Below, in pieces: positions 1-64,000 of a stretch of DNA of 64,000 nt. The translations under genes and the position numbers were made by a program. The notes below the pieces were generated by a model that saw only the letters and a list, made by a program, of their open reading frames with translations, had not been told where the DNA came from and made no database searches. The stretch spans positions 248,001 through 312,000 of the forward strand of contig BGKB01000017.1 of the NCBI GenBank assembly GCA_003116975.1, written 5' to 3'. The DNA comes from Aurantiochytrium sp. KH105. Lineage: Eukaryota > Sar > Bigyra > Thraustochytrida > Thraustochytriidae. Every line of letters starts with the position of its first letter. Within the stretch, counting starts at the first letter, position 1.

Positions 1-1592
1 GTCGGCGCATGCAGCTTGATCGAGTTGAGCCAAAAGGAAAGGTACTCCACGGCTTGGTCTTGCTTGATGAGGAGTTCCTGCATGTCAAAGACGACCATAT
101 AGACGCCACCCTCTCGCGTGAGGAAAATGTGGTGTAGCGCGTAAAAGACGTCCTGGCCCGCATAGTCCCAGATCGTAAAGATGATCTTCTGGCCCGACTG
201 CGTCTTGCCGGCCATGTTCCTGATCTCTGCAATGTCGAATCGTCGCGCCACCTCGGCCTCGGGCACCAGTTCCACCTGTACCTCTGCCGCGAAAGGCCGC
301 GCGGAAGAAATACGTAGGCGTCCAAAGACGACATTTGAAATGCCTTGGAGGACGCGCCTGAGCAGCGATCGCCTCTTCGTGCTTCTGGGTTGCTCCTCTT
401 GCACGGCCATGCGCAGCGCCGCCACGCGGTACGCCTGGCGTTCAAACCCGCTGTCGAATTCCTCTTCCCGCCACATCTCAGCATCGGTGCGCTTGAGCTC
501 GACGCCCACCGTCGAGATGTGCTCCGCCACGGGTGGTATGCCCAGCAGCGAGCGCACCACGGACGTCTTGCCGGCGGCGCCCTGGCCGACGACCATGAGC
601 TTGCAGCGGCCCAGCTCCGCGGGGTCCCCGTTCGCCAGCGCCGCCTTGAGCGCCTCCTCCTCCGCCGCAGTCGTCGCGGGGCCGCCGAGCACGTCCTCAA
701 TGGGCCGCACGGCCTCCGTGCCGTCCAGCACGCGCGTCGAGGCGCCCGTCTCCGCGTCCCAGATGCGCACGCTGTTGTCGAAAGATCCACTCACGATCTC
801 CGACCCCAAGAGAGAGACCGACCACACCCTGTTCGAGTGTCCTTGCAAGACGTGCAGCGCGTCTCCGCTGCGCGCGTCCCAGAGTCTGACCGTCTTGTCC
901 CGGGACCCGCTCACGAGGCGCTCTCCCTCGAGCGCGACAGAGGTCACCCCGGTGGTGTGTCCTTCAAGGACGCGGACGAGCTCGAAGGAAGGCACGGCGT
1001 AGAGCCTCACCTTGCTGTCGTAGGACCCGCTCACCGTGCGCTGCGCGTCGATCGCGACCGCGTAGACCTCGCCTGTCGCCTCTGTGAGGACGTGGCGTGG
1101 GCCGCCGCTGGCACGGTCGAAGATGCGCACGGTCTTGTCTTTCAACCCGGCCACGAGCAGGTTCTCGTGGGCGGCAACGCTCAAGACCCACGCCCCGGCG
1201 TCGATCTTCAAGGTCTCTCGGCCGCTGATCTTGTCCCAGACGCGGACGGTCTGGTCGCCTGACCCGCCGCCGGAGATGATCTCGTTGCCGTCGAAGATGA
1301 CACTCAAGACATCGCCGGTGTGGCCCTGGAGGGCGTGCAGGACGGAGGCGGTGGCCAGGTCGATCAGGAAGAGGCCGCCGTAGTCAGTCCCCACGGCGGC
1401 GAGGTTGCCCTGCATGGCCACTGTCCTGGCTGCCTTGTTGTTGGGCGTCTTCATCTCCAAGACGAGGGCGCCGTCCTTCTTGCTCCATGCTCGTAAGTAC
1501 GCGTCCTGGCTGGCGGCCAGCACGAGGTCGGCGGACTGCGCGACGCCGTTCACCCAGCCTTGGATGCGGCCGCCGCCATGGATGCGGCCCAT
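1..1592 (-). CDS. WD40-ROC (Roco-type) GTPase, 3' end outside window
   Basis: Roco-family signalling protein: a WD40 propeller fused to a Ras-of-complex GTPase. The open frame runs off the left edge, so 530 residues are visible and the C-terminus is missing. Residues 10-300 hold seven WD40 blades whose blade ends read like DKTVRIFDR, DKTVRLWDA and DNSVRIWDA. A linker follows, then a P-loop GQGAAGKTS (residues 336-344, Lys342) and a DxxGQ switch in WDYAGQDVFYALHHIFLT from Trp475. The same switch block occurs in the TIR-ROC-COR-TIR gene at 42-45 kb, and the WD40 half is closely matched by the gene at 28.9-29.8 kb. The start (MGRIHGG) was chosen because that paralogue begins MGRIQHW at the equivalent place. 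In Roco proteins a COR dimerisation domain normally follows ROC; whether one follows here cannot be seen. Substrate and partners are unknown; a TIR or kinase C-terminus outside the window is possible. Confidence 0.85.
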   Translation of the reverse strand, partial: MGRIHGGGRIQGWVNGVAQSADLVLAASQDAYLRAWSKKDGALVLEMKTPNNKAARTVAMQGNLAAVGTDYGGLFLIDLATASVLHALQGHTGDVLSVIFDGNEIISGGGSGDQTVRVWDKISGRETLKIDAGAWVLSVAAHENLLVAGLKDKTVRIFDRASGGPRHVLTEATGEVYAVAIDAQRTVSGSYDSKVRLYAVPSFELVRVLEGHTTGVTSVALEGERLVSGSRDKTVRLWDARSGDALHVLQGHSNRVWSVSLLGSEIVSGSFDNSVRIWDAETGASTRVLDGTEAVRPIEDVLGGPATTAAEEEALKAALANGDPAELGRCKLMVVGQGAAGKTSVVRSLLGIPPVAEHISTVGVELKRTDAEMWREEEFDSGFERQAYRVAALRMAVQEEQPRSTKRRSLLRRVLQGISNVVFGRLRISSARPFAAEVQVELVPEAEVARRFDIAEIRNMAGKTQSGQKIIFTIWDYAGQDVFYALHHIFLTREGGVYMVVFDMQELLIKQDQAVEYLSFWLNSIKLHAP

Positions 1593-2978
1593 GGCGGCGG
1601 CGGCGAGTGCGGCGAGGCGAGCGAGGGCGGGCGGGCGGGCAGGCAAGCGACGCGAAGAAGCGAGCAGGTTGGGCGGAGAGGGGGCAAGAAAGCAGAGAGA
1701 GAGAGAGAGACTCGGGCGAGGGGAGGGAAAGAAGGGCGCGAGGGGAGAACCTGGCTGCTAATGCGACGCGGCCTTGGCGCGTTCTCCGCGGGGGGCGCGC
1801 GCGGACGGAGCGTGTCGCGGCGGCGGCCGCGCGGAGAAAGAGGGGACGGGAGGGGGAGGGGAGGGGGGGTTGCTGGTTTGCGCCTTGCGCGCCTGCCTGC
1901 CTACCACGCGGTCGCGCCGCGGGCGCGAGGGCGAGAGCGAAAGGTGTTTGTGCAAAAAAAAATTGCCAGCGCGTGCCATGCACACGGCTGCACACCCGGC
2001 TTTCCTTTCCTTTTCCGTGCACGATATTGAACAGCTCGTTAGCAGAGTGAGCAAGCCTCGGAAAGCTGCGCGGAGCGAAGGGAGGGAGGGAGGACGTAGT
2101 ATACTATAACATAATGGGATGAGGCGAATAGCGAGAGCGCGGACCACAACCTCATCTCTCGAAGTGCCTCCATTCCTTAAAATTTAGCTGGTTCGCACTC
2201 ACAAATGACAGAAAATTGGACCACACCAGGAAAGAGAAGAAGGACGAGCAGGTTTACCACAAATTCTTCTTTGCTAAAAAATTCTGCCACTTCACGACAT
2301 GAACGTTGCACAAACGGTTGTAGTAGTGCTAAGAGTCGGCCGACTCAAAGACGAATGCATCTTGGTCATCGATCAGATCGTCGACCTTGTGTTCGGTGGA
2401 CTCAAGCGGCGACGTTGATGTCGTGTCTTCAACGCACAGAATTTCAAGCGTCTCGACATTGGGCTATCTATCTCACAAATGGCGTTGCGCACCGGAGAGC
2501 GAGGAATGCGGAAGCATCCTTTTTTTTTCTAATATTTTTCTCAAGAGCGCCAAAAAACGAAGATTTGACAGATCCGAAAATCCGCACTTGCGTTTCGGCT
2601 TGGTCTCCAGAGCGCGAATCTGATTTTTTCGAGCCACGAAACTTCGTAGACGGAAATTATCGCGTGCGTGGTCCGCGCGAGAGGCTGACACTGGGCGCTA
2701 GTAAGGGCCGGATAGTGGCAGGTCGCAATGGGGGACAGGTGCAAGTGCCATGTGTCTCTTTGCGGAGAATGCAACCTGTGCTCACGCTGTCAGCGTGAGT
2801 GCACGCACAACAAGCTAACCACCGCCCAGCGAGTTGCACGAACCCGAGGTCGCCCTTGAAAAGAGCAAAGACCGGCGCGTGAGGAAAGGAGAAAACGAAG
2901 AGTGCCACGCGTCTGCTTTCCCGTGCTCGAGACACCGCTAAGGTTTCTCTGTCCCAAGACGAACAGCAAACGAAAAGA
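1593..2978. other. Spacer upstream of the WD40-ROC gene
   Basis: No gene recognised. The first 550 bases are extremely G/C-rich and purine-biased on the + strand, with GA runs near 1690-1720 and G runs near 1850-1870. This probably covers the promoter and leader of the minus-strand WD40-ROC gene. From about 2150 the composition becomes AT-richer, with only short broken frames. Confidence 0.5.
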
Positions 2979-3320
2979 ATGATGACCATGTCCAGGTCGC
3001 AAAATGTGCAGGCCAACCACGTTGAAGAAGAACTTGACGACAGTGGCAATGCTACGCAAAACGCAATGCCTGACTTATTTGACTCAGACATTGACGGAAC
3101 CCTGCACGCGCCAGACCCTGCACAGCACACAGCTGGCATACCGAATCAAGGACCAGAAGGTGAGAAGATCCCGCCGCCACCTTTTTCGAACGATGCACCA
3201 TCAAGTGCTTTTCGCTCAAGCCAGGACTGCTTTGAGAGATGCATTAAGTCTAGAACAAGTCTGCGCGACTTGAAGGTGCTTTTTGATTTGATGGATGCGG
3301 CTGTGAGCAACTTTCCATAA
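2979..3320 (+). CDS. Possible small hypothetical protein or first exon
   Basis: Open frame of 113 codons beginning MMTMSRSQN, acidic in its first half (VEEELDDSG, DLFDSDIDG) with a PPPP run near residue 67. No family recognised. It is followed after a short gap by another + strand frame at 3358-3894, so the two could be exons of one gene, but I found no convincing phase-matched GT-AG pair. It may equally be chance or a decayed gene. Confidence 0.25.
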   Translation: MMTMSRSQNVQANHVEEELDDSGNATQNAMPDLFDSDIDGTLHAPDPAQHTAGIPNQGPEGEKIPPPPFSNDAPSSAFRSSQDCFERCIKSRTSLRDLKVLFDLMDAAVSNFP

Positions 3321-3357
3321 CAAGAAAAACGTGACAATCCGAACCCTGGGAGTATGA

Positions 3358-3894
3358 CAAAGAAGCACAGATCTTCGATGGCATAGCGATGCTTCAAGCT
3401 ACACGTGCCATGCATCTGACCTGTATCCAGGGAACCCTGAGTTCTTGATACGAGAGCTTGCTAAGCGCATCAATGACAAGAGAACCTGCAATTGCGACAG
3501 TTTTGTCGCCTCTTGCCAAGCAGTAGTAACCAATTCGCGACGTGGCTCTTTCGAGTCTCGTATGAGCCGCGCGATACTGTCAAACAGCTTGCCCCGCAAG
3601 GTCCTTGAAGATCTGCGAGCAGCCGGTCAAGTAGAGATGGGCAGCGTGACGTGGCAGCGCGCACGCCGTGACAACGCGGACCTGTTCGAGTTTGGCGTGC
3701 TCACAGACCCCACGTTTCGTTGGCGCAAATGCAAAAATCCGAATGCTGACTTTGCGCTCCGTTTCGCTCTCACCCCAAGGCACGTTGGGTTTCTATCTTG
3801 GGGCAGCCGTCGCGTCCGCCTCACCAAGCGCGAGGCTTGGACACTTCCTCGAACCGTTTTGCAGGTTGATAAAGCGATCCTCATTTGTCGGTAA
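3358..3894 (+). CDS. Possible hypothetical protein or exon, unrecognised
   Basis: Open frame of about 178 codons without a good ATG near its beginning. It reads LYPGNPEFLIRELAKRI then a mixed charged sequence containing CNCDSF and ending KAILICR. Codon use is less GC3-biased than in the confident genes nearby. I do not recognise it; a degenerate mobile-element protein, an exon of the frame at 2979-3320, or chance are all possible. Confidence 0.22.
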   Translation, partial: QRSTDLRWHSDASSYTCHASDLYPGNPEFLIRELAKRINDKRTCNCDSFVASCQAVVTNSRRGSFESRMSRAILSNSLPRKVLEDLRAAGQVEMGSVTWQRARRDNADLFEFGVLTDPTFRWRKCKNPNADFALRFALTPRHVGFLSWGSRRVRLTKREAWTLPRTVLQVDKAILICR

Positions 3895-5989
3895 AAAGAA
3901 GCTTGCGACAAGTCTGGCCGCGTTTTTAGCTGTCGCGCACAGACATGTATGGAAACCAAAAGCTGTCTCGGCGTCCGCCGAGCCCGCGAAATCCAAGAAT
4001 AGTACTGGCGAATCGTCCCGCTGTGTGTGCGTGTAAATAAGTAAAGATCATTGTTGTTGCAATTTTGATTACTCGACTTCGCAGCTTTTTTGGGGGGAAA
4101 TGGAAATGACGTGAGAAGACAGAAGCGCCTCAGAAGTGGTGAAGTCAATTCGGCCCCCAGAGGAAGTCTCTTGCAGACTTGCCGTGCAAACAGCCATTCG
4201 AGCTCAGCAGCCACTAGTTCATGCGATATTAAGGTAGTAAGTCTAATATCGCGTAGAGCCTGAACCGATCATTAAGCTCTCTTCACGACATCCTCTAGCC
4301 TAGACGGCATTTTAGGTGGGAAGAAGCATCGAGCTCTACCACGAGACCAATTCGTCGCAGTAGCATCGAAACCATTAAAGCGATCTTAGCGTACGTGCCA
4401 TGACAAAGTCGCCTCAGACAGCCATCGTAAAAGGGTCACCATGGCTAATGGGTCTACAACATTGATGTCACCGAGACGCTGCTCATCAGAATACGTATTC
4501 TGAAAAGGTCGGGCGGCACCTTGGCCACACTACTGAGCATCGCACCTGCTGCGCCCTCGACCGTTGCCGCAGTCGACCGACCTCACCGCGCCCCCCATTC
4601 CCTGCGCAGGCTACTCCTCACTGTATGCGTCCAGCCAAAGCTACGACATTTTCTTCCGCCGCGTCTCGTAAAGGTCGCCCGCTCCACTCCGCAGCTCCGC
4701 TCCGCCGCGCCCAGAAAGTACTGCGCCGCAACACAGTACCTCCCTCCGAAGCGCCCCGGCGCCGCGCGCGCAGGCTCGCCTCCCTCCCGCGCGGCGTCTC
4801 CGCTTCTTCGTTGCAGCTGCGCGTCTGGTTTGCTCGTTTTCTCGTCCCACCTCCGAGCCTCTCGCCGCGCGGTTTGAACCCCTGCCTGTTTTGATTTGAA
4901 TTTGAATACTGTTTTGAATCCTCGTTTGAATTTGAATCCTCGTTTGAATCCTCGTTTGAATCGCGCTTGGTGCAAAATCTGAATTCCAGCTAATCTGCAA
5001 CGCGCGCACGCACGCACGCACAGCGCGTGCGCGCGGCCCTCCCGCCGCCGCCGCCCGCTCTCGCTCCGCTCCGCGGCCGCGCGGCCGGCGCGGCCGGCGC
5101 GGCCGGCGCGGCGCGGGGAGGCGGGCTGCGCGTCGCAGGAGGCGGCGCGAAACGCCCCTGAGAGCCTGCGCAAGCGCCGCCGCCCGCGCCGTGCAGCGCG
5201 TACACCGCCTCGCTCTACAGTCTCTCTCTGCCCGCATGAAAGCTGTCCATCCGCACCGCCGCCGCGGCCTCCTGGCTTCGCGCGCGCCGCCCGCCGCTTT
5301 CTCTCCCGCCGCCCGCCGCGAAGCCGGCCGCGAAGCTAGGATGCATGCCGCTTGGAGATCGGCCGATTGCGAGCACGAGCAAGGATAACATCTCGAGCTC
5401 AGGGAGCACCACGACGAGGAGCAGGAGAAGAAGGCGCAGCTGCAGCTGGCAGCGCCGGGGCTAGCCAGCGAGCGGGTCGCAGGAAGGCATGCGTGCATGA
5501 ATGGAATGAGTGCGAGCGTGCAGGCATTCATTCGCATTCGTGTAGTAAACATTCGTCATTCCAGTCCATTCCGAGCCATGGTCTTCGACGAAGCCCAGTT
5601 GGGAGTCGAGCCGAGCGGTGACCAGGAGCCGAGCCCAAACGGGAGCCGAGCCGAGTCGAGCCACGCCAAGTCGAGCCGCGCCGTGAAGAGCCAGATGGGG
5701 CCCAATCTTGCACTACCAGAGCGCTCGCGGGCCCGGTGGGGCAAACTAGCGAAGCCAGCCAGCAAGCAAGCTCGCAAGCAAACAAACTCTCAACTCGCGC
5801 GTCCGACCGGTCGCTCACTGGAATTGAGTAGAGCAGGGCAGGGCAGAGCAGAGCAGAGCAGAGCAAAGCTCTCGAGGCAGACGCGGAGACACAGAATTTG
5901 CCTCATCATTGTTGGGCGTGCGTGCGGGCCGGCGTGCGTGGCGAATTCGGAGGGCAAGTCGCGCGCTGTTGTCTCCCGGGACGCGGTGA
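3895..5989. other. Non-coding stretch with simple repeats upstream of RING gene
   Basis: No supportable gene. About 3900-4500 is AT-richer and featureless. About 4500-5400 is strongly GC-rich with CpG-dense and GCCGGC-type runs, resembling promoter-proximal DNA elsewhere in the window. It holds a TTTGAAT-type minisatellite (4891-4962), a GAGCC-type repetitive patch (about 5590-5700) and a GCAGA patch (about 5828-5868). Long frames on both strands here are driven by composition. Confidence 0.5.
4891..4962. repeat. Minisatellite, about 12-bp unit CCTCGTTTGAAT
   Basis: Imperfect tandem copies of TTTGAAT, best organised as CCTCGTTTGAAT units near 4919-4962, lie in an otherwise very GC-rich stretch. 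No coding role is apparent. Confidence 0.7.
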
Positions 5990-7573
5990 ATGACGAAGCG
6001 CGCAAGTCGTCTGGCGGGCGGGGCTTGCCTTGCGCCGGCCGTGAGTCGCTTGCAGAGCTTTAGAAGCAGCAGCGGAAGCACAAGCAGCTGCTGCAGCGCC
6101 AAAAATGTAAAGAACAAAGCCTCGTCCATCTTTAGTCTTCTCAACACCTATGCCGGCAACAGCAGGGAGAGTCGACTCGCGGACGCAGTCACCGAGCGCG
6201 TCGTGAATAACGACAGATTCTACTATGGCGCAAGCTCGACCACGGCTGACATCAATGAGCACGCCGATCTAATGGACGAGCGTCACGAGGAAAAGGACCA
6301 CAACGAAGACAACGGTGAAAACGGCGACGAGCAGCAAGATGCCCTCGAGAGCCTCTACAAGCATATTCGCTTTCTCCAGCGATGCTCTTCGGACGGACGC
6401 ATCTGCGCCGGCGAAGATCCCAGCGCAGAGCCCTCTGGCCTCCATCCTGGGCTCTTTGCCAAGTTGCCTGTTACATACGTGACGCTGGGCAGCCTCCAGC
6501 CCCCCGCCCCAGCAAAGCTCGCAGCCTCCGACGAGGTCACTACAGCGGCGAGAAAGCCCTTGGTCGCCAAGTCCAGTCGGGCCAGTGCGGAAAACATGGA
6601 GGATTGGCTCGCGGCGCGGTGCGCATCTTGTGAGTCCTTGCTGCACGAGATCACGGCCCAAGTTTTGCTCAAGCTGCCGTGCGGTCATCACCTGCACCAC
6701 GAGTGTGGGCGAAAATGGTTTACGGCCAACAAGCACTGCCCTGTTCGCGGTTGCGGTCTCGCGATTGAGACACATGCCACGCTCGAGCGCGAGCAAGCAA
6801 AGGATGCGCGCGAGCAGCACGCTCGCGAACACACCGACATCGAGCACGCACTCCGGTGCGTGCTCTCGCAGCGCAACCCGACGGCCCGCGTCGAGTACGA
6901 CGGCGTCGCTGTAGATGGAGCCACGGGTTCGCTTCGCACGTGCTCGGGGACTCTCGAGGTGGAGATGGATGCTGCGGGTCGACTTGCATTTCCGGGCGAA
7001 ATCGAGGCCGACCAGGTCGTCGCGCTCATCCACAGTTTGTACCAAGGCTCTGTCGTCGTCACGAGCTCCGTGGTGCCCATTCGCCACGCCTGCCACTTGC
7101 CGTCACGCGATTCCGATGTCTCTGCGGCCCCTCTCACTTCTTCGGGTGCACCGTCAAAGCCCACCCGTGTAGTCCCTGCACCGGGTCCGATGCGAACGGC
7201 CTCGTGCGACGAGGCTGCAATCAGTAAGCTTGTTGCCGAGCGAAGCAGCGTCGCCGCGGAGGCGGCTTTCGTCGCTGCAGACTCTGCAGCTTCTCGCATT
7301 GCCGGTCGTTTCAGCATGACCGGATTCAAGCAGGGCATTTCCAAGGCCCTCCAATCCTCGCGGAATTTCCTTGCAAAGAATGGCCAAGCCACTCCGCTCT
7401 TGGGCGAGCCCTGCGACTGTGCGATTGATACCTTTACGCAGGTGCACAGTTTCACTGTCAAGGGCGGGGCGCTTTTCCAGCGCTCTGCATTTGCCAATGC
7501 GGTCCACATGACGTCCTTGATGTCTGAAGACTCTGACTTTTCTCCTCTCCCGACTCGGGTATTGTACATGTGA
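5990..7573 (+). CDS. RING-H2-like zinc finger protein, putative E3 ubiquitin ligase
   Basis: Protein of 527 residues with one RING-type finger at about 211-255: CASC, then CGHHLHHEC, then a CPVRGC pair. This gives the C-x2-C / C-x-H-x2-H-x2-C / C-x3-C ligand order of a RING-H2-like cross-brace; the last pair is spaced x3 rather than the usual x2. An acidic Glu/Asp/Asn-rich segment lies at about 97-115, and a Glu/Arg-rich helical stretch follows the finger. RING proteins of this kind usually recruit E2 enzymes for substrate ubiquitination; the substrate cannot be inferred. No membrane segment is evident. The first ATG of the frame was used; a start at one of several later methionines before the RING is possible. 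It converges on the ZNG1-like gene. Confidence 0.8.
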   Translation: MTKRASRLAGGACLAPAVSRLQSFRSSSGSTSSCCSAKNVKNKASSIFSLLNTYAGNSRESRLADAVTERVVNNDRFYYGASSTTADINEHADLMDERHEEKDHNEDNGENGDEQQDALESLYKHIRFLQRCSSDGRICAGEDPSAEPSGLHPGLFAKLPVTYVTLGSLQPPAPAKLAASDEVTTAARKPLVAKSSRASAENMEDWLAARCASCESLLHEITAQVLLKLPCGHHLHHECGRKWFTANKHCPVRGCGLAIETHATLEREQAKDAREQHAREHTDIEHALRCVLSQRNPTARVEYDGVAVDGATGSLRTCSGTLEVEMDAAGRLAFPGEIEADQVVALIHSLYQGSVVVTSSVVPIRHACHLPSRDSDVSAAPLTSSGAPSKPTRVVPAPGPMRTASCDEAAISKLVAERSSVAAEAAFVAADSAASRIAGRFSMTGFKQGISKALQSSRNFLAKNGQATPLLGEPCDCAIDTFTQVHSFTVKGGALFQRSAFANAVHMTSLMSEDSDFSPLPTRVLYM

Positions 7574-8029
7574 TGGCGAAGCCAGACCCAAACTTTTCGG
7601 TTCTAGGACCCCCTTTTACCCGTTTAAAATTAGGAGTTTATCCGTTTCCTGCACTTTATTTCGTTGTTGCGTAGTTGCGTGTCCTACGGAAAAGGATGCA
7701 CCTTGTGGCATCAAAAGAACAAAATGACGCGACCCTGGATGTCTCCCGATTTTTTTTTACCTTCTCCCGCAATTGTAAAGGCACATCACGAACGCTTGAC
7801 GACCGGAAGCCACAATCTCGCAGTGTATGTCAAGCTTCGTCCAACGCATGTCAGAGCAAAAGACATGTTAGGCCTCAGCCATCCTCTGCGTGATTTACTT
7901 CTCTTTTGAGGTAAAGATAAAGCACCACGTCCTCTGCGTGAAGTATTCCTGCTTTGAAAAGAAAGGCAAAGCACCTTGTCCTCCTCTGCGTCAACCTATT
8001 GATTTGGTGCAATAAGCTCAACGCCTACC
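7574..8029. other. Convergent 3' spacer with small tandem repeat
   Basis: Lies between the ends of the RING and ZNG1-like genes. It presumably holds both 3' UTRs, plus a degenerate direct repeat at 7883-7992. No gene seen. Confidence 0.5.
7883..7992. repeat. Degenerate tandem repeat, unit about 50 bp
   Basis: CCTCTGCGTGA recurs at about 7883 and 7931 and as CCTCTGCGTCA at 7983. Each of the first two is followed about 30 bases later by AAAGCACC. Two and a part diverged copies. Confidence 0.6.
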
Positions 8030-9430
8030 TCACGCTTTGTCCTTGGCGTCGTCATCGGATCCGAAAATGTCTTGCATTTCCGTGTCGCTCAAAAGACAGG
8101 CGTCCAAGGCAGCCTCGATGGCCTCGACGTCCAAATCAAGACCAATGAGAACAATCTCCTGCCTACGGTCGCCAAATGTACCCTCAAAGTCGTGTCGGAC
8201 ATTGGCGGGCATGTTGTCGGACGGCCATTCTTCGCGAGGGATGGCGGCCCACCAAGCGCCAATGGGAACGAGCGTCGCCTGCAGGCCTGCGCGAGAATAG
8301 TACAAGGCCATATCGTGCTGATTAGCGAGCCAGCAATATCCTTTTGCGCGCAAAATGGGATCGGCGAGACACGCCGGTCGTGCAGAAATCATTGCGCGGG
8401 CGAATTTTTGAGGCTCAAAGGGTCTTCTACGTCTATACACGTGCGTCTTGACGAGAACATCCGGGGCTTCTGCGGTCTCGGAGCGGCGCAGACGATCAAA
8501 GGCCTCAAGAAAGGTCCGATGCTCCTCATCGACACTGAGCGCTGCATTTGATGAAGATGTGGCGACGTTTGGAGCTGGCATGGAAGGTTCTGGGCCCAAG
8601 AGCATGCCCAGAGCGACGTCTCCACGTACGGTCTCGTATAGCCTCGCACTCGGGTTGATATGAGCGAGGATTGCGCGCAAGCGTGGTAGTTTAGAAGGGC
8701 CAACAAGGTCTGTCTTGTTGAGAAGTAAAACGTCTGCACTTTCAATTTGCTCCGCAAGAAGGTCACAGGTGAAGCGCGCAGCGTCGGATTTCGACCATGG
8801 GTTGTCGGGAGCTTCTGCTGCCACCTTGGATCCAAGCTTGCCAAAGAGGCTCTCGAGCTCCGAGGCATCGACGAGCGTCACCAGCCGCGAGAGCCGCGCC
8901 TTGGCATCGGTGCCCTCCTCTTGCAGGGCGACTTGGAGACCGTGCCAAAGTCGTTTTGGCTCAGCCACGCCTGAGCACTCGACAACAATGTGGTCGAAAG
9001 GCCCAACTTGGAGAAGTTGGTCAAGTGAACGATATAAATCGTCGCTGGCGGAGCAGCACGCGCAGCCGTTTTGCAGCTGCACAGTTTCAATGCCATCCTC
9101 GCCTTGTGTCCTGCGCTGGACTTCGCGAGCATCAATGTTCACAGAGGCAACGTCATTGACAATGACACCCATGCGCAGTCCTCCACGGTTGGCCAGCATG
9201 TGATGTAACAGCGTGCTCTTGCCTGCTCCCAGCATTCCCGAGAGCACGGTCACCTCAATGCGCTCAGTGCGCTGTCGCTTATTATTGGTCTTGGCTTTGG
9301 GCATCGGAGCTTCGAATTTCGTCGTCCTTTTCCTAGCATCCTCAGGCTTGTGCTCCGTTTCCTCCTCTTCTTTCTCCACCGCGAGACCTTGCGCGAGGAG
9401 GACCTCGGCGGCAGCCTCGAGGTCGTCCAT
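8030..9430 (-). CDS. ZNG1: COG0523/CobW-family GTPase (ZNG1-like zinc metallochaperone)
   Basis: Protein of 466 residues. P-loop GMLGAGKST (about 66-73); the family metal-binding motif CxCC as GCACCS (Cys123, Cys125, Cys126); VVECSGVAEP; TLVDASELE; and the guanine-specificity motif NKTD. A C-terminal CobW_C-like half follows (VLVKTHVYRRRRPFEPQKF), ending in an acidic DIFGSDDDAKD tail. Eukaryotic members (ZNG1/CBWD) transfer zinc to client enzymes such as methionine aminopeptidase at the cost of GTP. The start MDDLEAAAEV was preferred over an in-frame upstream TTG-led extension, because that extension is promoter-like and basic. The N-terminal 55 residues are acidic then Lys-rich and probably disordered. 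It is divergent from the HDAC gene across a 1-kb GC-rich spacer. Confidence 0.9.
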   Translation of the reverse strand: MDDLEAAAEVLLAQGLAVEKEEEETEHKPEDARKRTTKFEAPMPKAKTNNKRQRTERIEVTVLSGMLGAGKSTLLHHMLANRGGLRMGVIVNDVASVNIDAREVQRRTQGEDGIETVQLQNGCACCSASDDLYRSLDQLLQVGPFDHIVVECSGVAEPKRLWHGLQVALQEEGTDAKARLSRLVTLVDASELESLFGKLGSKVAAEAPDNPWSKSDAARFTCDLLAEQIESADVLLLNKTDLVGPSKLPRLRAILAHINPSARLYETVRGDVALGMLLGPEPSMPAPNVATSSSNAALSVDEEHRTFLEAFDRLRRSETAEAPDVLVKTHVYRRRRPFEPQKFARAMISARPACLADPILRAKGYCWLANQHDMALYYSRAGLQATLVPIGAWWAAIPREEWPSDNMPANVRHDFEGTFGDRRQEIVLIGLDLDVEAIEAALDACLLSDTEMQDIFGSDDDAKDKA

Positions 9431-10436
9431 GCTCTCCCCCCTCCCCCCAAAATGAACAGCCTGCGTATGGATCCTCTTGAACCGCAGCGACGTCGCGCGC
9501 GTTCTGGGCGCTTCTCGACGCCCTCGAGCGCTCTCTCTCCAGAGGCCGAGGAGCACCGGGCGCAGCTCAGCTTGCGTCGCGCGAGTCCAGGTCTCCGACG
9601 CTGCGGCAGGGCGCCCGCCGGTGGTTGGGATCTGGTCTCCCCGCGCGGCCCGTCTCGGCCCCTCTGGGCGGGAATGGCCGACTTGCGCAGGGCGATGCTG
9701 GACTTGCGCGGGGCGGAGGCCCAGTGTGGCGGGCTCGGGCGCAAGTGGCGTATCTTGCGAAAGGCCGACTTGCCGCCGCTCTTCTCCCGCTCTCCTCCCC
9801 CGCCTCGCCTCTCTCTCTCTCCTTCATTTCATTCCCGCATTCTCTCGATCCGCCAGGGGCGCATCAGAGCCGCGCCGCGCCGCCGCCGTCGTCGCCGCCG
9901 CCGCCGCCGCCGCGCGCAGGACGCCGGGGGGCCGCTCGCGCGCACGCAGCAGAGGCCGCCGCGGAGCCGCCGCGGGAGCCGCGAGAGCCGCGGGCGAAAG
10001 TTCATCGATTTCATCGCCGCCGCCGCCGCCGCCGCCGCCAGGCCGCCGCGCCAGGCCGCCGCCGCCGAGCCCGCGCCGCCGCCGCGCGGAGAGCGGGGCG
10101 CCTGCGCGCGAGCGTCGCGCGCAAGAGGACGGCAGCGCGCCGCCGCCCCGCCCCCGCGCGAGGGCCCGGCCGCCCAGCCCGTGCCGCCGGGCGGCGTCGG
10201 GAAGGCGGCCCGGACGCGCGAGCCCGTCGTCTTCGTCTTCGTCGAGGAGGTGGACAAGGGCCGCTGCTGACGGTGGTGGAGACGTACGAGGCGCGCGACG
10301 AGGTCGAGAGACAAAAGGTCCTCATCGTTGAGAAAAAGCGTCAAGAGGACCCAGACAAGGTGGCTTGCTCAAGTTGAAGCTCTTTGGCAAGCAGAGCAGC
10401 GGCCGGTAGGCATTCCGCGTCCAGAGGCTCGCGGAG
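9431..10436. other. Divergent promoter region with CCG/CGC repeats
   Basis: One-kb spacer between the ZNG1-like (-) and HDAC (+) starts. It is very GC-rich, with (CCG)n-like runs at about 9885-9916 and 10012-10038. These repeats produce Arg-, Ala- and Pro-rich frames on every reading, which I treat as artefacts. Confidence 0.6.
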
Positions 10437-12053
10437 ATGAGCTCGAGCATCGGCAGCAGCAACAGCAGCGGCGGTGGCGCTGGAAGACAGACCCCGACGC
10501 AGCAGGGCCAAACGTCAGATGGCGAGCTGGACCGCGCAAGTTGCGTAGGCTGCGGAAGCTCGGTCGTATCCGGAGACTCTTCCGCCGCCGGAAGGAGCCA
10601 TTTTGCGGGCGTGGTGCCGGCGCACCCCTTACCCGTATTGTACCATCAGGACTTGCGAGGCCACTGCACGCGGCTGCACGGCACGCTGGAGGTGCACCAA
10701 GAGGGCCCAGAGCGCGTGCACAATATCTTTTTGAAACTCTTTGAGGAAGGCGTGCGCGGGAACCACGTCCTTCCGCTGGTGTACGACCACGATGTGCCCC
10801 TTGCGACGCGTGAACAGCTACTCATGGTGCACGACGCGGCCTATGTTGATTTTTTGGAGGGTCTTTGCGTGCGATACAATCGCGATGGCGAGGACGTGCC
10901 GTCAGATCAGGAGGTGCTGCGGTTCTCGCCGCTGGTGGTTTCGCGTCTCTTTTCCGAAGAGGAACAGCGGCGATTTTTTGGGCGCAACAAACACTTGACG
11001 AGCGCAACGCGATTCTCGCAAGGCAGCTTTAAGGCGGCGATGCGTGCCGCAGGATCCGTGGTTCGCGCTGTGGAAATTGTTTTGGGTAACAAGTACATTC
11101 AGAAGCGGTGCTTTTGCCTCGTGCGGCCGCCAGGCCACCACGCCGGTCCTCGTGGCTATGATCCTGTCGCGGGTGGTTGCGGATTCTGTATCGTGAATAA
11201 CGTGTGTGTGGGCGTGGCGGAGGCTTTGCGGATGCACCCGGGATGCCGCATTGCCATTGTGGATTTGGATGTACATCATGGAAATGGCACGCAAACGATC
11301 GTGCAGGAGCGATTTGCGCACAGTCCTGTCATTTACTGCAGCATACACTTGCACGAGACTTTTCCTGGCGAGCCGGATATGGACTTTTTTCCTGGCACGG
11401 GCGCCGAGCAGGATGACTTGCGGTTCCTAAACATCCCGCTTGCGCCTCTGTGGAACAAGAACGGCGACGACAGCGACACGGAAATGGTGGTGAGCGGCCC
11501 GGGCTCTCCCAACTCTGCCGGTGCTTCAAGCGGCAGCGGGGAGACGAAGCGCGGAAGAACGCGCACTGGATTTGAGCGTGGCAACGGCCCGCATGCGGAC
11601 AACAACAACAACAATAACAATGCCATGAAAACTGACAAGGACGATGGCATCAGTGGATCCGCCAGCGCGCAGAACGACGACCAGCGTTTCGCGTTTCCGC
11701 AGCCCAAGTCATCAAAACGGGGTCGCGCCGCCTGGCGCCGCGCAGTCGAGCAGCGCATTTTGCCGCGCCTGAAAACTTTCCAGCCCGACCTTCTCTTTAT
11801 TTCTGCCGGTTTTGATGGCAGTTTTGAGGATGAAGGGTGCTCGTACGAGAACGTCTCGGGTCTGGATCTTACCGAGAGCGATTTTGCCTGGGCCACAGAA
11901 CTGCTCGTTGACCACAGCGGCGTGGACCGGGTTGTTTCTGTGCTGGAAGGTGGCTACGGTCGCTGGATGGCCTGCCTTGACATGTACGAAACCTCTTCGC
12001 TGACCAGCTGCGTGCTCGCTCACATTGCTGCGCTCGTGGAAAAGGCCAAGTAA
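10437..12053 (+). CDS. Class II-type histone deacetylase
   Basis: Zinc-dependent lysine deacetylase of 538 residues. Visible motifs: the catalytic His pair in RPPGHHAGP (about 229-237), GGCGFCIVNN, zinc ligands in DLDVHHGNGTQ (about 276-286), FISAGFDGSFEDEG, and the C-terminal LEGGYG. The order and wording fit the class II and bacterial acetylpolyamine amidohydrolase branch rather than class I. A low-complexity Ser/Gly/Gln N-terminus (1-60) precedes the domain. An insertion between FLNIPLAPLW and the ISAGFD motif (about 345-440) contains a run of Asn and charged residues and is probably a disordered loop. Expected role: removal of acetyl groups from histones or other proteins; cellular location is not evident. 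The first ATG was used. Confidence 0.92.
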   Translation: MSSSIGSSNSSGGGAGRQTPTQQGQTSDGELDRASCVGCGSSVVSGDSSAAGRSHFAGVVPAHPLPVLYHQDLRGHCTRLHGTLEVHQEGPERVHNIFLKLFEEGVRGNHVLPLVYDHDVPLATREQLLMVHDAAYVDFLEGLCVRYNRDGEDVPSDQEVLRFSPLVVSRLFSEEEQRRFFGRNKHLTSATRFSQGSFKAAMRAAGSVVRAVEIVLGNKYIQKRCFCLVRPPGHHAGPRGYDPVAGGCGFCIVNNVCVGVAEALRMHPGCRIAIVDLDVHHGNGTQTIVQERFAHSPVIYCSIHLHETFPGEPDMDFFPGTGAEQDDLRFLNIPLAPLWNKNGDDSDTEMVVSGPGSPNSAGASSGSGETKRGRTRTGFERGNGPHADNNNNNNNAMKTDKDDGISGSASAQNDDQRFAFPQPKSSKRGRAAWRRAVEQRILPRLKTFQPDLLFISAGFDGSFEDEGCSYENVSGLDLTESDFAWATELLVDHSGVDRVVSVLEGGYGRWMACLDMYETSSLTSCVLAHIAALVEKAK

Positions 12054-13493
12054 ATTGCTCTTTTCTTTTGTTCCGAAAGTCGCGACGAGGGAAAGGGGAA
12101 AAGCGGGTCTCAAGTGCGCCAGAGGATGCAAGTGTGTCAATGGATGCAGGAACGCAAATGGAAATGAATGGACGCGTGCATGAGCTTGTCCGCAATCTTG
12201 CGTCATCGCAAGGAAGCTGTTTTCTCTTTTGTGTACCGTGTTTGTTTGTTTGCTTGCTTGCTTGCTTACTTATCTGCTCACGAACAAGCTCGCATACAAG
12301 CTCACGAAGGGATGCGTCTGCCCTTTTGCCTGCATCTCTGCCTGCCTGCCTGCCTACCTGCCTGACCACACGCGTTGTAGCATGTCCTCTTTTTACATGA
12401 TTCTTTCACGCAGAGCTGGATTATAGCATTGACATTGAGCTGAAAATGTTGATGTTGATGATTCAAGAGCTTTGGCGCTAACCTTTCAGCGTAAAAGGAA
12501 CGGGCGGCGGTGACGAGGCGACGTGCACAATGCATGCATGACTTTCTTTTTCTCTCTCACGCTCTCTCTGATTTTGGGGGAGTTCTCTTTGGAGAGAGAA
12601 AAAAAAAAAGTAACCCACGCCCCATCGTCCTCATGCGGCCTTTTGTTGTCCTTGTCTGCTCGTTCCGTCTGCTACTATCCAACCCAGTAGGACAAGGAAG
12701 TCTCGCAACAAAAGTACATTGCTCTCTTTTTGTGAATCGACTGATCGTGCGTGCTCTCGATCCCAGCAATGATGATGCAATGCAAGTTCTGTCTCGAGTC
12801 GGTGTCATCCGCGTTTGCACTTGCCTTTAGCTCTACACCCTACCAAGCAACCTATCCAAAGTATTTCTGACGTGTGCAATTTCTGCTCTTCCTGTCGTCG
12901 ACGACGACAACGACAATCGGACTCTCCTCGTGTGCCAGTGTTTCTTCTCCTCCCATTTTTTTTTCCCTGGGCATCTCGTCTTCCACTCTAGCAATCAATC
13001 GCTCCGCGAAACAAAAAAAGGACCAACGATGCGGCCTCTCTCCGCTGCCTCGCCGCAGCCAACCTTGCCTCGACCGCGACCCGCAGCGACCCCGTGTCTC
13101 GCGCTCTTCGCCGCGCCAGCCACAGCCCGCCGGCCGTGCATGCCACTGTATGCCTGCCGCGGGATGCCGCCCCTCGCGCGTCGCGTCAGTATCTTCCCCT
13201 CTCTCTTCTCTTCCCCTTTGCGCAAACAGCGCGGCCGCCCCGTGTCGCCGAAGGGCGTCGCAAGCAGGGCAGAGCAGAGCAGAGCAGAAAGGAGCAGAGA
13301 GAGCAGAGCAGGAAAGAGCAGAAGCGCGCGAGGGAGCGCAGCAGAATCCAGACGCGGGAGCTGCGCGCGGACGCGGAGCAGAGCAGCGGCAGCGGAGCGG
13401 CGGCGAGGGCGGCAGCGAGGGCGGCCGCGGCAGCAAGGGGGAGCTGGAGGCTGGGATCGGCGCGAGTCCAAGTCCGGAGGATCGAGAGAGACC
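12054..13493. other. Intergenic region upstream of MAPEG gene
   Basis: No gene seen. It contains a GCTT/GCCTGC-type simple repeat at about 12240-12365, an A-run at 12600-12610 and a GCAGAGCAG-type microsatellite at about 13263-13325. The last 400 bases turn GC-rich and are probably the MAPEG promoter and leader. An in-frame extension of MAPEG back to 12930 and an antisense frame across the area are both judged spurious. Confidence 0.5.
13263..13325. repeat. GCAGA pentanucleotide microsatellite
   Basis: Imperfect copies of GCAGA or AGCAG just upstream of the MAPEG start. The same motif recurs at about 5828-5868 and about 60032-60150. Confidence 0.75.
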
Positions 13494-14000
13494 ATGTCCG
13501 TCCCGGGGTGGGCGCTCGAGGCGGCGCAGAAGCTGCCGGCGCCGATGCAGGAGAAGCTGCAGGAGGTGCTGATGAAGAGCATGGAGGACCCGTACTTCTT
13601 GTCGATGTCCACGATCCCCGTGGCGTGGGCGATGTGCATGATCCCGCACGGCCTGGCGCTCGCGATCAAGCTGGGCAACAAGGGCCTCAAGTACAACAAT
13701 GACACCCCGCGCAGCGAGGACTACGACAAGTACACCTTGGGAAAGAGCATCGCGCGGTGCTCGGGCGCGCACTACAACACGCTCGAGATGTTCCCGCTCT
13801 TCGCGGCGGCCGTGCTCGTGGCCCGCTCGCGCGAGGTCAAGCCCTCGGTTCTCTTTTCGCAGTGCGTCACTTACCTTCGCCTGCGTCTGCTCTACATTGT
13901 GCTGTACTGCTTTGGCGTCAACCGCATCATCAACGCAGGCCGCACGCTGGTCTGGGGCAAGATGCTGCAGCACCTCTTTGCCATTTGCGAGCTGGCGTAG
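13494..14000 (+). CDS. MAPEG-family membrane protein (microsomal glutathione transferase-like)
   Basis: Integral membrane protein of 168 residues. The signature is ARCSGAHYNTLEMFPLF at about 83-99, the N-x-x-E-x-F-P-L-F block that binds glutathione in MAPEG enzymes, followed by a hydrophobic helix AAAVLVA. Other hydrophobic segments lie near residues 37-58 and 118-142, fitting the usual four-helix fold of a family about 150 residues long. MAPEG members conjugate or isomerise lipophilic substrates with glutathione in ER-type membranes; the exact substrate cannot be told. The start MSVPGW was selected because it gives the normal family length and begins just before an amphipathic helix; the frame is open far upstream only because of GC content. 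Convergent with the V-ATPase gene. Confidence 0.85.
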   Translation: MSVPGWALEAAQKLPAPMQEKLQEVLMKSMEDPYFLSMSTIPVAWAMCMIPHGLALAIKLGNKGLKYNNDTPRSEDYDKYTLGKSIARCSGAHYNTLEMFPLFAAAVLVARSREVKPSVLFSQCVTYLRLRLLYIVLYCFGVNRIINAGRTLVWGKMLQHLFAICELA

Positions 14001-14446
14001 ACACTTTGCTTGATTTTGAAGAACAAAGTGGCGGGGGAGGGCAGATGGCCTTTTCTGGGGCGAAAGAATGGTCGGGCGTTTCTTGCGCGTGGACTCCCGC
14101 AGATTTGAGCCCAACGCGGATGTCAGCACGTAATGCGTACGAATCTCGAATAATGCATAAAATGAGAAAAGATAATTTCGAAGGGATTGTCGATGATGAT
14201 GCTAGTGCTCTCTGCAGATGGGAGGATGCAATCAAGGTCGAGTATCCTCCGCTTACTTGATTTGGTAAAAGTTGGGAAAGAAGGGATGGGTACGGGGAAG
14301 AGGAAAAGAGATATGGGCCGAAAAGGCATGCATGCGCCCGCGCACGAGAGAGCAGAGAACGGGAGCGCGGGCGCAAGCATACGCGACTGAAAAAGACGAA
14401 AAGTCGAACAAACTCAGGCAAAGTACGCTTTAATGTGAACGCGTAT
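14001..14446. other. Convergent 3' spacer
   Basis: Space between the MAPEG and V-ATPase B stop codons, presumably both 3' UTRs. No gene seen. Confidence 0.5.
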
Positions 14447-15970
14447 TTACTCCTCCTCCTTGGGTGGTGCCGGGGCAGCGGCCGAGGCGCCCTCGGCGCC
14501 ACCACCCTGGGCCTTGCGGGGCCAGTACGTGTCGCGGAGCTTGGCGGGGATCTTCTTGAGGGCGTCCTTGGGGAAGAGACGCAGAAGGTCCCAGGCGAGA
14601 TCGAGAGACTCGTAAATGTCGCGAGACTCGTACGAGCCCTGCGCGAGGAACTTGCGCTCAAAGTTGTCAGTGAACTGAAGGTACTTGAGATCCTCGCTGC
14701 TCAGGGCATCCTCACCGACGACAGCCTTCATGGCGAGCACATCCTTGCCCATGGCATAGTTGGCGTAAAGCTGGTTGGCCACGGACCAGTGGTCAGCGCG
14801 AGTCATGCCCTCACCGACGGCGGACTTCATCAGACGCGAGAGCGAGGGGAGAAGGTTGATGGGAGGGTAGACCTGGGCGTTCTGGAGCGCGCGGTCGACG
14901 TAAATCTGACCCTCCGTAATGTATCCCGTAAGATCGGGAATCGGGTGGGTGATGTCGTCGTTAGGCATGGTAAGCACGGGCAGCTGGGTAATGGAACCGT
15001 TGCGGCCCTCGACACGGCCAGCGCGCTCGTAGAGGCAGGCCAAATCGGTGTACATGTAACCGGGGTAACCACGGCGACCGGGCACCTCCTCACGGGCAGC
15101 CGAGACCTCACGGAGCGAGTCGGCGTACGAACTCATGTCGGTGAGAATGACGAGCACGTGGAGCTCGCGCTCGTAGGCGAGGTACTCGGCGGTGGTGAGG
15201 GCGAGACGCGGGGTAATGATGCGCTCAATGGTGGGATCGTTGGCCAAGTTCAGGAAGAGGGCCGTGCGTGAAATGGCACCACTCTCGGTGAAATCGTTGC
15301 GGAAGTACCGGGCAGTTTCCATGTTGACACCCATGGCACCGAAGACGACGGCAAAGTTGTCGTCGTGGTGGTCAGTGACGTCCTTGCCCTGCACGAGACC
15401 GGCCTGGCGAGCGATCTGGGCGGCGATCTCGTTGTGGGGGAGACCGGCGGCGGAGAAGAGGGGAATCTTCTGGCCACGAGCGATACTGTTCATGGTATCG
15501 ACGGCGCTGATGCCGGTCTGGATCATCTCCTTGGGGTAGGTGCGCGCGTAGGGGTTGATGGCCTTACCCATGATATCGAGGTAGTTCTCGGCGAGGACGG
15601 GGGGGGCGTTGTCGATAGCCTTGCCGGATCCGTTAAAGGCGCGGCCAAGCATCTCCTCACTGATGGGCATCTTCTGGGTCTCGCCCGTGAACTCGGCGTG
15701 GGTCGCGCGGTTGTCAATGCCGGAGGTACCCTCGAAGACCTGGACGACGGCACGCGAGCCGTAGATCTCGAGCACCTGGCCCTGGCGCTGCTCGCCGTTG
15801 CCGAGGGTAAGGGTGACAATCTCATTGTACTGGGGGCTCTTGACGTTCTCGAGCACCACGAGCGGGCCGTTCACGGCGCTAATGGTGCTGTAGTCCACGC
15901 GAGGGTTCACGTGGTAGTTCCGCACAGCCGCGCTGGCGTTCACATTGGCGAGGCCTGCGTCCGAAGCCAT
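14447..15970 (-). CDS. VMA2: V-type proton ATPase subunit B
   Basis: Non-catalytic nucleotide-binding B subunit of the V1 sector, 507 residues, the normal size. Highly conserved blocks include [39 protein letters not shown], and the degenerate P-loop region [18 protein letters not shown] typical of B rather than A subunits. Also seen are [20 protein letters not shown] and [19 protein letters not shown]. With subunit A it forms the rotary hexamer that acidifies vacuoles and endosomes. The short C-terminus is Ala/Pro-rich and ends PPKEEE. Codon use is strongly C/G-biased at third positions, as expected of a highly expressed gene. The first ATG matches the family N-terminus. Confidence 0.97.
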
Positions 15971-17100
15971 GGCTGCTTGCTACTGATCCGACGCAAGGGG
16001 GTCTCTCTCGCTGCTTGCTTCCTGCTGCTGAGTGGCACGTCCTCCTCACGCGCGTCCTCCTCGAGGATCTGCTGCTGCTGCTGCTGGCTGTACCAACAAG
16101 CCTCCCAATCAATTGCAATCGCCTTGCGCGTTCGCTCCCTCGGCGCGTGCGCGTGCGGCCGACGCCGACGAGCGGGCGCGCGGGCGGGGGCGCGGGCGGG
16201 CGGCCGGGCGGGCGGCGCTGCTCCTCCGCTGCTGCGGCGCGGGCTGTGCGGGGCGCGCGGGCGGCGGCGGCTGCTGCGGCTGCTCCTGCTGCGGCGGCGG
16301 TGAAGCGGACTGCCCGAGGTTTCTCGCCCGCCTTGTGCATTTCAATCCAAGCAGCCCCCGCGCTCCCGCCTTAAACGCCGCCCCGTGCCCCCCTCGCCGC
16401 CCCCGTGCACCCCGCCGCTTTTAAGGCGCCCCGCGTGGATACGCTGCTGGGTCCACTCCACGGCTGCTGGGTCGGGCCTCGCCCTCGCGCGCCCGCGCCC
16501 AAGGCCGGCCGGCCGCGCGTCCATCCATCCATCCATCCGTCCATCCATGCGTCCATCCATCCGGCCGGCGAGGGAGAGGCCGCGCGCCCGCGCGGGGGGG
16601 GACGGGAGGGGAGAGCGAGGGGCCGGGAGGGAGAGGGGGCGCTCGGCCCCGGCCCCGCCCGCGCGCGGCGGCGGCGGGCGCGGCGCGGCGCGGCGCGGCG
16701 GCGCGCGGCAGGACCAAATTGCGCGCGGGCGCGGAGATCTTGTGCCGACCAAAGTCGCAAGAAGGCAGCCGGCGCGCTGCTGGGCGGGGACGGGGGCGCC
16801 GCCGCAGGGGCCCAAGGGCGAGGGGGTGAGTGAGTGGGCTGCGCCTGCAGAGTCACTCGGGAGAGAGGGACTTGCAAAGGCGGGAAGGAATCTTGGGGGA
16901 GAGGAATGAAGGGAACGCCAGGTTGCGTGCGTGTGAGCGAAAGCGTGTATATGTGCGTGTTTGCTCTCTCTCGTGATGACGTGGGATAGACGCCTGATAG
17001 AGGCAGAAGGGAGGAGCGAAGGTGGAGGAGAAGGGAAAAAAAGCGCTGCATTGATTTTTTAGAGAGCGGTGACGGTATGACTCGACTTCAGGTGCCTTTG
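15971..17100. other. GC-rich upstream region of V-ATPase B
   Basis: Probable promoter and leader of the minus-strand V-ATPase gene. It contains GGGCGGGC-type runs at 16170-16290, an ATCC tetranucleotide tract at 16519-16562 and GCGGC runs at 16660-16710. Frames here are compositional. Confidence 0.5.
16519..16562. repeat. CATC tetranucleotide microsatellite
   Basis: About eleven CATC units interrupted by CGTC and GCGTC variants. Confidence 0.85.
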
Positions 17101-20100
17101 ACAGAAGCAGCGGCACGCCGTCTTTTCTTTTCTCTCCTTTCCTGCCCTTTCATGGTGCCGTGCATGCTCGAGGCGATTCGCTCAGCATCAAGAAGCAACA
17201 AGACCTGCGAGGGACAGCAAACTGACTCTTGAGTCGAGCCGTCCGGAACACAGGCCCTGAACGCTAATGGTCACCCCATCGTGCTCATTCTCACCCTTGG
17301 CATTCCGATGAACAAGGAAGAACTGTCTCTTGCTGACAAGTTCTTCGTGGCTCGATCGACAAGGTCTCGGAGCCAGTAATTGGGCTTCTTAACAGCCGTG
17401 AATGCTTGGGCAAACGCTGGCCGCAGCCGGCCTTGAGACCTTGCTCGGAAAATCTTCTAAACAGCGCCAGAATTGTGGCCTTCGGTATACAAAGCCTGTT
17501 GCCTCGTCCCCTCCGCATCTAGGAGCAAATCGAATCCCTTGCGGGGCGCCCTTCGCGTGATGATAGGCCTACGAGTCAAGACTGTCCATGCAACTTGGCG
17601 ACTGAAAACAGCAACGATCAGCTTGCGATCAGCAGAGCAAAAGATGCATCTAGGCGAGCTGACGCGGTCAGACGTCTGCTGCAGCTGCTGGCCGCAAGGA
17701 GTCAGAACTCGAGAAATTCAGAGCTGGCTGCGAAGCACGTGCGATGTCGTTTTTTTGTCCAATGCAAGATATACCTCATGTATGTCTCGAAGTCCGCCTC
17801 GTGGCCTTTTCGACGTACTTTACGAACTCCAAGTGTATGCTTGCAAGCGCGATGCGTGCTGTTGGCCATGGAAACACCTGGAGGTTTACGTAGCTGCAGC
17901 TGCAGCTGGGGTGGCGCGTGGCTTCCCCGTGTCTGGGGTGGTCCTGCGAGAGATGCGCGGCCCACTTGTTTTTTTGTAAAAATTGATTGTACGAGTCCGT
18001 CACCGCTCCGCTCGGCCGTAGCTGTCTACCATGCAAGATCAGGCGTGCGCTGGCTCGTCTCGGCGTTGACAGAGCAGCTGCCGACACGGACAATGACCTC
18101 TTCCGCCCGTCTCCTCTATCCGCTCTGCTATTATTGGCTAGGCCGCGCAGCCCATTCCCTCCCCCTCGCCCACGAACGACTCGACCGGCCACGCGGCGCA
18201 ACCAGCAACCGTGGGTCAGACTAGCAGCAGCTTGGACGGACGAAGCGTTTGCGATTCAGACGGCCAGCTAGATGCGCCGTGCGTGCGCTGCGATCGCTCG
18301 GACCCATTTCAGCCTCGACTAGGTGCGCTGCCGCAGAGCGTGCGTCCGCGTCATTGATCTTCATGTCCCTTCACTTCATGCCGCAGTGGCCACTCTCGAA
18401 TTTGCTGCATTCCCGGCGCAGACGAAACCATCCTCAGCTACCTGCTGCTGCAGTTGCAGCTGCTCCTGCACGCCTCGAGCACCTCTGGCATCTCGACCAC
18501 TTTCTACAGCAACAGACGTCTCAAACAAACAAGGCGCGCTTTGCGATCTCGCGTCTTGTCCTCGTGGTAGGGTGCGCGTCCTAATGATTGCCTTAGTAGG
18601 ATGCTAGGGCCCGTCCGGACGAAGACACTGAACTCGAAAAAGCCCCCGGCACTGCGGTAGTACTATGCACCGCCGCCGCTACGAGTCGAGCAGCCCAGAG
18701 AGCGAGCGACACCGGGAATCTGGTTGCTGCCGCAGTGCTGGCTGCAGTTGCACGCGGGACGGCGAGCTCGCAGAACGCGACCAACTTCGCATGCCGCGAT
18801 CGCGACTGGCACGGTCCGGAGTTTACACGGGACGAGTCGAGACAAAGAATGCTCAAAACCAAGCAGAGCGAAGATCAAAGTTAGAAAAGAACAAAGACAA
18901 ACGACGCACTGCTGCTGCTGCAGCAGTGCGTCGCGTCCGTCGCTGCGCCGCGAAGGCTGTTCAACCGCAGCGAGAGAGCATCCTTGTTTCCCTTTTTCCC
19001 TTTTCTTGCACGCGTTCCTTCGTTTGCGTCTGCATGAGCAAGTTCCAGCGGCCCGCCGCAGCCGCTGCCTGCTGCAACTGCAGCACGTCGGCCAGGCTTC
19101 TGCCGGCGGACGCAGCACGCCGCTGCGCCTTCGCGGTAAGAGTGCTCTTCTCTTCCTTCCAGCTCACGACGCAACGCTACAGCTGCAGCATCAGCATCAG
19201 CATCAGCTGCTGCTGCAGCTGTAGCAGCCCGGCCCTCTCAAGAGCAGCGCAGGCGGCAGCTACCAGCCAGCCACTCACCGCATCCCAGCTGCAGCTGCCC
19301 TGAGCAAAGGCCCGCCACCCTACGCATAGCAGCTGCGAGCGACGGCAGCGGCGGCCTTGCGCGTCCACCCTGCGCTCTTGCCGCGAGCGACCATGTATAC
19401 GTACGTACCCCAGAGCGAGGGCGGCCAAGATTCGAGTTTTCAACCTCTGCGATGAGTCGATCTATCATCCTCGGCATTCATTCCTGCAGCCAGCTGCAGC
19501 GGCGAAGGGGCTACGGCAGCGGGGCTGAAGGAATGGGTGGCGGCACGGCCGCGCCAAAGAAGCCGCCCCTCCGACTCGCGACCGACGTCCGCGCCGTCCG
19601 CGCCAGCGCCGCTGCTTGCTGCGCTGCAGCCTGTCGTGCATCGTCTGCCCAAGCTGCCGCGTGGCGTCGCGCTGCGCAGGCGTGGGGGCTTCGAGGGCAG
19701 ACCTTGCCTGCGGTAACAGCGGCGGGCAGGCGGGCGGGGCGCGGCCTTTCTCGTCCCTTGACTGATCGATCGCCACTGCCATCGATCTCGCGAGGCGAGG
19801 CGCGTCGGGCGGTTCATTCACTGAATTAACGTGGTCTGAATTGACGGTTCAGAGGCGAGGGTGACGCACGCCGTCATCTGGGTCCGGTGCGCGCTATATC
19901 GCTCACTTTGAGGTATTATGGAGATCAAAAAAACGTGAGTGTAGCGCAGCGGACCCGGGGAAGAGGAAGTGACGGAGACCCGCAGCGTGGAGCAGGGTGT
20001 GGGGGCCGAGAAGGGTGGCGGCGCGGGAGCCATGGACAATGAGGCAACGCTAAGCCAAGCGAGGCGAAGCAAAGCAACGCAAAGCGAAGCAAAGCAACGA

Positions 20101-20570
20101 GAACCAAAGCAGGGCGGGGAGGTTCGCCTCGAGGTAGATTCGGGCCTCCTCACGGCGCGAATCTGGCGCCAGCGGCAGGAAGCGAGGCGTGCACCCCGCC
20201 CGAGCCATGTCGTGCCGTCATTGGCCGTCCGCCGCCGTCCGTGCTTTCGCAAAGAAGGGCGAAATAGCCTGGCCGTCTGGGCCGGTAGTGTCGCTCGCTG
20301 TAAGTTGGATGTGTCGGACGCCGAGAGGGGAAAAAAGGGTGAATCGAAGGAGGGAAGCCTTCGCTCGTCCGAGAGAGCGGGGAGCAGCCATCAAAGAATA
20401 AACCGACCGTAACCAGAAATACTTGGCCCTTGGACGTTGGCCGAGAGGACGGGACGACAGCGCCTCGAAAAGCAAAACCCAAACCTGCCAAGCTTAGCAA
20501 AGCCGGAACAAACCTGCCTGACATCAGTCAAAGGCCGTGAATAAGACCAACTTATCCCAGCGCAGCAACC
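17101..20570. other. 3.5-kb gene-poor region rich in CAGCTG/CTGCAG
   Basis: No coding gene could be supported on either strand; frames are short and their composition is unlike the confident genes. CAGCTG and CTGCAG words are unusually dense between about 17680 and 19740. There are CTG/CAG clusters at 18440-18500 and 19060-19250, and a perfect inverted repeat at 18902-18933. The last 500 bases include GCAA/CGAAG-type repeats (20040-20110) and probably the promoter of the phosphate transporter. Unannotated non-coding RNA cannot be excluded. Confidence 0.5.
18902..18933. repeat. Perfect 13-bp inverted repeat, 6-nt loop
   Basis: CGACGCACTGCTG at 18902-18914 is exactly complementary to CAGCAGTGCGTCG at 18921-18933, with CTGCTG between. 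It could form a stable hairpin in RNA or single-stranded DNA. Confidence 0.85.
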
Positions 20571-22292
20571 ATGATGAAAGATCAGCAGCAACAGCAGCAG
20601 GCGGTTCACGAGGATTCGCAGTATGCTTACGAGAATGAACGTCCTGCCTTCGGATCGGAGATCAACATGGGCGGCGGCGGCGGCGTCATCATCCAAGAGA
20701 ATATCGACAACCGCACCCTGGCGCAACGTGCTCACGCCAACGCCAAGCTGTGCGGCATGGGTATGTTGGCAGGTGCCGGCATGTTCTCCGAGGCATACTT
20801 TCTCTTTGCCATCGGCAACGTTAAAAACATCTGGAAACAGCTCTACCCTGAGTGCTACGATGGCGACGCCAGCTGCAACGAGAACCTTGTCAGCAGTCTG
20901 ACCTACATTGAAGTCATTGGCGTGATCATTGGTATGCTCACCTTTGGCTACTTTGCCGACACCTTTGGCCGCCGCATCGGCTCGTGCAGCACGGCGATCA
21001 TCATGTGTGTCGGCGGCATCCTCACGGCTGCCTCGGACGCCAGCTACCTGACTGGCCAGTGGATTTTCTTTGCCGTTGCGCTCTTCTTCTTCTCGTACGG
21101 AGTCGGCGGCGAGTACCCGCTCGCTTCGGCGTCTGCGGCTGAGCGGGCCGAAGAGGCCAAGAAGCGTCACTCTTACGCGCACCACATTCGCGGCAAGAGC
21201 GTCGTGCTGACCTTCGCCATGCAGGGTGTAGGTAACTTTGTCAACACCCTCATTATCATCTTTATCCTCCTCGGCCAAGGTTGCGATGGCGCCAGCGAGG
21301 ATTGCTCAGATCGCTCTCTCGAGCTCACCTGGCGTCTCCAGTACGCCATTGGCGCTCTCTTTCTCGTTGCTCTCGCCATTGGCCGTGTCATCTTCCTCAA
21401 GGAATCCAAGGTTTGGCAGACGAACCGTACCAAGTCGGATGAAATCGCGAGCAGTGCCAAGAGCGGCAACCACCGAAGCCTCATGTTCAAGCACTATTGG
21501 CATCGTCTTGTCGGTACTGCGGTCGGCTGGTTTGTTTGGGATATCGTCTTTTATGGCAACAAGCTCTTTCAGGGCACCATCATCAAGGTGATCATTGGCT
21601 CCGATGCCACCATTTACCAGACGCTCGAGTACACTCTTCTCAACTCTGGAGTTGCTCTCGTCGGCTACTACGTGGCTGCATTCACCATTGACAAGCCTTG
21701 GATGGGTCGTCGCCGCCTGCAGACCATTGGTTTCTTCTGGATCTTTGCCCTCTTTCTCATTTGCGGCTGCGCCTACGAGGACCTCTCCAAGCCTGAGAAC
21801 ATTTCTTGGTTCCAGGCTCTTTACTACCTGAGCTCCTTCTTTGGTCAGTTCGGCCCGAACTCCACCACCTGGCTCCTTCCCTCGGAACTCTTCCCCACGG
21901 ACGTCCGCAGCCAGGCCCATGGTATCTCTGCCGCCTCTGGCAAGCTTGGTGCCCTCTTTTCGTCCTTGCTCTTCACCTACGGTTCTGGTGGTGAAGCGCT
22001 TGAGGCCAAGATCATCTTTATCGTCTGCGCTGTCTGCGGTATTGTTGGTCTTGTCGTGACCGAGCTTTTTGTTCCAGATGTCACCAGCATGGACCTTTCC
22101 CACGCCGACGAGCGCTGGGAGCTTATTTTGGAAGATCGCGAGAATGAGTACTCTGGCGATGCTGTCAACGCCGAGTACCTCTCCCGCTTTGAGCGCATGA
22201 TTGGCATCAAGCCTGCGCTCAAGTCTGCCTCTAAGGCCCGCGAGGACGTTAGCAAGGCTTCTTCGATTGAGAAGAACCCGGCTCTCGCTTAG
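20571..22292 (+). CDS. Major facilitator, PHS-family phosphate:H+ symporter (Pho84-like)
   Basis: Twelve-helix transporter of 573 residues. Family marks are FGYFADTFGRRIGS (the loop 2-3 signature), YGVGGEYPLASASAAERAE (close to the GVGGDYPLS motif of Pho84-type carriers), and the second-half pieces DIVFYGNKLFQG and FFGQFGPNSTTWLLPSELFPT. These match proton-coupled inorganic phosphate importers of plasma membrane; another organic or inorganic anion as substrate is possible. The N-terminal 55 residues are hydrophilic and Gln-rich (QQQQQ), and the C-terminal 60 are charged, as in fungal Pho84. The start is the first ATG, preceded by CAACC. Pho84-type genes are usually induced by phosphate limitation, but no operator is recognisable here. 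Confidence 0.88.
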   Translation: MMKDQQQQQQAVHEDSQYAYENERPAFGSEINMGGGGGVIIQENIDNRTLAQRAHANAKLCGMGMLAGAGMFSEAYFLFAIGNVKNIWKQLYPECYDGDASCNENLVSSLTYIEVIGVIIGMLTFGYFADTFGRRIGSCSTAIIMCVGGILTAASDASYLTGQWIFFAVALFFFSYGVGGEYPLASASAAERAEEAKKRHSYAHHIRGKSVVLTFAMQGVGNFVNTLIIIFILLGQGCDGASEDCSDRSLELTWRLQYAIGALFLVALAIGRVIFLKESKVWQTNRTKSDEIASSAKSGNHRSLMFKHYWHRLVGTAVGWFVWDIVFYGNKLFQGTIIKVIIGSDATIYQTLEYTLLNSGVALVGYYVAAFTIDKPWMGRRRLQTIGFFWIFALFLICGCAYEDLSKPENISWFQALYYLSSFFGQFGPNSTTWLLPSELFPTDVRSQAHGISAASGKLGALFSSLLFTYGSGGEALEAKIIFIVCAVCGIVGLVVTELFVPDVTSMDLSHADERWELILEDRENEYSGDAVNAEYLSRFERMIGIKPALKSASKAREDVSKASSIEKNPALA

Positions 22293-22679
22293 GTTGGCAT
22301 TTCTCCTTCCCTTTCTTCGTAGTTTTTTTTCTTGTAGATTATATCAAACACCTTCGTCTCCTCTTACTTCGTTTTCTATTTTTCTGCTCTCTTTTGCGTC
22401 AATCATTCATGTTGCTGCTGGCTTCGAGTGACCTGACTGTAGATTCCTTTTCGGCTACCTGCCTTTCTGATAATAAAAAAATTGTCCCAAAATTGCCTAT
22501 CCGTTACAAAAATTTAAGTTTTCCAAGTCTGACGGTGAGTCCGAGTTCACGTTCGAGTTGAGTCACGTCAATTAAAAGCTGTCTCTTGGCCACCAAGACA
22601 GAGTGGCAGACCCCAACTAGCTCTGATTCTTCAAGAGGCAAAACGAGACAAGCGAAGCAGGTGCAAGCCCGTGCGCGCA
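22293..22679. other. Spacer between tandem + genes
   Basis: T-rich 3' UTR-like sequence after the transporter, then a short promoter for the WDR31-like gene. Nothing else seen. Confidence 0.5.
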
Positions 22680-23828
22680 ATGCGCCGCTCGCGACCGAGC
22701 GAAGAAATCGCAGCACCCAGTGTCGTTGACAAGGCGCGAAATGCCTTGCGCCGTGCGCGATTCCCCTGGGTCAGCCTGTCTCGCTCTGCATTGAAACGCG
22801 CCCCAGCATCCTACGTGGTAAATACGTGGCAAAGTGCCTCAAAATCCACACAGGAGCAGGGTCAAAAGAACGCCACCACTTGCGAGCCATTTGCAGACCT
22901 TGGGACGATCACGCTTTGCGCAGCATCCGGTCCAAGTCAAGATGAGGTGGTCGCCCTGTCTGACGAAGGACATGCTTTTGTCGTTAATACGCAAGGCACA
23001 ACGACAGCGCAATGGCAAGCTCACGCTCGCAGCATCTCAAGTGCACACAGCCAGAACTATGGGTCATCTGCAACCTATGCGCTCGCAACTGGATCAAGAG
23101 ACTGCAGCGTAAAGTGCTGGGATGCATCGCGAAATTGCATCATGCATGTACAAGACGCACACGACATGAACGTTTCAGCCGTGTGTCTGCACCCTTCTCG
23201 CCAAGGACTCCTTGCCTCTGGTTCGAGAGACACCTCGGTCAAGATTTGGGATGCGCACGGCACTCAAATTGCCCGAATGCAAGTCGCAAGAAACATTGTC
23301 ACATGCATGACTTTTAGTGGAAACGAGGACACTGAGGCTGGTCTTCTCTGGCAAGGTAGTGAGGATCTTGCTGTGCGAGCATGGGACTGGCAGCGTACGC
23401 ATTGCTCACAATCATCAAGCATCACTCTCTCCAATTATGTCTACTTTCCAACCTCGATTGCAGTTTCTGGCCACATGCTTATGACCGGTTGCAAAGGCTT
23501 TCAGCAAGGGGAAGGTTGCGAGGTGTTTTTCTGGGATCTACGACGCACAAGCGAACCTCTGGCCGTTCTTGGAGGTCATGGCCAGGACGTTGTTTCTTGT
23601 TTAATCCTAAAAGAGGGTCGTACAGCTGCAACGCTGTCAAAGGACTCGACAATACGTAGTTGGGATATGGGTGCTGATTCCCCACGTTCTCTCGAAAGTC
23701 TGTCCATTGAGGGAGCGAGCCCGCCTGTTGCAATGGTCAATTTGGGGGACCAGTCTGGACACGTTGCGACGTTGAACTTTTCTGGGCAGGTGCGCAAGCA
23801 CGACCTCGCACAAAATAGACAGAAATAG
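22680..23828 (+). CDS. WDR31: WDR31-like WD40 repeat protein
   Basis: WD40 propeller protein of 382 residues with blade ends such as DCSVKCWDA, DTSVKIWDA, DLAVRAWDW and DSTIRSWDM. Beyond generic WD40 features it carries family-like phrases: VARNIVTCMTF, LLWQGSEDLAVRAWD, CKGFQQGEGCEVFFWDLRRT and GHGQDVVSCL. They line up in order with remembered WDR31 sequence (VSRNVVTHL, TSEDKTLRLWD, GFGGEGCEATLWDLRQT, GHFQTVASC). WDR31 is linked to ciliary GAP function and BBSome/IFT traffic in animals, so this would suit a flagellated life stage. The start is the first true ATG; the basic N-terminus (MRRSRPSEE) is not obviously a signal. The orthology call rests on memory rather than a search. Confidence 0.72.
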   Translation: MRRSRPSEEIAAPSVVDKARNALRRARFPWVSLSRSALKRAPASYVVNTWQSASKSTQEQGQKNATTCEPFADLGTITLCAASGPSQDEVVALSDEGHAFVVNTQGTTTAQWQAHARSISSAHSQNYGSSATYALATGSRDCSVKCWDASRNCIMHVQDAHDMNVSAVCLHPSRQGLLASGSRDTSVKIWDAHGTQIARMQVARNIVTCMTFSGNEDTEAGLLWQGSEDLAVRAWDWQRTHCSQSSSITLSNYVYFPTSIAVSGHMLMTGCKGFQQGEGCEVFFWDLRRTSEPLAVLGGHGQDVVSCLILKEGRTAATLSKDSTIRSWDMGADSPRSLESLSIEGASPPVAMVNLGDQSGHVATLNFSGQVRKHDLAQNRQK

Positions 23829-24274
23829 GGTTGACCAGCGCATAATTTCAAATTTAGCAATGTACCCTTTGCGAAGAAAACTTGAGCAAAAGCAAAGTCC
23901 CCCCCCCCCCCGTTCTCCCTCGAAAAATAGTGCAAGTGTGAAGTTTCAGCAAAGACAATCTTCCTGATCACGGAAGCGCACCAGACGCGTCGACCAATGG
24001 CCCATCGCACTCTGATTCACCCATTGCAAAGACAAGATGCAGCAAAGCAAGAAGGGAAAAGGCGAATGATCTTTCATGTTAAAACTACTTGCAGTCACAT
24101 AATTATTGTACAAGCGTGAAAGCGTGCACGCTGTCGTTGCTCTCCGTGTCTGCTGCTACTTCATGATGTCCTTGCCTCATTGGTAAATGACGGTTTACAG
24201 AAAATAAAGAAGATCTCTCCACTTTAGAAGAAGGCCTTTCCACTTTGGCGAACACTTGTAGCGTCAATTTATTA
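23829..24274. other. Convergent spacer with poly-C tract and partial kinase-end duplication
   Basis: Lies between the WDR31-like and kinase stop codons. It has a run of about 14 C at 23898-23911 and, at 24100-24156, a diverged copy of the kinase gene's 3' end. Confidence 0.55.
24100..24156 (-). repeat. Diverged copy of the 3' end of the adjacent kinase gene
   Basis: Ungapped comparison with 24269-24325 gives roughly 70 percent identity over 57 bases. Read on the minus strand it gives ADTESNDSVHAFTLVQ then stop, against SDAMSNDPSHAVAIV then stop in the kinase. This suggests a partial tandem duplication or a former terminal exon. Confidence 0.45.
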
Positions 24275-25807
24275 TTATACAATGGCGACAGCGTGCGATG
24301 GATCGTTGCTCATCGCGTCTGATGCGCTTCCGCGATCAAAAGAAGTCTCTTTCGCGTGTGAAGTTTCGGGGGCAGGTACTTTGGAGCTGGCGTTGCTATC
24401 CCCCTGCAAGGGAGTTTCTACATGCTGAACGATCTCCCTTTCTGCTTGTGGCGCCAAAACATCGGGTTCAAGCTCCCGAACCAGAACAATGTTGCGGCCA
24501 TCGACATTGTCCAGAGGAGGCTGACCATCCTCGAACTCGATAAAGAGGTAGCCATTGGGTTGTTGTGCATGAAAGAGTGCATCGCCAAGAAATGTACGCG
24601 CCTCCGGGTCCCAGACACAAAAGGCTTCGGCATCGGACGGATCTGCGTCACGATGCGTGGTGACAAGTCTTGGGACTTCGTCTGGGACGAGGGCTTCGAG
24701 AGCTGCCAAGAGCTGTTGTGTGGTAGGTCGCTCATCAGGGTTTTCGTGCCAGCAGCGTTGGAGCAAGACCTGGAAACCTTGAGGAATATCTGGCTCGATC
24801 GCGGGTCGCATCTTGTTGCCAGCCACCTCTCGAAAGAGCTCCGGGAGGGTCCAGTCAGGATGTGGCCGATCTCGATGAAGAACCTCCCAGAGAAGAATTG
24901 CAAAAGAGTAAACATCGACACGATTGGAAATTCGCGAAATGTCTCCACGCAAGAGCTCCGGGGCCATGTAGCTTGGCGTTCCGATGCGCAAATCATTGTG
25001 GAATGTGAGCGAGGATGGCGTGGAGAGTTTGGTCTGACGCGCAATGCCGAGGTCTGCGACCTTGGCGCGACCGCCCATGTCAATAAGCACATTTGCAGGC
25101 TTGATGTCAAAGTGAATGAGGCCGTGCGAGTGGACCGAAAGCAAGCCGGCAGCGACCTGTCGCGCCCAGGAGAGAGCAGTGGCCATTGGCACAATTGCAT
25201 TTGTGTCACGTAGCATATCACGCATGCTACAAGCACATAGCTCCATGACGAGGAGTCGTCGGAAAGAGTGTGTAATGTCATTTTCGATGATGGCCGTCCC
25301 GTACATGTCGACGATGTTGGGGTGCCGGAGTTTGCGCAGGTTGTTGAATTCACGAGCGAATTCCTGGTTGAACTTTTCGTCGCGCGCACGCTCGCGTTCC
25401 TCGAAGGTGGCTCCTCGCAGAGACGCCTGCAGATCTGCCTCTTCAGCCTCCGAAAAGCGGACATCGCTTAGCATTTCCTTGACTGCGACTGGGTACCCGT
25501 AGTAGGAGCCCACAAAGACACAGCCGTTGCCGCCCTGGCCGAGCAGCTTGCCGAGCGAGAGCTTGTCCGGGTCTACGCGGTAGTTCTCCTCGCTCGACTC
25601 ATCGCGGAGCTGCGCAGTCTGACTCGTGTCGAAGAGCCCCCCCTCTTCGTCGTCGTCGTCGTCGTCGTCGTCGTGTAGCCACACGCACGTACAGAGTCCG
25701 CAGCACGAAGTTGAGATGACCTCCCGCTTGGAGCCGACGCCAAGGCTTTCCAAGATGGCGCGGTGCTCTTCCAGCTTGCGCCGTCGCGCGCGCCGGACAG
25801 CCTTCAT
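24275..25807 (-). CDS. TKL-like protein kinase, non-RD type
   Basis: Protein of 510 residues. The kinase domain spans about 83-365: glycine loop GQGGNGCVFVG (90-100), catalytic VAVKEML (Lys110), catalytic loop LIHFDIKPANVLID, metal-binding DLG in place of DFG, and the activation segment ending GTPSYMAPELLRGD. HFD instead of HRD makes it a non-RD kinase while keeping the catalytic Asp. The late part (LLWEVLHRDRPHPDW, CWHENPDERPTTQQLLAALE) is typical of TKL kinases. A Cys-rich patch STSCCGLCTC (about 32-41), possibly acylated, and an eight-Asp run precede the domain. About 140 residues follow it, of unknown role. The first ATG in frame is at 25807; a further upstream exon cannot be excluded, because the frame continues back without ATG to a stop. 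Confidence 0.88.
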   Translation of the reverse strand: MKAVRRARRRKLEEHRAILESLGVGSKREVISTSCCGLCTCVWLHDDDDDDDDEEGGLFDTSQTAQLRDESSEENYRVDPDKLSLGKLLGQGGNGCVFVGSYYGYPVAVKEMLSDVRFSEAEEADLQASLRGATFEERERARDEKFNQEFAREFNNLRKLRHPNIVDMYGTAIIENDITHSFRRLLVMELCACSMRDMLRDTNAIVPMATALSWARQVAAGLLSVHSHGLIHFDIKPANVLIDMGGRAKVADLGIARQTKLSTPSSLTFHNDLRIGTPSYMAPELLRGDISRISNRVDVYSFAILLWEVLHRDRPHPDWTLPELFREVAGNKMRPAIEPDIPQGFQVLLQRCWHENPDERPTTQQLLAALEALVPDEVPRLVTTHRDADPSDAEAFCVWDPEARTFLGDALFHAQQPNGYLFIEFEDGQPPLDNVDGRNIVLVRELEPDVLAPQAEREIVQHVETPLQGDSNASSKVPAPETSHAKETSFDRGSASDAMSNDPSHAVAIV

Positions 25808-26122
25808 GCTCTTGTGTCGTCTCGCGACGTGCCGCGGCCTGGCCAGGGTGGTGGGGAGGTGGCCGTCGTACAACTTGTTTGCATATGAAATCGAAAGTCA
25901 ATCGCTCGATCTCTGATCGAATGAAGAGAATCAATCACGTTCACACTCATGTAAACATAAAGAAATAACGCGCGGGGGAGAAGAGCAGGAAATGGTGGAC
26001 TTGGACACGCTCAATTTGCGTTACTTGTTTGAAATCAAATGATGATGATTAGAATCTTAAGACCTCGGTCTGCACTCATACTAATACCCTATGCGGTTGA
26101 CAAGCAAACGCACACGGAGACC
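25808..26122. other. Spacer upstream of kinase
   Basis: AT-richer 315-bp spacer between two minus-strand genes, presumably the kinase promoter and the zinc-finger 3' UTR. Nothing else seen. Confidence 0.5.
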
Positions 26123-27322
26123 TCACTGCACAAAATCTTTGGTAAGACTCACTTCAGTCTCCGGGACAAGCGGCTCGCCGACGCCGACAGACTCGGGAGC
26201 AAGATTGCCTTTGCCATTGTTGCCAGCGCTCCTCCTCGTCACATATCTTCCGCTGTTTCTTCTGCGGCTGTGATGGTGGGTGTTGGTGTCAAGGTCACCA
26301 TCATCCTCGTCGTCCACGACATGATTACCCTGATCGAGCGTTTGGTTCGAATCTTGAGACGGATCGCGAGCGATATCGTCATTGTTTTCTTCATCCTCCT
26401 CCTCCTCCGATTGGTCCTCTTCATGCACCAAGGGCGCAATGTTGGCATTCCGGTGCGTGTCGTTCATGTGCTGCAAGAGTGCAGTCTCGTCGGTAAAGGT
26501 CATGTTGCAAATTGAGCAATCGACCTTGCGAAAATGAGAAGCCTGGACATGATTTTGAAGGAGATCATCCGAGGGAAAGCTTTTGGGACACACAGAGCAT
26601 TGGAAACGAATCGTTGGGTGCACAGCCTTGATGTGAGCGTCGAGGACGCCGCGAAGTGGGAATTTTTCCGAGCAATGCTGGCACGTGAACGAACCCTTGT
26701 GCGTCCATTTCATGTGGTCTGTGAGCGTTCCCTTGTACGCAAAGCTTTTGGTGCAGTCTGGGCACGCATACTTGCGACCGTTGTGTTTTTTGTCGACGTG
26801 GGCGCGAAGAATGCGTCGATTGTGGAACTCCATGCTGCAGTCCTCGTAAGGACACTGGAAAGTGACGGGATCGTGCATGCTGCGGACGTGGCGTTGCACG
26901 TCACTTTTACGCGTAAAGACGCGTTTGCAGATTTCGCACGCGAAGCGCTGGCCTTCATGCGTGGTTCGTACGTGTGTGTCGAGGTGGAACTTCCTCGTGA
27001 ACGATTTGCCGCAAGTTTTGCACGTAAAACGAACGCCATTGTGCACCACCTCCCAGTGCAGTCGGAGCTCGTTGGCGTGCCGGAAGGCCTTGCCGCACGT
27101 CGAGCACACGTTGTCCTTGATTTTGCTCGAGCGGCGGTTCCTGGACAGCACGAGCGACTGTTGCGACTGGTACGCCCCCGGCCCCGCCGAGGCCGAGGGA
27201 TCGGCCCCTACATCTTGCACGCCTTGGTCTCCCGGGTTATCGGCGTGGGGCTCGCCGTCTTCCTCCGCGGCCACCGCGCCGCCCTCGTACCCGGCGTCGC
27301 GCCTCGCGCGGGTCCTCTTCAT
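26123..27322 (-). CDS. C2H2 zinc-finger protein with eight fingers
   Basis: Probable DNA- or RNA-binding regulator of 399 residues. Eight consecutive C2H2 fingers occupy about 75-310, each C-x2(4)-C-x12-H-x3(4)-H, for example CSTCGKAFRHANELRLHWEVVH, CEICKRVFTRKSDVQRHVRSMH and CPYEDCSMEFHNRRILRAH (the x4 variant). Linkers are mostly of irregular length and not the TGEKP type. The C-terminal quarter is very acidic (EEDQSEEEEDEENNDD), then His/Arg-rich, which could be an activation or interaction region. The start MKRTRARRD was chosen because the longer in-frame extension to 27676 is Arg/Pro-rich promoter-like sequence crossing a TATA-like site. Eight or nine irregular fingers recall TFIIIA, but no specific match is claimed. 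Confidence 0.85.
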   Translation of the reverse strand: MKRTRARRDAGYEGGAVAAEEDGEPHADNPGDQGVQDVGADPSASAGPGAYQSQQSLVLSRNRRSSKIKDNVCSTCGKAFRHANELRLHWEVVHNGVRFTCKTCGKSFTRKFHLDTHVRTTHEGQRFACEICKRVFTRKSDVQRHVRSMHDPVTFQCPYEDCSMEFHNRRILRAHVDKKHNGRKYACPDCTKSFAYKGTLTDHMKWTHKGSFTCQHCSEKFPLRGVLDAHIKAVHPTIRFQCSVCPKSFPSDDLLQNHVQASHFRKVDCSICNMTFTDETALLQHMNDTHRNANIAPLVHEEDQSEEEEDEENNDDIARDPSQDSNQTLDQGNHVVDDEDDGDLDTNTHHHSRRRNSGRYVTRRSAGNNGKGNLAPESVGVGEPLVPETEVSLTKDFVQ

Positions 27323-27887
27323 GGGCTGCCGCCTTGGATTGTTTTCACCCCGCCGACGGATCGGTCGATGCGGCGGGCCGCGGACTGGGGCTCGCGCGGG
27401 GAGGGGCCGCGGGGCGCGCAGCGGGAGCGGGCGACCGAGCGCCGCGACGCCTGCCCTCGCCCCGCCTCGCCTCGCCTCGCGAGACGATGCGAGGAGTGCG
27501 AGCGGACTGCGGACTCCCTCTCCTTCGTCTTCTTCTTCTTTTGCCTCGCCGCGCCTCGCGCAGAACAACTCCCAATCCGCGCGCCGCGCAAGTGGGGTAT
27601 ATAGGTCGCATGCAAGTGGGATATCTCCGGCGCAAGTGGCGATGGAAAAACCTGCAAAGTAGAAGGAATCGCACAAGGCGAGAATGCGCGTCCGCGTTGT
27701 CCACGCCGCGGCCAGTCATGTTGTTGGGTTTCGGGGGAAAAAGGTTCAGGTCAGCTGTCAGGCCAGCAGCATGGGACGCGGCCGCGGCAAGTGTCACGGT
27801 GCAAAGAGATCGTCACACAAAGAGTATTCCTGCCGGCCATTGTGTCGAGGCAAAATAATTTCAACTTTCATGCTTATATCGGTCGTC
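27323..27887. other. Promoter region of zinc-finger gene
   Basis: GC-rich leader turning AT-richer after about 27840. It contains a TATA-like element at 27598-27604. No gene seen. Confidence 0.5.
27598..27604 (-). promoter_or_regulatory. TATA-like element upstream of the zinc-finger gene
   Basis: CTATATA on the minus strand, in an otherwise GC-rich stretch, 276 bases before the chosen start codon. The isolation of the motif supports a promoter role; no transcript data are available. Confidence 0.35.
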
Positions 27888-28390
27888 TCAACGAGCTAAA
27901 CGGCCCTGATGCGCTTGATAAACTCCTTGTGAAAAGCCTCTGCCAAATACAAGCGACGCTGGAAAGGCAAAGACTCTTTCTCGTCGGAAAGTCACTTGGC
28001 CCATGCCGAAGCAGCGGCAATATTTTTGTAGAAAGGGGCAAATCCGATGCGGCTTGAATCGCTCTCGTGCACGACCAGAATAGGTTTCTCCTCGTGTAGG
28101 TAGTGCCGTTTCCAGCTTCGTTTTCACGGTGCCCTCAAACACCGTCTTAAAAGCATATGGCACTTGAATTCGCGGATGCCTTGCTTCGTTGCATCCTCTG
28201 CGAGGTTCCCCTCGGTCTCTTGTTCGACCCAAACCTTGAGTCCACGGTTGCAAAGCTTTTCCGCCTTGAGGTTGCAAGCGTCGCCCGCGTCAACTTGACG
28301 ATGACTCAGAAAAACGTGGTATTCAAGCCCAGCAGCGAGCGGAGTGTTCGCCTCTTTCACGCTTCCCGTGTCCTTTTCATCTTCGGTCAA
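27888..28390 (-). pseudogene. TIR-domain gene relic
   Basis: On the minus strand an opening segment reads YHVFLSHRQ, AGDACNLKAEKLCNRGLKV. Further along, and in another frame, KPILVVHESD, GFAPFYKNI and FQRRLYLAEAFHKEFIKRIR appear. These correspond in order to the first TIR domain of the TIR-ROC-COR-TIR protein at 42-45 kb (AGDACNLMAEKLFNRG, KPIILVHESD, FQRRPYLSEPFYDELIRRIR). The reading frame is not continuous and no ROC-like sequence follows, so this is a decayed copy of the N-terminal TIR half. It lies downstream of the WD40 gene at 28.9-29.8 kb on the same strand. An alternative is a living gene with unusual introns, which I consider less likely. Confidence 0.75.
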
Positions 28391-28876
28391 CGATTTGGCT
28401 GCTGGACTAACACGGGCTCATACGCTGGCAACCGAGGGCACACGCTGTGCTGGCTCAGGCTGGCCCGGAGAATTCTGCAGAGGCCAGCTTGCGATCTTCC
28501 CGGGCCGATGATCATCAACACGGCCACTAGAGAAGCGACCAATGGTGCGAAATTAGAGATGCCAAACCCTTCTTGCTTGTATGTATCCTTCCGAGTAGTC
28601 GCAGGTAAAAACATCTTGACGATGGTCATAATGGGGCGTGCATCTCTCGTCAGAAGTTTACATTTGTTGGTTAGTAGGCCTACGAGTCAGATGAAACAGC
28701 TCGTTTACATGAAGCAGCCAGCAATTTACAGTCACTGCAGAAGAACAACAACGTGCTTGCTGTCAAACAAAGACGAGCACGCTAAGCTTGTAGAAACTCA
28801 GAAAGACGTGCCGTTTGTTCGCTAGCCAGCTCCTTTCTCTACCTCTTGTCCTTTCTTTTCCTCTTTAAAAAATAGG
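28391..28876. other. Spacer between WD40-CaaX gene and TIR relic
   Basis: 486 bases with no recognised domain. I looked specifically for ROC or COR remnants on the minus strand and saw none. Confidence 0.45.
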
Positions 28877-29842
28877 TTACAAAATTGAACAGAATGGGCG
28901 CGACTCTGCCGGATTCTCATTTGCCCGTCCCGTCTTCACATCCGTTTCCGCTTCCGTTGCAAATATTTCTGAAATGGGCATCTCGGCCTCTGTGCCATCG
29001 AGTACGCGCGTCGAGGCGCCCGTCTCCGCTTCCCAGACGCGCACGCTCTGATCCCAGGATCCGCTCACGATCTCTGGCCCTACGAGAGAGACCGAGAGCA
29101 CAGTGTCGGCGTGTCCTTGCAAGACATGCAGCAGGTCTCCGCTGCGCGCGTCCCAAACTCTGATCGTGTTGTCGTCAGAACCGCTCACGATGCGATCTTT
29201 GTAGAGCGCGACTGAGCGCACCGAGTAGTTGTGTCCTTCGAGCATGTGGACAAGCTTGAAGGAAGGCACGGCATAGACTCTCACCTTGCAGTCCCAGGAC
29301 CCACTCACCATGTGCTGCGCATCGATCGCGACTGCGGTGACTTCGTTCGTCGCATCCGTGAGGACGTGGCGTGGGTCGCCGCTAGCCCGGTCGAAGACGC
29401 GCACGGTGTTGTCTTTCAACCCGGCCACAAGCAAGTCCTCGTGAATTGCAACGCCGTAAACCCTCTGCCCGACGTCGATCCTCGATCTCATTTGGCCGCT
29501 AACCGTGTCCCAGGCACAGATGGTCTCGTCATACGATCCAGAAATAATATCGTTTCCGTCGAAAACGACGCTGTAGACACCGCCAGTGTGGCCTTCTAGA
29601 GCGTGAAGAACGGAGACGGTGGCCAGGTCAATGAGGAAGAGGCCGCCGCCATCAGTTCCCAATACGGCCAGCTTGCCCTGCACGGCCACTGCGTTGGCCG
29701 CCTTGTTGTTGGGCGTCTTCATCTCCAGGACCAAGACGCCGTCCTTCTTTCTCCACACGCGCAAGAAGCCGTCAACGCTGGCGGCCAGCACGAGGTCAGC
29801 GGACTGCGCCACGCCGCGCACCCAATGTTGGATGCGGCCCAT
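28877..29842 (-). CDS. Seven-bladed WD40 protein with CaaX-like C-terminus, paralogue of the WD40-ROC gene
   Basis: Protein of 321 residues that is nearly all WD40 propeller, with seven blades (blade ends include DETICAWDT, DNTVRVFDR, DNTIRVWDA and DQSVRVWEA). It matches the WD40 half of the gene at 1-1592 closely throughout, from MGRIQHW to ASTRVLDGTEA. It stops just where that paralogue enters its GTPase. Its tail RANENPAESRPFCSIL resembles the paralogue's linker (LANGDPAELGRCKLM) but terminates in CSIL, a plausible CaaX box; the last Leu would favour geranylgeranylation. It may therefore be a stand-alone, membrane-tethered scaffold, or a truncated Roco gene still open. The start was set by homology with the paralogue; the frame continues upstream without need. 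It is divergent from DPH1. Confidence 0.85.
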   Translation of the reverse strand: MGRIQHWVRGVAQSADLVLAASVDGFLRVWRKKDGVLVLEMKTPNNKAANAVAVQGKLAVLGTDGGGLFLIDLATVSVLHALEGHTGGVYSVVFDGNDIISGSYDETICAWDTVSGQMRSRIDVGQRVYGVAIHEDLLVAGLKDNTVRVFDRASGDPRHVLTDATNEVTAVAIDAQHMVSGSWDCKVRVYAVPSFKLVHMLEGHNYSVRSVALYKDRIVSGSDDNTIRVWDARSGDLLHVLQGHADTVLSVSLVGPEIVSGSWDQSVRVWEAETGASTRVLDGTEAEMPISEIFATEAETDVKTGRANENPAESRPFCSIL

Positions 29843-30179
29843 GGCGACGGTACGTGGGGCTACGAAACGACGAGAAGACACAGGTATAGGTAGCGGAGGA
29901 GCTGTTTGCGTCTTGCGCTCCTCCAGGCCTGCCGCGCGATCGCGCGATCGCGCGAAGGCGAGATCGAAGATGGATTGGGGTTTGGCCAGAGGCCCAGCAC
30001 GTGTCCCGGGCTGGTACATCCGCAATCCTCACATAGTTCTCAAGGTTCCAAAGGAGGCAAAGCAGCAACACGAGTGGTGGCCCGTGTGGATGGCAAGCAC
30101 AGCGCAGGGCAGACGAAGACTCGCCTTCGGTGGTCTCGACGCAGAGGCCGCACCTGGGCAGCCGTCGCGAGCATCGGGG
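29843..30179. other. Bidirectional promoter between WD40-CaaX and DPH1
   Basis: 337-bp divergent spacer centred on a perfect GATCGCGC palindrome at 29933-29954. Alternative in-frame DPH1 starts exist here at 29970 and 30090. Confidence 0.55.
29933..29954. promoter_or_regulatory. 22-bp perfect palindrome of tandem CGCGATCG
   Basis: CGCGCGATCGCGCGATCGCG with two more bases is its own reverse complement. It sits near the middle of a divergent spacer, so it could be a shared factor-binding site. Function is inferred. Confidence 0.4.
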
Positions 30180-31541
30180 ATGGGCGACGCTGCGGCCGCA
30201 GCCAGCGAGGCGCCTCGTCCGCGAAGGTTCGTGGGCCGGAGACGCAAAGATGCAGCCAATGCCGCATCTGGCGAGGCGCCTGCGAGCAGCAGGACCGAGC
30301 TTGCCAGGAGGGCCCGCGCGGGAGCTGGCAAGAGCCGCAGCCTGGCCCTGAGCCAGGTCCCGGACGAGATCGCCAACGACCCGGAGCTCAAACACGCCAT
30401 GTCGCAGCTCCCGGCCAATTACAATTTTCAGGTTGCCAAAACGGTCTGGAGACTCAAGCGCGCCGGCGCGCGCCGCGTGGCCCTCCAGCTGCCCGAGGGC
30501 CTTCTCCTCTTTGCCTGTGTGCTAGCAGACATCTTTGAGCAGTGCGCAGGCGTTGAGGAAACTCTTGTCATGGCCGACGTCACCTATGGGGCCTGCTGCA
30601 TCGACGACTACTCGGCGCGTGCGCTTGGCTGCGATTTCATGGTCCATTATGGCCACTCCTGTCTGGTCCCAATCGACATCACCGCCAAGGAGAATGCCTT
30701 TGGAGAAAAGCTTCAGGTCATGTACGTCTTTGTTGATATTGACATTGACGTCGAACACTTGGTCGAGTGCGTCAAGCTCACCTTTCCGGACCGCGAAAAC
30801 ACCCGACTTGCTCTGATGGGCACGATCCAGTTTGCAGCTGCCATGCACCGTGCCAAGACGCTTCTAGACGCTCATTACCCGCGTGGAAGCCACGTTCCTC
30901 AAGCCAAACCACTCTCGCGCGGTGAGGTGCTTGGGTGCACTTCACCCTCGCTCGCCGGCGAGGCTGTCGACGCCTTTGTTTTCGTTGCAGATGGACGATT
31001 TCACCTCGAGTCCGCCATGATTGCCAACCCAGAGATTCCCGCCTACCGGTACAACCCTTATGACCGCGTTCTCACGCATGAGGCTTATGACACTCCCTTG
31101 ATGAGAAAGGTGCGACGTGGCGAAATTGAAAAGGCGCAAGGCGCAAAGCGCTGGGCCATTGTGCTTGGCACCTTGGGTCGTCAGGGCAACCCGGCAATTC
31201 TGCGCCGCATCGAGGCTCTATTAAAAAAGCACGGCCGCGAACACTTTGTCCTGCTCATGTCAGAGGTTTTCCCAGCCAAGCTGGCCTTGTTAGAGTCTTC
31301 AGTCGACGCCTGGGTGCAAATTGCTTGTCCTCGTCTGTCTATTGACTGGGGCGAGGCATTCTCCAAGCCTCTCTTGACACCTTACGAATGCTTTGTTGCT
31401 TTCGGCGAAGCAGAGTGGCGCGAGGTGTACCCGCAAGATTTTTACAGTAAGGGCTCTGGCCCGTGGACGAACTTTCACGAGGAAAAGTACGACGATGATA
31501 AATCCGAGCAAGTGGCCGCGAAAAAGGAGCCTGCCATGTAA
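30180..31541 (+). CDS. DPH1: Diphthamide biosynthesis protein 1 (2-(3-amino-3-carboxypropyl)histidine synthase subunit 1)
   Basis: Catalyses, with DPH2, transfer of the aminocarboxypropyl group of S-adenosylmethionine to a histidine of elongation factor 2, the first step to diphthamide. The 453-residue protein carries the three cysteines that hold the non-classical radical-SAM 4Fe-4S cluster: DVTYGACCIDD (Cys139), VLGCTSPSL, and QIACPRLSIDWG. Other near-invariant blocks are LPANYNFQVAKTVWRLK, LPEGLLLFAC, VHYGHSCLVPID, ADGRFHLESAMIANP and GTLGRQGNP. The start MGDAAAAASEAPRPRRFVGRRRKD was chosen because RRFVGRR-type sequence is the usual beginning of the family; upstream in-frame methionines at 29970 and 30090 are less likely. 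The tail is Lys/Glu-rich. Cytosolic. Confidence 0.95.
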   Translation: MGDAAAAASEAPRPRRFVGRRRKDAANAASGEAPASSRTELARRARAGAGKSRSLALSQVPDEIANDPELKHAMSQLPANYNFQVAKTVWRLKRAGARRVALQLPEGLLLFACVLADIFEQCAGVEETLVMADVTYGACCIDDYSARALGCDFMVHYGHSCLVPIDITAKENAFGEKLQVMYVFVDIDIDVEHLVECVKLTFPDRENTRLALMGTIQFAAAMHRAKTLLDAHYPRGSHVPQAKPLSRGEVLGCTSPSLAGEAVDAFVFVADGRFHLESAMIANPEIPAYRYNPYDRVLTHEAYDTPLMRKVRRGEIEKAQGAKRWAIVLGTLGRQGNPAILRRIEALLKKHGREHFVLLMSEVFPAKLALLESSVDAWVQIACPRLSIDWGEAFSKPLLTPYECFVAFGEAEWREVYPQDFYSKGSGPWTNFHEEKYDDDKSEQVAAKKEPAM

Positions 31542-31700
31542 GCATGAAACATTGGAAAAACCACCCTTGTTATTTGTCAAGCCCCCAAAAGGAAGAGACA
31601 AGCTAGTCACAGCAAGCTCATGTCGCCGCTTCGTTTCACCTTGACTTTTTTCTAGCAGAATTTCTTTATGATTATCCACCTACTTGTAACCTTTGCGTCA

Positions 31701-32879
31701 TCATGACTCCTTTGTTTCTTCTTTGAAATTCTCGTCTCCGTTTTCAGAGACAGACTCCTTATCCTCGAACGCGTCGTCTTCTGCACTCGCCTCTTTGCCT
31801 TCATCGTCCTTTGGGGAATTCTTGTCGTCCACAATGATCGAGTCCTCGTCGAAAGAAGTAGTAGTCTTATTCTCATTGTCGCCAAGCTTTTGATCACCAT
31901 GGCTGTCGTCGACCTTGCTGGTTTCGCCAACATTGACATCAATCTTGCTCACGCCATTGATACTATTGTTCAGTGCCTCCTTATCAACGTCGTCAGATTG
32001 TTCATGCCCATTGGCCTCTTCTTGATTCGTTTCCTCTTCAGACAGGTCGCCACGATTCGCAGCAAGGCCACGTAGCCGAGCAGAACAAACTCGTGCGAGG
32101 CCACCGCGGATGACGGCCTGAATCTGAATTGCGGCCTCTTGGCGAGCTTCCTTTTCCATTAGCAAATGTTCCTGCTGTGCAGCCTTATTTGCAAGTACCT
32201 CGGGTGGGACAACAGGAAGGCGCAAGTGCCGCTGCTGTTCCTTGCGGCGTTGTGCAAGCATTTCTCTTCGCGCGAGACCTCGTTTTGCAAATGCGGCAAG
32301 ACGCTTCTTGTGGCCTTCGCGGCGTGCCTCGAGCTTGGCCTCTTGCTCGCGACGCATTTCCGCAATTCGCTGCGTGGCTTCAGTCCTGCGTTCTGCGCGC
32401 GTCTTGCCGCCATGATAGTAGTAGTGCCACAATGTTTTCGATGGCAAAGAGGCTTCAGCTTCGGCATCCTTGGGACCCGAATGCTTGGCACGTACACGTT
32501 TCACAGCCTCTTCGTTTTTCGGAGCTGGTCCCCATGTCGCTCGTTTGTCTGGATTTTCGCGCGCGCAAAAGAAAGCGATCGTTAGTGCTATGCAACTTTG
32601 TCAAGAGAGAGAGCGAACTCGCAACTCACAAAAGTGCTCAATTCTATCTCTCCACGCCTCAAATTTCTCCGCATCGCGGTGATGAGCCTGCTGCATTTGC
32701 TTGGCGCGCATCACCCGCCACATGCGTCCCTTTTTGCTTTGCAAGTCCATGCACTCGTCGACGGTTCTTGGGTCCAGACAGAGACCGAGCTTGAGCGATG
32801 TCGCACTCTTCATCTTGAGTTTCTTGCGCCATTCTGGGTCCTCCTCGCGCGCGGCGCTTGCTTGCGCGTTTGCGCTCAT
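31701..32879 (-). CDS. IQ-motif, coiled-coil-rich hypothetical protein (two exons)
   Basis: Two exons, 32630-32879 and 31701-32548, join in phase through an 81-bp GT-AG intron to give 365 residues. Exon 1 holds charged helical sequence (EEDPEWRKKLKMK, WRVMRAKQMQQAHHRDAEKFEAWRDRIEHF). Splicing continues as YKRATWGPAPKNEEAVKRVRAKHSG, then a Glu/Arg/Ala-rich coiled coil. An IQ-like calmodulin-binding motif AAIQIQAVIRGGLARVCSARLRGL follows. The last 120 residues are acidic and Ser/Asn-rich, probably disordered. WHYYYHGGKTRAERRTEATQRI may be a conserved core but I do not recognise a family. The start is the first ATG after an in-frame TTG; the gene is divergent from the hypothetical gene at 33.3 kb. 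Confidence 0.75.
32549..32629 (-). other. 81-bp GT-AG intron of the IQ-motif gene
   Basis: Donor TTTT|GTGAGT and acceptor AAAATCCAG|ACAAACG on the minus strand. Removal joins two long open frames in the same phase (phase 1). One of only two introns I could establish in the window. Confidence 0.8.
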
Positions 32880-33258
32880 CGCGTTGGCAAGCAAACTTTG
32901 CGCGCGCCTCCTGGCACACGCACGCTGATTTGTCTCTGTCTGTATTGCCCCTTGGTCTCATGCAATCTGCAGCAAACAGTAAATATGCCAAGCACGCTTG
33001 CTTTGAGAGAAAATGAAATATATCCGGTGACAAGGACTTTCTCACGTCAGGCTGTCGGGCCGTCTTTCCGGGCCCAGGGGACCATGTTTTGAGACCTTGG
33101 AGCGAGAACTCGGGCCGTATCTCGAGTCATTGCATTTGCTGCGCTCCCGAACTTTGGGTCTCTGCGCAAATGCGGCAAGGCTTCGAGATCAAAGGTTCAT
33201 CAGTGTAAGACGTGAGATTGGCAGATATTCTTGTGCTTGTGCTGATCCTACAAAGAAC
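32880..33258. other. Divergent promoter region
   Basis: 379 bases between divergent starts. No gene, although the + frame stays open from 33097 without an ATG. Confidence 0.45.
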
Positions 33259-34428
33259 ATGTCCAGGTCTAGGTCACGGCCTAGCTTAGCTCAAGAATGT
33301 TGCGCACTTCTCGGGCTCGAACGTGATGCCTTTGGACGTGCATTCTCTCACCTTGAACACGAACTCCTCGCTGGAGACCCCAATGCGGCAGAAAGTAAAG
33401 GAGATGAAGGCCAAACTCACGATGAGCTTGCGTGGGCTCTTTTGGTTCTCATCAGGGCGCATGGAGACGCGCTCCGAGGCGAAGACCTTTTAGAGCTCAC
33501 CGGCCAGGACGGCCGACGGGCGCTGATTCTCGCGCGCGACGCACTGCGCCTTCTGCACACCTCGTGCTCTGGGTTCCATTGGCCAACCAGACGGCAAGCC
33601 CCAGCCACGCTTGTGCGTTTGGCTCTCGAACTCGGCTATGCCAGCACTTTGTTTTTGTCAAGTAATGACGAAGCAAAGTCCGAACCGAGAGAGGGTATCT
33701 TGACAGGACGGAAAGGAGCTCATGCCTGCATCGACGGTCGGACCCCGATCAAGCAATGCTCGACGTTATTTGCGCAACACCTACGCGTTCTCCATGGAGC
33801 TTGCGCTCGCGAAGGCTTCTTGGAAACTGCCCATGCGCTACTTGTGTCATGGTGGAAGGAAGAGCTCGCCTATGATGAGCCAACGCGCAAGGTACAAGAT
33901 TCTCTTGATGATTTTTTTCAACTCGCTCGTGCCTGTCAGGCATCGGCAAGTACCTTTGAGCAAGCGACAAGTCGTGCACGTGCGCTCGCTCCGCTTATGG
34001 GGCAAGCTGTACCCTATACACGATTCCTTTTGCAAAGCACGAAAGCCTCGAGGTCTCCGAGACGATTGCGAGAAGCTTTGTGGGCTGCAAATTTGTTTTC
34101 ATCATCGGAATCCGCCATGCTCGCGCCGCAAGCCGTGCGCTTTGCTGTCAAGTATGAGCACGAAGAACTTTTGGATCTCGCCCTCCGTCTGATAGCAAAC
34201 GCAAAACCACCGATCAAGGATACCTTGTTCACCTCTACGCTCGAAATTGTCTCCCGTCAAGACGCAGCATTGCGAAGATCGGCGCTGCAAAAGCTCCGTA
34301 GTTCATCGCGCGTCATGAATTCACCCGTCTGTTCGCAAAGTGCACTATTTGCTCAAGTTGTTGCTGCCCTGGAAAGCAGTAGCACTGACGACGGTATTGA
34401 CGAGGTTCAACTCGAGATTGACATATGA
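33259..34428 (+). CDS. Hypothetical helical protein
   Basis: Protein of 389 residues with no family I recognise. It begins MSRSRSRPSLAQECCALLG and is rich in Ala, Leu, Arg and Ser, with repeated amphipathic helices (ALRGEDLLELTGQDGRRALIL, RRLREALWAANLF, EHEELLDLALRLI). This pattern is compatible with an alpha-helical repeat fold of TPR or PPR type; helix pairs near residues 200-350 look repeat-like but no strict consensus is seen. The tail is acidic (DDGIDEVQLEIDI). No membrane segments or signal peptide. The start is the first ATG; the frame is open for 54 codons upstream without one. Codon use is less GC3-biased than in the neighbouring housekeeping genes. Confidence 0.6.
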   Translation: MSRSRSRPSLAQECCALLGLERDAFGRAFSHLEHELLAGDPNAAESKGDEGQTHDELAWALLVLIRAHGDALRGEDLLELTGQDGRRALILARDALRLLHTSCSGFHWPTRRQAPATLVRLALELGYASTLFLSSNDEAKSEPREGILTGRKGAHACIDGRTPIKQCSTLFAQHLRVLHGACAREGFLETAHALLVSWWKEELAYDEPTRKVQDSLDDFFQLARACQASASTFEQATSRARALAPLMGQAVPYTRFLLQSTKASRSPRRLREALWAANLFSSSESAMLAPQAVRFAVKYEHEELLDLALRLIANAKPPIKDTLFTSTLEIVSRQDAALRRSALQKLRSSSRVMNSPVCSQSALFAQVVAALESSSTDDGIDEVQLEIDI

Positions 34429-34672
34429 TTTTGCCATTACTGTCCCTTTTGTGCTCGCTGTTGAGGTCTGAAAGAAGGCATTTTTCAACGCGGTTTCTGT
34501 TTCGACGCCCCTACTTCCCCGTATTTCAATTTGATTTTATAAGAGTAAAAGGTGCATGATCAGTTGTCACCTTCTTCTTCTTCTTTTTTATGTGATCATT
34601 GCGATCAAGCGAGCTCGTCCTCCAAAATCGAATGTGTTGCATAAAGTAAAATTTGAAGTTATTTCAGTTTTC

Positions 34673-35185
34673 TTACACCCAGCCTTCGCCATCACCACCG
34701 CCCATATCACCGCCGCTACCATCATCGCCACCGCCGCCGCCGCCGAAAAAGGATCCAAAAAGAGATCGTCCCATACCGGCGCCGACACCAAAGGCGGCAC
34801 CTTCGGCCATTGTGCGGCCGAGGCTCGGCTGCTGATACTGGCCAACCTGCTGTTGCTGTTGCATCATGAGCTGGCGCTCGGCTTCGGAACCGGGCTTGGG
34901 CACCCCGACTGCCGTAGTCTCGTTCGTTTCCGTGTTCCACCAGTACACGAGACCCGTCTGCTTGTCCGTGACCGGTTGCCACGGGTCCTCCTCCGCGGTT
35001 GCAGGTGGCGGTGCCGAGCTCGTCGTAGCAAGCGCGTCCTCCTCCTGGTGCTTCTTGCCTCCGCCGCGTCTACGCGCCATGCCTCGAGCGGCCTCCAGAC
35101 GGGCCGGGGTTCCTACGCACAACGGGGCGGCCATCATCCTTCGCGCCGCGGTCCGAGTCGCGCTTTTGCCTGCGATCTGCAGCAT
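34673..35185 (-). CDS. WW-domain protein, possibly mitochondrial
   Basis: Protein of 170 residues. A WW domain at about 65-100 reads DPWQPVTDKQTGLVYWWN then TETNETT; the binding-surface Trp/Tyr cluster is YWWN, and the final family Pro is represented by VPKP. The Arg/Ala-rich, acid-free N-terminus (MLQIAGKSATRTAARRMM) resembles a mitochondrial presequence. A methionine/glutamine run (MMQQQQQ) follows. The next stretch GRTMAEGAAFGVGAGMGRSLFGSF recalls the glycine-rich helix of CHCHD2/10-type proteins, though no CX9C pair is present. The C-terminus is a Gly/Asp repeat. WW domains bind proline motifs; partners are unknown. The first ATG in frame was used (an earlier TTG-led extension was ignored). 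Divergent from the Pol5-like gene. Confidence 0.75.
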   Translation of the reverse strand: MLQIAGKSATRTAARRMMAAPLCVGTPARLEAARGMARRRGGGKKHQEEDALATTSSAPPPATAEEDPWQPVTDKQTGLVYWWNTETNETTAVGVPKPGSEAERQLMMQQQQQVGQYQQPSLGRTMAEGAAFGVGAGMGRSLFGSFFGGGGGGDDGSGGDMGGGDGEGWV

Positions 35186-35463
35186 CTTGGACGGGCAACA
35201 AAGCAAGCCTTCTCAACCCCAGCGCTCCAACGATGACGAATCCGTCTCGCTCTCAGCTGGTACCTGCACCTGCAGCCACAACCTCGCCCAACTCCTGCGC
35301 GGCGCCGAGGCGAGGGTTCCTCGGCAGCTCGTCGCGAGCGGCCTCCGAGGCCGATCTCAGCCTCTCCTGCACGCGTGCGGGCCAAGACCGCGCGCAAAAT
35401 GCGGCCGTCGGCTGCGCAAAGTCTCCTCGTCGCGCACCACTTCCTCCCCGGCGCCTTTCCGCG

Positions 35464-35494
<31 letters not shown>

Positions 35495-35768
35495 CTCGTC
35501 GCGCACCGCGTCGCGGGTGTTCGGGGTCTGCAGGCTCACTCTCAGAGTCCGTCTGTCTGCCTCACGGCGCCGCCGGAAATCCGGCTCGGTCGCCGCATGG
35601 GGGGCGGGAGGCCCGGAAATCCGGGGCGCGACTTGGGTGGTCTCGCGCGGCAGACCCAGTCAGTCAGTTCTGGCGCAGGCCGGAATCGCTCGACCGCCAA
35701 CTCGCGCAGGCGCGACGCCGGCGCAGGAGAGGAGCCGAGGGAGAGACGAAACGACCTGGCCCGCCAGC
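35186..35768. other. Divergent promoter region with GTCGCC repeat
   Basis: 583 bases between the WW and Pol5-like starts. It contains a (GTCGCC)n tract at about 35465-35500. Both strands remain open by composition, so in-frame extensions are ignored. Confidence 0.5.
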
Positions 35769-38700
35769 ATGGGCCGCGCGCAAACGCCCCGGAAGAAGGC
35801 CGCGAAGAGCGCCGGAAAGGCCGCCATGAAGAAGCCCCAAGAACTCGACGGCGACCTCGAGATGGAGGACCGCGCCGCCGAGCAGGAGCAAGAGCCCGAG
35901 GAGGAGGCGGAGGAGGAGCAAAAGCAGCGGAAAGATGAGGCCATGAAGGAGAGCGCCGAGGACATGGACGCCGAAAAAGGCGAGACGAGTCTGCTGGCGA
36001 CGTTCTGGAAAATGAGCGACCTCGACGAGGACAAGCGGCTCGAGGGCCTCAAGGACTTGGAGAGTATTCCCTCGGTGGTTGACGTAAAGAGCGAGGATCA
36101 CGAATATACGATGAAACGCCTCTTGAACGGTCTCTGCAGTAGCAATGGTGCTGCGCGCTTTGGCTTTGCCGTGGCCTTGACGCGGATCCTGCGGAGCGTC
36201 GGTGACAAGATCAATGTCGCAGCCTTTGTGGAGCGCGTCAAGCGCGTCACCGAGGTTAGTGCCACCATGAAAAATGTGGAACAAAAGGACAAGTATCTCG
36301 GCCGCATGCTTGCTCTGTCTGCTGTGGCGCGCGCAGGGCGTCTCATCGACGCGCCAGCTGATCTCGGCATTGTGGTCGAAGCCCTGCTCGAAATCGTCGA
36401 GTGGCGCTCCTGGGCCGGCGAATTCTGCATGGCCGCCGTCTGCGACGCCTTCGAGGCCTGTACCGAGGCCTGTGTCGTGACCTTTCTTGAAGAGCATGTA
36501 CGGACGCTGTTTCCCCGCCAGTACATTCGCAAGTACTCTGCGTCCAAGCTCGCAGCGCTGGCCACTATCGAACTGCGTGCGCGAAAGTCGCCGAAAATTC
36601 GAGAGGCCCTCGACAAGTCGCCAGTGCGATTTCCTTCCTTCGCCGCCGAGGGTTCGACGCGCGTAGAGCTCCAAGACATGAGCGAAACCCTCAAGGATGC
36701 CACTTCCTTTCCGCGACTGCATCTCGCGTGGGTCAAGATCCTCGATGTCGCGCTGAGCGAGGGTGAGGCTTCGATTCTGTCACTTTGGGAAAACTGCGTC
36801 ATGAACACGCTTCTCGATCTCGAGGACCACAACCCGACTCCGCAACAGCGGTATTGCGCCCTCCAAGTCTTTGCCTTGCTTGCCGTCAAGGCTGTCCGCG
36901 CGGACCTCGCTGCGGCCGTGCAAACGATTCTCACCAAGTACGAAGCTTTCGTGAAAATGCTGGTGAGGAGCATTTCCGTTTCCTCGGACTTGCTCAATCA
37001 GCACGCCATGTCCGCCTTCAACGAACTTTGTTCTGCTCTCAACGAGGCAGGGGCCCCGCTGTCGGTGCGTTTGGCTATTTCTGAGCCGTTGCGCAAGCAT
37101 GGCTTGGACGCGAGGCTCTTGCAGTCAAGGCTCATTAAGATGGGTGTCAGCGACGACGCAGACAAGCTCACCAAACTCATGGAGGTCTGTGACGACCTCG
37201 TACGCAAGGAGGCTCGCATCAACATGATCCTTGCAGAGATCCAGGCGCAGGCGATTCTGAAGGCCCCGGACACTGCAAACACGGAGAGTTTGCTTGAGGT
37301 GGTCAACTACCTTTTGCGTCGCGCCTGCGTTACGTCCAAAGACGCGCCGCAGCTTGACGATGAGGATGCCAGTCTTGCCGCCATGTCGGCCATGAAACTT
37401 GTAGCCACCCTGAGCCACCATGAACAGCTGCGGCTTCGCAAGGCGCGTGCGCACGCGGATACGCTCTCGTCATTCTGGAAGGAGTCCCCGGCGCATACGC
37501 TCCCTGGCGCGAGCTTGCGTCGAGCGGTCGAGATGATCATGGCTCTCGAGAGCGACAAGGTCTACAACTTTTGGGTTGACATTGATGACGATGTCGCCGA
37601 AGGCCGCGCTGATGCTGCCAAGCTTGTCAAAAAGCTCAAGACGGCCATGTCCAAGGCAAAAGACGAGACGCACCGCCAATTTTTGCTTTCGTGCCAAGTC
37701 ATGCTCGATACCCTCAACGTCTGCAGCGTCCTTGCCGAGGTATGCGGTCTTGAGGAGCTCGACATCAACTTTGCCGAGCTTCTCGAGGAGGTCGGCGAGT
37801 GCGCCAAGCGTGCCATTTCCGGCGCGAAGGCAGGTTCCGACGACGATGCCGAAGAGGAGGCGCCTGTGGTGGTCTTGACGGATATTATGATGGCTGTTCT
37901 GGCTGCTCCTTCCAATGACCTTCGTCGCTTTGTCAACACCGCCTTTCGGCTCATGGTGCCGAGCATGGATGCCGCCGCGCTCAACGTCATTTGCGAGGCC
38001 GTGGGTACTTCGAATCTCTTGCAGCGCGAGGATCAGGACGACGACGAGGAGGATGATGGCGACGACGAGGACGCCATTGCCAACGAGGAGAACGCAAACA
38101 AGGGCAGCGGTAGCAGCAGCAGCAGTGACAGCGACAGTGAAAGTGGAGACGAGGAGGAGAAGAAGGACAAGAGCAAAGAGCAAGCACGCGCGTCAAACAC
38201 CGAGACTCCCGCATCGAGCATCCCCGAAGACGTGCAGGGTCTAACGATGATGTTCGACTCTGGCCGTGTCGTGGAAGAGAGCGATGATGACGAAGAAGAC
38301 AGTGGCGACGAGAACGACGAGGAGGCTGCGAGGAAAAAGGCCGAACATCGTGCGGCGACCGACGCTGCGCTTGCGCGCTTCATTTCCGAAAAGCTCGACG
38401 CCAAGCGCGTGCTGCGTGCTCAGCGAAAGTCCGAAAAGACGATGCAAAAGGCAAGCTTTCAGATGAAGCAGCGTATCCTCGACCTCGTCGAAATCTTTCT
38501 CCAAGACGCAGACAGTGCTTCGGACCTCGTTGTCCTCGTTGTGCTTCCCCTCGTAGCCGCCGTCCTGCAGGGTTCCAGTAACACGCTGTCTGAAGCCGAA
38601 ACATGCGGCAAGCGCTGTCTTTCCATTCTTCAATCGCTGAAATCGCGTAAGCGGACCTTTGATGCCGAGACCGCATCACTGGTACTCGTATCTTCGTGGT

Positions 38701-39677
38701 TCGTCACGAAAGCCCTCAACGGCGAGTTGAAGGAAAAGACCAAGGAAAAGAAGGACGTGGAAGAAGAAGAAGAAGAAGAAGAAGAAAAGGAGTCCGAAGG
38801 CGAGGACGAAGAAGACGAGGAAGCGGTGGAAATGCCGGTTGCTGAAGCGCTTTTGAGGATTTTCAAGGTGTCCATGGGCCTGACGCGTCGCAGGGCGCTG
38901 AACGCTCTTGTGCACGATGCTTCCTTTAGCGCCATGAGTTTTGTCATGGGCACAAACTCGCTTACTAGCGAGCTGGTCCCCTCTGAGCAGGTTCGTGCGG
39001 AACTGCGTCCTGTTTTGAGTTCGTTGGCAAGGTCAGGCTCTGCGAAGCCATGGGACAAGGCCACTTTCCAGGAGGTTGCGCGTGCACAGGCCTTTCGCTG
39101 GCCTCTTATTTGTGAGCTCTGTGAGTGTGTGCGTTCCCAAGAGAATCCTAAGGCGTTTGGCAAGCTTGCCGGCCTCGAAGTGGTCGAATATGCTCTCAAG
39201 GTCAGCAATATGGAGTCTGACAAGGCGGCTCTCGAGCAATATCTTCCGGACATTCTCGCTTGCTCCCTTGCCACGCTCGACAAACTTCCAGTGGAGACAC
39301 GGGATAAGGATGTCCGCGATGTGATGAAGAAGGTCGGTGTTTTCGCCCGCAAGATCAGAAAAGCGCTGCCCGCAGAGGCGGCCGACAAGTTGATTGATGA
39401 CTTTGAGACTTCTTTTAGCGCGATTATCTCCAAGGACTTTATCAAGCCGGGCGCACGTACCCTGGCTGAGAATGTTTTGCGAAGTGTGAGTGCGTCGGGC
39501 GGGGAGACCAAGGCTAGCAAGAAGCGCAAGAGCCCCGAGACGCCTGCAAAAGCAGCTGACAAACAGGCAGAGGAGGACGAGGGCGAGGAGGCATCGTCTC
39601 CTTCGCCTGCGAAGAAACTCAAGTCTGCCAAGAAGCCCAAGTCTGCCAAGAAGCCCAAATCGGCTGCCAAAAAGTAA
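35769..39677 (+). CDS. Pol5/MYBBP1A-family nucleolar protein (DNA polymerase phi-like)
   Basis: Large protein of 1302 residues. The start MGRAQTPRKKAAKSAGK is a basic, nucleolar-type N-terminus, followed by an acidic stretch. The body opens with SLLATFWKMSDLDEDKRLEGLKDL and LLNGLCSSNGAARFGFAVALTRIL, the hallmark beginning of the DNA_pol_phi domain (repeat-type helices, not an active polymerase). Helical-repeat sequence continues to about residue 700. Two very acidic segments lie near 755-840 and 995-1025, as in MYBBP1A and yeast Pol5. The C-terminus ends in tandem KSAKKPK units. Family role: rDNA transcription and ribosome assembly in the nucleolus. The frame is open upstream into the divergent promoter, but the length and motif placement favour this ATG. 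Confidence 0.87.
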   Translation: MGRAQTPRKKAAKSAGKAAMKKPQELDGDLEMEDRAAEQEQEPEEEAEEEQKQRKDEAMKESAEDMDAEKGETSLLATFWKMSDLDEDKRLEGLKDLESIPSVVDVKSEDHEYTMKRLLNGLCSSNGAARFGFAVALTRILRSVGDKINVAAFVERVKRVTEVSATMKNVEQKDKYLGRMLALSAVARAGRLIDAPADLGIVVEALLEIVEWRSWAGEFCMAAVCDAFEACTEACVVTFLEEHVRTLFPRQYIRKYSASKLAALATIELRARKSPKIREALDKSPVRFPSFAAEGSTRVELQDMSETLKDATSFPRLHLAWVKILDVALSEGEASILSLWENCVMNTLLDLEDHNPTPQQRYCALQVFALLAVKAVRADLAAAVQTILTKYEAFVKMLVRSISVSSDLLNQHAMSAFNELCSALNEAGAPLSVRLAISEPLRKHGLDARLLQSRLIKMGVSDDADKLTKLMEVCDDLVRKEARINMILAEIQAQAILKAPDTANTESLLEVVNYLLRRACVTSKDAPQLDDEDASLAAMSAMKLVATLSHHEQLRLRKARAHADTLSSFWKESPAHTLPGASLRRAVEMIMALESDKVYNFWVDIDDDVAEGRADAAKLVKKLKTAMSKAKDETHRQFLLSCQVMLDTLNVCSVLAEVCGLEELDINFAELLEEVGECAKRAISGAKAGSDDDAEEEAPVVVLTDIMMAVLAAPSNDLRRFVNTAFRLMVPSMDAAALNVICEAVGTSNLLQREDQDDDEEDDGDDEDAIANEENANKGSGSSSSSDSDSESGDEEEKKDKSKEQARASNTETPASSIPEDVQGLTMMFDSGRVVEESDDDEEDSGDENDEEAARKKAEHRAATDAALARFISEKLDAKRVLRAQRKSEKTMQKASFQMKQRILDLVEIFLQDADSASDLVVLVVLPLVAAVLQGSSNTLSEAETCGKRCLSILQSLKSRKRTFDAETASLVLVSSWFVTKALNGELKEKTKEKKDVEEEEEEEEEKESEGEDEEDEEAVEMPVAEALLRIFKVSMGLTRRRALNALVHDASFSAMSFVMGTNSLTSELVPSEQVRAELRPVLSSLARSGSAKPWDKATFQEVARAQAFRWPLICELCECVRSQENPKAFGKLAGLEVVEYALKVSNMESDKAALEQYLPDILACSLATLDKLPVETRDKDVRDVMKKVGVFARKIRKALPAEAADKLIDDFETSFSAIISKDFIKPGARTLAENVLRSVSASGGETKASKKRKSPETPAKAADKQAEEDEGEEASSPSPAKKLKSAKKPKSAKKPKSAAKK

Positions 39678-39899
39678 GACTTGTTACCTTGTTGATTGTA
39701 GATGCCGCCAGTCCTGGTTCTGTCATGTGGCCGTTGAACTGCTTCCCTACTAGTAACTACTACTACTAGCCTAGAGTAATACTAAAAAGAAAAGAAAAAA
39801 AAGAAAAAGAAATGAAATGAAAAGAATGAATGAAGGAGCAAAAGAAAACCTTGCAGAGAGAAAAGCAGAAACCAAGGGCTACTACATCGAATCGCCTCG

Positions 39900-41528
39900 A
39901 TGGCGCATCGTGTTCACGCTCAATCTGGTGCTACCGACCCCGAGGAGGGGAGAGTGCGCCAAATCGAATCTGGGCCATGTCGTGGCACTGGAAATGCCGA
40001 AGCGAAGAGTCCCAACAAGCAAAAGCCCTGCTCGTGTTCACCCAAAAGAAGCGCTTGCAGGAGCTCAAAGCGAAGGGGCTCCAGCAGCAGTCCCAAACGA
40101 AGCCGTGAGAGACATCATCATCGTCACAAATCAGCAAAGCGACGACGAGCCAAAGATTTCTTTAAAGGCCGAGATCGACGTCGAAAGCATAAACATGGTA
40201 AAAAACGCGGTAGCAACAATCGATCAAAGCAAGAGAGAGAAAGAACCTGTCGAAGGCGAGACCGACGCAAGCGTCATCATCACCACGAAACTTCAACCTA
40301 CTCGAACTCGTCGTCTTCTTCTTCTTCTTCTTCTTCTTCTTGCGAATCATTGTCATCTTCGTCCTCGTCATCCTACTCATTTTCATCTTCTTCCTCGCAA
40401 GGGGGTTACTCTTCGTCGGGGCAGTCTCGATCTTCTCGGTCAACACTCGCCACGGTGTCACATTCGCGCCGGCGGCGTCGTACGCGTGAGGACAAACGCG
40501 GACGGAAGGGCGAATCGACCACCGCCAGTGCAACATGCCGGCGCGACCAGCACTATTACGCAACCAAGATTCAAAGCCGCGTGCGTGGATTTCTTACGAT
40601 GCAACGCAGCCTGACAAGCGATGACATGAAACGCGTTTATGCAAGTATCGTTGACGAGCTTGTTGACGAGTACCTCAGTGGAGAATTCATTCCTGATTTG
40701 CTAATTGATGTTCTCACAAATGCAAAACACGAATACGACCCAGTGAGCGAGGACGAACGAATGGCCTATACAATGCTTGAGAATGTATTGAACAAAGTTG
40801 TATCGCAGGAGATCGAGCGATCCGTGCGTGGCGTTGTGCGCGTATTCATGGACGATTTCCTGCACCAGCAGACAAGACGTGATTATGACCCGATCACGGC
40901 CAATGTCCAACGCATTGTCGACGAATGCACAACGCAAATGACAGACGAGGTTGTCCGCGAGGCGCTTCAAGACATGGTGGACGCCTACCTCTTTCAGCAG
41001 CAGTTCGATGTCCTTCTTGACAAGTATTTAGCTTCTCTCGTTCGCGAAGTCGTGGTGACCGCCCTCACCGAGGTGGAGGTGGAGCAGATGTGTACGTCCA
41101 TGCTAGACGATACCATGGATGCAATCACACGAGAAGTTGTGACTGAATCTCTTCAAGAAGCAGAGACAAGTATCAAACGCCAACGTCAGCGCGAGGATTT
41201 TGCTCTGGTTAGCGAAATGATGGATCGTGTCCTGAATCGAGCCTTGGCCAGGCATCTGTTGCAGACGATCGCGTCAAACGGCGACGATGTTGTTTTTCGC
41301 GAGCAAATGCAGGTATACATGCGTCAAAAGCTTGGAGATGCGCTACTTCAACGTGTTCTGACATACAGCACACCAGAGGAGCGCTTGCGTCAGTCCCGCA
41401 TTTCGCGAGGTGCCCTGGAGATGATCACGTCTCGTGCATTACAGACGACGATTCGGGCAAATTTTATCGAAACCCTTGACGAATACGAGGCGGAACTTGA
41501 CCGCAAGGAAGCCAACCTTGGTTCATGA
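39900..41528 (+). CDS. Hypothetical protein: SR-like basic N-terminus, IQ motif, repeated helical core
   Basis: Protein of 542 residues. Residues 1-215 are low complexity: Arg/His/Lys blocks (RERHHHRHKSAKRRR) and long serine runs from TCT/TCC repeats, resembling an RS domain. An IQ-like motif ATKIQSRVRGFLTMQRS follows at about 222-238. The remaining 300 residues are helical and acidic with recurrent segments such as IVDELVDEYL, VVREALQDMVDAYLFQQQ, LVREVVVTALTEVEVEQM and ITREVVTESLQEA. These suggest an internal repeat of about 30-40 residues. No family recognised; calmodulin binding is the only function hinted. The start is uncertain, since the low-complexity region offers little homology. Its stop lies 12 bases from the convergent stop of the next gene. 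Confidence 0.6.
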   Translation: MAHRVHAQSGATDPEEGRVRQIESGPCRGTGNAEAKSPNKQKPCSCSPKRSACRSSKRRGSSSSPKRSRERHHHRHKSAKRRRAKDFFKGRDRRRKHKHGKKRGSNNRSKQERERTCRRRDRRKRHHHHETSTYSNSSSSSSSSSSSCESLSSSSSSSYSFSSSSSQGGYSSSGQSRSSRSTLATVSHSRRRRRTREDKRGRKGESTTASATCRRDQHYYATKIQSRVRGFLTMQRSLTSDDMKRVYASIVDELVDEYLSGEFIPDLLIDVLTNAKHEYDPVSEDERMAYTMLENVLNKVVSQEIERSVRGVVRVFMDDFLHQQTRRDYDPITANVQRIVDECTTQMTDEVVREALQDMVDAYLFQQQFDVLLDKYLASLVREVVVTALTEVEVEQMCTSMLDDTMDAITREVVTESLQEAETSIKRQRQREDFALVSEMMDRVLNRALARHLLQTIASNGDDVVFREQMQVYMRQKLGDALLQRVLTYSTPEERLRQSRISRGALEMITSRALQTTIRANFIETLDEYEAELDRKEANLGS

Positions 41529-41539
41529 GGTCGGCATTT

Positions 41540-41968
41540 TTATTCTTTCAAGGCGTCGCGAATGCACGCAGGCACGTTCAAGAGAAACGCGCAACAACGA
41601 CGGCCGTCGCGCGAGGCTGCACTTGCTTTATTGCAAGAACAGTATTGGCTGTCTTTGCGCAGTGTAATTTCAAATTTATGATCAACACTGTGGACTGGCC
41701 TGACAAAACCTAGAGGGGTGTCGGTCTCGGGCTCATCGTACAGAAACATTGCGGAAACGTCAACAGCCGTTCCTCCATCTGATTCTTCGAGCATCTCGAA
41801 TGCAATTTGGGTCGCATTTTCCCAGCTTTGGTTCACTAGGGGCCTGGAGAGATAAATCTCTTTCTTCCTCATTGGTTTTCGCATTGCAACGACCATATCT
41901 ATTTTCGCAGCCGCAGCCGCCAGTCGTGCGCCAATATCTTTTGTAAAGCCTAAGAACTCCCGCGGCAT
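41540..41968 (-). CDS. Small hypothetical protein
   Basis: Frame of 142 residues from MPREFLGFTKDIG to ACIRDALKE. It contains a basic segment VVAMRKPMRKKEIYL, an acidic middle, and a late Cys cluster (SQYCSCNKASAASRDGRRCC) that could bind metal or be chance. The frame remains open 20 codons further upstream but without an ATG, so a 5' exon is possible. It follows the TIR-ROC-COR-TIR gene on the same strand after 215 bases and is convergent with, and almost touching, the SR/IQ gene. No family recognised. Confidence 0.45.
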   Translation of the reverse strand: MPREFLGFTKDIGARLAAAAAKIDMVVAMRKPMRKKEIYLSRPLVNQSWENATQIAFEMLEESDGGTAVDVSAMFLYDEPETDTPLGFVRPVHSVDHKFEITLRKDSQYCSCNKASAASRDGRRCCAFLLNVPACIRDALKE

Positions 41969-42183
41969 GAATCTACAAGGCGTAGGTTTGGCCGGGAAGA
42001 TCTGCGACAACCTAGCACGTCTAATCACTCATCGGGTATGATCCTGAGATTGTGGAAAAGAAAAGAAAAAAAGAGAAGAGATGAGAATGATTGAAGATTT
42101 CACCAGCAAACTAATCAGTCTTCTTCAGCAGGGCCGACATCCCCATTGCACTTCTGCAAGCAATCCCTTTGCCATTATCTAAT

Positions 42184-45100
42184 TCAGGATCTCTTGAAAA
42201 AGGGCAAGCTGAACTTCCTTGAGGGTGGAGGAAAGCACCGCCGCAGAAGTAGATTGTAGAAGACTTCCTCGTACGCATATTTATGTTGAATTGCGAGGCT
42301 CTCCTTCTCATTGAACATATTCAGCCAAAAGTGTTCGTCCTCCGATTCATACTTTTTGAAACCTTCGATGTACTCGTGGAAGTCTGCGTAGCTTGTCAAA
42401 TTCGTCTGCGACTCGTGCACGAGAACAATTTTCTTTTTGAGCTTTCTAGCATGGCTAAGCTCTTCGTACACCGCGTTGCTCGTAAAAATGTCCCTGGTGA
42501 GAATGAGAAGGTACACCTTAGCAAACCTCACTCCAGTCAACATCGCTTCCTGATTGAGCTCCCCAGTGTAGCTTCGATCCAGCCAGACAGTGACACCGCG
42601 ATTCTTCAACTTTTCCGCGATTAAGCCTGCCAAATGGGCTCCAGTTCGTTGGTAGTGGCTCAAGAAAATGTGGTGCCTCTCGTTCTTGCGCAGCTTCGGT
42701 ATACTATACTGACGCACATTTGAACCATCCTTGTCGCGATCAAGAGGTCCAACACTATCGTCAAAGAATGCCTTGAACTCTTCGCGGCTTACTTTCACTC
42801 TTTCGCCATTTTCGTCAGCCCAGACACTTTGCCCATCTCGGCGCGAATCCCAAGTTCCGTCCTCAGAAACAAGACTGTTGTATGGAACCAGTGCGCCCGA
42901 TTCAGTGCCGACGAGTATGAGGCTGTAGGTGAGATTTTTGAAGAGCGTCTCAAGCTGAAGACGGAACATTGAAATCAACACCTTGAGCACGTGAGCCTTT
43001 CGCTCCGCATCATTGCGAACAAGGATGAATAATTTGTCGGCCTCGGCACGCAGGTAAAACGGGTCAAAACCGAAGGATAAAAGCGCTGATGCATTTCCAA
43101 CCACAGGTTCAAAAGAGTCCTCGATCCCTGCTGCGTGTTCGGCGCTTTGGGCCGCCAATCGATGATAAATTCCATTCGGCAAGAATGAAGACGAGAAGTC
43201 GAGTACGCACGTCAACCCGATATCTGCAGGTGGGACTTCGGGCCCGTCACGAGTGTCAGTGAGAAGGCCAGTGATCAGGTAATATTCCTCGTCCGACACG
43301 CTATGGAACTTCCATGGGCAGAGAAGTAGATTCTTCTGCATGAAGGCTATCAAGAACTCCACCTCAACAGAAGTCCACACAGAAGTATCCTCCCCTGTAG
43401 ACCAAAGACATTCGAGAAGGGAACGTGAGGCAATTGCACGCTCGCGCAAAGATACATACGCGTCTGATAAGCCTGCAACGTTGACCGGGGAGTTTAAATC
43501 CCAAAGCATACGGTTCGCACAAATTTCGTTTGTAATGACCCCGCTCAGCTTATCCAGGAGCCACTGCGGGTCAGTCACTACTATCCGTGAGAGCTCAGTA
43601 GTACCTTCCAGAAACACGACGACGCCTAGCTGGTGAAAGTACCTCAGCATGTTCATCGTTTCGCTTTGAGACATACTATAACGCTTTGTCATACCTACGA
43701 TGTCCCGGAGAAAATAGTACTTCTTTTCACTTGAAAGAAAGTCCTCGTGCACTTTAAGCCAAGCCAAAGGGACCTTCTGCTTGACGACAGCATCCTTTGC
43801 TGCTTCTTTTGCGATGGCAGAGCGCAAGTCCTCGGCCCGATCAGGATCTGATGAACTGTTGTCGATGGCGAAAAAAATACAATCTTCAGAGGCAAACTTG
43901 ATTTGGCTGCGAGCGCCAGAAAGGCGCCCCGTCAGCGAGTCTTTCAGTGATGAGCTTAGAAATGAAAGATCCGAATCGTCCTCAACCTGATCACGGTGAG
44001 TTCCAACGAGAATAATTGGAGCTTTGGGTGCATGCAAGTGGATGCTGTTCAGCCAAAAGCATAGAAGCTCGTATGATTCGTCGTGTTCCAATCCCCCATG
44101 AAACTCGGCAGCGAGTTGGCGAATGTTGAAAACTACCAAGTACACACCAGACTCAGTTAGGAAGATGTGATGGAGAGCGTAAAAAACCTCTTGTCCACCA
44201 TAGTCCCAGATGGTGAAGCTCAAATCGCTATCAGCATCCTCCCGAAGCTTAGTCTCCTGACCTTTGGTGAGATCGATACGACGCGCAACCTCCTCATCGT
44301 CCAGTAGAGGACCACTGTGATAAATCTCGTCCTCTGCCACATCTGCCTTGTAATTCCTGTTTTTGAACCGCATTCTAACGAGCTCCTGGCTAGCTGCTTT
44401 CCGCCATTGCCGGTCAAATGCGCCTTTGTCATCTTGTAGAGCTGTCCAGTCACTCGCATGCGTTCGTATCACATCAGCTACCTCCGTCGTGAGATGGTCT
44501 TCAATGTATGGCTCCCCTAAGATGGATCGCAGCGTCGAAGTTTTACCAGATGCGCCTTGACCCACAATCATGATTTTTGCACGCTCCCATGCTAGCGTGC
44601 GCCCTTCGCGGGCTGCGACTTCAAGGGCTTCGCGAAACTCAGCCGAATCTGGTTCTTTACTATATTCTCTTATACGACGAATAAGCTCATCGTAGAACGG
44701 CTCCGATAGGTACGGTCTTCGTTGGAAGACAATTGATTCAGTCACGTCAAAGAGACCTCGCGCGAAGTCCGGTGCTGTCTCGATATAGTGGGAGAAATTG
44801 GCGAAACCGGGTCTATTAGGATCCGATTCGTGTACGAGAATGATCGGCTTTCCCTGATCCAAAGCCACCTCCAATTCCTTTTTTACAAAATCAGATGCGA
44901 ACACCGATTTTGTCAGGAAAAGGAGAAAAGTCTTGGAGTGCGAAATCATCTGATTCATAGTTCTTTCTGACAAGTTTCCTGCAACCGAGTGATCCAGGCT
45001 CATCACCTTAATGCCTCTATTGAAGAGCTTTTCAGCCATTAAATTGCACGCATCTCCCGCTTCACTTAGCTGAAAGCAAATGAAAACGTCCGCATCCTCA

Positions 45101-45228
45101 ATTCTTTGTCCCTGGACGCCGGACATGATCTTGCTACTCGCACCTCGCAATTCCACACAGACTGCACGCGATTCGGGTTTGCGGCGCCTTTCCAAGTTTT
45201 GGTGGCGACGCGGTGCAAATCTTACCAT
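42184..45228 (-). CDS. TIR-ROC-COR-TIR protein (Roco GTPase flanked by two TIR domains)
   Basis: Single-exon protein of 1014 residues. TIR-1 at about 45-190: DVFICFQ, AGDACNLMAEKLFNRGIKV, SKTFLLFLTKS, then VKKELEVAL with a Glu (118) at the place of the NAD-cleaving residue of SARM1-type TIRs. ROC at about 215-460: P-loop GQGASGKTS (223-231), switch WDYGGQEVFYALHHIFLT (from 341), base-recognition GTHRDQV (409-415). COR at about 485-760: PLAWLKVHEDF, YFHQLGVVVFLEG, VVTDPQWLLDKLSGVI. TIR-2 at about 850-996: HHIFLSHYQ, AEKLKNRGVTVWLD, VYEELSHARKLKKKIVLVHES (Glu922/923). Roco proteins are GTP-regulated dimers; TIR domains signal by assembly or by NAD cleavage. The combination suggests a receptor-like immune or stress switch, by inference. 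The ATG at 45228 lies inside a tandem duplication; MSGVQG at 45126 is an alternative start. Confidence 0.9.
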   Translation of the reverse strand: MVRFAPRRHQNLERRRKPESRAVCVELRGASSKIMSGVQGQRIEDADVFICFQLSEAGDACNLMAEKLFNRGIKVMSLDHSVAGNLSERTMNQMISHSKTFLLFLTKSVFASDFVKKELEVALDQGKPIILVHESDPNRPGFANFSHYIETAPDFARGLFDVTESIVFQRRPYLSEPFYDELIRRIREYSKEPDSAEFREALEVAAREGRTLAWERAKIMIVGQGASGKTSTLRSILGEPYIEDHLTTEVADVIRTHASDWTALQDDKGAFDRQWRKAASQELVRMRFKNRNYKADVAEDEIYHSGPLLDDEEVARRIDLTKGQETKLREDADSDLSFTIWDYGGQEVFYALHHIFLTESGVYLVVFNIRQLAAEFHGGLEHDESYELLCFWLNSIHLHAPKAPIILVGTHRDQVEDDSDLSFLSSSLKDSLTGRLSGARSQIKFASEDCIFFAIDNSSSDPDRAEDLRSAIAKEAAKDAVVKQKVPLAWLKVHEDFLSSEKKYYFLRDIVGMTKRYSMSQSETMNMLRYFHQLGVVVFLEGTTELSRIVVTDPQWLLDKLSGVITNEICANRMLWDLNSPVNVAGLSDAYVSLRERAIASRSLLECLWSTGEDTSVWTSVEVEFLIAFMQKNLLLCPWKFHSVSDEEYYLITGLLTDTRDGPEVPPADIGLTCVLDFSSSFLPNGIYHRLAAQSAEHAAGIEDSFEPVVGNASALLSFGFDPFYLRAEADKLFILVRNDAERKAHVLKVLISMFRLQLETLFKNLTYSLILVGTESGALVPYNSLVSEDGTWDSRRDGQSVWADENGERVKVSREEFKAFFDDSVGPLDRDKDGSNVRQYSIPKLRKNERHHIFLSHYQRTGAHLAGLIAEKLKNRGVTVWLDRSYTGELNQEAMLTGVRFAKVYLLILTRDIFTSNAVYEELSHARKLKKKIVLVHESQTNLTSYADFHEYIEGFKKYESEDEHFWLNMFNEKESLAIQHKYAYEEVFYNLLLRRCFPPPSRKFSLPFFKRS

Positions 45229-45295
45229 TTCGAGTAGTTCTCAGTACGGACGCGACGCGGTGCAAGTCTTACCATTTCGAGTAGTTCTCAGTACG
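45205..45295. repeat. 47-bp-period tandem duplication at the start of the TIR-ROC-COR-TIR gene
   Basis: The 44 bases at 45205-45248 recur at 45252-45295 with one mismatch (A/G). Each copy contains, on the minus strand, AAATGGTAAGA, so the presumed start codon and a GTAAG donor-like word are present twice. Confidence 0.9.
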
Positions 45296-46702
45296 AGGGC
45301 CCCTCGGACGCGTCGCCACGCGCAGATCCCTCACTCGCACACTTACACAGTTAGAGCGAGCGAGGACGGGCAGCCTCTGCGGAGAGGGCTGGCGACCAGG
45401 CGAGTGCACGCGCCGCATGCTGCTGCTGCTGCTGCTGCTCGGGCCCGGTGCCGTCGGCATGTGCACGTGCAGCAGCAGCAGCCAGCCGGCAGCAGCTGAG
45501 GGCAGCGTCGGGTCTCTTTGAGAACCGTGCTGGCGACTGCGACTGGCAGACACGGCTCACGCTGCAAGAGTCGAGACGCTGGTGATGGCCAGCCATGCAC
45601 TGCCGCGAGCTAGGTATCTATCTCACTGTCAGTCAGTTTTTGCAAGGTATCCGCCGAAGATTGTGACGGCGACTGCGACTCGGAGAACGGCACGAGCGAG
45701 CACTCACTTTCGTCCGTCCCCCGCAGCCGCAGAAGGGGGATATATACACTGCACACCCACCCGCGAAACAGCAAAGTCGCGAAACCTCTACAACTATACT
45801 ATCTAACCAAGAGAGCCTGCAGAAAGTGATCCGGATTGCATGGGAGCGTAGTAGGGCAAGACAAGCTTGCCTGGCTTCAATGCCGAAGGGCGGGTGTGAT
45901 GAATCTAAAAGCTCGCTTTGAATTGTCATGCCGTGGCCATGTTTGTGGCAAAAACTTTTTCAAAGTCCACAAAGGGTAGGCTACCATGAGCACATGGGCA
46001 TGGTTGTTTCCATGGGCTCCAAACCAAAGTTCTTTTCAGAAACGAGGCCAATGTGTCTTGGCTTTTCTCGCCCTCGTGGCCTCTACTGTGATGCGTTGTA
46101 TGCGCGCCGACGGTTCATACCGTCACGGTATATCTAGCTTCCGTTTCCGTTTCTTTAGTATAAGACCTATAGAATCTGTTATCGTCGATAATTTCCGAGT
46201 TATGGCAATCCAATGTGACCTTGATGGTTGGTCACAACCAATCGAAAGATGCCTAACCTCGTTTCAGCTTTTGTTCCCTGCACGAGTGATAATGCCGACC
46301 TGTAATATCTCTTGGCAAACGAAAGACGCGACTCAGATGTCGCGCACGTCACAAGGCTTCTTCTTTTCTTCACGCGGGAAGTGACAACGTAAGGAACTGA
46401 AAGCGCCACGAATCAAAGGCGCTTCGCTAAGTTTGGAGGCGCGCAGTATAGCTCTCACGATTGCTGACTAGATCGCGCGCGCATGTAGTTCGTCACATCC
46501 TTGTAGTTTGCTTTCGAAGTTTCCAATTATATTCGTTTATAAGTCTGCTTGCTTGTTTGTGTGTTTGTTTGTGAGTTTGTTTGTTTCATCCTTCGTGCCG
46601 CACGTGCTACAATTTGTGTGAGCAATGTCGATACTAGGTGAGGAGATTCTGATGATGCATTCAAAGCCTCATGCTTTCCTCTCTCTCTCTCTCTCTCTTT
46701 CT
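45229..46702. other. Spacer between FYVE and TIR-ROC-COR-TIR genes
   Basis: No gene supported. It holds the 47-bp duplication, CTG-type repeats at 45418-45442, a TATATA word near 45740, and AT-rich sequence with short frames at 45900-46400 that I could not assign. GTTT repeats lie at about 46550-46590, probably in the FYVE 3' region. Confidence 0.5.
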
Positions 46703-47800
46703 CTATGGCGAGAATGCCTCGCGCTGACGCACGCACGGTTCGCAAATACGCTGAGGCTTGGAGTAGCCAAGACAACGCGCCTTGGTGGCGTTGCAGGCGC
46801 GGCAACAAAGGACGCCGCAGTTACGGCAATGACTGCGACGCGTTGTGAATGAGAATGCCTTGTCGCAAAGAAGACATACATCAGAAAATGCGTCAGGTAC
46901 CCAGAAGGCACCCTTGAGTTGCATCTCCAAAAGACTGGGATCCGGACGTTCCACAGCCAGGTCCTCGGGACGCATACCCAGGGCCGCAAGCGCCCGCGGC
47001 TGGACAGGGAGAGGGCGGACCTTGCGGTGGTTGCTCGCACGACATGTGCGCGAGAGGAGGACGAGGCATCCAATGATGCGCTTCAAATTACGATCACCAC
47101 GAGTGATTGTGTACTGTTCCGGAATGCCAATGTCCTTGCAAATAGCACGAAACATGCTGATATTTGCGGCAATGGGATCTTCTGCCGTAGAGGAGGACCC
47201 TTCTTGGGTTGATGTCTGTTGCAGCGCAGAGCAGCTCACATTGCTGCGTCGCAAAAGGGCGACGAGGGCGTCACCCGGGTCGAGGAGCCGAAAAAGCTGC
47301 TGCGCCGTGGACTCGCGCGTGTCAGCAACGGCGGCGGCGCCTTCAGCTTCGCGCGGATTAACGCGAACACCAGAGGCGTCTTGGAGCCAGTGAAGAATGT
47401 CGGCGAGGATACCGTCCACTTGGAGGGAGAGCGCTGACGATGCAGCGATGGCGGCCGTTCGCGGCGAAGTTCTGGGCGGGAGCGCTTTGCCAGCGTGCGG
47501 CTGGTACGAGTGATGCGAGACGGACGAGAGCGCATCGTCGTCGTCAATGTCGACAAAGGTGTATCTGCTTCTGAACGATTTCGTTGCCGCTGTGGAGACA
47601 CTTGCTGCGTCGCCCTGCATTGCACTTGCATTTTCCTTGTCGTCAAAGGGCGAGACGAACGAGGCACTGTCGCCTTGGTGCTGGAGGTCGCTGCCACCGA
47701 GTCGGATACTGTTGAATCCAGTGCCTACCGAGAGTCCGAGGCCGTTGCCCTCCTCGCCGGCGACGGACCAGCGCTTTTGCCACTCGAGAGCACGCGCCAT
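46703..47800 (-). CDS. FYVE-type zinc-finger protein
   Basis: Protein of 365 residues with a C-terminal FYVE-related finger at about 297-357: WVPD, CLLC, TRRSHCRNCG, CCRAC, then QRICEPC. It keeps the WxxD and RVC-like (RIC) marks. The basic R(R/K)HHCR patch is RRSHCR, with one of its His replaced by Ser, so PI3P binding is likely but perhaps weakened. FYVE domains target endosomal membranes. The N-terminal 290 residues include a Ser/Thr-rich stretch and helical segments (LSLQVDGILADILHWLQDASG, AQQLFRLLDPGDALVALLRRSNVS). No further domain is recognised. The C-terminus ends just after the finger (VRQREAFSP). CT-rich sequence, (CT)n at about 46680-46700, immediately follows the stop. Confidence 0.85.
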   Translation of the reverse strand: MARALEWQKRWSVAGEEGNGLGLSVGTGFNSIRLGGSDLQHQGDSASFVSPFDDKENASAMQGDAASVSTAATKSFRSRYTFVDIDDDDALSSVSHHSYQPHAGKALPPRTSPRTAAIAASSALSLQVDGILADILHWLQDASGVRVNPREAEGAAAVADTRESTAQQLFRLLDPGDALVALLRRSNVSCSALQQTSTQEGSSSTAEDPIAANISMFRAICKDIGIPEQYTITRGDRNLKRIIGCLVLLSRTCRASNHRKVRPLPVQPRALAALGMRPEDLAVERPDPSLLEMQLKGAFWVPDAFSDVCLLCDKAFSFTTRRSHCRNCGVLCCRACNATKARCLGYSKPQRICEPCVRQREAFSP

Positions 47801-48603
47801 TGGGCCTCGACGCTAGGTCTTTTGTCTGCCCTTTGCTTTTGCCTTTTGCTTTTGTGCTGCTGAGACTCGCCCTGCTTTTTTGCCTGCCTTTGGGGCGCGC
47901 CCCCTTTCCCGCCTCGCCGTCGCGGTTCGAGACCCGACTGGCCTCGCGCGGCGCTCGAGACGGGCTCTTCTTGCGAAAGCAGCGCAGGCCGGACGTCCGC
48001 TCTGCTGCTGGTCGGCCTGCGCGGGCAAGCGCGGCGAGCGCAGCACGAGGCTGTGCTGTCGCCGTTGTCGGTTTGCCACTCCTGTCTTTCCAAATGGACA
48101 GCGCGACAAGGAGGCAAGGAAGAAGCAGGCGACATTTTGACATGTTATGACACGACTCACTGACCATGGCTTGGCATGAAAGGCTTGTTGCGACGATCGA
48201 TGGGCGTCGCCGCGTCTCATAAACGCTGCGCTCCTGGGCGCAATGATTTTGCGATGCAGCGAGCAGCCTTCATTCTTGGCCATAGTCTCCGCTCGGAGGA
48301 GAATACAAACAAGCAAGCCCTTGATTTTTTAGGTGGTCGCGACTCCTCCTGCGAGTGCCAAGTCTGGCATGCGACGAGCTTTGCGTTCGAAGATGATGCT
48401 TACGATTACCGTCGTCTACGAAAAAATTGGTGTACGTACGTCTATGTTCTTTGGATCGGACAAATGCTGTGACGATGACGGTGTATACTCGAGACTTGAT
48501 CCGCCCAGGGCGGACAGCGTAAGAGAAGAAGAGACCCTGTGTACCGAAAAAAAAAAGGGGGGAGGAGAGGGGATATGTTCGCTCTTGCTGTTGACGACTC
48601 GAA
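47801..48603. other. Spacer between phosphotransferase and FYVE genes
   Basis: 803 bases, GC-rich to about 48170 (FYVE promoter side) and AT-richer afterwards. A GGTTCGAGACC word near 47925 is not part of a tRNA. No gene seen. Confidence 0.45.
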
Positions 48604-49929
48604 TTACTGCGCCTTGACAATGGAGAAGCAGCGAATCTTGAGGAGCTTGCAGATTGCGTTGGTGACCCAAATGATAAAGTGAGCGAATTGAACACAAATT
48701 GCCACAGCATGGGCGAGAAGCGCAGCCTCGATGGCAGTGTCCAGGTCCGGATGGCTCTCCTCGGTCGTGTCGGCGTGGTAGAGCAAGGCAATGATAATGG
48801 GGATGGGAAAGAGAATGGAGTGAAAGAGAGGAGACTCAATGTGGCAGACCGAGGCGACAATGATGCGGTTCGACAGATGCGAGTGCAGCATGCCCAGGAT
48901 GATGACAAATGGAATTGGGTACGCATGAAAAAGCTCCTTGGCAGGGGACAGGGCATAAATAGAGATCTGATACGCCTGTGCCAGCCAAAGGGGAAGCGTG
49001 AGGATGAGCGCGCGGCTAAAGTTGCCTGGTGACTTGGCGACGTTGATGATGCTGGTCACGGCCAGAATGATGGGGAAGACGGCCGCAATGGCGAGTGCCA
49101 CGGTGCGAACCTCCAATACATCGAGGAGGCCGACGGGAACGCGCGCGTCGACAAGATGGGCGAGGAGCTCGTTGATGGAAAGCTTCCAGAAGGCAGAGCC
49201 AAAGATGGCCGTGACGAGGTTGAGCGCGATGGAGAGGTACTGGCCTTCGGTGACGCCAAAATTTGCCACCTGGGCACGAAGAACGTGCACGTGGTTCTCC
49301 TCCCATTGGCAGAGAAAGAACGGGATTTGGAGCGTTCCGAGAGAAATGATAGTGCTGATCGTGGGGCCGTAGCCCATGAGACTGCAAAGCCCGAGGCCAA
49401 TAAAGTTCGTTCCGAGCGAGTCGCATCCGTGGTCAAAGAGCTGTCCCAGCGGCGAGGATGACTGCGTGCGTCGCGCTTGTTTGCCGTCCATTGCATCAAA
49501 AGTCTGTGTCAAACAATCGACGAGAGTGTGAGAGAGAAGCGATTAAAGGCAAGTGAAAAATTCAGTCAGCAAGTGAATTCGTGTGCATGTGTGCATCAGG
49601 TCGGGCAGAGATGTAAACGAAGCAAGGTGCAGCGACGAACGTACCTGGTACATGAAGAGACAGTAAGCGTTGATAAAGTAGACCCAGGAAGGGCTCTCGC
49701 CCTGGAGACGCGGATCGTAGATGAGGGCCAGGATACCAATGGCAAAGAGATGGCCGAGACCTATCAAGGTGACGACGTTGGGCGCCATGGTGTCGGGCAG
49801 AAGCTCGGCGCACTTGGCCCAAAACGGGTTAAGCTTGTTATCTAGCCACGAGTACTCGCCCCCCTTGTACTTGTAGTTGAGCAATGCGCTCAGGCCGCGG
49901 TGGGGAATGTACCCATCGTCGGACGCCAT
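48604..49929 (-). CDS. Ethanolamine/choline phosphotransferase (CDP-alcohol phosphatidyltransferase), two exons
   Basis: Last step of the Kennedy pathway: transfers phosphoethanolamine or phosphocholine from its CDP form to diacylglycerol. Exons 49645-49929 and 48604-49503 join in phase across a 141-bp GT-AG intron, giving 394 residues. The family signature DG-x2-AR-x8-G-x3-D-x3-D is complete: DGKQARRTQSSSPLGQLFDHGCDS, beginning near residue 101. The N-terminus (GLSALLNYKYKGGEYSWLDN, NPFWAKCAELLPDTMAPNVVTLIG) matches EPT1/CPT1 proteins. Several hydrophobic segments follow, as expected of an ER or Golgi membrane enzyme. Headgroup specificity cannot be read. MASDDGYIPHRG was taken as the start, although the frame is open with ATGs far upstream. 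Confidence 0.9.
49504..49644 (-). other. 141-bp GT-AG intron of the phosphotransferase gene
   Basis: Donor TACCAG|GTACGT and acceptor GACACAG|ACTTTTG on the minus strand. Phase 0 joining restores the conserved run FMYQ-TFDAMDGKQAR. Confidence 0.9.
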
Positions 49930-50002
49930 GGTTTCCTCGTGCTCTGCAATCCTTCCTCCCGCACCTTGGGCGTCCGTCCAGAAACCTCTACGCTCTGGCT
50001 TT

Positions 50003-50063
50003 AGCTCTGGCTCCGGCTCTGGCTCTGGCTCTACCTCTAGCTCTACCTCTAGCTCTAGCTCTC
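50003..50063. repeat. GGCTCT/ACCTCT hexanucleotide repeat
   Basis: About ten hexamers in the leader of the phosphotransferase gene. Read in frame on the minus strand they would encode alternating Glu-Leu/Val/Pro. Confidence 0.8.
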
Positions 50064-51966
50064 CGTTCGTCCCTTCCTTGGATCGTTGGATGGATCGATC
50101 GTCCGTGCGTCCACGCGCTCGTCCGCGCTCGCTTGGCTTCGACGGGTGAGCGTCAGAAAATGAATTGCGCCCTTGGCCTGCCTGCAAAGCGCCGCGATGG
50201 CTGCGCCTACTTCCCGCGGCCGCAGCAGCAGCAGGCAGGCAGGCGCGGGCGCCTCCGCACGCGCGCGCGCGCCTCCCCCTCCTCCCCTCCCTGTCTCCCC
50301 GCCGCGCAGCCGGCCTCTCTCCCGCCGCGCGCAAGCCCGCCCGCCGCGCGCCGTCCACTCGGCTCTGCCGCCGCGTCGTCGCTGCAGCGCCCTCGTCTCT
50401 CTCTCTCTCTCTCCCTCTCGCCCCGGGTCCGGCGCCAGGGCGGCGCAAGAGGGCGCTCCGCCTCTGCGGCGCCCGCGGCGCGCGTTGCCTCCACCCCGCG
50501 GTACACATGCGTCCCCGGGGACGGGTGTGCGCCACGGGGTGTGCGCCTGGCGGCGACTCACGCAGCGCAGGGCGGCGCAGGGCGGCGCGGCAGCGCGGCG
50601 CGCGCGCGCGGAGTAGGGTGGCGGCGCGTGGAGAGGGCGAGCGGGGGAGGGCGCGGGACGGCCGGAGACGGCGCGGAGGAATGGGAAGTAGGGTGGCGGC
50701 GGAGGCGGCGGCGCGCGCGCGCCCGCTCGGCCCGCGGCCCGTGGGCCATTTCCGCCCTCCTTGTTTTTTCCCTTCTTCCTTCCTTCCTTTCTTTCTTTCT
50801 TTTTTTCCATTCTTTCCCTTTTTAGGTTTCTTTACCATAAACACCGATGAGCACTGTCGGCAGCGGCGTGCTTGCTCGCCGTTGCTTGCAGTTGCTTGCT
50901 TGCCATTGCTTGCATACTTGCGTGCCGTCGATCCATGCCAGTGCTTTGCCATGTTTCTGCCGACGACGGCATGCTGCAGCTGGCTGTGACTGGCCGACGA
51001 TCGTCCCTGTCTTGAAAAGAGAGTCGCAGAGCCTAGCTAGGCCTCGCTCGCGACGATGTTGCTTGGAACTCGGTGAACGAAATGAATGGCACGTAGAGAA
51101 CGCCCACACTTTCGTTCGACCATCCAAACCACGAGCGAGCAGCTGCAGAAGCATGCACCGCAAGCACCTGCAAGGACCTGCAAGCAACCTCATGCAAGAA
51201 GAAGCAAATGCAAGCGATACACCGATCACGGCCTCCACAGAGGCGTGATCGCGATTATTAGGCTGGTCGTTTCGGCAGGGACCCCTCCCTTGCCGTCCAC
51301 CGTGGCCGCTGGCCAGGCCTTGATTTTTATTTATCTTTGCCAGGGACTCGGCTTGATCGACCTACGTCGTTGACGTCGTTGACATCGCCGTCGCTCGATG
51401 GTGCCTAACCTCCGTTCAACTCCTTCGTTGATTCGCCCAACCGTCTCGCAAGATCGATCGCTCGTCCGCGCAGAGGAACCCCTGCTGCATATCCCGCACG
51501 CACGCGGCCGCGACCCGCAACCCGCTCTCGCTGGCCAGCCTCCGCGCAATCAGGCCGGCACTCTGCGCATCCCCATCGAGCTCATGGGACCAGAAAGCAA
51601 GCAAGAAAGAAAGCAAGAAAGAAAGCAAGAAAGCAAGAAAGCAAGGAAGCAGAGCAAAGCCGGAAAAGAAAAAGAAAAAACTTTTTCGCGCCCCCCTCTC
51701 TGGGGGTGGTGCGCAAGTCTCTGCGCCCGCCGGCGCAGGGCCCGCGGCGGAACTTTCGTTTGTGCCCCCCTCTCGGCTCCGCCCGCACTTTCAGTATGCC
51801 GGAAGGGAGCCGGGAACGGCGGCGGGGCGCGAGTCTGCGCAGAGGCCCGTGCACGTGCTGCAGAAAGACGCGCGGCGTGCCCCCCCGCGCGCCCGCAGCG
51901 CGGGAGCTGCTCGAGCTCGCGCTGCAGAAACAGAATCGAGCGGCACGCCGGCAGGGACGCGCGCGC

Positions 51967-52070
51967 GAGGCGAGCCCAGGCGAGGCGAGCCCAGGCGCGG
52001 AGAGCCCAGGCGAGCCCAGGCGAGCCCAGGCGAGCCCAGGCCAGGCCAGGCCAGGCCAGGCGAGGCGAGC
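51967..52070. repeat. GAGCCCAGGC minisatellite
   Basis: Ten-base units GAGCCCAGGC with five-base GAGGC interruptions and a terminal CCAGG run, between divergent genes. Confidence 0.85.
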
Positions 52071-52426
52071 CCGCGCAGAGAAAGGGCCCGCGCGGAGAGC
52101 GAACGACACAGGGAGAGGGGCCGGAGCGCCAGCGCGTGCCGCGAGCAGTTTTTGGGGTAAAACACCAACAACTACATTTGGAGCGAGGCTTCCTTTGGAG
52201 GTGGAGACTTCGCTTGGCGAGGCGAGGTGAAGCGAGGTGTCGTGCGCGCAGCGCGGCGCGGCGCGGCGAGGAAGGCCAGCGCAGACGCTGGAGCTCCTGA
52301 CCGTCAGTCTGTCCGTCTGTCAGTCTGTCAGACAGACTCTCTGTCGGTAAAGTGCAGATAGGGTAAGGTGAAGAATCACCTGCACACGGCGGAAACACAC
52401 CGACAAAAGAAGCAAAGGAAAGCACG

Positions 52427-55400
52427 ATGCTTTCCAAGCTACGCAAGACCGGCGCCGCAGCGCGGAAACGCAGAAGCATCGGATCGCAAGCATCGGAAAA
52501 GTCCCGAGGAATGGACCCCAAACAGCTCGCCAAACTCGAACACACCTTCGAAAGCCAAGGCGACGATGACTCGACAGACGATGCGAACGTGAAAAGCTTT
52601 GTCAGCACCATGTCGCAGCCGCTCACACAGGGCGAAGTCGCCTTCCTCTGCAAGTCGGCACGACTCTACGTACAAAGGTACGCCAACGACGAAGGTCCGC
52701 GCGTCAATGCTCGGCAGGGCGTCGTCCTCTTTGTTGACATTAGCGGATTCACGCGCATGGGCATCACGCTGCGGGACAAACTCAGCCCCGTCACCGCCGT
52801 CGAGCGCTTCTCACGGAACGCAGTCGACATCATCACATCGTGGACGAAGATCGTCGAGCGCTACGGAGGCGACGTCGTCAAATACGCTGGCGATGCCCTT
52901 CTGTGCACCTGGCTCGTCCCCTCTGCCGAGGATCGCAGAGCCGCCGAGTACGCGCGGTCCAAAGCGCAGCGCTTCGCCGAATCAGAAGGCCGCGCCGCGA
53001 GCCTTCAGAGCGACCCGGAGCAAGCCGCAACCTTGGAACAGCTCATGCGGCTCGCCAATCGCGCGGCCCTCGACATGCTCAAGCACCCGCAAAACGAAGA
53101 TCTCAAAATTACCTTGCACGGAGGCATTGGCGTGGGCACCTTGCAAAACATTTTCCTTTGCGACGGCACTGGCAGTCTCCGGTGGAATCTCGTCACCGGT
53201 CAGGCCGTCAATGACGCCTCTGCGCTCATGGAAATCTCTGCACGCGGCGAAGTCTCCGTCGCCAACGACGCTGCCTTTGCAGAAAACGGCGAGTGCTGGA
53301 CTATTACTGCTCAATCCGTGCACTCAAAGGACGTCATGCACTTTGCGCAAAGCCCAGAGGACTACTCGAGCCTTCGTCCGCAGTCTTTTATGCCAATCTT
53401 CTTTGGCGCCTCCCCCGTCGCCCCGCCAAGCCTCCCCATGCGCCCCCGCGGCACCCGGGCGCGTCACATTCCCAAGGAAATCAACGCCACACTGGCCCAT
53501 AACCGTGCCGTCGCGGTCTCGGCTGCGGTCGCTGCCGCCGTGCAGCGAGGACCCAGCCTGAACCCGCGCGCCGTGCGCGCCTTCATTCCGCTGGCCCTCA
53601 GAGGTCGCATCAATCGCTACGCCTTCCAAGGAGGCGAGCTCCGCTGGTGTGCCACCATGTTTGTTTCCATTCCAGATGTCAAGGTTGGCCCCGAGCAGGA
53701 CGAGGTGGGAGACCTCGTCGGTCTCCACAATTTCAACGACATCTTCCTCAACGTGTCTCGTCTCATTCATAACTCGAACGGCGAGGTGCGTGATCTCTTG
53801 TATGACGACAAGGGCGTTGTCTTTATTGCCGTCTTTGGCGCCTACCGCCGTCTGGAAAACAGCGAGCTCTGGCTCATGCGCGCAGCTCGAGCAATTCGCC
53901 GCCAAATTCCCAAGTGCGCAATTGGGGCCGCCGCCGGCCTGTGCTTCGCCGGTCTTTGCGGATCAAACCGTCGACACGACTTTATGGTCATGGGCAGCTC
54001 AGTCAACGAGGCTGCCCGCCTCATGGGAGGGGCGGTCGGCCGGAGCAGCGAGACCGAAGGTTGCATCATCGTTGATGATAAAATCCATGATAGCACGGAC
54101 CGCTATTACGTCTACGAAACCTGCGTCGTGCACAAAGAAAAGGCGACCTACACGGAAAAATTTGTGGGCAATATTCTCAGAAAAAGGCGCCACAACACGC
54201 GTCGCGGAACCTTGACCGACATGCCTCACTCAACGCAGGTCGGTCGCTCGGTGTGCGAAGGCCTTATTCAGAACTTTGTCGAAATCAACTCGGATTCCTT
54301 GGCGCTCATGACCATTGAAGGCGGACCGGGACTAGGCAAGACAACAATGGCCAACTGGATGCGGAAAACGTTGCAATACCCGCTTCTCTTCACCCATGCC
54401 AACGCCGGGACCATGGACGAGCCTTTTGCTGCCTTGCGTCGCCTTGTTGAGCGGGCCCTCGAAATCAATCGAGACATGGAAAACTCTGGCGATCTCTTCG
54501 CACGCCTCGACGAGATTGAAGCCGACTTTGATATATCCAGAGAGCGACTCGCTTTCCTTCTCCCCTTTGTTGCACGAGCGATCGGGGTAGAGGACGAAGC
54601 GGACGCTGCCGAAGGCGACGCGACCGCCGCCGCCAACAACGCCAAGGCGAAGCCCAGGGGCACGCTGCGGCGCACGTCGAGTTGGGCAAGCTTCTCAAGT
54701 CTTCAGAGCAACAACAATATTGATATGGAGGACCTGCATCGCGTTTACGAGCTCTTGCTGGATGTATTTCGCATCATGCGAGGCGAGGAAAAGACCCTGC
54801 TCGTCATCATCGAGGACGCCGTATGGCTCGACCCGGCCTCACGGCGTCTCCTCCTGGAAATGTGCGAGCGCAAGGACGAGACCGGCAGCCTGGTTCTGGC
54901 CATGACCTTTCGCTCGGACTCTGATGCGGACAAAGTCTCTGGCGAGTGGCAGGCCTGTGTCGCTGAAATGTGCAAGGCTGTGGGCAAACAGACCAAGATC
55001 AAACTCGAACCGTTTTCGCGCGATGCGACACGGGCGCTTATCACGCAGATCCTTGAACAGCGCGGCCTGGAACCCAGCATCGGGCCCTTGCGGCGCGCCT
55101 CGGTCTTCATGATGAAGTCTAATTCCCCCTCCACGAGCAAAATCTTTAGCATTCACGACGACGTCGCCGATTTGGTGTACCGCAAGACCGAGGGCAACCC
55201 AGGTGCCATTGTGGAGAAAACAAACATGCTTTTTGACAAGGCTTGTGTGATGTTGAACAAAAATCGTGAGGTCGTCTTTAGCTCTGAAAAGAAGCGCGAA
55301 CTCGCGGAGCAGAGCTCGGCCCAATCTGTACTGGAGCTCTTTCTCGATCGCTTTGATCAGCTCGATGAGGAGGAACAGGCGGTTATCAAGGTCGCGGCCT

Positions 55401-55771
55401 GCATTGGAATGGCGCAAGGTCATTCGGATGCCATTCAATTTGATTCCAAGGTTGTGCGCCGAATTTTCGAAGTAGAGGCTCGCAGCAATCCTCGACGCGC
55501 GCTCGGAAGGCAGCAAATCGAACTCATTCTTACGGAGCTTGCAAAAAAGGGATTTTTGCAGCACAAGGAAGAAGCAAGATCGCGCAAGTCGAAGCGACGA
55601 ATGTGGGAATTCGTATCGCCTTCAGCTCTGCGAGCCGTCTTGGATATCGTTCCTCATGACCGTCGTCGTAAAATCCAGATGCTTGTCGAAAAGAATGAGC
55701 GCACGACATACCCTTACGAGCCAATTCCGTACGACCCCATTGAACGCCTCGATGCAGCTGGTATTTCCTAG
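52427..55771 (+). CDS. Soluble adenylyl cyclase-like protein: two class III cyclase domains plus NTPase
   Basis: Protein of 1114 residues resembling ADCY10 (soluble, bicarbonate-responsive adenylyl cyclase). C1 at about 95-285: VVLFVDISGFTRMG with the first metal Asp near 104, then GGDVVKYAGDALLCTW with the second. C2 at about 400-560: RWCATMFVSIPDV and GLCFAGLCGSNRRHDFMVMGSSVNEAARLMG, the usual sAC second-half motif. An AAA/STAND-type ATPase follows with Walker A GGPGLGKTT (about 632-640) and a Walker B-like LLVIIEDAVWLD near 790. The tail is helical. Human sAC is about 1600 residues, so the C-terminal part is shorter here. No membrane segment is seen. Predicted reaction: ATP to cAMP; guanylyl activity cannot be excluded. 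Convergent with a class C GPCR. Confidence 0.9.
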   Translation: MLSKLRKTGAAARKRRSIGSQASEKSRGMDPKQLAKLEHTFESQGDDDSTDDANVKSFVSTMSQPLTQGEVAFLCKSARLYVQRYANDEGPRVNARQGVVLFVDISGFTRMGITLRDKLSPVTAVERFSRNAVDIITSWTKIVERYGGDVVKYAGDALLCTWLVPSAEDRRAAEYARSKAQRFAESEGRAASLQSDPEQAATLEQLMRLANRAALDMLKHPQNEDLKITLHGGIGVGTLQNIFLCDGTGSLRWNLVTGQAVNDASALMEISARGEVSVANDAAFAENGECWTITAQSVHSKDVMHFAQSPEDYSSLRPQSFMPIFFGASPVAPPSLPMRPRGTRARHIPKEINATLAHNRAVAVSAAVAAAVQRGPSLNPRAVRAFIPLALRGRINRYAFQGGELRWCATMFVSIPDVKVGPEQDEVGDLVGLHNFNDIFLNVSRLIHNSNGEVRDLLYDDKGVVFIAVFGAYRRLENSELWLMRAARAIRRQIPKCAIGAAAGLCFAGLCGSNRRHDFMVMGSSVNEAARLMGGAVGRSSETEGCIIVDDKIHDSTDRYYVYETCVVHKEKATYTEKFVGNILRKRRHNTRRGTLTDMPHSTQVGRSVCEGLIQNFVEINSDSLALMTIEGGPGLGKTTMANWMRKTLQYPLLFTHANAGTMDEPFAALRRLVERALEINRDMENSGDLFARLDEIEADFDISRERLAFLLPFVARAIGVEDEADAAEGDATAAANNAKAKPRGTLRRTSSWASFSSLQSNNNIDMEDLHRVYELLLDVFRIMRGEEKTLLVIIEDAVWLDPASRRLLLEMCERKDETGSLVLAMTFRSDSDADKVSGEWQACVAEMCKAVGKQTKIKLEPFSRDATRALITQILEQRGLEPSIGPLRRASVFMMKSNSPSTSKIFSIHDDVADLVYRKTEGNPGAIVEKTNMLFDKACVMLNKNREVVFSSEKKRELAEQSSAQSVLELFLDRFDQLDEEEQAVIKVAACIGMAQGHSDAIQFDSKVVRRIFEVEARSNPRRALGRQQIELILTELAKKGFLQHKEEARSRKSKRRMWEFVSPSALRAVLDIVPHDRRRKIQMLVEKNERTTYPYEPIPYDPIERLDAAGIS

Positions 55772-56046
55772 ATTCGTGTTTCCAACCGAATTGCGTGGCT
55801 GGGCGCACCACATCTATTTCCAAAAATCTCCCCGCATTGTCTCCTGGGGTTGGTTTTCTTCCCCCTTTTCTCCCCTTTGCCGGGGATGATTATTGATTGA
55901 ACAGTATAGTTACGCTGATTATATACTCACGTTTCTTTTGGGGTGCGATTTGAGGCACGATGAGGAGAAGTAAGCTGAGTGCACGTGTCTCTTGGTCCTT
56001 TTTTTTTTCCGAGCTTATTCAGCAAAAGTGCTTACTTTACTCGGGC

Positions 56047-58944
56047 TTAGGCAAGGTCCATGCTGAGGCTCTTCGACAGCTCGGCCTCATTCCCCACACT
56101 TGCAGCAGCGACGCGGGCGCCAGAGGCACTCGCGTTCTTGGGATCACGTTTCTTGTCCCCTTCGTCATCTTCATCGTCCTCGTCCTCGTCGTCGCCATCA
56201 TTCTCCTCGACGGAAAGACCCGTGTCTCCTCCCGTCGTCATTGGGCCTTCTCCCGGGAGGGTAGCGGCGCGCGAGCGTGACTTTTTCGTTGCTGGTGGAA
56301 GCGCGGTGAGATCGTCCATGGTTCGCATATCCTGCGTGATATCGCCCGTCAAGTTGGTCATGTCGCCCGTCTGTGTACCTGTGCGTGGCGCCGTCGTGGC
56401 TCCCGGAGCCGACGTCTGCCGGGACCCGCTGCCAATCTTTTTCTTCACCGCACGAGACACGCTCGCGAACTCGGGGGCCGTCACAAAGTATACCTTGGGG
56501 CCGATCACGAGCAAGATGAGAATCAACGAGGTGAAGACCAGCGTTGAAGAAATGAGAAAGGTCTGCGACTTGACCTCAAGCGGCAGTCCCGCAACGAGAA
56601 TCATTGTCAGGAAAATGATCATCGTCGTGACGTAGCTCGCCATCATGATACTGCGACTCTCCATGTACTTAGCATCACTGTTGCGACCCTGGTACGAAAG
56701 AAAAGTAGTGTAAAGCAAAATCAAGACCACATAGACGACCCCAAGGACGGGAAAAACAATGTACTCGTTGTGGCTATCTGCGTTGCTCCCTCCAAAGTAA
56801 ACGCACACATTGGCGCTAAAGGTCACATGCAGGCCTGTAATCTGGTACAGGTGCACATTTGCATTTGTCAGCGACGCCTCCATGGCTTGCGGTGCGTCCA
56901 CCGCGAACCACACAATCAGCAGTAATGTCATGCCGAACATGATGCCCATCAAAATTTTGAACATGAAGAAGGCCGAGATGGAGATGCGACGCATTGTCGA
57001 GTTGTTCCAAATCCGCCAGATACGGTATACCTTGACTGTGAGCGATCCGACCAAGAGCGTGAGACTTAGCGCCAAGTTGGCAATACGAGTACGGCATTTG
57101 TTGGTTTGATTTGGTCCGAGGAACGACATGGCAGCCACGTTGCACCAAATGCCCGCAAAGCACATGAGCACCAGGAACTCGCGCTGCCCCGCCTTCATGG
57201 CCACGCTAGAGTAGTGACGGAGGACAACAAAGAGAAAGATGTAGCAAATGATGGCGCCGATGCTCGAAAGCGAAATTAGAATCCGGCCTGTCAGAGACTT
57301 GTACGGCACGTACGGACATTGCAGAGAACCTTCTGTAGGGAGTTCGATTTGGGCAAACGTGTTGTCGCAAGCGCATGGCTCGTTCGGGTCAGGGCATTGT
57401 CTCCCTTCGCGGTCTGCCCAAAAATAGATGACCTCACGAGAGTCGTCTTCGCAAGAGGTTGCTACCGCTTGCACAAAGTCAACCATGGTGCAGTTGCTTA
57501 GTTCTGCGCCAAAAATGAGCGAAGATGTGAGCTCGCCCGTTTTTTCAGCGGGCGGGTAGAGGTTTCGCACGCTCAGCTCAACGTTTGTCTCATCCTCATC
57601 AAGAATTGTGATGTCAGCCTGTACGAGAGTCATCTCATACTCGGCTTGGCCATTTGCATTAAACTTGATGGTACCACCGGGAATGATGCTGTTTGTAAAG
57701 GAGGTTTTCTGCATGTAGCTTCGAACAGACTTTGTTGACGCCGAGTTCGCATTCTCCAGACTTTGCACGAGAACGCGTGCCGACTCGTACGCGAGTGCTG
57801 CGTACCATTCGACTGCGAGCTGGTTTTCGGGCAGCGTGAACATGGTGGTCGAAGCTGCGCCGCCGCTTATCGAGCTGGCGTCCTCCTCGAAAGCCTCGTC
57901 TGCCCAGGCGTACGCTTCGAAGAGTCTCCATCGCTGGGCCCAGTTGCGCGAGATTTCAGGCTTTTGGGACACGCTCCACCACAAAGCCGCAACGAGATCT
58001 TGCACGAAAGCTGGGTGTGCGAGCTCATGGATGTCCTCGATGTCCACGCCTCTCGCCCCGAATGTTGCAAAATCAAACTTGACGTTCGTTTTGGAAAAGG
58101 TGTCGAGCAGCATGCGGAACTCGGTCGAGTGGGCGTCTGCCATGAGGGCGTGGCAGCGCGAAGAATCCCGAGTCGTGTTGCGGGCAATCTCCATATCCGT
58201 TTCAAGGTGCTGAAAGACGTCCTCGTCCGTGGTGTCGATCGGGTATGGAAAATTGGTCGCGTAGTATAAGTGAAAGTAGTCTGGATACAAAAGGGTGTAC
58301 CGCGATACCTCTTCGCGAAAAGCATCACCGTGCGTCCCGTTTTCCCACACGAGAGCAATATCACACGGCTTGGCGAGGACACCATTGTCCATCGAGGTCT
58401 TCATGAATTCAAGGACAGTGTCCGTGAGGAACTCGACTGGAGATAGCAGGCCAAACGCCCATTTGCCGTCATTCTTTCCGTATTGTGGATTTTCCGAGCT
58501 CGTTTCGTACATGGCCGCAGTTGCGCCGCCGCCGTTCACATAGGGTACGTTGTGCTTATTGGCAACTTCGATTTGGGTTGCGATACGGGTGGAGCTGTAT
58601 CCGCCGAGCACAAAGACGTCGTCATCCCACTTGAGGATCTCCGTCAAGTTTCCATCCAGATTTGCAGCTCCTTTCTCTGCATCCGATTCGCTGTCAACGA
58701 GGACCAGCCGGGTGCTGTCCAGAGACAATGTCTCTCCATCCCAGTTTACCTCGTGACCAACCTCGTCAAAGTACATTGCGTATCCGTGCTTGTAGTATGA
58801 CCCAATGTGGCTCGCTGACCCTGTCAGCGGCAGGACCTGCACAATGTGCAAGGCTTCCGATTGAGGCGCTTGGCTCGACACCAGGAGCAGGGCCAGAGCC
58901 GCCATGGCCATTTTAGGGCCTACCTTGCATGCTTGCGCAGCCAT
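56047..58944 (-). CDS. Class C (GABA-B/glutamate-like) G protein-coupled receptor
   Basis: Receptor of 965 residues. A signal peptide (about 1-31, MAMAALALLLVSS) is followed by a periplasmic-binding-protein-like ligand domain to about 480 (HIVQVLPLTGSASHIGSYYKHGYAMYF, DVFVLGGYSSTRIATQIEVANKHNVPYV). The latter contains the Ser/Thr-rich patch that in ANF-receptor domains contacts ligand. Seven hydrophobic helices lie at about 552-825, beginning LTGRILISLSSIGAIICYIF. A typical class C third loop and VGSLTVKVYRIWRI are seen. No nine-cysteine domain separates the halves, although a short Cys-bearing segment (about 520-545) is present; this is GABA-B-like. The cytoplasmic tail is Thr/Ser-rich then very acidic. 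Ligand unknown. The gene is 275 bp from the sAC-like gene, tail to tail. Confidence 0.9.
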   Translation of the reverse strand: MAAQACKVGPKMAMAALALLLVSSQAPQSEALHIVQVLPLTGSASHIGSYYKHGYAMYFDEVGHEVNWDGETLSLDSTRLVLVDSESDAEKGAANLDGNLTEILKWDDDVFVLGGYSSTRIATQIEVANKHNVPYVNGGGATAAMYETSSENPQYGKNDGKWAFGLLSPVEFLTDTVLEFMKTSMDNGVLAKPCDIALVWENGTHGDAFREEVSRYTLLYPDYFHLYYATNFPYPIDTTDEDVFQHLETDMEIARNTTRDSSRCHALMADAHSTEFRMLLDTFSKTNVKFDFATFGARGVDIEDIHELAHPAFVQDLVAALWWSVSQKPEISRNWAQRWRLFEAYAWADEAFEEDASSISGGAASTTMFTLPENQLAVEWYAALAYESARVLVQSLENANSASTKSVRSYMQKTSFTNSIIPGGTIKFNANGQAEYEMTLVQADITILDEDETNVELSVRNLYPPAEKTGELTSSLIFGAELSNCTMVDFVQAVATSCEDDSREVIYFWADREGRQCPDPNEPCACDNTFAQIELPTEGSLQCPYVPYKSLTGRILISLSSIGAIICYIFLFVVLRHYSSVAMKAGQREFLVLMCFAGIWCNVAAMSFLGPNQTNKCRTRIANLALSLTLLVGSLTVKVYRIWRIWNNSTMRRISISAFFMFKILMGIMFGMTLLLIVWFAVDAPQAMEASLTNANVHLYQITGLHVTFSANVCVYFGGSNADSHNEYIVFPVLGVVYVVLILLYTTFLSYQGRNSDAKYMESRSIMMASYVTTMIIFLTMILVAGLPLEVKSQTFLISSTLVFTSLILILLVIGPKVYFVTAPEFASVSRAVKKKIGSGSRQTSAPGATTAPRTGTQTGDMTNLTGDITQDMRTMDDLTALPPATKKSRSRAATLPGEGPMTTGGDTGLSVEENDGDDEDEDDEDDEGDKKRDPKNASASGARVAAASVGNEAELSKSLSMDLA

Positions 58945-59956
58945 TTTCGCACCTTATCCAAACTGAACCTGCGCGGTGCCTCCTTTTGCCGCCAGTCACA
59001 GACAGGCCTTGGCGTGATCCCTTTTTGCTGCAAGTTCATCACGTCTTCGTCAGCGCACGCGATTCGGCACGAGACAGAGTCCACTGTCGCTCTTAGCCTC
59101 CGTGTTGTATCCATCTGTCTTTGGCGGCCAGTCGCTTGCTGCTTTTTCTCGCAGTGCTGGCCCAAAGGCGGACCATCTCAAGGCGAGGCGCATTTTCTCA
59201 GTGTTTTTATTGCGCCACCTTTTCACGTGGTGCCAACTCGAAGCGACCTGACTCGAGCAAGCACAGCGATCCAATACGCCCGCAATGCACCTGCTGCTGC
59301 CGCTGCCGCCGCTGCTGCTGCCTGCGCCGCCTTCCATTTCTTCGTTCCGCAATCGACTGCCGGGGCGCAGTCGCGCTTCTTCGACCTTCCTAGCTCGATC
59401 GATCGCAGCGATGGGCCCAGTCAGAGTCTGTGGTGGGCAGAAAAGAAGAGTCCCAAGTTGCCAAACTTGGGACAACGCCCGGTCCCGACTCCCGGCCGCC
59501 ACAAGCGGCCTCGGCGCTTTTGGCCGCTCCAGACGACCACAGCGCCGGCAAGCAAGCGACGCCGACACTGGCTGTGGCGGGCGAGTCCTTGCTGCTCGCT
59601 GCCTCCTCTTTCTCCCCCTCCTCGAATCGACAGTCTGCGCTTCGCTTTAGGCTGGATGTTCATTTTGGATTGAGCTGTGTGGCAAGGGAGGGCCAAATTC
59701 GGGGTATGCATGAACGGATGACGAACGTGTAAGTGAATGCAAAGGGATGCATCATAAGTCCGAGTGTTCCACTTGCCAGCCCGACCTTTTATTCGTTCGT
59801 TAAACTCGAGCTATACCTTTGCTGGAGTTTTTATGGGCGAGGCGGGCGGAAAAAACCAGAGGGAGGGCGGTCGGTCGGTCGGTTGCTTGGTCGGGTCAGC
59901 CCGACCCTGCAAAGGATCTGCGCGGATGAGCCCTCGGCATCCCATTTCGTGCTGGA

Positions 59957-60022
59957 CATCGCCCGCGTCCGCGTCCGCGTCCGCATTCGTGTCCGCGTCC
60001 ACGTCCACGTCCACGTCCACAT
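59957..60022. repeat. GTCCGC/GTCCAC hexanucleotide repeat
   Basis: About ten hexamers, changing from GTCCGC to GTCCAC along the tract. Confidence 0.85.
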
Positions 60023-60031
60023 TCTCGTTGT

Positions 60032-60150
60032 TTGGGCCAAGCAGAGCAGAGTTAAGCAGAGCTTACAGCTAATAACGGAGCAGAGTTAAGCAGAGCATAC
60101 AGTTAGTAGAGCAGAGTTTTTAGCAGAGCTGACCAGCACGAGCAGAGCTG
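60032..60150. repeat. AGCAG microsatellite with longer higher-order repeat
   Basis: Many AGCAGAG words; a longer unit GGAGCAGAGTTAAGCAGAGC is partly repeated around 60045 and 60077. Confidence 0.75.
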
Positions 60151-60154
60151 GCCA

Positions 60155-60183
60155 GCCATGGTAGTAAGAAGGTCTACCATGGC
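60155..60183. repeat. 10-bp perfect inverted repeat, 9-nt loop
   Basis: GCCATGGTAG at 60155-60164 and CTACCATGGC at 60174-60183 could pair as a hairpin. Confidence 0.85.
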
Positions 60184-60317
60184 CATCGTTGTCACAATTA
60201 TTGTCTTTTTTACCAACGTTTGTTCTGAGTCAGCTTGTCGATGCTCGCTCGGCCTTGCGTCGTAGGACTTGGGTACCTGCCATTGCCGCTACCGGTACAC
60301 CCACCCAACCTCCTCCC

Positions 60318-60324
60318 GTTGTTG

Positions 60325-60355
<31 letters not shown>

Positions 60356-60361
60356 TGCAGC
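60318..60361. repeat. GTT/GCT trinucleotide repeat
   Basis: Four GTT then about nine GCT units ending in CTGCAG. Confidence 0.85.
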
Positions 60362-60809
60362 CATTGCTGCCTCTCTAACAGCCTGCCCTGCCGAATCCAA
60401 GCCCAGGACGACTCTTTTTCGACCAAACTCGCGCGCGCAACGCAATCTTCTTCTTGAGCAAGCTTTCGAGCACGCTTGATGCCCCACCTTCTCCTCCTCC
60501 TTCGCTTCGCTCCGCACGGCCGCGAGGCATGCGCGGCAGGGTCTCCGTCCTGCCCTGTGGAAGCAGCTGCAGAAGAGAGGCGCGCCGGGTCAACTTCTAC
60601 CACCCTGGCCCTCGCTCGCCTCCTTCTCCCTTCTTTTCTTTCCTCCCCTCTTCGCGGTGGTTAGGTCCGCCGGCCCGGCGCCGCGGGACCGCGACGAGAG
60701 CGCGCGAGCAAACCCGACTCGCGCGCGGCAGCACGCTCGCTCTCCGCGCGGCCGCGGCGCGAGCCAGGCCGCGGTGGATGGCGGCGGCCGGAGCGGGCGG
60801 CGAGCGGAG

Positions 60810-63767
60810 ATGGCGCGGACGCAGAGCCGCCAGCGGCAGCGGCAGCGGCGCGAGCGGCGCGAGCGGCGCGAGATGCGGGCGCCCGCGCCGCCCGTGCTGC
60901 ACGGCGAACTCGACGAAGAGGAGATCGATGCTCTGCGAGCGCCCGTGGAGATCGAGGCGGCCACGGACGAGAGACTTCTCGCGTCGATCCAGAGTAACTC
61001 TCTTCTGGACGACTTTGACGATGAAGAGTACGTGGACGATGGCGACGAGGACGACGACGACGACGACGACGACGATGATGACGACGAGGACGACGACGAT
61101 GACGATGACGACGACGACGATGACGATGCCGACAACGATGACGATGGCGAGGAGGATGAGGATGGCAACGATGGCAGCAGAGCAAAAGCCCCTACACGTC
61201 GAAGCAATAGGCGCAAGACCAAGAGCAAAAAGAAGGCTGCCGGTCGAAAACAAAACAAACTCCTTCGCACACGTTCTACGATTTCACCAAACGCGTCGCA
61301 AGCACATACACCATCCACCGCCGATGACGCAGATCTCATCTACCGTCGTACGCGAGCGAACTTCTCCCTGCTCGACAAGAACTTGGATGACCTCGGCGTC
61401 AACGATGGAATGCTTGAACAATTGCTCGAGGGTCTCATCGAAGATGAAAATGAGAACGACGATGACCAAACGCTTTACAATCGATTCGTGAGAGAAACAC
61501 TTCGTGCTACCGCGCAAGAGCCTGCGCCTACTCCTCGGGCCTCGGGCACCACTGTGGCGGTGCCGAACTCTTTCGGAAAGGTGCCTTCAGCGGCTTTGCC
61601 GACCTCCGATGATATCGAATTGAGCCAAAACCTTGAAGGCGCAATAACAAACAACCTGGGTGATGTCTCCTCTTCGGACCAAATAAGAGAGATCGAGACG
61701 ATGCATCTGGTCCACGACAATTCTATTAATAATACAAACGCCATTGTCGATAAAAGCGCAATGGAGCTTGAAAATGGCGATATTGGTGATGACGACGACG
61801 ACGATGATGATGATGAATATGTCCCGACCGTGCTGCAAACACCACAGCGGTCGTCTTCACGAAAGAGAAAGAGGGTTCCAGGGTCCACCATTGCGTCCCG
61901 CACGCGAGCGCACCTGTCACTCGCGGACAAGCAATTCGAGGATGTAGGCGCCGATGACATTATGTTAGCCAAATTGGAGGCGAGCCGCATTCTTGGCGAC
62001 GACGCCCTCGAGCAGGACAACGCTAACACCGGGGTTGTCGACGAAAGTCGCGCGCTTTACATGCAATTCTTGCGTGAAACACTAGCCCGAGAAACCACAC
62101 AAACGCAGCCAACGGGTACAGGAAACACTGGCGCAGCGGAAACCCATGGGCCACCGGTCGCTGCTCAATCTCAGGTGGCGTCTTCGTCTTCGTCTTCGTC
62201 GTCGTCTTCGTCGTCGCTGTCATCAAGGGGTACTGCGCTCGAACGTCGAGCCGCTGAGGATTCACAGCTCGACCGTACCCTTGCGTCCTCTGTCACTAGG
62301 TCAGCGCCGCAGTTACATGCAAAAGACGCCGAGACGACGGACCCGCGACATGCTCGAGAAACCAGTTTACCCAATTCATCATTGCTGGATATAAGTGTCG
62401 GCTCGTCCTCGCTTTCCTCCTCGTTTCTTGATTCGTTAAGCCCCAAGAGTGCGGCTGGGAAGAGGGGACTTTCGCGGACGATTGCCGACCTATCCATCGA
62501 CGATGCAAGTTCTTCGCGACCACGGTCATCCTTTCGACCTCCTTTACCCCCGACGTTGAATCAAAGCTTTGAGAGTGCGGAGGTGTCAATCGGCCGACCG
62601 CAAAGGCAGGCTGTTGACTCTTCGTTGTTCGAAATGAATGACTCATTGCATTCGTTCATGAGTGGTGTATCGCTTCCTTCCATGACTTCTAATGGTGGCG
62701 AGCATCCGTTAGATCAAGAAAAGGAGGATAACACGCCAACGACGAGCTTGCGGCGCTCACAAGAGACACAAAGCACGCCATTGACGTCAGCAGCAAAAGG
62801 ACCTTTTACGCCAGCATTGTCTGCGCGGCTCCACGACCTGTTGCGTGTTCAGCGAGCGCTTGTGGCCCGACTCGGCGAGCAGCGTCTCAATGCAAGCGCG
62901 GCGAAGCTTGCATCCCCGGTGGGCCTGCGCGCCCCAGAGGTGAGCTCCGAGGCCGCAATTCTGCGAGAACTCCGACAAGCCGAAATAGACGCGCCGAAAC
63001 TTTGGAGCAAACTCGAGGGCGGCAAACTCTTTGACGTCTTTGACAAAGGAAAAATCATTGCAACCCACAGTCGTGCGCGAAATGGACGGCTGCTATTCAC
63101 GCCGAGCGAAGATGAGCTGCTTGCGAGAGGCATCGAACGATTCGGCCGAAACGCATGGGAAGAGATTGTGCGCACATATCTGGTGGGCAAGAAGAGTTTT
63201 CAGGTTGATCATCGCGTCCATAATCATCAGAAAAGACAGCGCATGCAATCGCAAGCTCCACGTTGCAACAGCGAACAAGAAAACACCGGCGCCGCTGCAG
63301 TAGATGCTGCTTTTCGCGCCGACCCGACGCCTTGCGACAATCCTGTCATGGCCATCAAATTGGCGCGCAAGGAGAAGGAGGCGGCCGACTGGCTGACGCG
63401 TGCGGACATGGACCGTTTTGCGACAGGCCTTGCTCTCGTCGGCGAAGACTTTGATAGGCTTTCGGGGCGATACATGCCCCATATTGGGCCCCAGGTACTT
63501 TCTGAAGTGTACCGGAGTCTGGTGCAACGCATCCCTGAGACCGCAGCGCTTATGCGTTTTATTGGTTCTGATCTCGACACTTCGCCTTGGACGCCGTCAG
63601 ATGATCGCATTATTCTCGTAGACACGAATGGGAAAAAGCCCGCGCGCAGTGACCGCGTTTGGACAACTATTAAGCAAAAGTTGATGCGCAAGCGGCGTCT
63701 GAGGGAGATTCAAGCGCGATTTCGCATTTTGCGCGTCATCTTTCACATCAAGTCATCATCACTGTAA
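60810..63767 (+). CDS. GON4L-like nuclear protein with SANT/Myb-like domain
   Basis: Protein of 985 residues. An Arg/Gln-rich N-terminus (MARTQSRQRQRQRRERRE) leads to ELDEEEIDALRAPVE and a run of about 35 Asp/Glu (about 76-120) coded by GAC/GAT repeats. A basic nuclear-type signal follows (RRSNRRKTKSKKKAAGRK). Two related blocks come next: RTRANFSLLDKNLDDLGVND with YNRFVRETL, and RTRAHLSLADKQFEDVGADD with YMQFLRETL. They recall the RTR-x-L-x-D helical segment of GON4L. Near 755-810 is a SANT-like domain, FTPSEDELLARGIERFGRNAWEEI, with Trp/Phe spacing close to GON4L and related Myb-like repeats. A Ser-rich centre lies between. Expected role: transcriptional co-regulator; family assignment is tentative. 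The ATG at 60810 was preferred to a GTG-led extension. Confidence 0.7.
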   Translation: MARTQSRQRQRQRRERRERREMRAPAPPVLHGELDEEEIDALRAPVEIEAATDERLLASIQSNSLLDDFDDEEYVDDGDEDDDDDDDDDDDDEDDDDDDDDDDDDDADNDDDGEEDEDGNDGSRAKAPTRRSNRRKTKSKKKAAGRKQNKLLRTRSTISPNASQAHTPSTADDADLIYRRTRANFSLLDKNLDDLGVNDGMLEQLLEGLIEDENENDDDQTLYNRFVRETLRATAQEPAPTPRASGTTVAVPNSFGKVPSAALPTSDDIELSQNLEGAITNNLGDVSSSDQIREIETMHLVHDNSINNTNAIVDKSAMELENGDIGDDDDDDDDDEYVPTVLQTPQRSSSRKRKRVPGSTIASRTRAHLSLADKQFEDVGADDIMLAKLEASRILGDDALEQDNANTGVVDESRALYMQFLRETLARETTQTQPTGTGNTGAAETHGPPVAAQSQVASSSSSSSSSSSSLSSRGTALERRAAEDSQLDRTLASSVTRSAPQLHAKDAETTDPRHARETSLPNSSLLDISVGSSSLSSSFLDSLSPKSAAGKRGLSRTIADLSIDDASSSRPRSSFRPPLPPTLNQSFESAEVSIGRPQRQAVDSSLFEMNDSLHSFMSGVSLPSMTSNGGEHPLDQEKEDNTPTTSLRRSQETQSTPLTSAAKGPFTPALSARLHDLLRVQRALVARLGEQRLNASAAKLASPVGLRAPEVSSEAAILRELRQAEIDAPKLWSKLEGGKLFDVFDKGKIIATHSRARNGRLLFTPSEDELLARGIERFGRNAWEEIVRTYLVGKKSFQVDHRVHNHQKRQRMQSQAPRCNSEQENTGAAAVDAAFRADPTPCDNPVMAIKLARKEKEAADWLTRADMDRFATGLALVGEDFDRLSGRYMPHIGPQVLSEVYRSLVQRIPETAALMRFIGSDLDTSPWTPSDDRIILVDTNGKKPARSDRVWTTIKQKLMRKRRLREIQARFRILRVIFHIKSSSL

Positions 63768-64000
63768 ACAGAAACAACAAAGTAGCCTAAATGAGATCAA
63801 TGCGGAAACAAGACATCACCTTTACATTTATGTGCTGTGCTGCTGAGCCCTATTTGTCCGAAAGATAAAAGCACAGGGCAAAGCTTGTGTGAGTCGAGCC
63901 TTCTTTTCACTTTTGACGCGAAATCTGTTCATGCTGCTGAGATACTGTTGCTGCTGCTTCTGCACTACTGTTGCTGCTGCTGCTGCTGCGAGGTAACGTA
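63768..64000. other. 3' flank ending in CTG repeats
   Basis: 3' UTR-like AT-rich sequence followed by clustered GCTGCTG at about 63940-63990. Nothing else seen before the window edge. Confidence 0.5.

Follow-up and report, generated by a model that had tools for sequence, protein, structure and literature searches.

Introduction

In bacteria, LRR-AP-GTPase-COR proteins end in any of at least 24 different domains, including TIR, and are predicted to form conflict systems, as described in the accessible part of a published survey (PMC8195603). On the eukaryotic side, the available text of a second report records ROCOs in diatoms, oomycetes and Schizochytrium aggregatum, with no more than four in each, and mentions N-terminal-TIR ROCOs without naming them (PMC11378527), and for the ROCOs of Trichoplax TIR is included in the list of a figure legend (PMC4104024, accessible part). 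A 2019 review, as far as its text is available, splits Rocos into three groups by topology without naming TIR, describes the mechanism of the Roco GTPases as still debated, and ties LRRK2, which belongs to the same GTPase class, to inflammatory pathways (PMC6337361). According to the available text, the Roco of C. tepidum is mainly a dimer when nucleotide-free or bound to GDP and a monomer with GTP (PMC5714945). Another paper, in its accessible sections, states that TIR NADases require at least two TIRs in proximity, and that some TIRs are scaffolds showing no detectable NAD+ hydrolysis (PMC9153377).

In this study, we describe a protein of Aurantiochytrium sp. KH105, here called TIR-Roco, in which a Roc-COR core is bracketed by two TIR domains. 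The window, i.e. the whole stretch of DNA that was analysed, comprises 64,000 nucleotides (contig BGKB01000017.1, positions 248,001 to 312,000), and the gene for TIR-Roco, the WD40-Roc gene, the WD40 paralogue and the third TIR described below lie on its minus strand.

Results

An intact frame with a TIR domain at each end

The frame at 42184..45228 runs from ATG to stop over 1014 codons with 0 internal stops; an in-frame stop is found shortly 5' of it, and the open stretch starts at 45240. TIR1, Roc, COR-A, a diverged COR-B and TIR2 follow one another along the protein, and in a Pfam scan of the whole protein TIR_2 (2.2e-20, in two stretches), Roc (3.9e-17) and COR-A (2.4e-10) all scored above their curated cut-offs, thus bearing out the uninterrupted TIR-ROC-COR-TIR order given in the preliminary description. 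LRR or other repeats were absent from the eight Pfam families found in the protein at E<=1. GC content by codon position, calculated for this frame only, was lowest at position 2 in 6 of 6 segments, and such a minimum is usual for coding DNA. The possibility of two genes or of an artefact was rejected, the frame being open throughout and each end matching TIR when taken alone. The TIR-Roc-COR-TIR protein is real and intact, and its make-up is sensible. The exact start of the frame is less sure: a 47-bp tandem repeat of 1.9 copies (45205..45295) covers the first ATG, the context of which, ATG-GTAAGA, resembles a splice donor, and Met35, directly before TIR1, is a possible alternative start.

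The Roc-COR core

Both features of Roco membership are present, namely a Roc with GTPase motifs and a COR following it. The Roc GTPase occupies about aa 213-435 (43924..44592, approximate limits) and retains the P-loop GQGASGKT (aa 223-230, 44539..44562), the switch II segment WDYGGQE (aa 341-347, 44188..44208) and a G4-like THRD (aa 410-413, 43990..44001), so the GTPase motifs are kept as had been claimed. It is followed by COR-A (aa 487-571, 43516..43770), and in the PDB the core matched the Roco of C. tepidum (2.4e-14) and, at about 1e-12, LRRK2. The COR assignment of the preliminary description stood in full for COR-A, which Pfam detects, and less directly for COR-B (about aa 619-788, 42865..43374), which was invisible to Pfam both in the whole protein at E<=1 and in aa 557-843 alone at E<=0.1, and which emerged solely against our own profile of 92 bacterial Roco ORFs (E 4.3e-5, compared with E 4.4 for the best of 300 shuffles). 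Judged by its sequence, COR-B is badly diverged and weakly recognisable. A longer bacterial Roc-COR profile aligned as two stretches, residues 211-253 and 325-788, indicating a long insert between the P-loop and switch II.

The two TIR domains

TIR1 (44659..45087) has its Pfam TIR_2 core at aa 48-149 with an extension to about aa 190, and TIR2 (42235..42669) has its core at aa 854-957 with an extension to about aa 998. Each scanned alone, they scored 39.3 and 41.7 bits, respectively, the cut-off being 28, and they share 35% identity over 145 columns including the extension beyond the Pfam core. None of 1000 shuffled sequences (500 per TIR region) matched our own TIR profile at E<=10, which excluded that the two ends are mere compositional look-alikes. 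As both TIR1 and TIR2 are among the seeds of that profile, its scores on them are not independent, whereas the Pfam scores are. When a two-TIR profile was compared with PDB, C. elegans TIR-1 came top (1.4e-7) and SARM1 next (0.003), with the Glu aligned; in pairwise BLAST against C. elegans TIR-1, TIR1 gave 30% identity over 93 columns and TIR2 gave 0 alignments. An AlphaFold (AF2) model of TIR1 (aa 35-203, 6-row alignment) reached pLDDT 79.5 and pTM 0.77, and its best PDB match in Foldseek was SARM1 (7cm7, E 3.3e-8, TM 0.65 by query length), plant, MyD88 (8yym, E 2.2e-6) and bacterial TIRs also being among the 50 matches listed. As modelled, TIR1 adopts a TIR fold, in line with the earlier assignment of the terminal region, and TIR2 is a TIR domain by its sequence matches.

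Glu118 of TIR1 (44875..44877) and Glu923 of TIR2 (42460..42462) align to the catalytic-position Glu of SARM1 and TIR-1, in agreement with what had been noted before, and this position is one of three invariant columns across six TIRs. We take it to be E642 of SARM1, and the title of 7cm7 (E642A, NAD+-bound) agrees with this. The Trp that precedes the catalytic Glu in SARM1 and TIR-1 is replaced by Phe114 in TIR1 and Ala919 in TIR2, and the catalytic pocket of the preliminary description is thus kept only in part. With the Glu in both TIRs and the Trp in neither, NADase activity is plausible, and one or both TIRs may be catalytically inactive.

Relatives in the window

Three elements newly seen in the window are a WD40-Roc gene, a WD40 paralogue without Roc, and a third, disrupted TIR that is most like TIR1. 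The WD40-Roc gene is a second Roco (3..1757; Pfam WD40 4.6e-33, Roc 3e-15), with WD40 repeats followed by Roc, truncated by the window start. Its Roc shares 38% identity with that of TIR-Roco over 209 columns (3e-34), and the insert between P-loop and switch II, containing an EVARR(I/F)D motif, is common to both, which points to the two genes being paralogues. The WD40 paralogue (28877..30025) ends before any Roc, and its repeats (28961-29839) are 71% identical to those of the WD40-Roc gene over 295 aa. The third TIR, TIR3 (27905..28378), lies 3' of it; when the window was searched using the TIR-Roco protein as query, it matched TIR1 at 60 of 140 positions (8e-24). Two in-frame stops interrupt this alignment, which contains no counterpart of the catalytic segment. 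No Roc was found between the WD40 paralogue and TIR3 when the whole window was searched (tblastn E<=0.01, profile E<=1). The simplest inference is that the WD40 paralogue and TIR3 come from one decayed gene, related to a WD40-Roc-COR-TIR gene, whose central part has been lost; that they are two separate adjoining genes fits as well.

Among the frames scanned with Pfam, neighbours are eukaryotic in type, including a histone deacetylase, FYVE, a 7tm_3 receptor and a nucleotide cyclase. At gathering score, Rfam had no match in the window, and 0 tRNA were found. PADLOC called no system; its matches were of TIR type (best 3.9e-8), apart from a single DrmC match at 0.014.

Bacterial and other relatives

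Bacterial Rocos were counted in a non-random sample made up of Roc-motif loci (44 loci out of 158 candidate stretches in a scan of bacterial and archaeal genomes), 13 genomes or records, five phylum draws and one plasmid locus. COR-A exceeded its cut-off in 14/296, 3/247, 3/247, 9/251 and 8/299 genomes of the five draws, and in 13 of the 13 genomes or records behind the earlier Roc-motif loci, where it was found at 66 places, at least 30 of which were fetched as loci. The 141 bacterial Roco ORFs came to 125 once duplicates were dropped. By our own TIR profile, 12 of these 125 distinct ORFs carry a C-terminal TIR and 0 carry an N-terminal TIR; at least 150 aa precede Roc in 103 of them. TIR matches in ORFs not recognised as Roco (L019 8254-8679, L044, L045, L086/L094 and L088) were excluded from the 12, and some of them may be broken Roco ends. 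L079, the only one of the 12 scanned with Pfam, reads LRR-Roc-CORA-CORB-TIR_2. On a Nostoc plasmid, the Roco adjoins a MoxR ATPase, a pairing known from cyanobacterial ternary conflict systems as described in the available text (PMC7159879). Searches of viral contigs with the TIR-Roco protein, the TIR pair, a bacterial TIR, a TIR-1 fragment and a DNA pattern gave 0 confirmed relatives; phages gave 0 matches and plasmids 1.

Origin of the TIR domains

In a TIR tree of 22 rows and 117 columns, drawn from its midpoint and holding no other protists, TIR1 and TIR3 are sisters (94/88, slightly below the tool's mark of 95/80), and TIR1, TIR2 and TIR3 group with SARM1 and TIR-1, separate from bacterial Roco TIRs (98/95). 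We lean towards a duplication of TIR1 and TIR2 within their own lineage; this is only a leaning, because the tree leaves TIR2, TIR1+TIR3 and the animal TIRs in a fork without a settled order. The 98/95 split disfavours an inheritance of TIR2 together with Roc-COR from a bacterial Roco-TIR, and this is likewise a leaning, given the 117 columns, the midpoint drawing and the missing protists. In BLAST of the TIR-Roco protein against bacterial Roc-COR, the best matches showed 22-25% identity and were mostly not TIR-bearing; L079 ranked 7th and was the only one of the 12 TIR-bearing ORFs among the best 15 matches listed.

Discussion

We propose that TIR-Roco would act as a GTP-controlled switch with TIR-TIR contact as its output. 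Its Roc-COR would dimerise and change shape with the bound nucleotide, which would move TIR1 and TIR2 into or out of the contact required by TIR NADases, either within a chain or across the dimer, and this contact would lead to NAD+ cleavage or to assembly of a TIR scaffold in a defence or self-destruction response. The most likely reading is GTP-gated TIR contact with NAD+ cleavage, the chances of which we put at about even. The switch is supported by both TIRs, the Roc motifs, COR-A and COR-B alignable to bacterial Rocos and two Glu at the catalytic position, and also by the TIR outputs on bacterial Rocos (12/125 ORFs). The replaced Trp in both TIRs, the strong divergence of COR-B and the existence of scaffold TIRs speak against it. 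TIR-Roco would fit the role of an executor or amplifier better than that of a sensor, since it lacks LRR, WD40 and other sensor repeats; its WD40-Roc paralogue (3-1757) is a candidate partner.

The preliminary description further claimed that four TIRs would be gathered under GTP control. This step is doubtful, because the bacterial Roco studied, that of C. tepidum, turns monomeric on GTP binding according to the accessible text (PMC5714945), which by analogy is the opposite of a TIR cluster assembled by GTP and argues against the switch in that form. Taken together, the need of TIRs for proximity and the dimer-monomer cycle of C. tepidum Roco make three options possible, among which the sequence does not choose: GDP-bound TIR-Roco may hold the TIRs together, TIR1 may pair with TIR2 inside one chain, or the TIRs may meet only after a GTP-driven opening.

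TIR-Roco might instead be a scaffold rather than an enzyme, both TIRs being past full catalysis and making homotypic contacts like those of MyD88 and Mal, so as to recruit TIR proteins under control of Roc. The loss of the Trp before the Glu in both TIRs and the presence of MyD88 TIR fibres among the fold matches of TIR1 are consistent with this, and TIRs without detectable NADase activity do exist, as the available sections state (PMC9153377). However, the catalytic-position Glu is present in both TIRs and invariant in 6/6 TIRs compared, and the closest profile and fold matches, TIR-1 and SARM1, are NAD+ hydrolases by their PDB naming; we regard a pure scaffold as possible, if somewhat unlikely. 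The two pockets differ at the position before the Glu (Phe114 vs Ala919) and divergence has left the TIRs 35% identical, as might be expected if TIR1, with its Phe, were catalytic and TIR2, with its Ala, completed or blocked the TIR1 site in cis to give a self-contained, self-inhibited pair; a single-sequence structure model of the 1014-aa chain (pLDDT 34), however, is useless for judging such an arrangement, and we hold it to be unlikely.

The neighbourhood of TIR-Roco invites two further readings. In one of them, the double TIR would be a recent or transient fusion of no special function, a product of ordinary domain shuffling within the WD40/Roc/TIR family of the neighbourhood, in which TIR3 is already broken and one WD40 paralogue has no Roc; the sister position of TIR1 to the broken TIR3 and the tandem repeat over the start of the frame point the same way. 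Against such a history, the frame of 1014 codons and the GTPase motifs in it are intact, and TIR1 and TIR2 have both stayed open although 65% of their positions differ; we find it very improbable. A more ambitious reading is a paired, NLR-like Roco immune system in a protist, likened to the sensor and executor NLR pairs of plants that use ATP, in which WD40-Roc-COR sensors would form mixed dimers through Roc-COR with TIR-Roc-COR-TIR, an executor devoid of a sensor, and the timing of the meeting of TIR1 and TIR2, and thereby of the cutting of NAD+, would be set by the GTP cycle; the WD40-Roc gene of the window may itself end in TIR. We consider such a pairing decidedly unlikely. A compact natural protein with like outputs at both ends would offer a route from nucleotide state to output measurable by a simple NAD+ assay.

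Comparison with known systems

No double-TIR Roco was found in the accessible text of the literature on Roco, Roc-COR and TIR proteins, a scope outside which most subscription papers lie. A search for literature on TIR in thraustochytrids, and on TIR NADases of protists or stramenopiles, returned nothing, and papers joining 'two TIR domains' with a GTPase concerned, as listed, plant immunity only. The layout called unusual in the preliminary description is therefore, within this scope, not found described, but it is close to known single-TIR relatives. The observation then made is confirmed and its interpretation partly supported, the 'previously undescribed' character of the switch being weakened by TIR-bearing Rocos already published, in the part of the survey available, in predicted conflict systems (PMC8195603).

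Like bacterial LRR-Roc-COR-TIR proteins, TIR-Roco has a C-terminal TIR after Roc-COR. The bacterial proteins, however, have LRRs in front (L079; PMC8195603, accessible part), where TIR-Roco has a TIR and no LRR, and their TIRs split from TIR1, TIR2 and TIR3 in the tree (98/95). The TPR-ROCO-TIR of Chondrus crispus is likewise a eukaryotic ROCO with a C-terminal TIR, but it has TPR in front and one TIR, a comparison made by its description in the available text (PMC11378527). The N-terminal-TIR ROCOs and the Trichoplax ROCOs join TIR to ROC-COR in eukaryotes as TIR-Roco does, with one TIR as described vs two here, compared by their accessible text (PMC11378527, PMC4104024).

SARM1 and TIR-1, which rank highest in the PDB for the TIR pair as well as for the modelled TIR1, share the catalytic-position Glu, whereas they carry Trp before it and no GTPase, SARM1 being regulated via ARM in an octamer according to the sections available (PMC9153377). 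C. tepidum Roco and LRRK2 share the Roc-COR core with TIR-Roco and carry LRR, plus a kinase in LRRK2, where TIR-Roco has TIRs (PMC6337361, as far as accessible). To the eukaryotes that fuse Roco with TIR, TIR-Roco would add one more; the fullest descriptions found of such a fusion concern bacterial conflict systems.

Roco and TIR genes

A 47-bp tandem repeat (45205-45295, 1.9 copies, 97% matches) covers the first ATG of the TIR-Roc-COR-TIR Roco frame (42184-45228), and since each repeat copy contains the splice-donor-like string ATGGTAAG, the start of the frame is tentative and a 5' intron is possible. The Roc of a WD40-Roc gene truncated by the window start (3-1757, minus strand) is a paralogue of the Roc in this frame, and the C-terminus of that gene, beyond the window start, may carry COR and TIR. 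Behind a WD40 gene without Roc, a broken third TIR (27905-28378, minus strand) was identified, sharing 43% identity with the N-terminal TIR of the Roco frame and interrupted by in-frame stops.

Among bacterial loci, L019 encodes a Roco (5119-7782) with a C-terminal TIR recognized by our own profile and an LRR-like region in front judged by eye, closely followed by a small separate TIR-like ORF (8254-8679). On Nostoc plasmid NZ_CP117771.1, which was typed as conjugative, the Roco of L001 (518-5049) bears the annotation SAV_2336 N-terminal domain-related protein and immediately follows a MoxR family ATPase.

Other frames in the window

A 1134-aa frame (52367-55768, plus strand) has one Pfam Guanylate_cyc match just above its cut-off, a second cyclase-like region seen by eye only, and an AAA_16 match under its cut-off. 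The 968-aa frame at 56050-58953 (minus strand) combines a Peripla_BP_6 ectodomain with 7tm_3, a layout known from GABA-B-type receptors.
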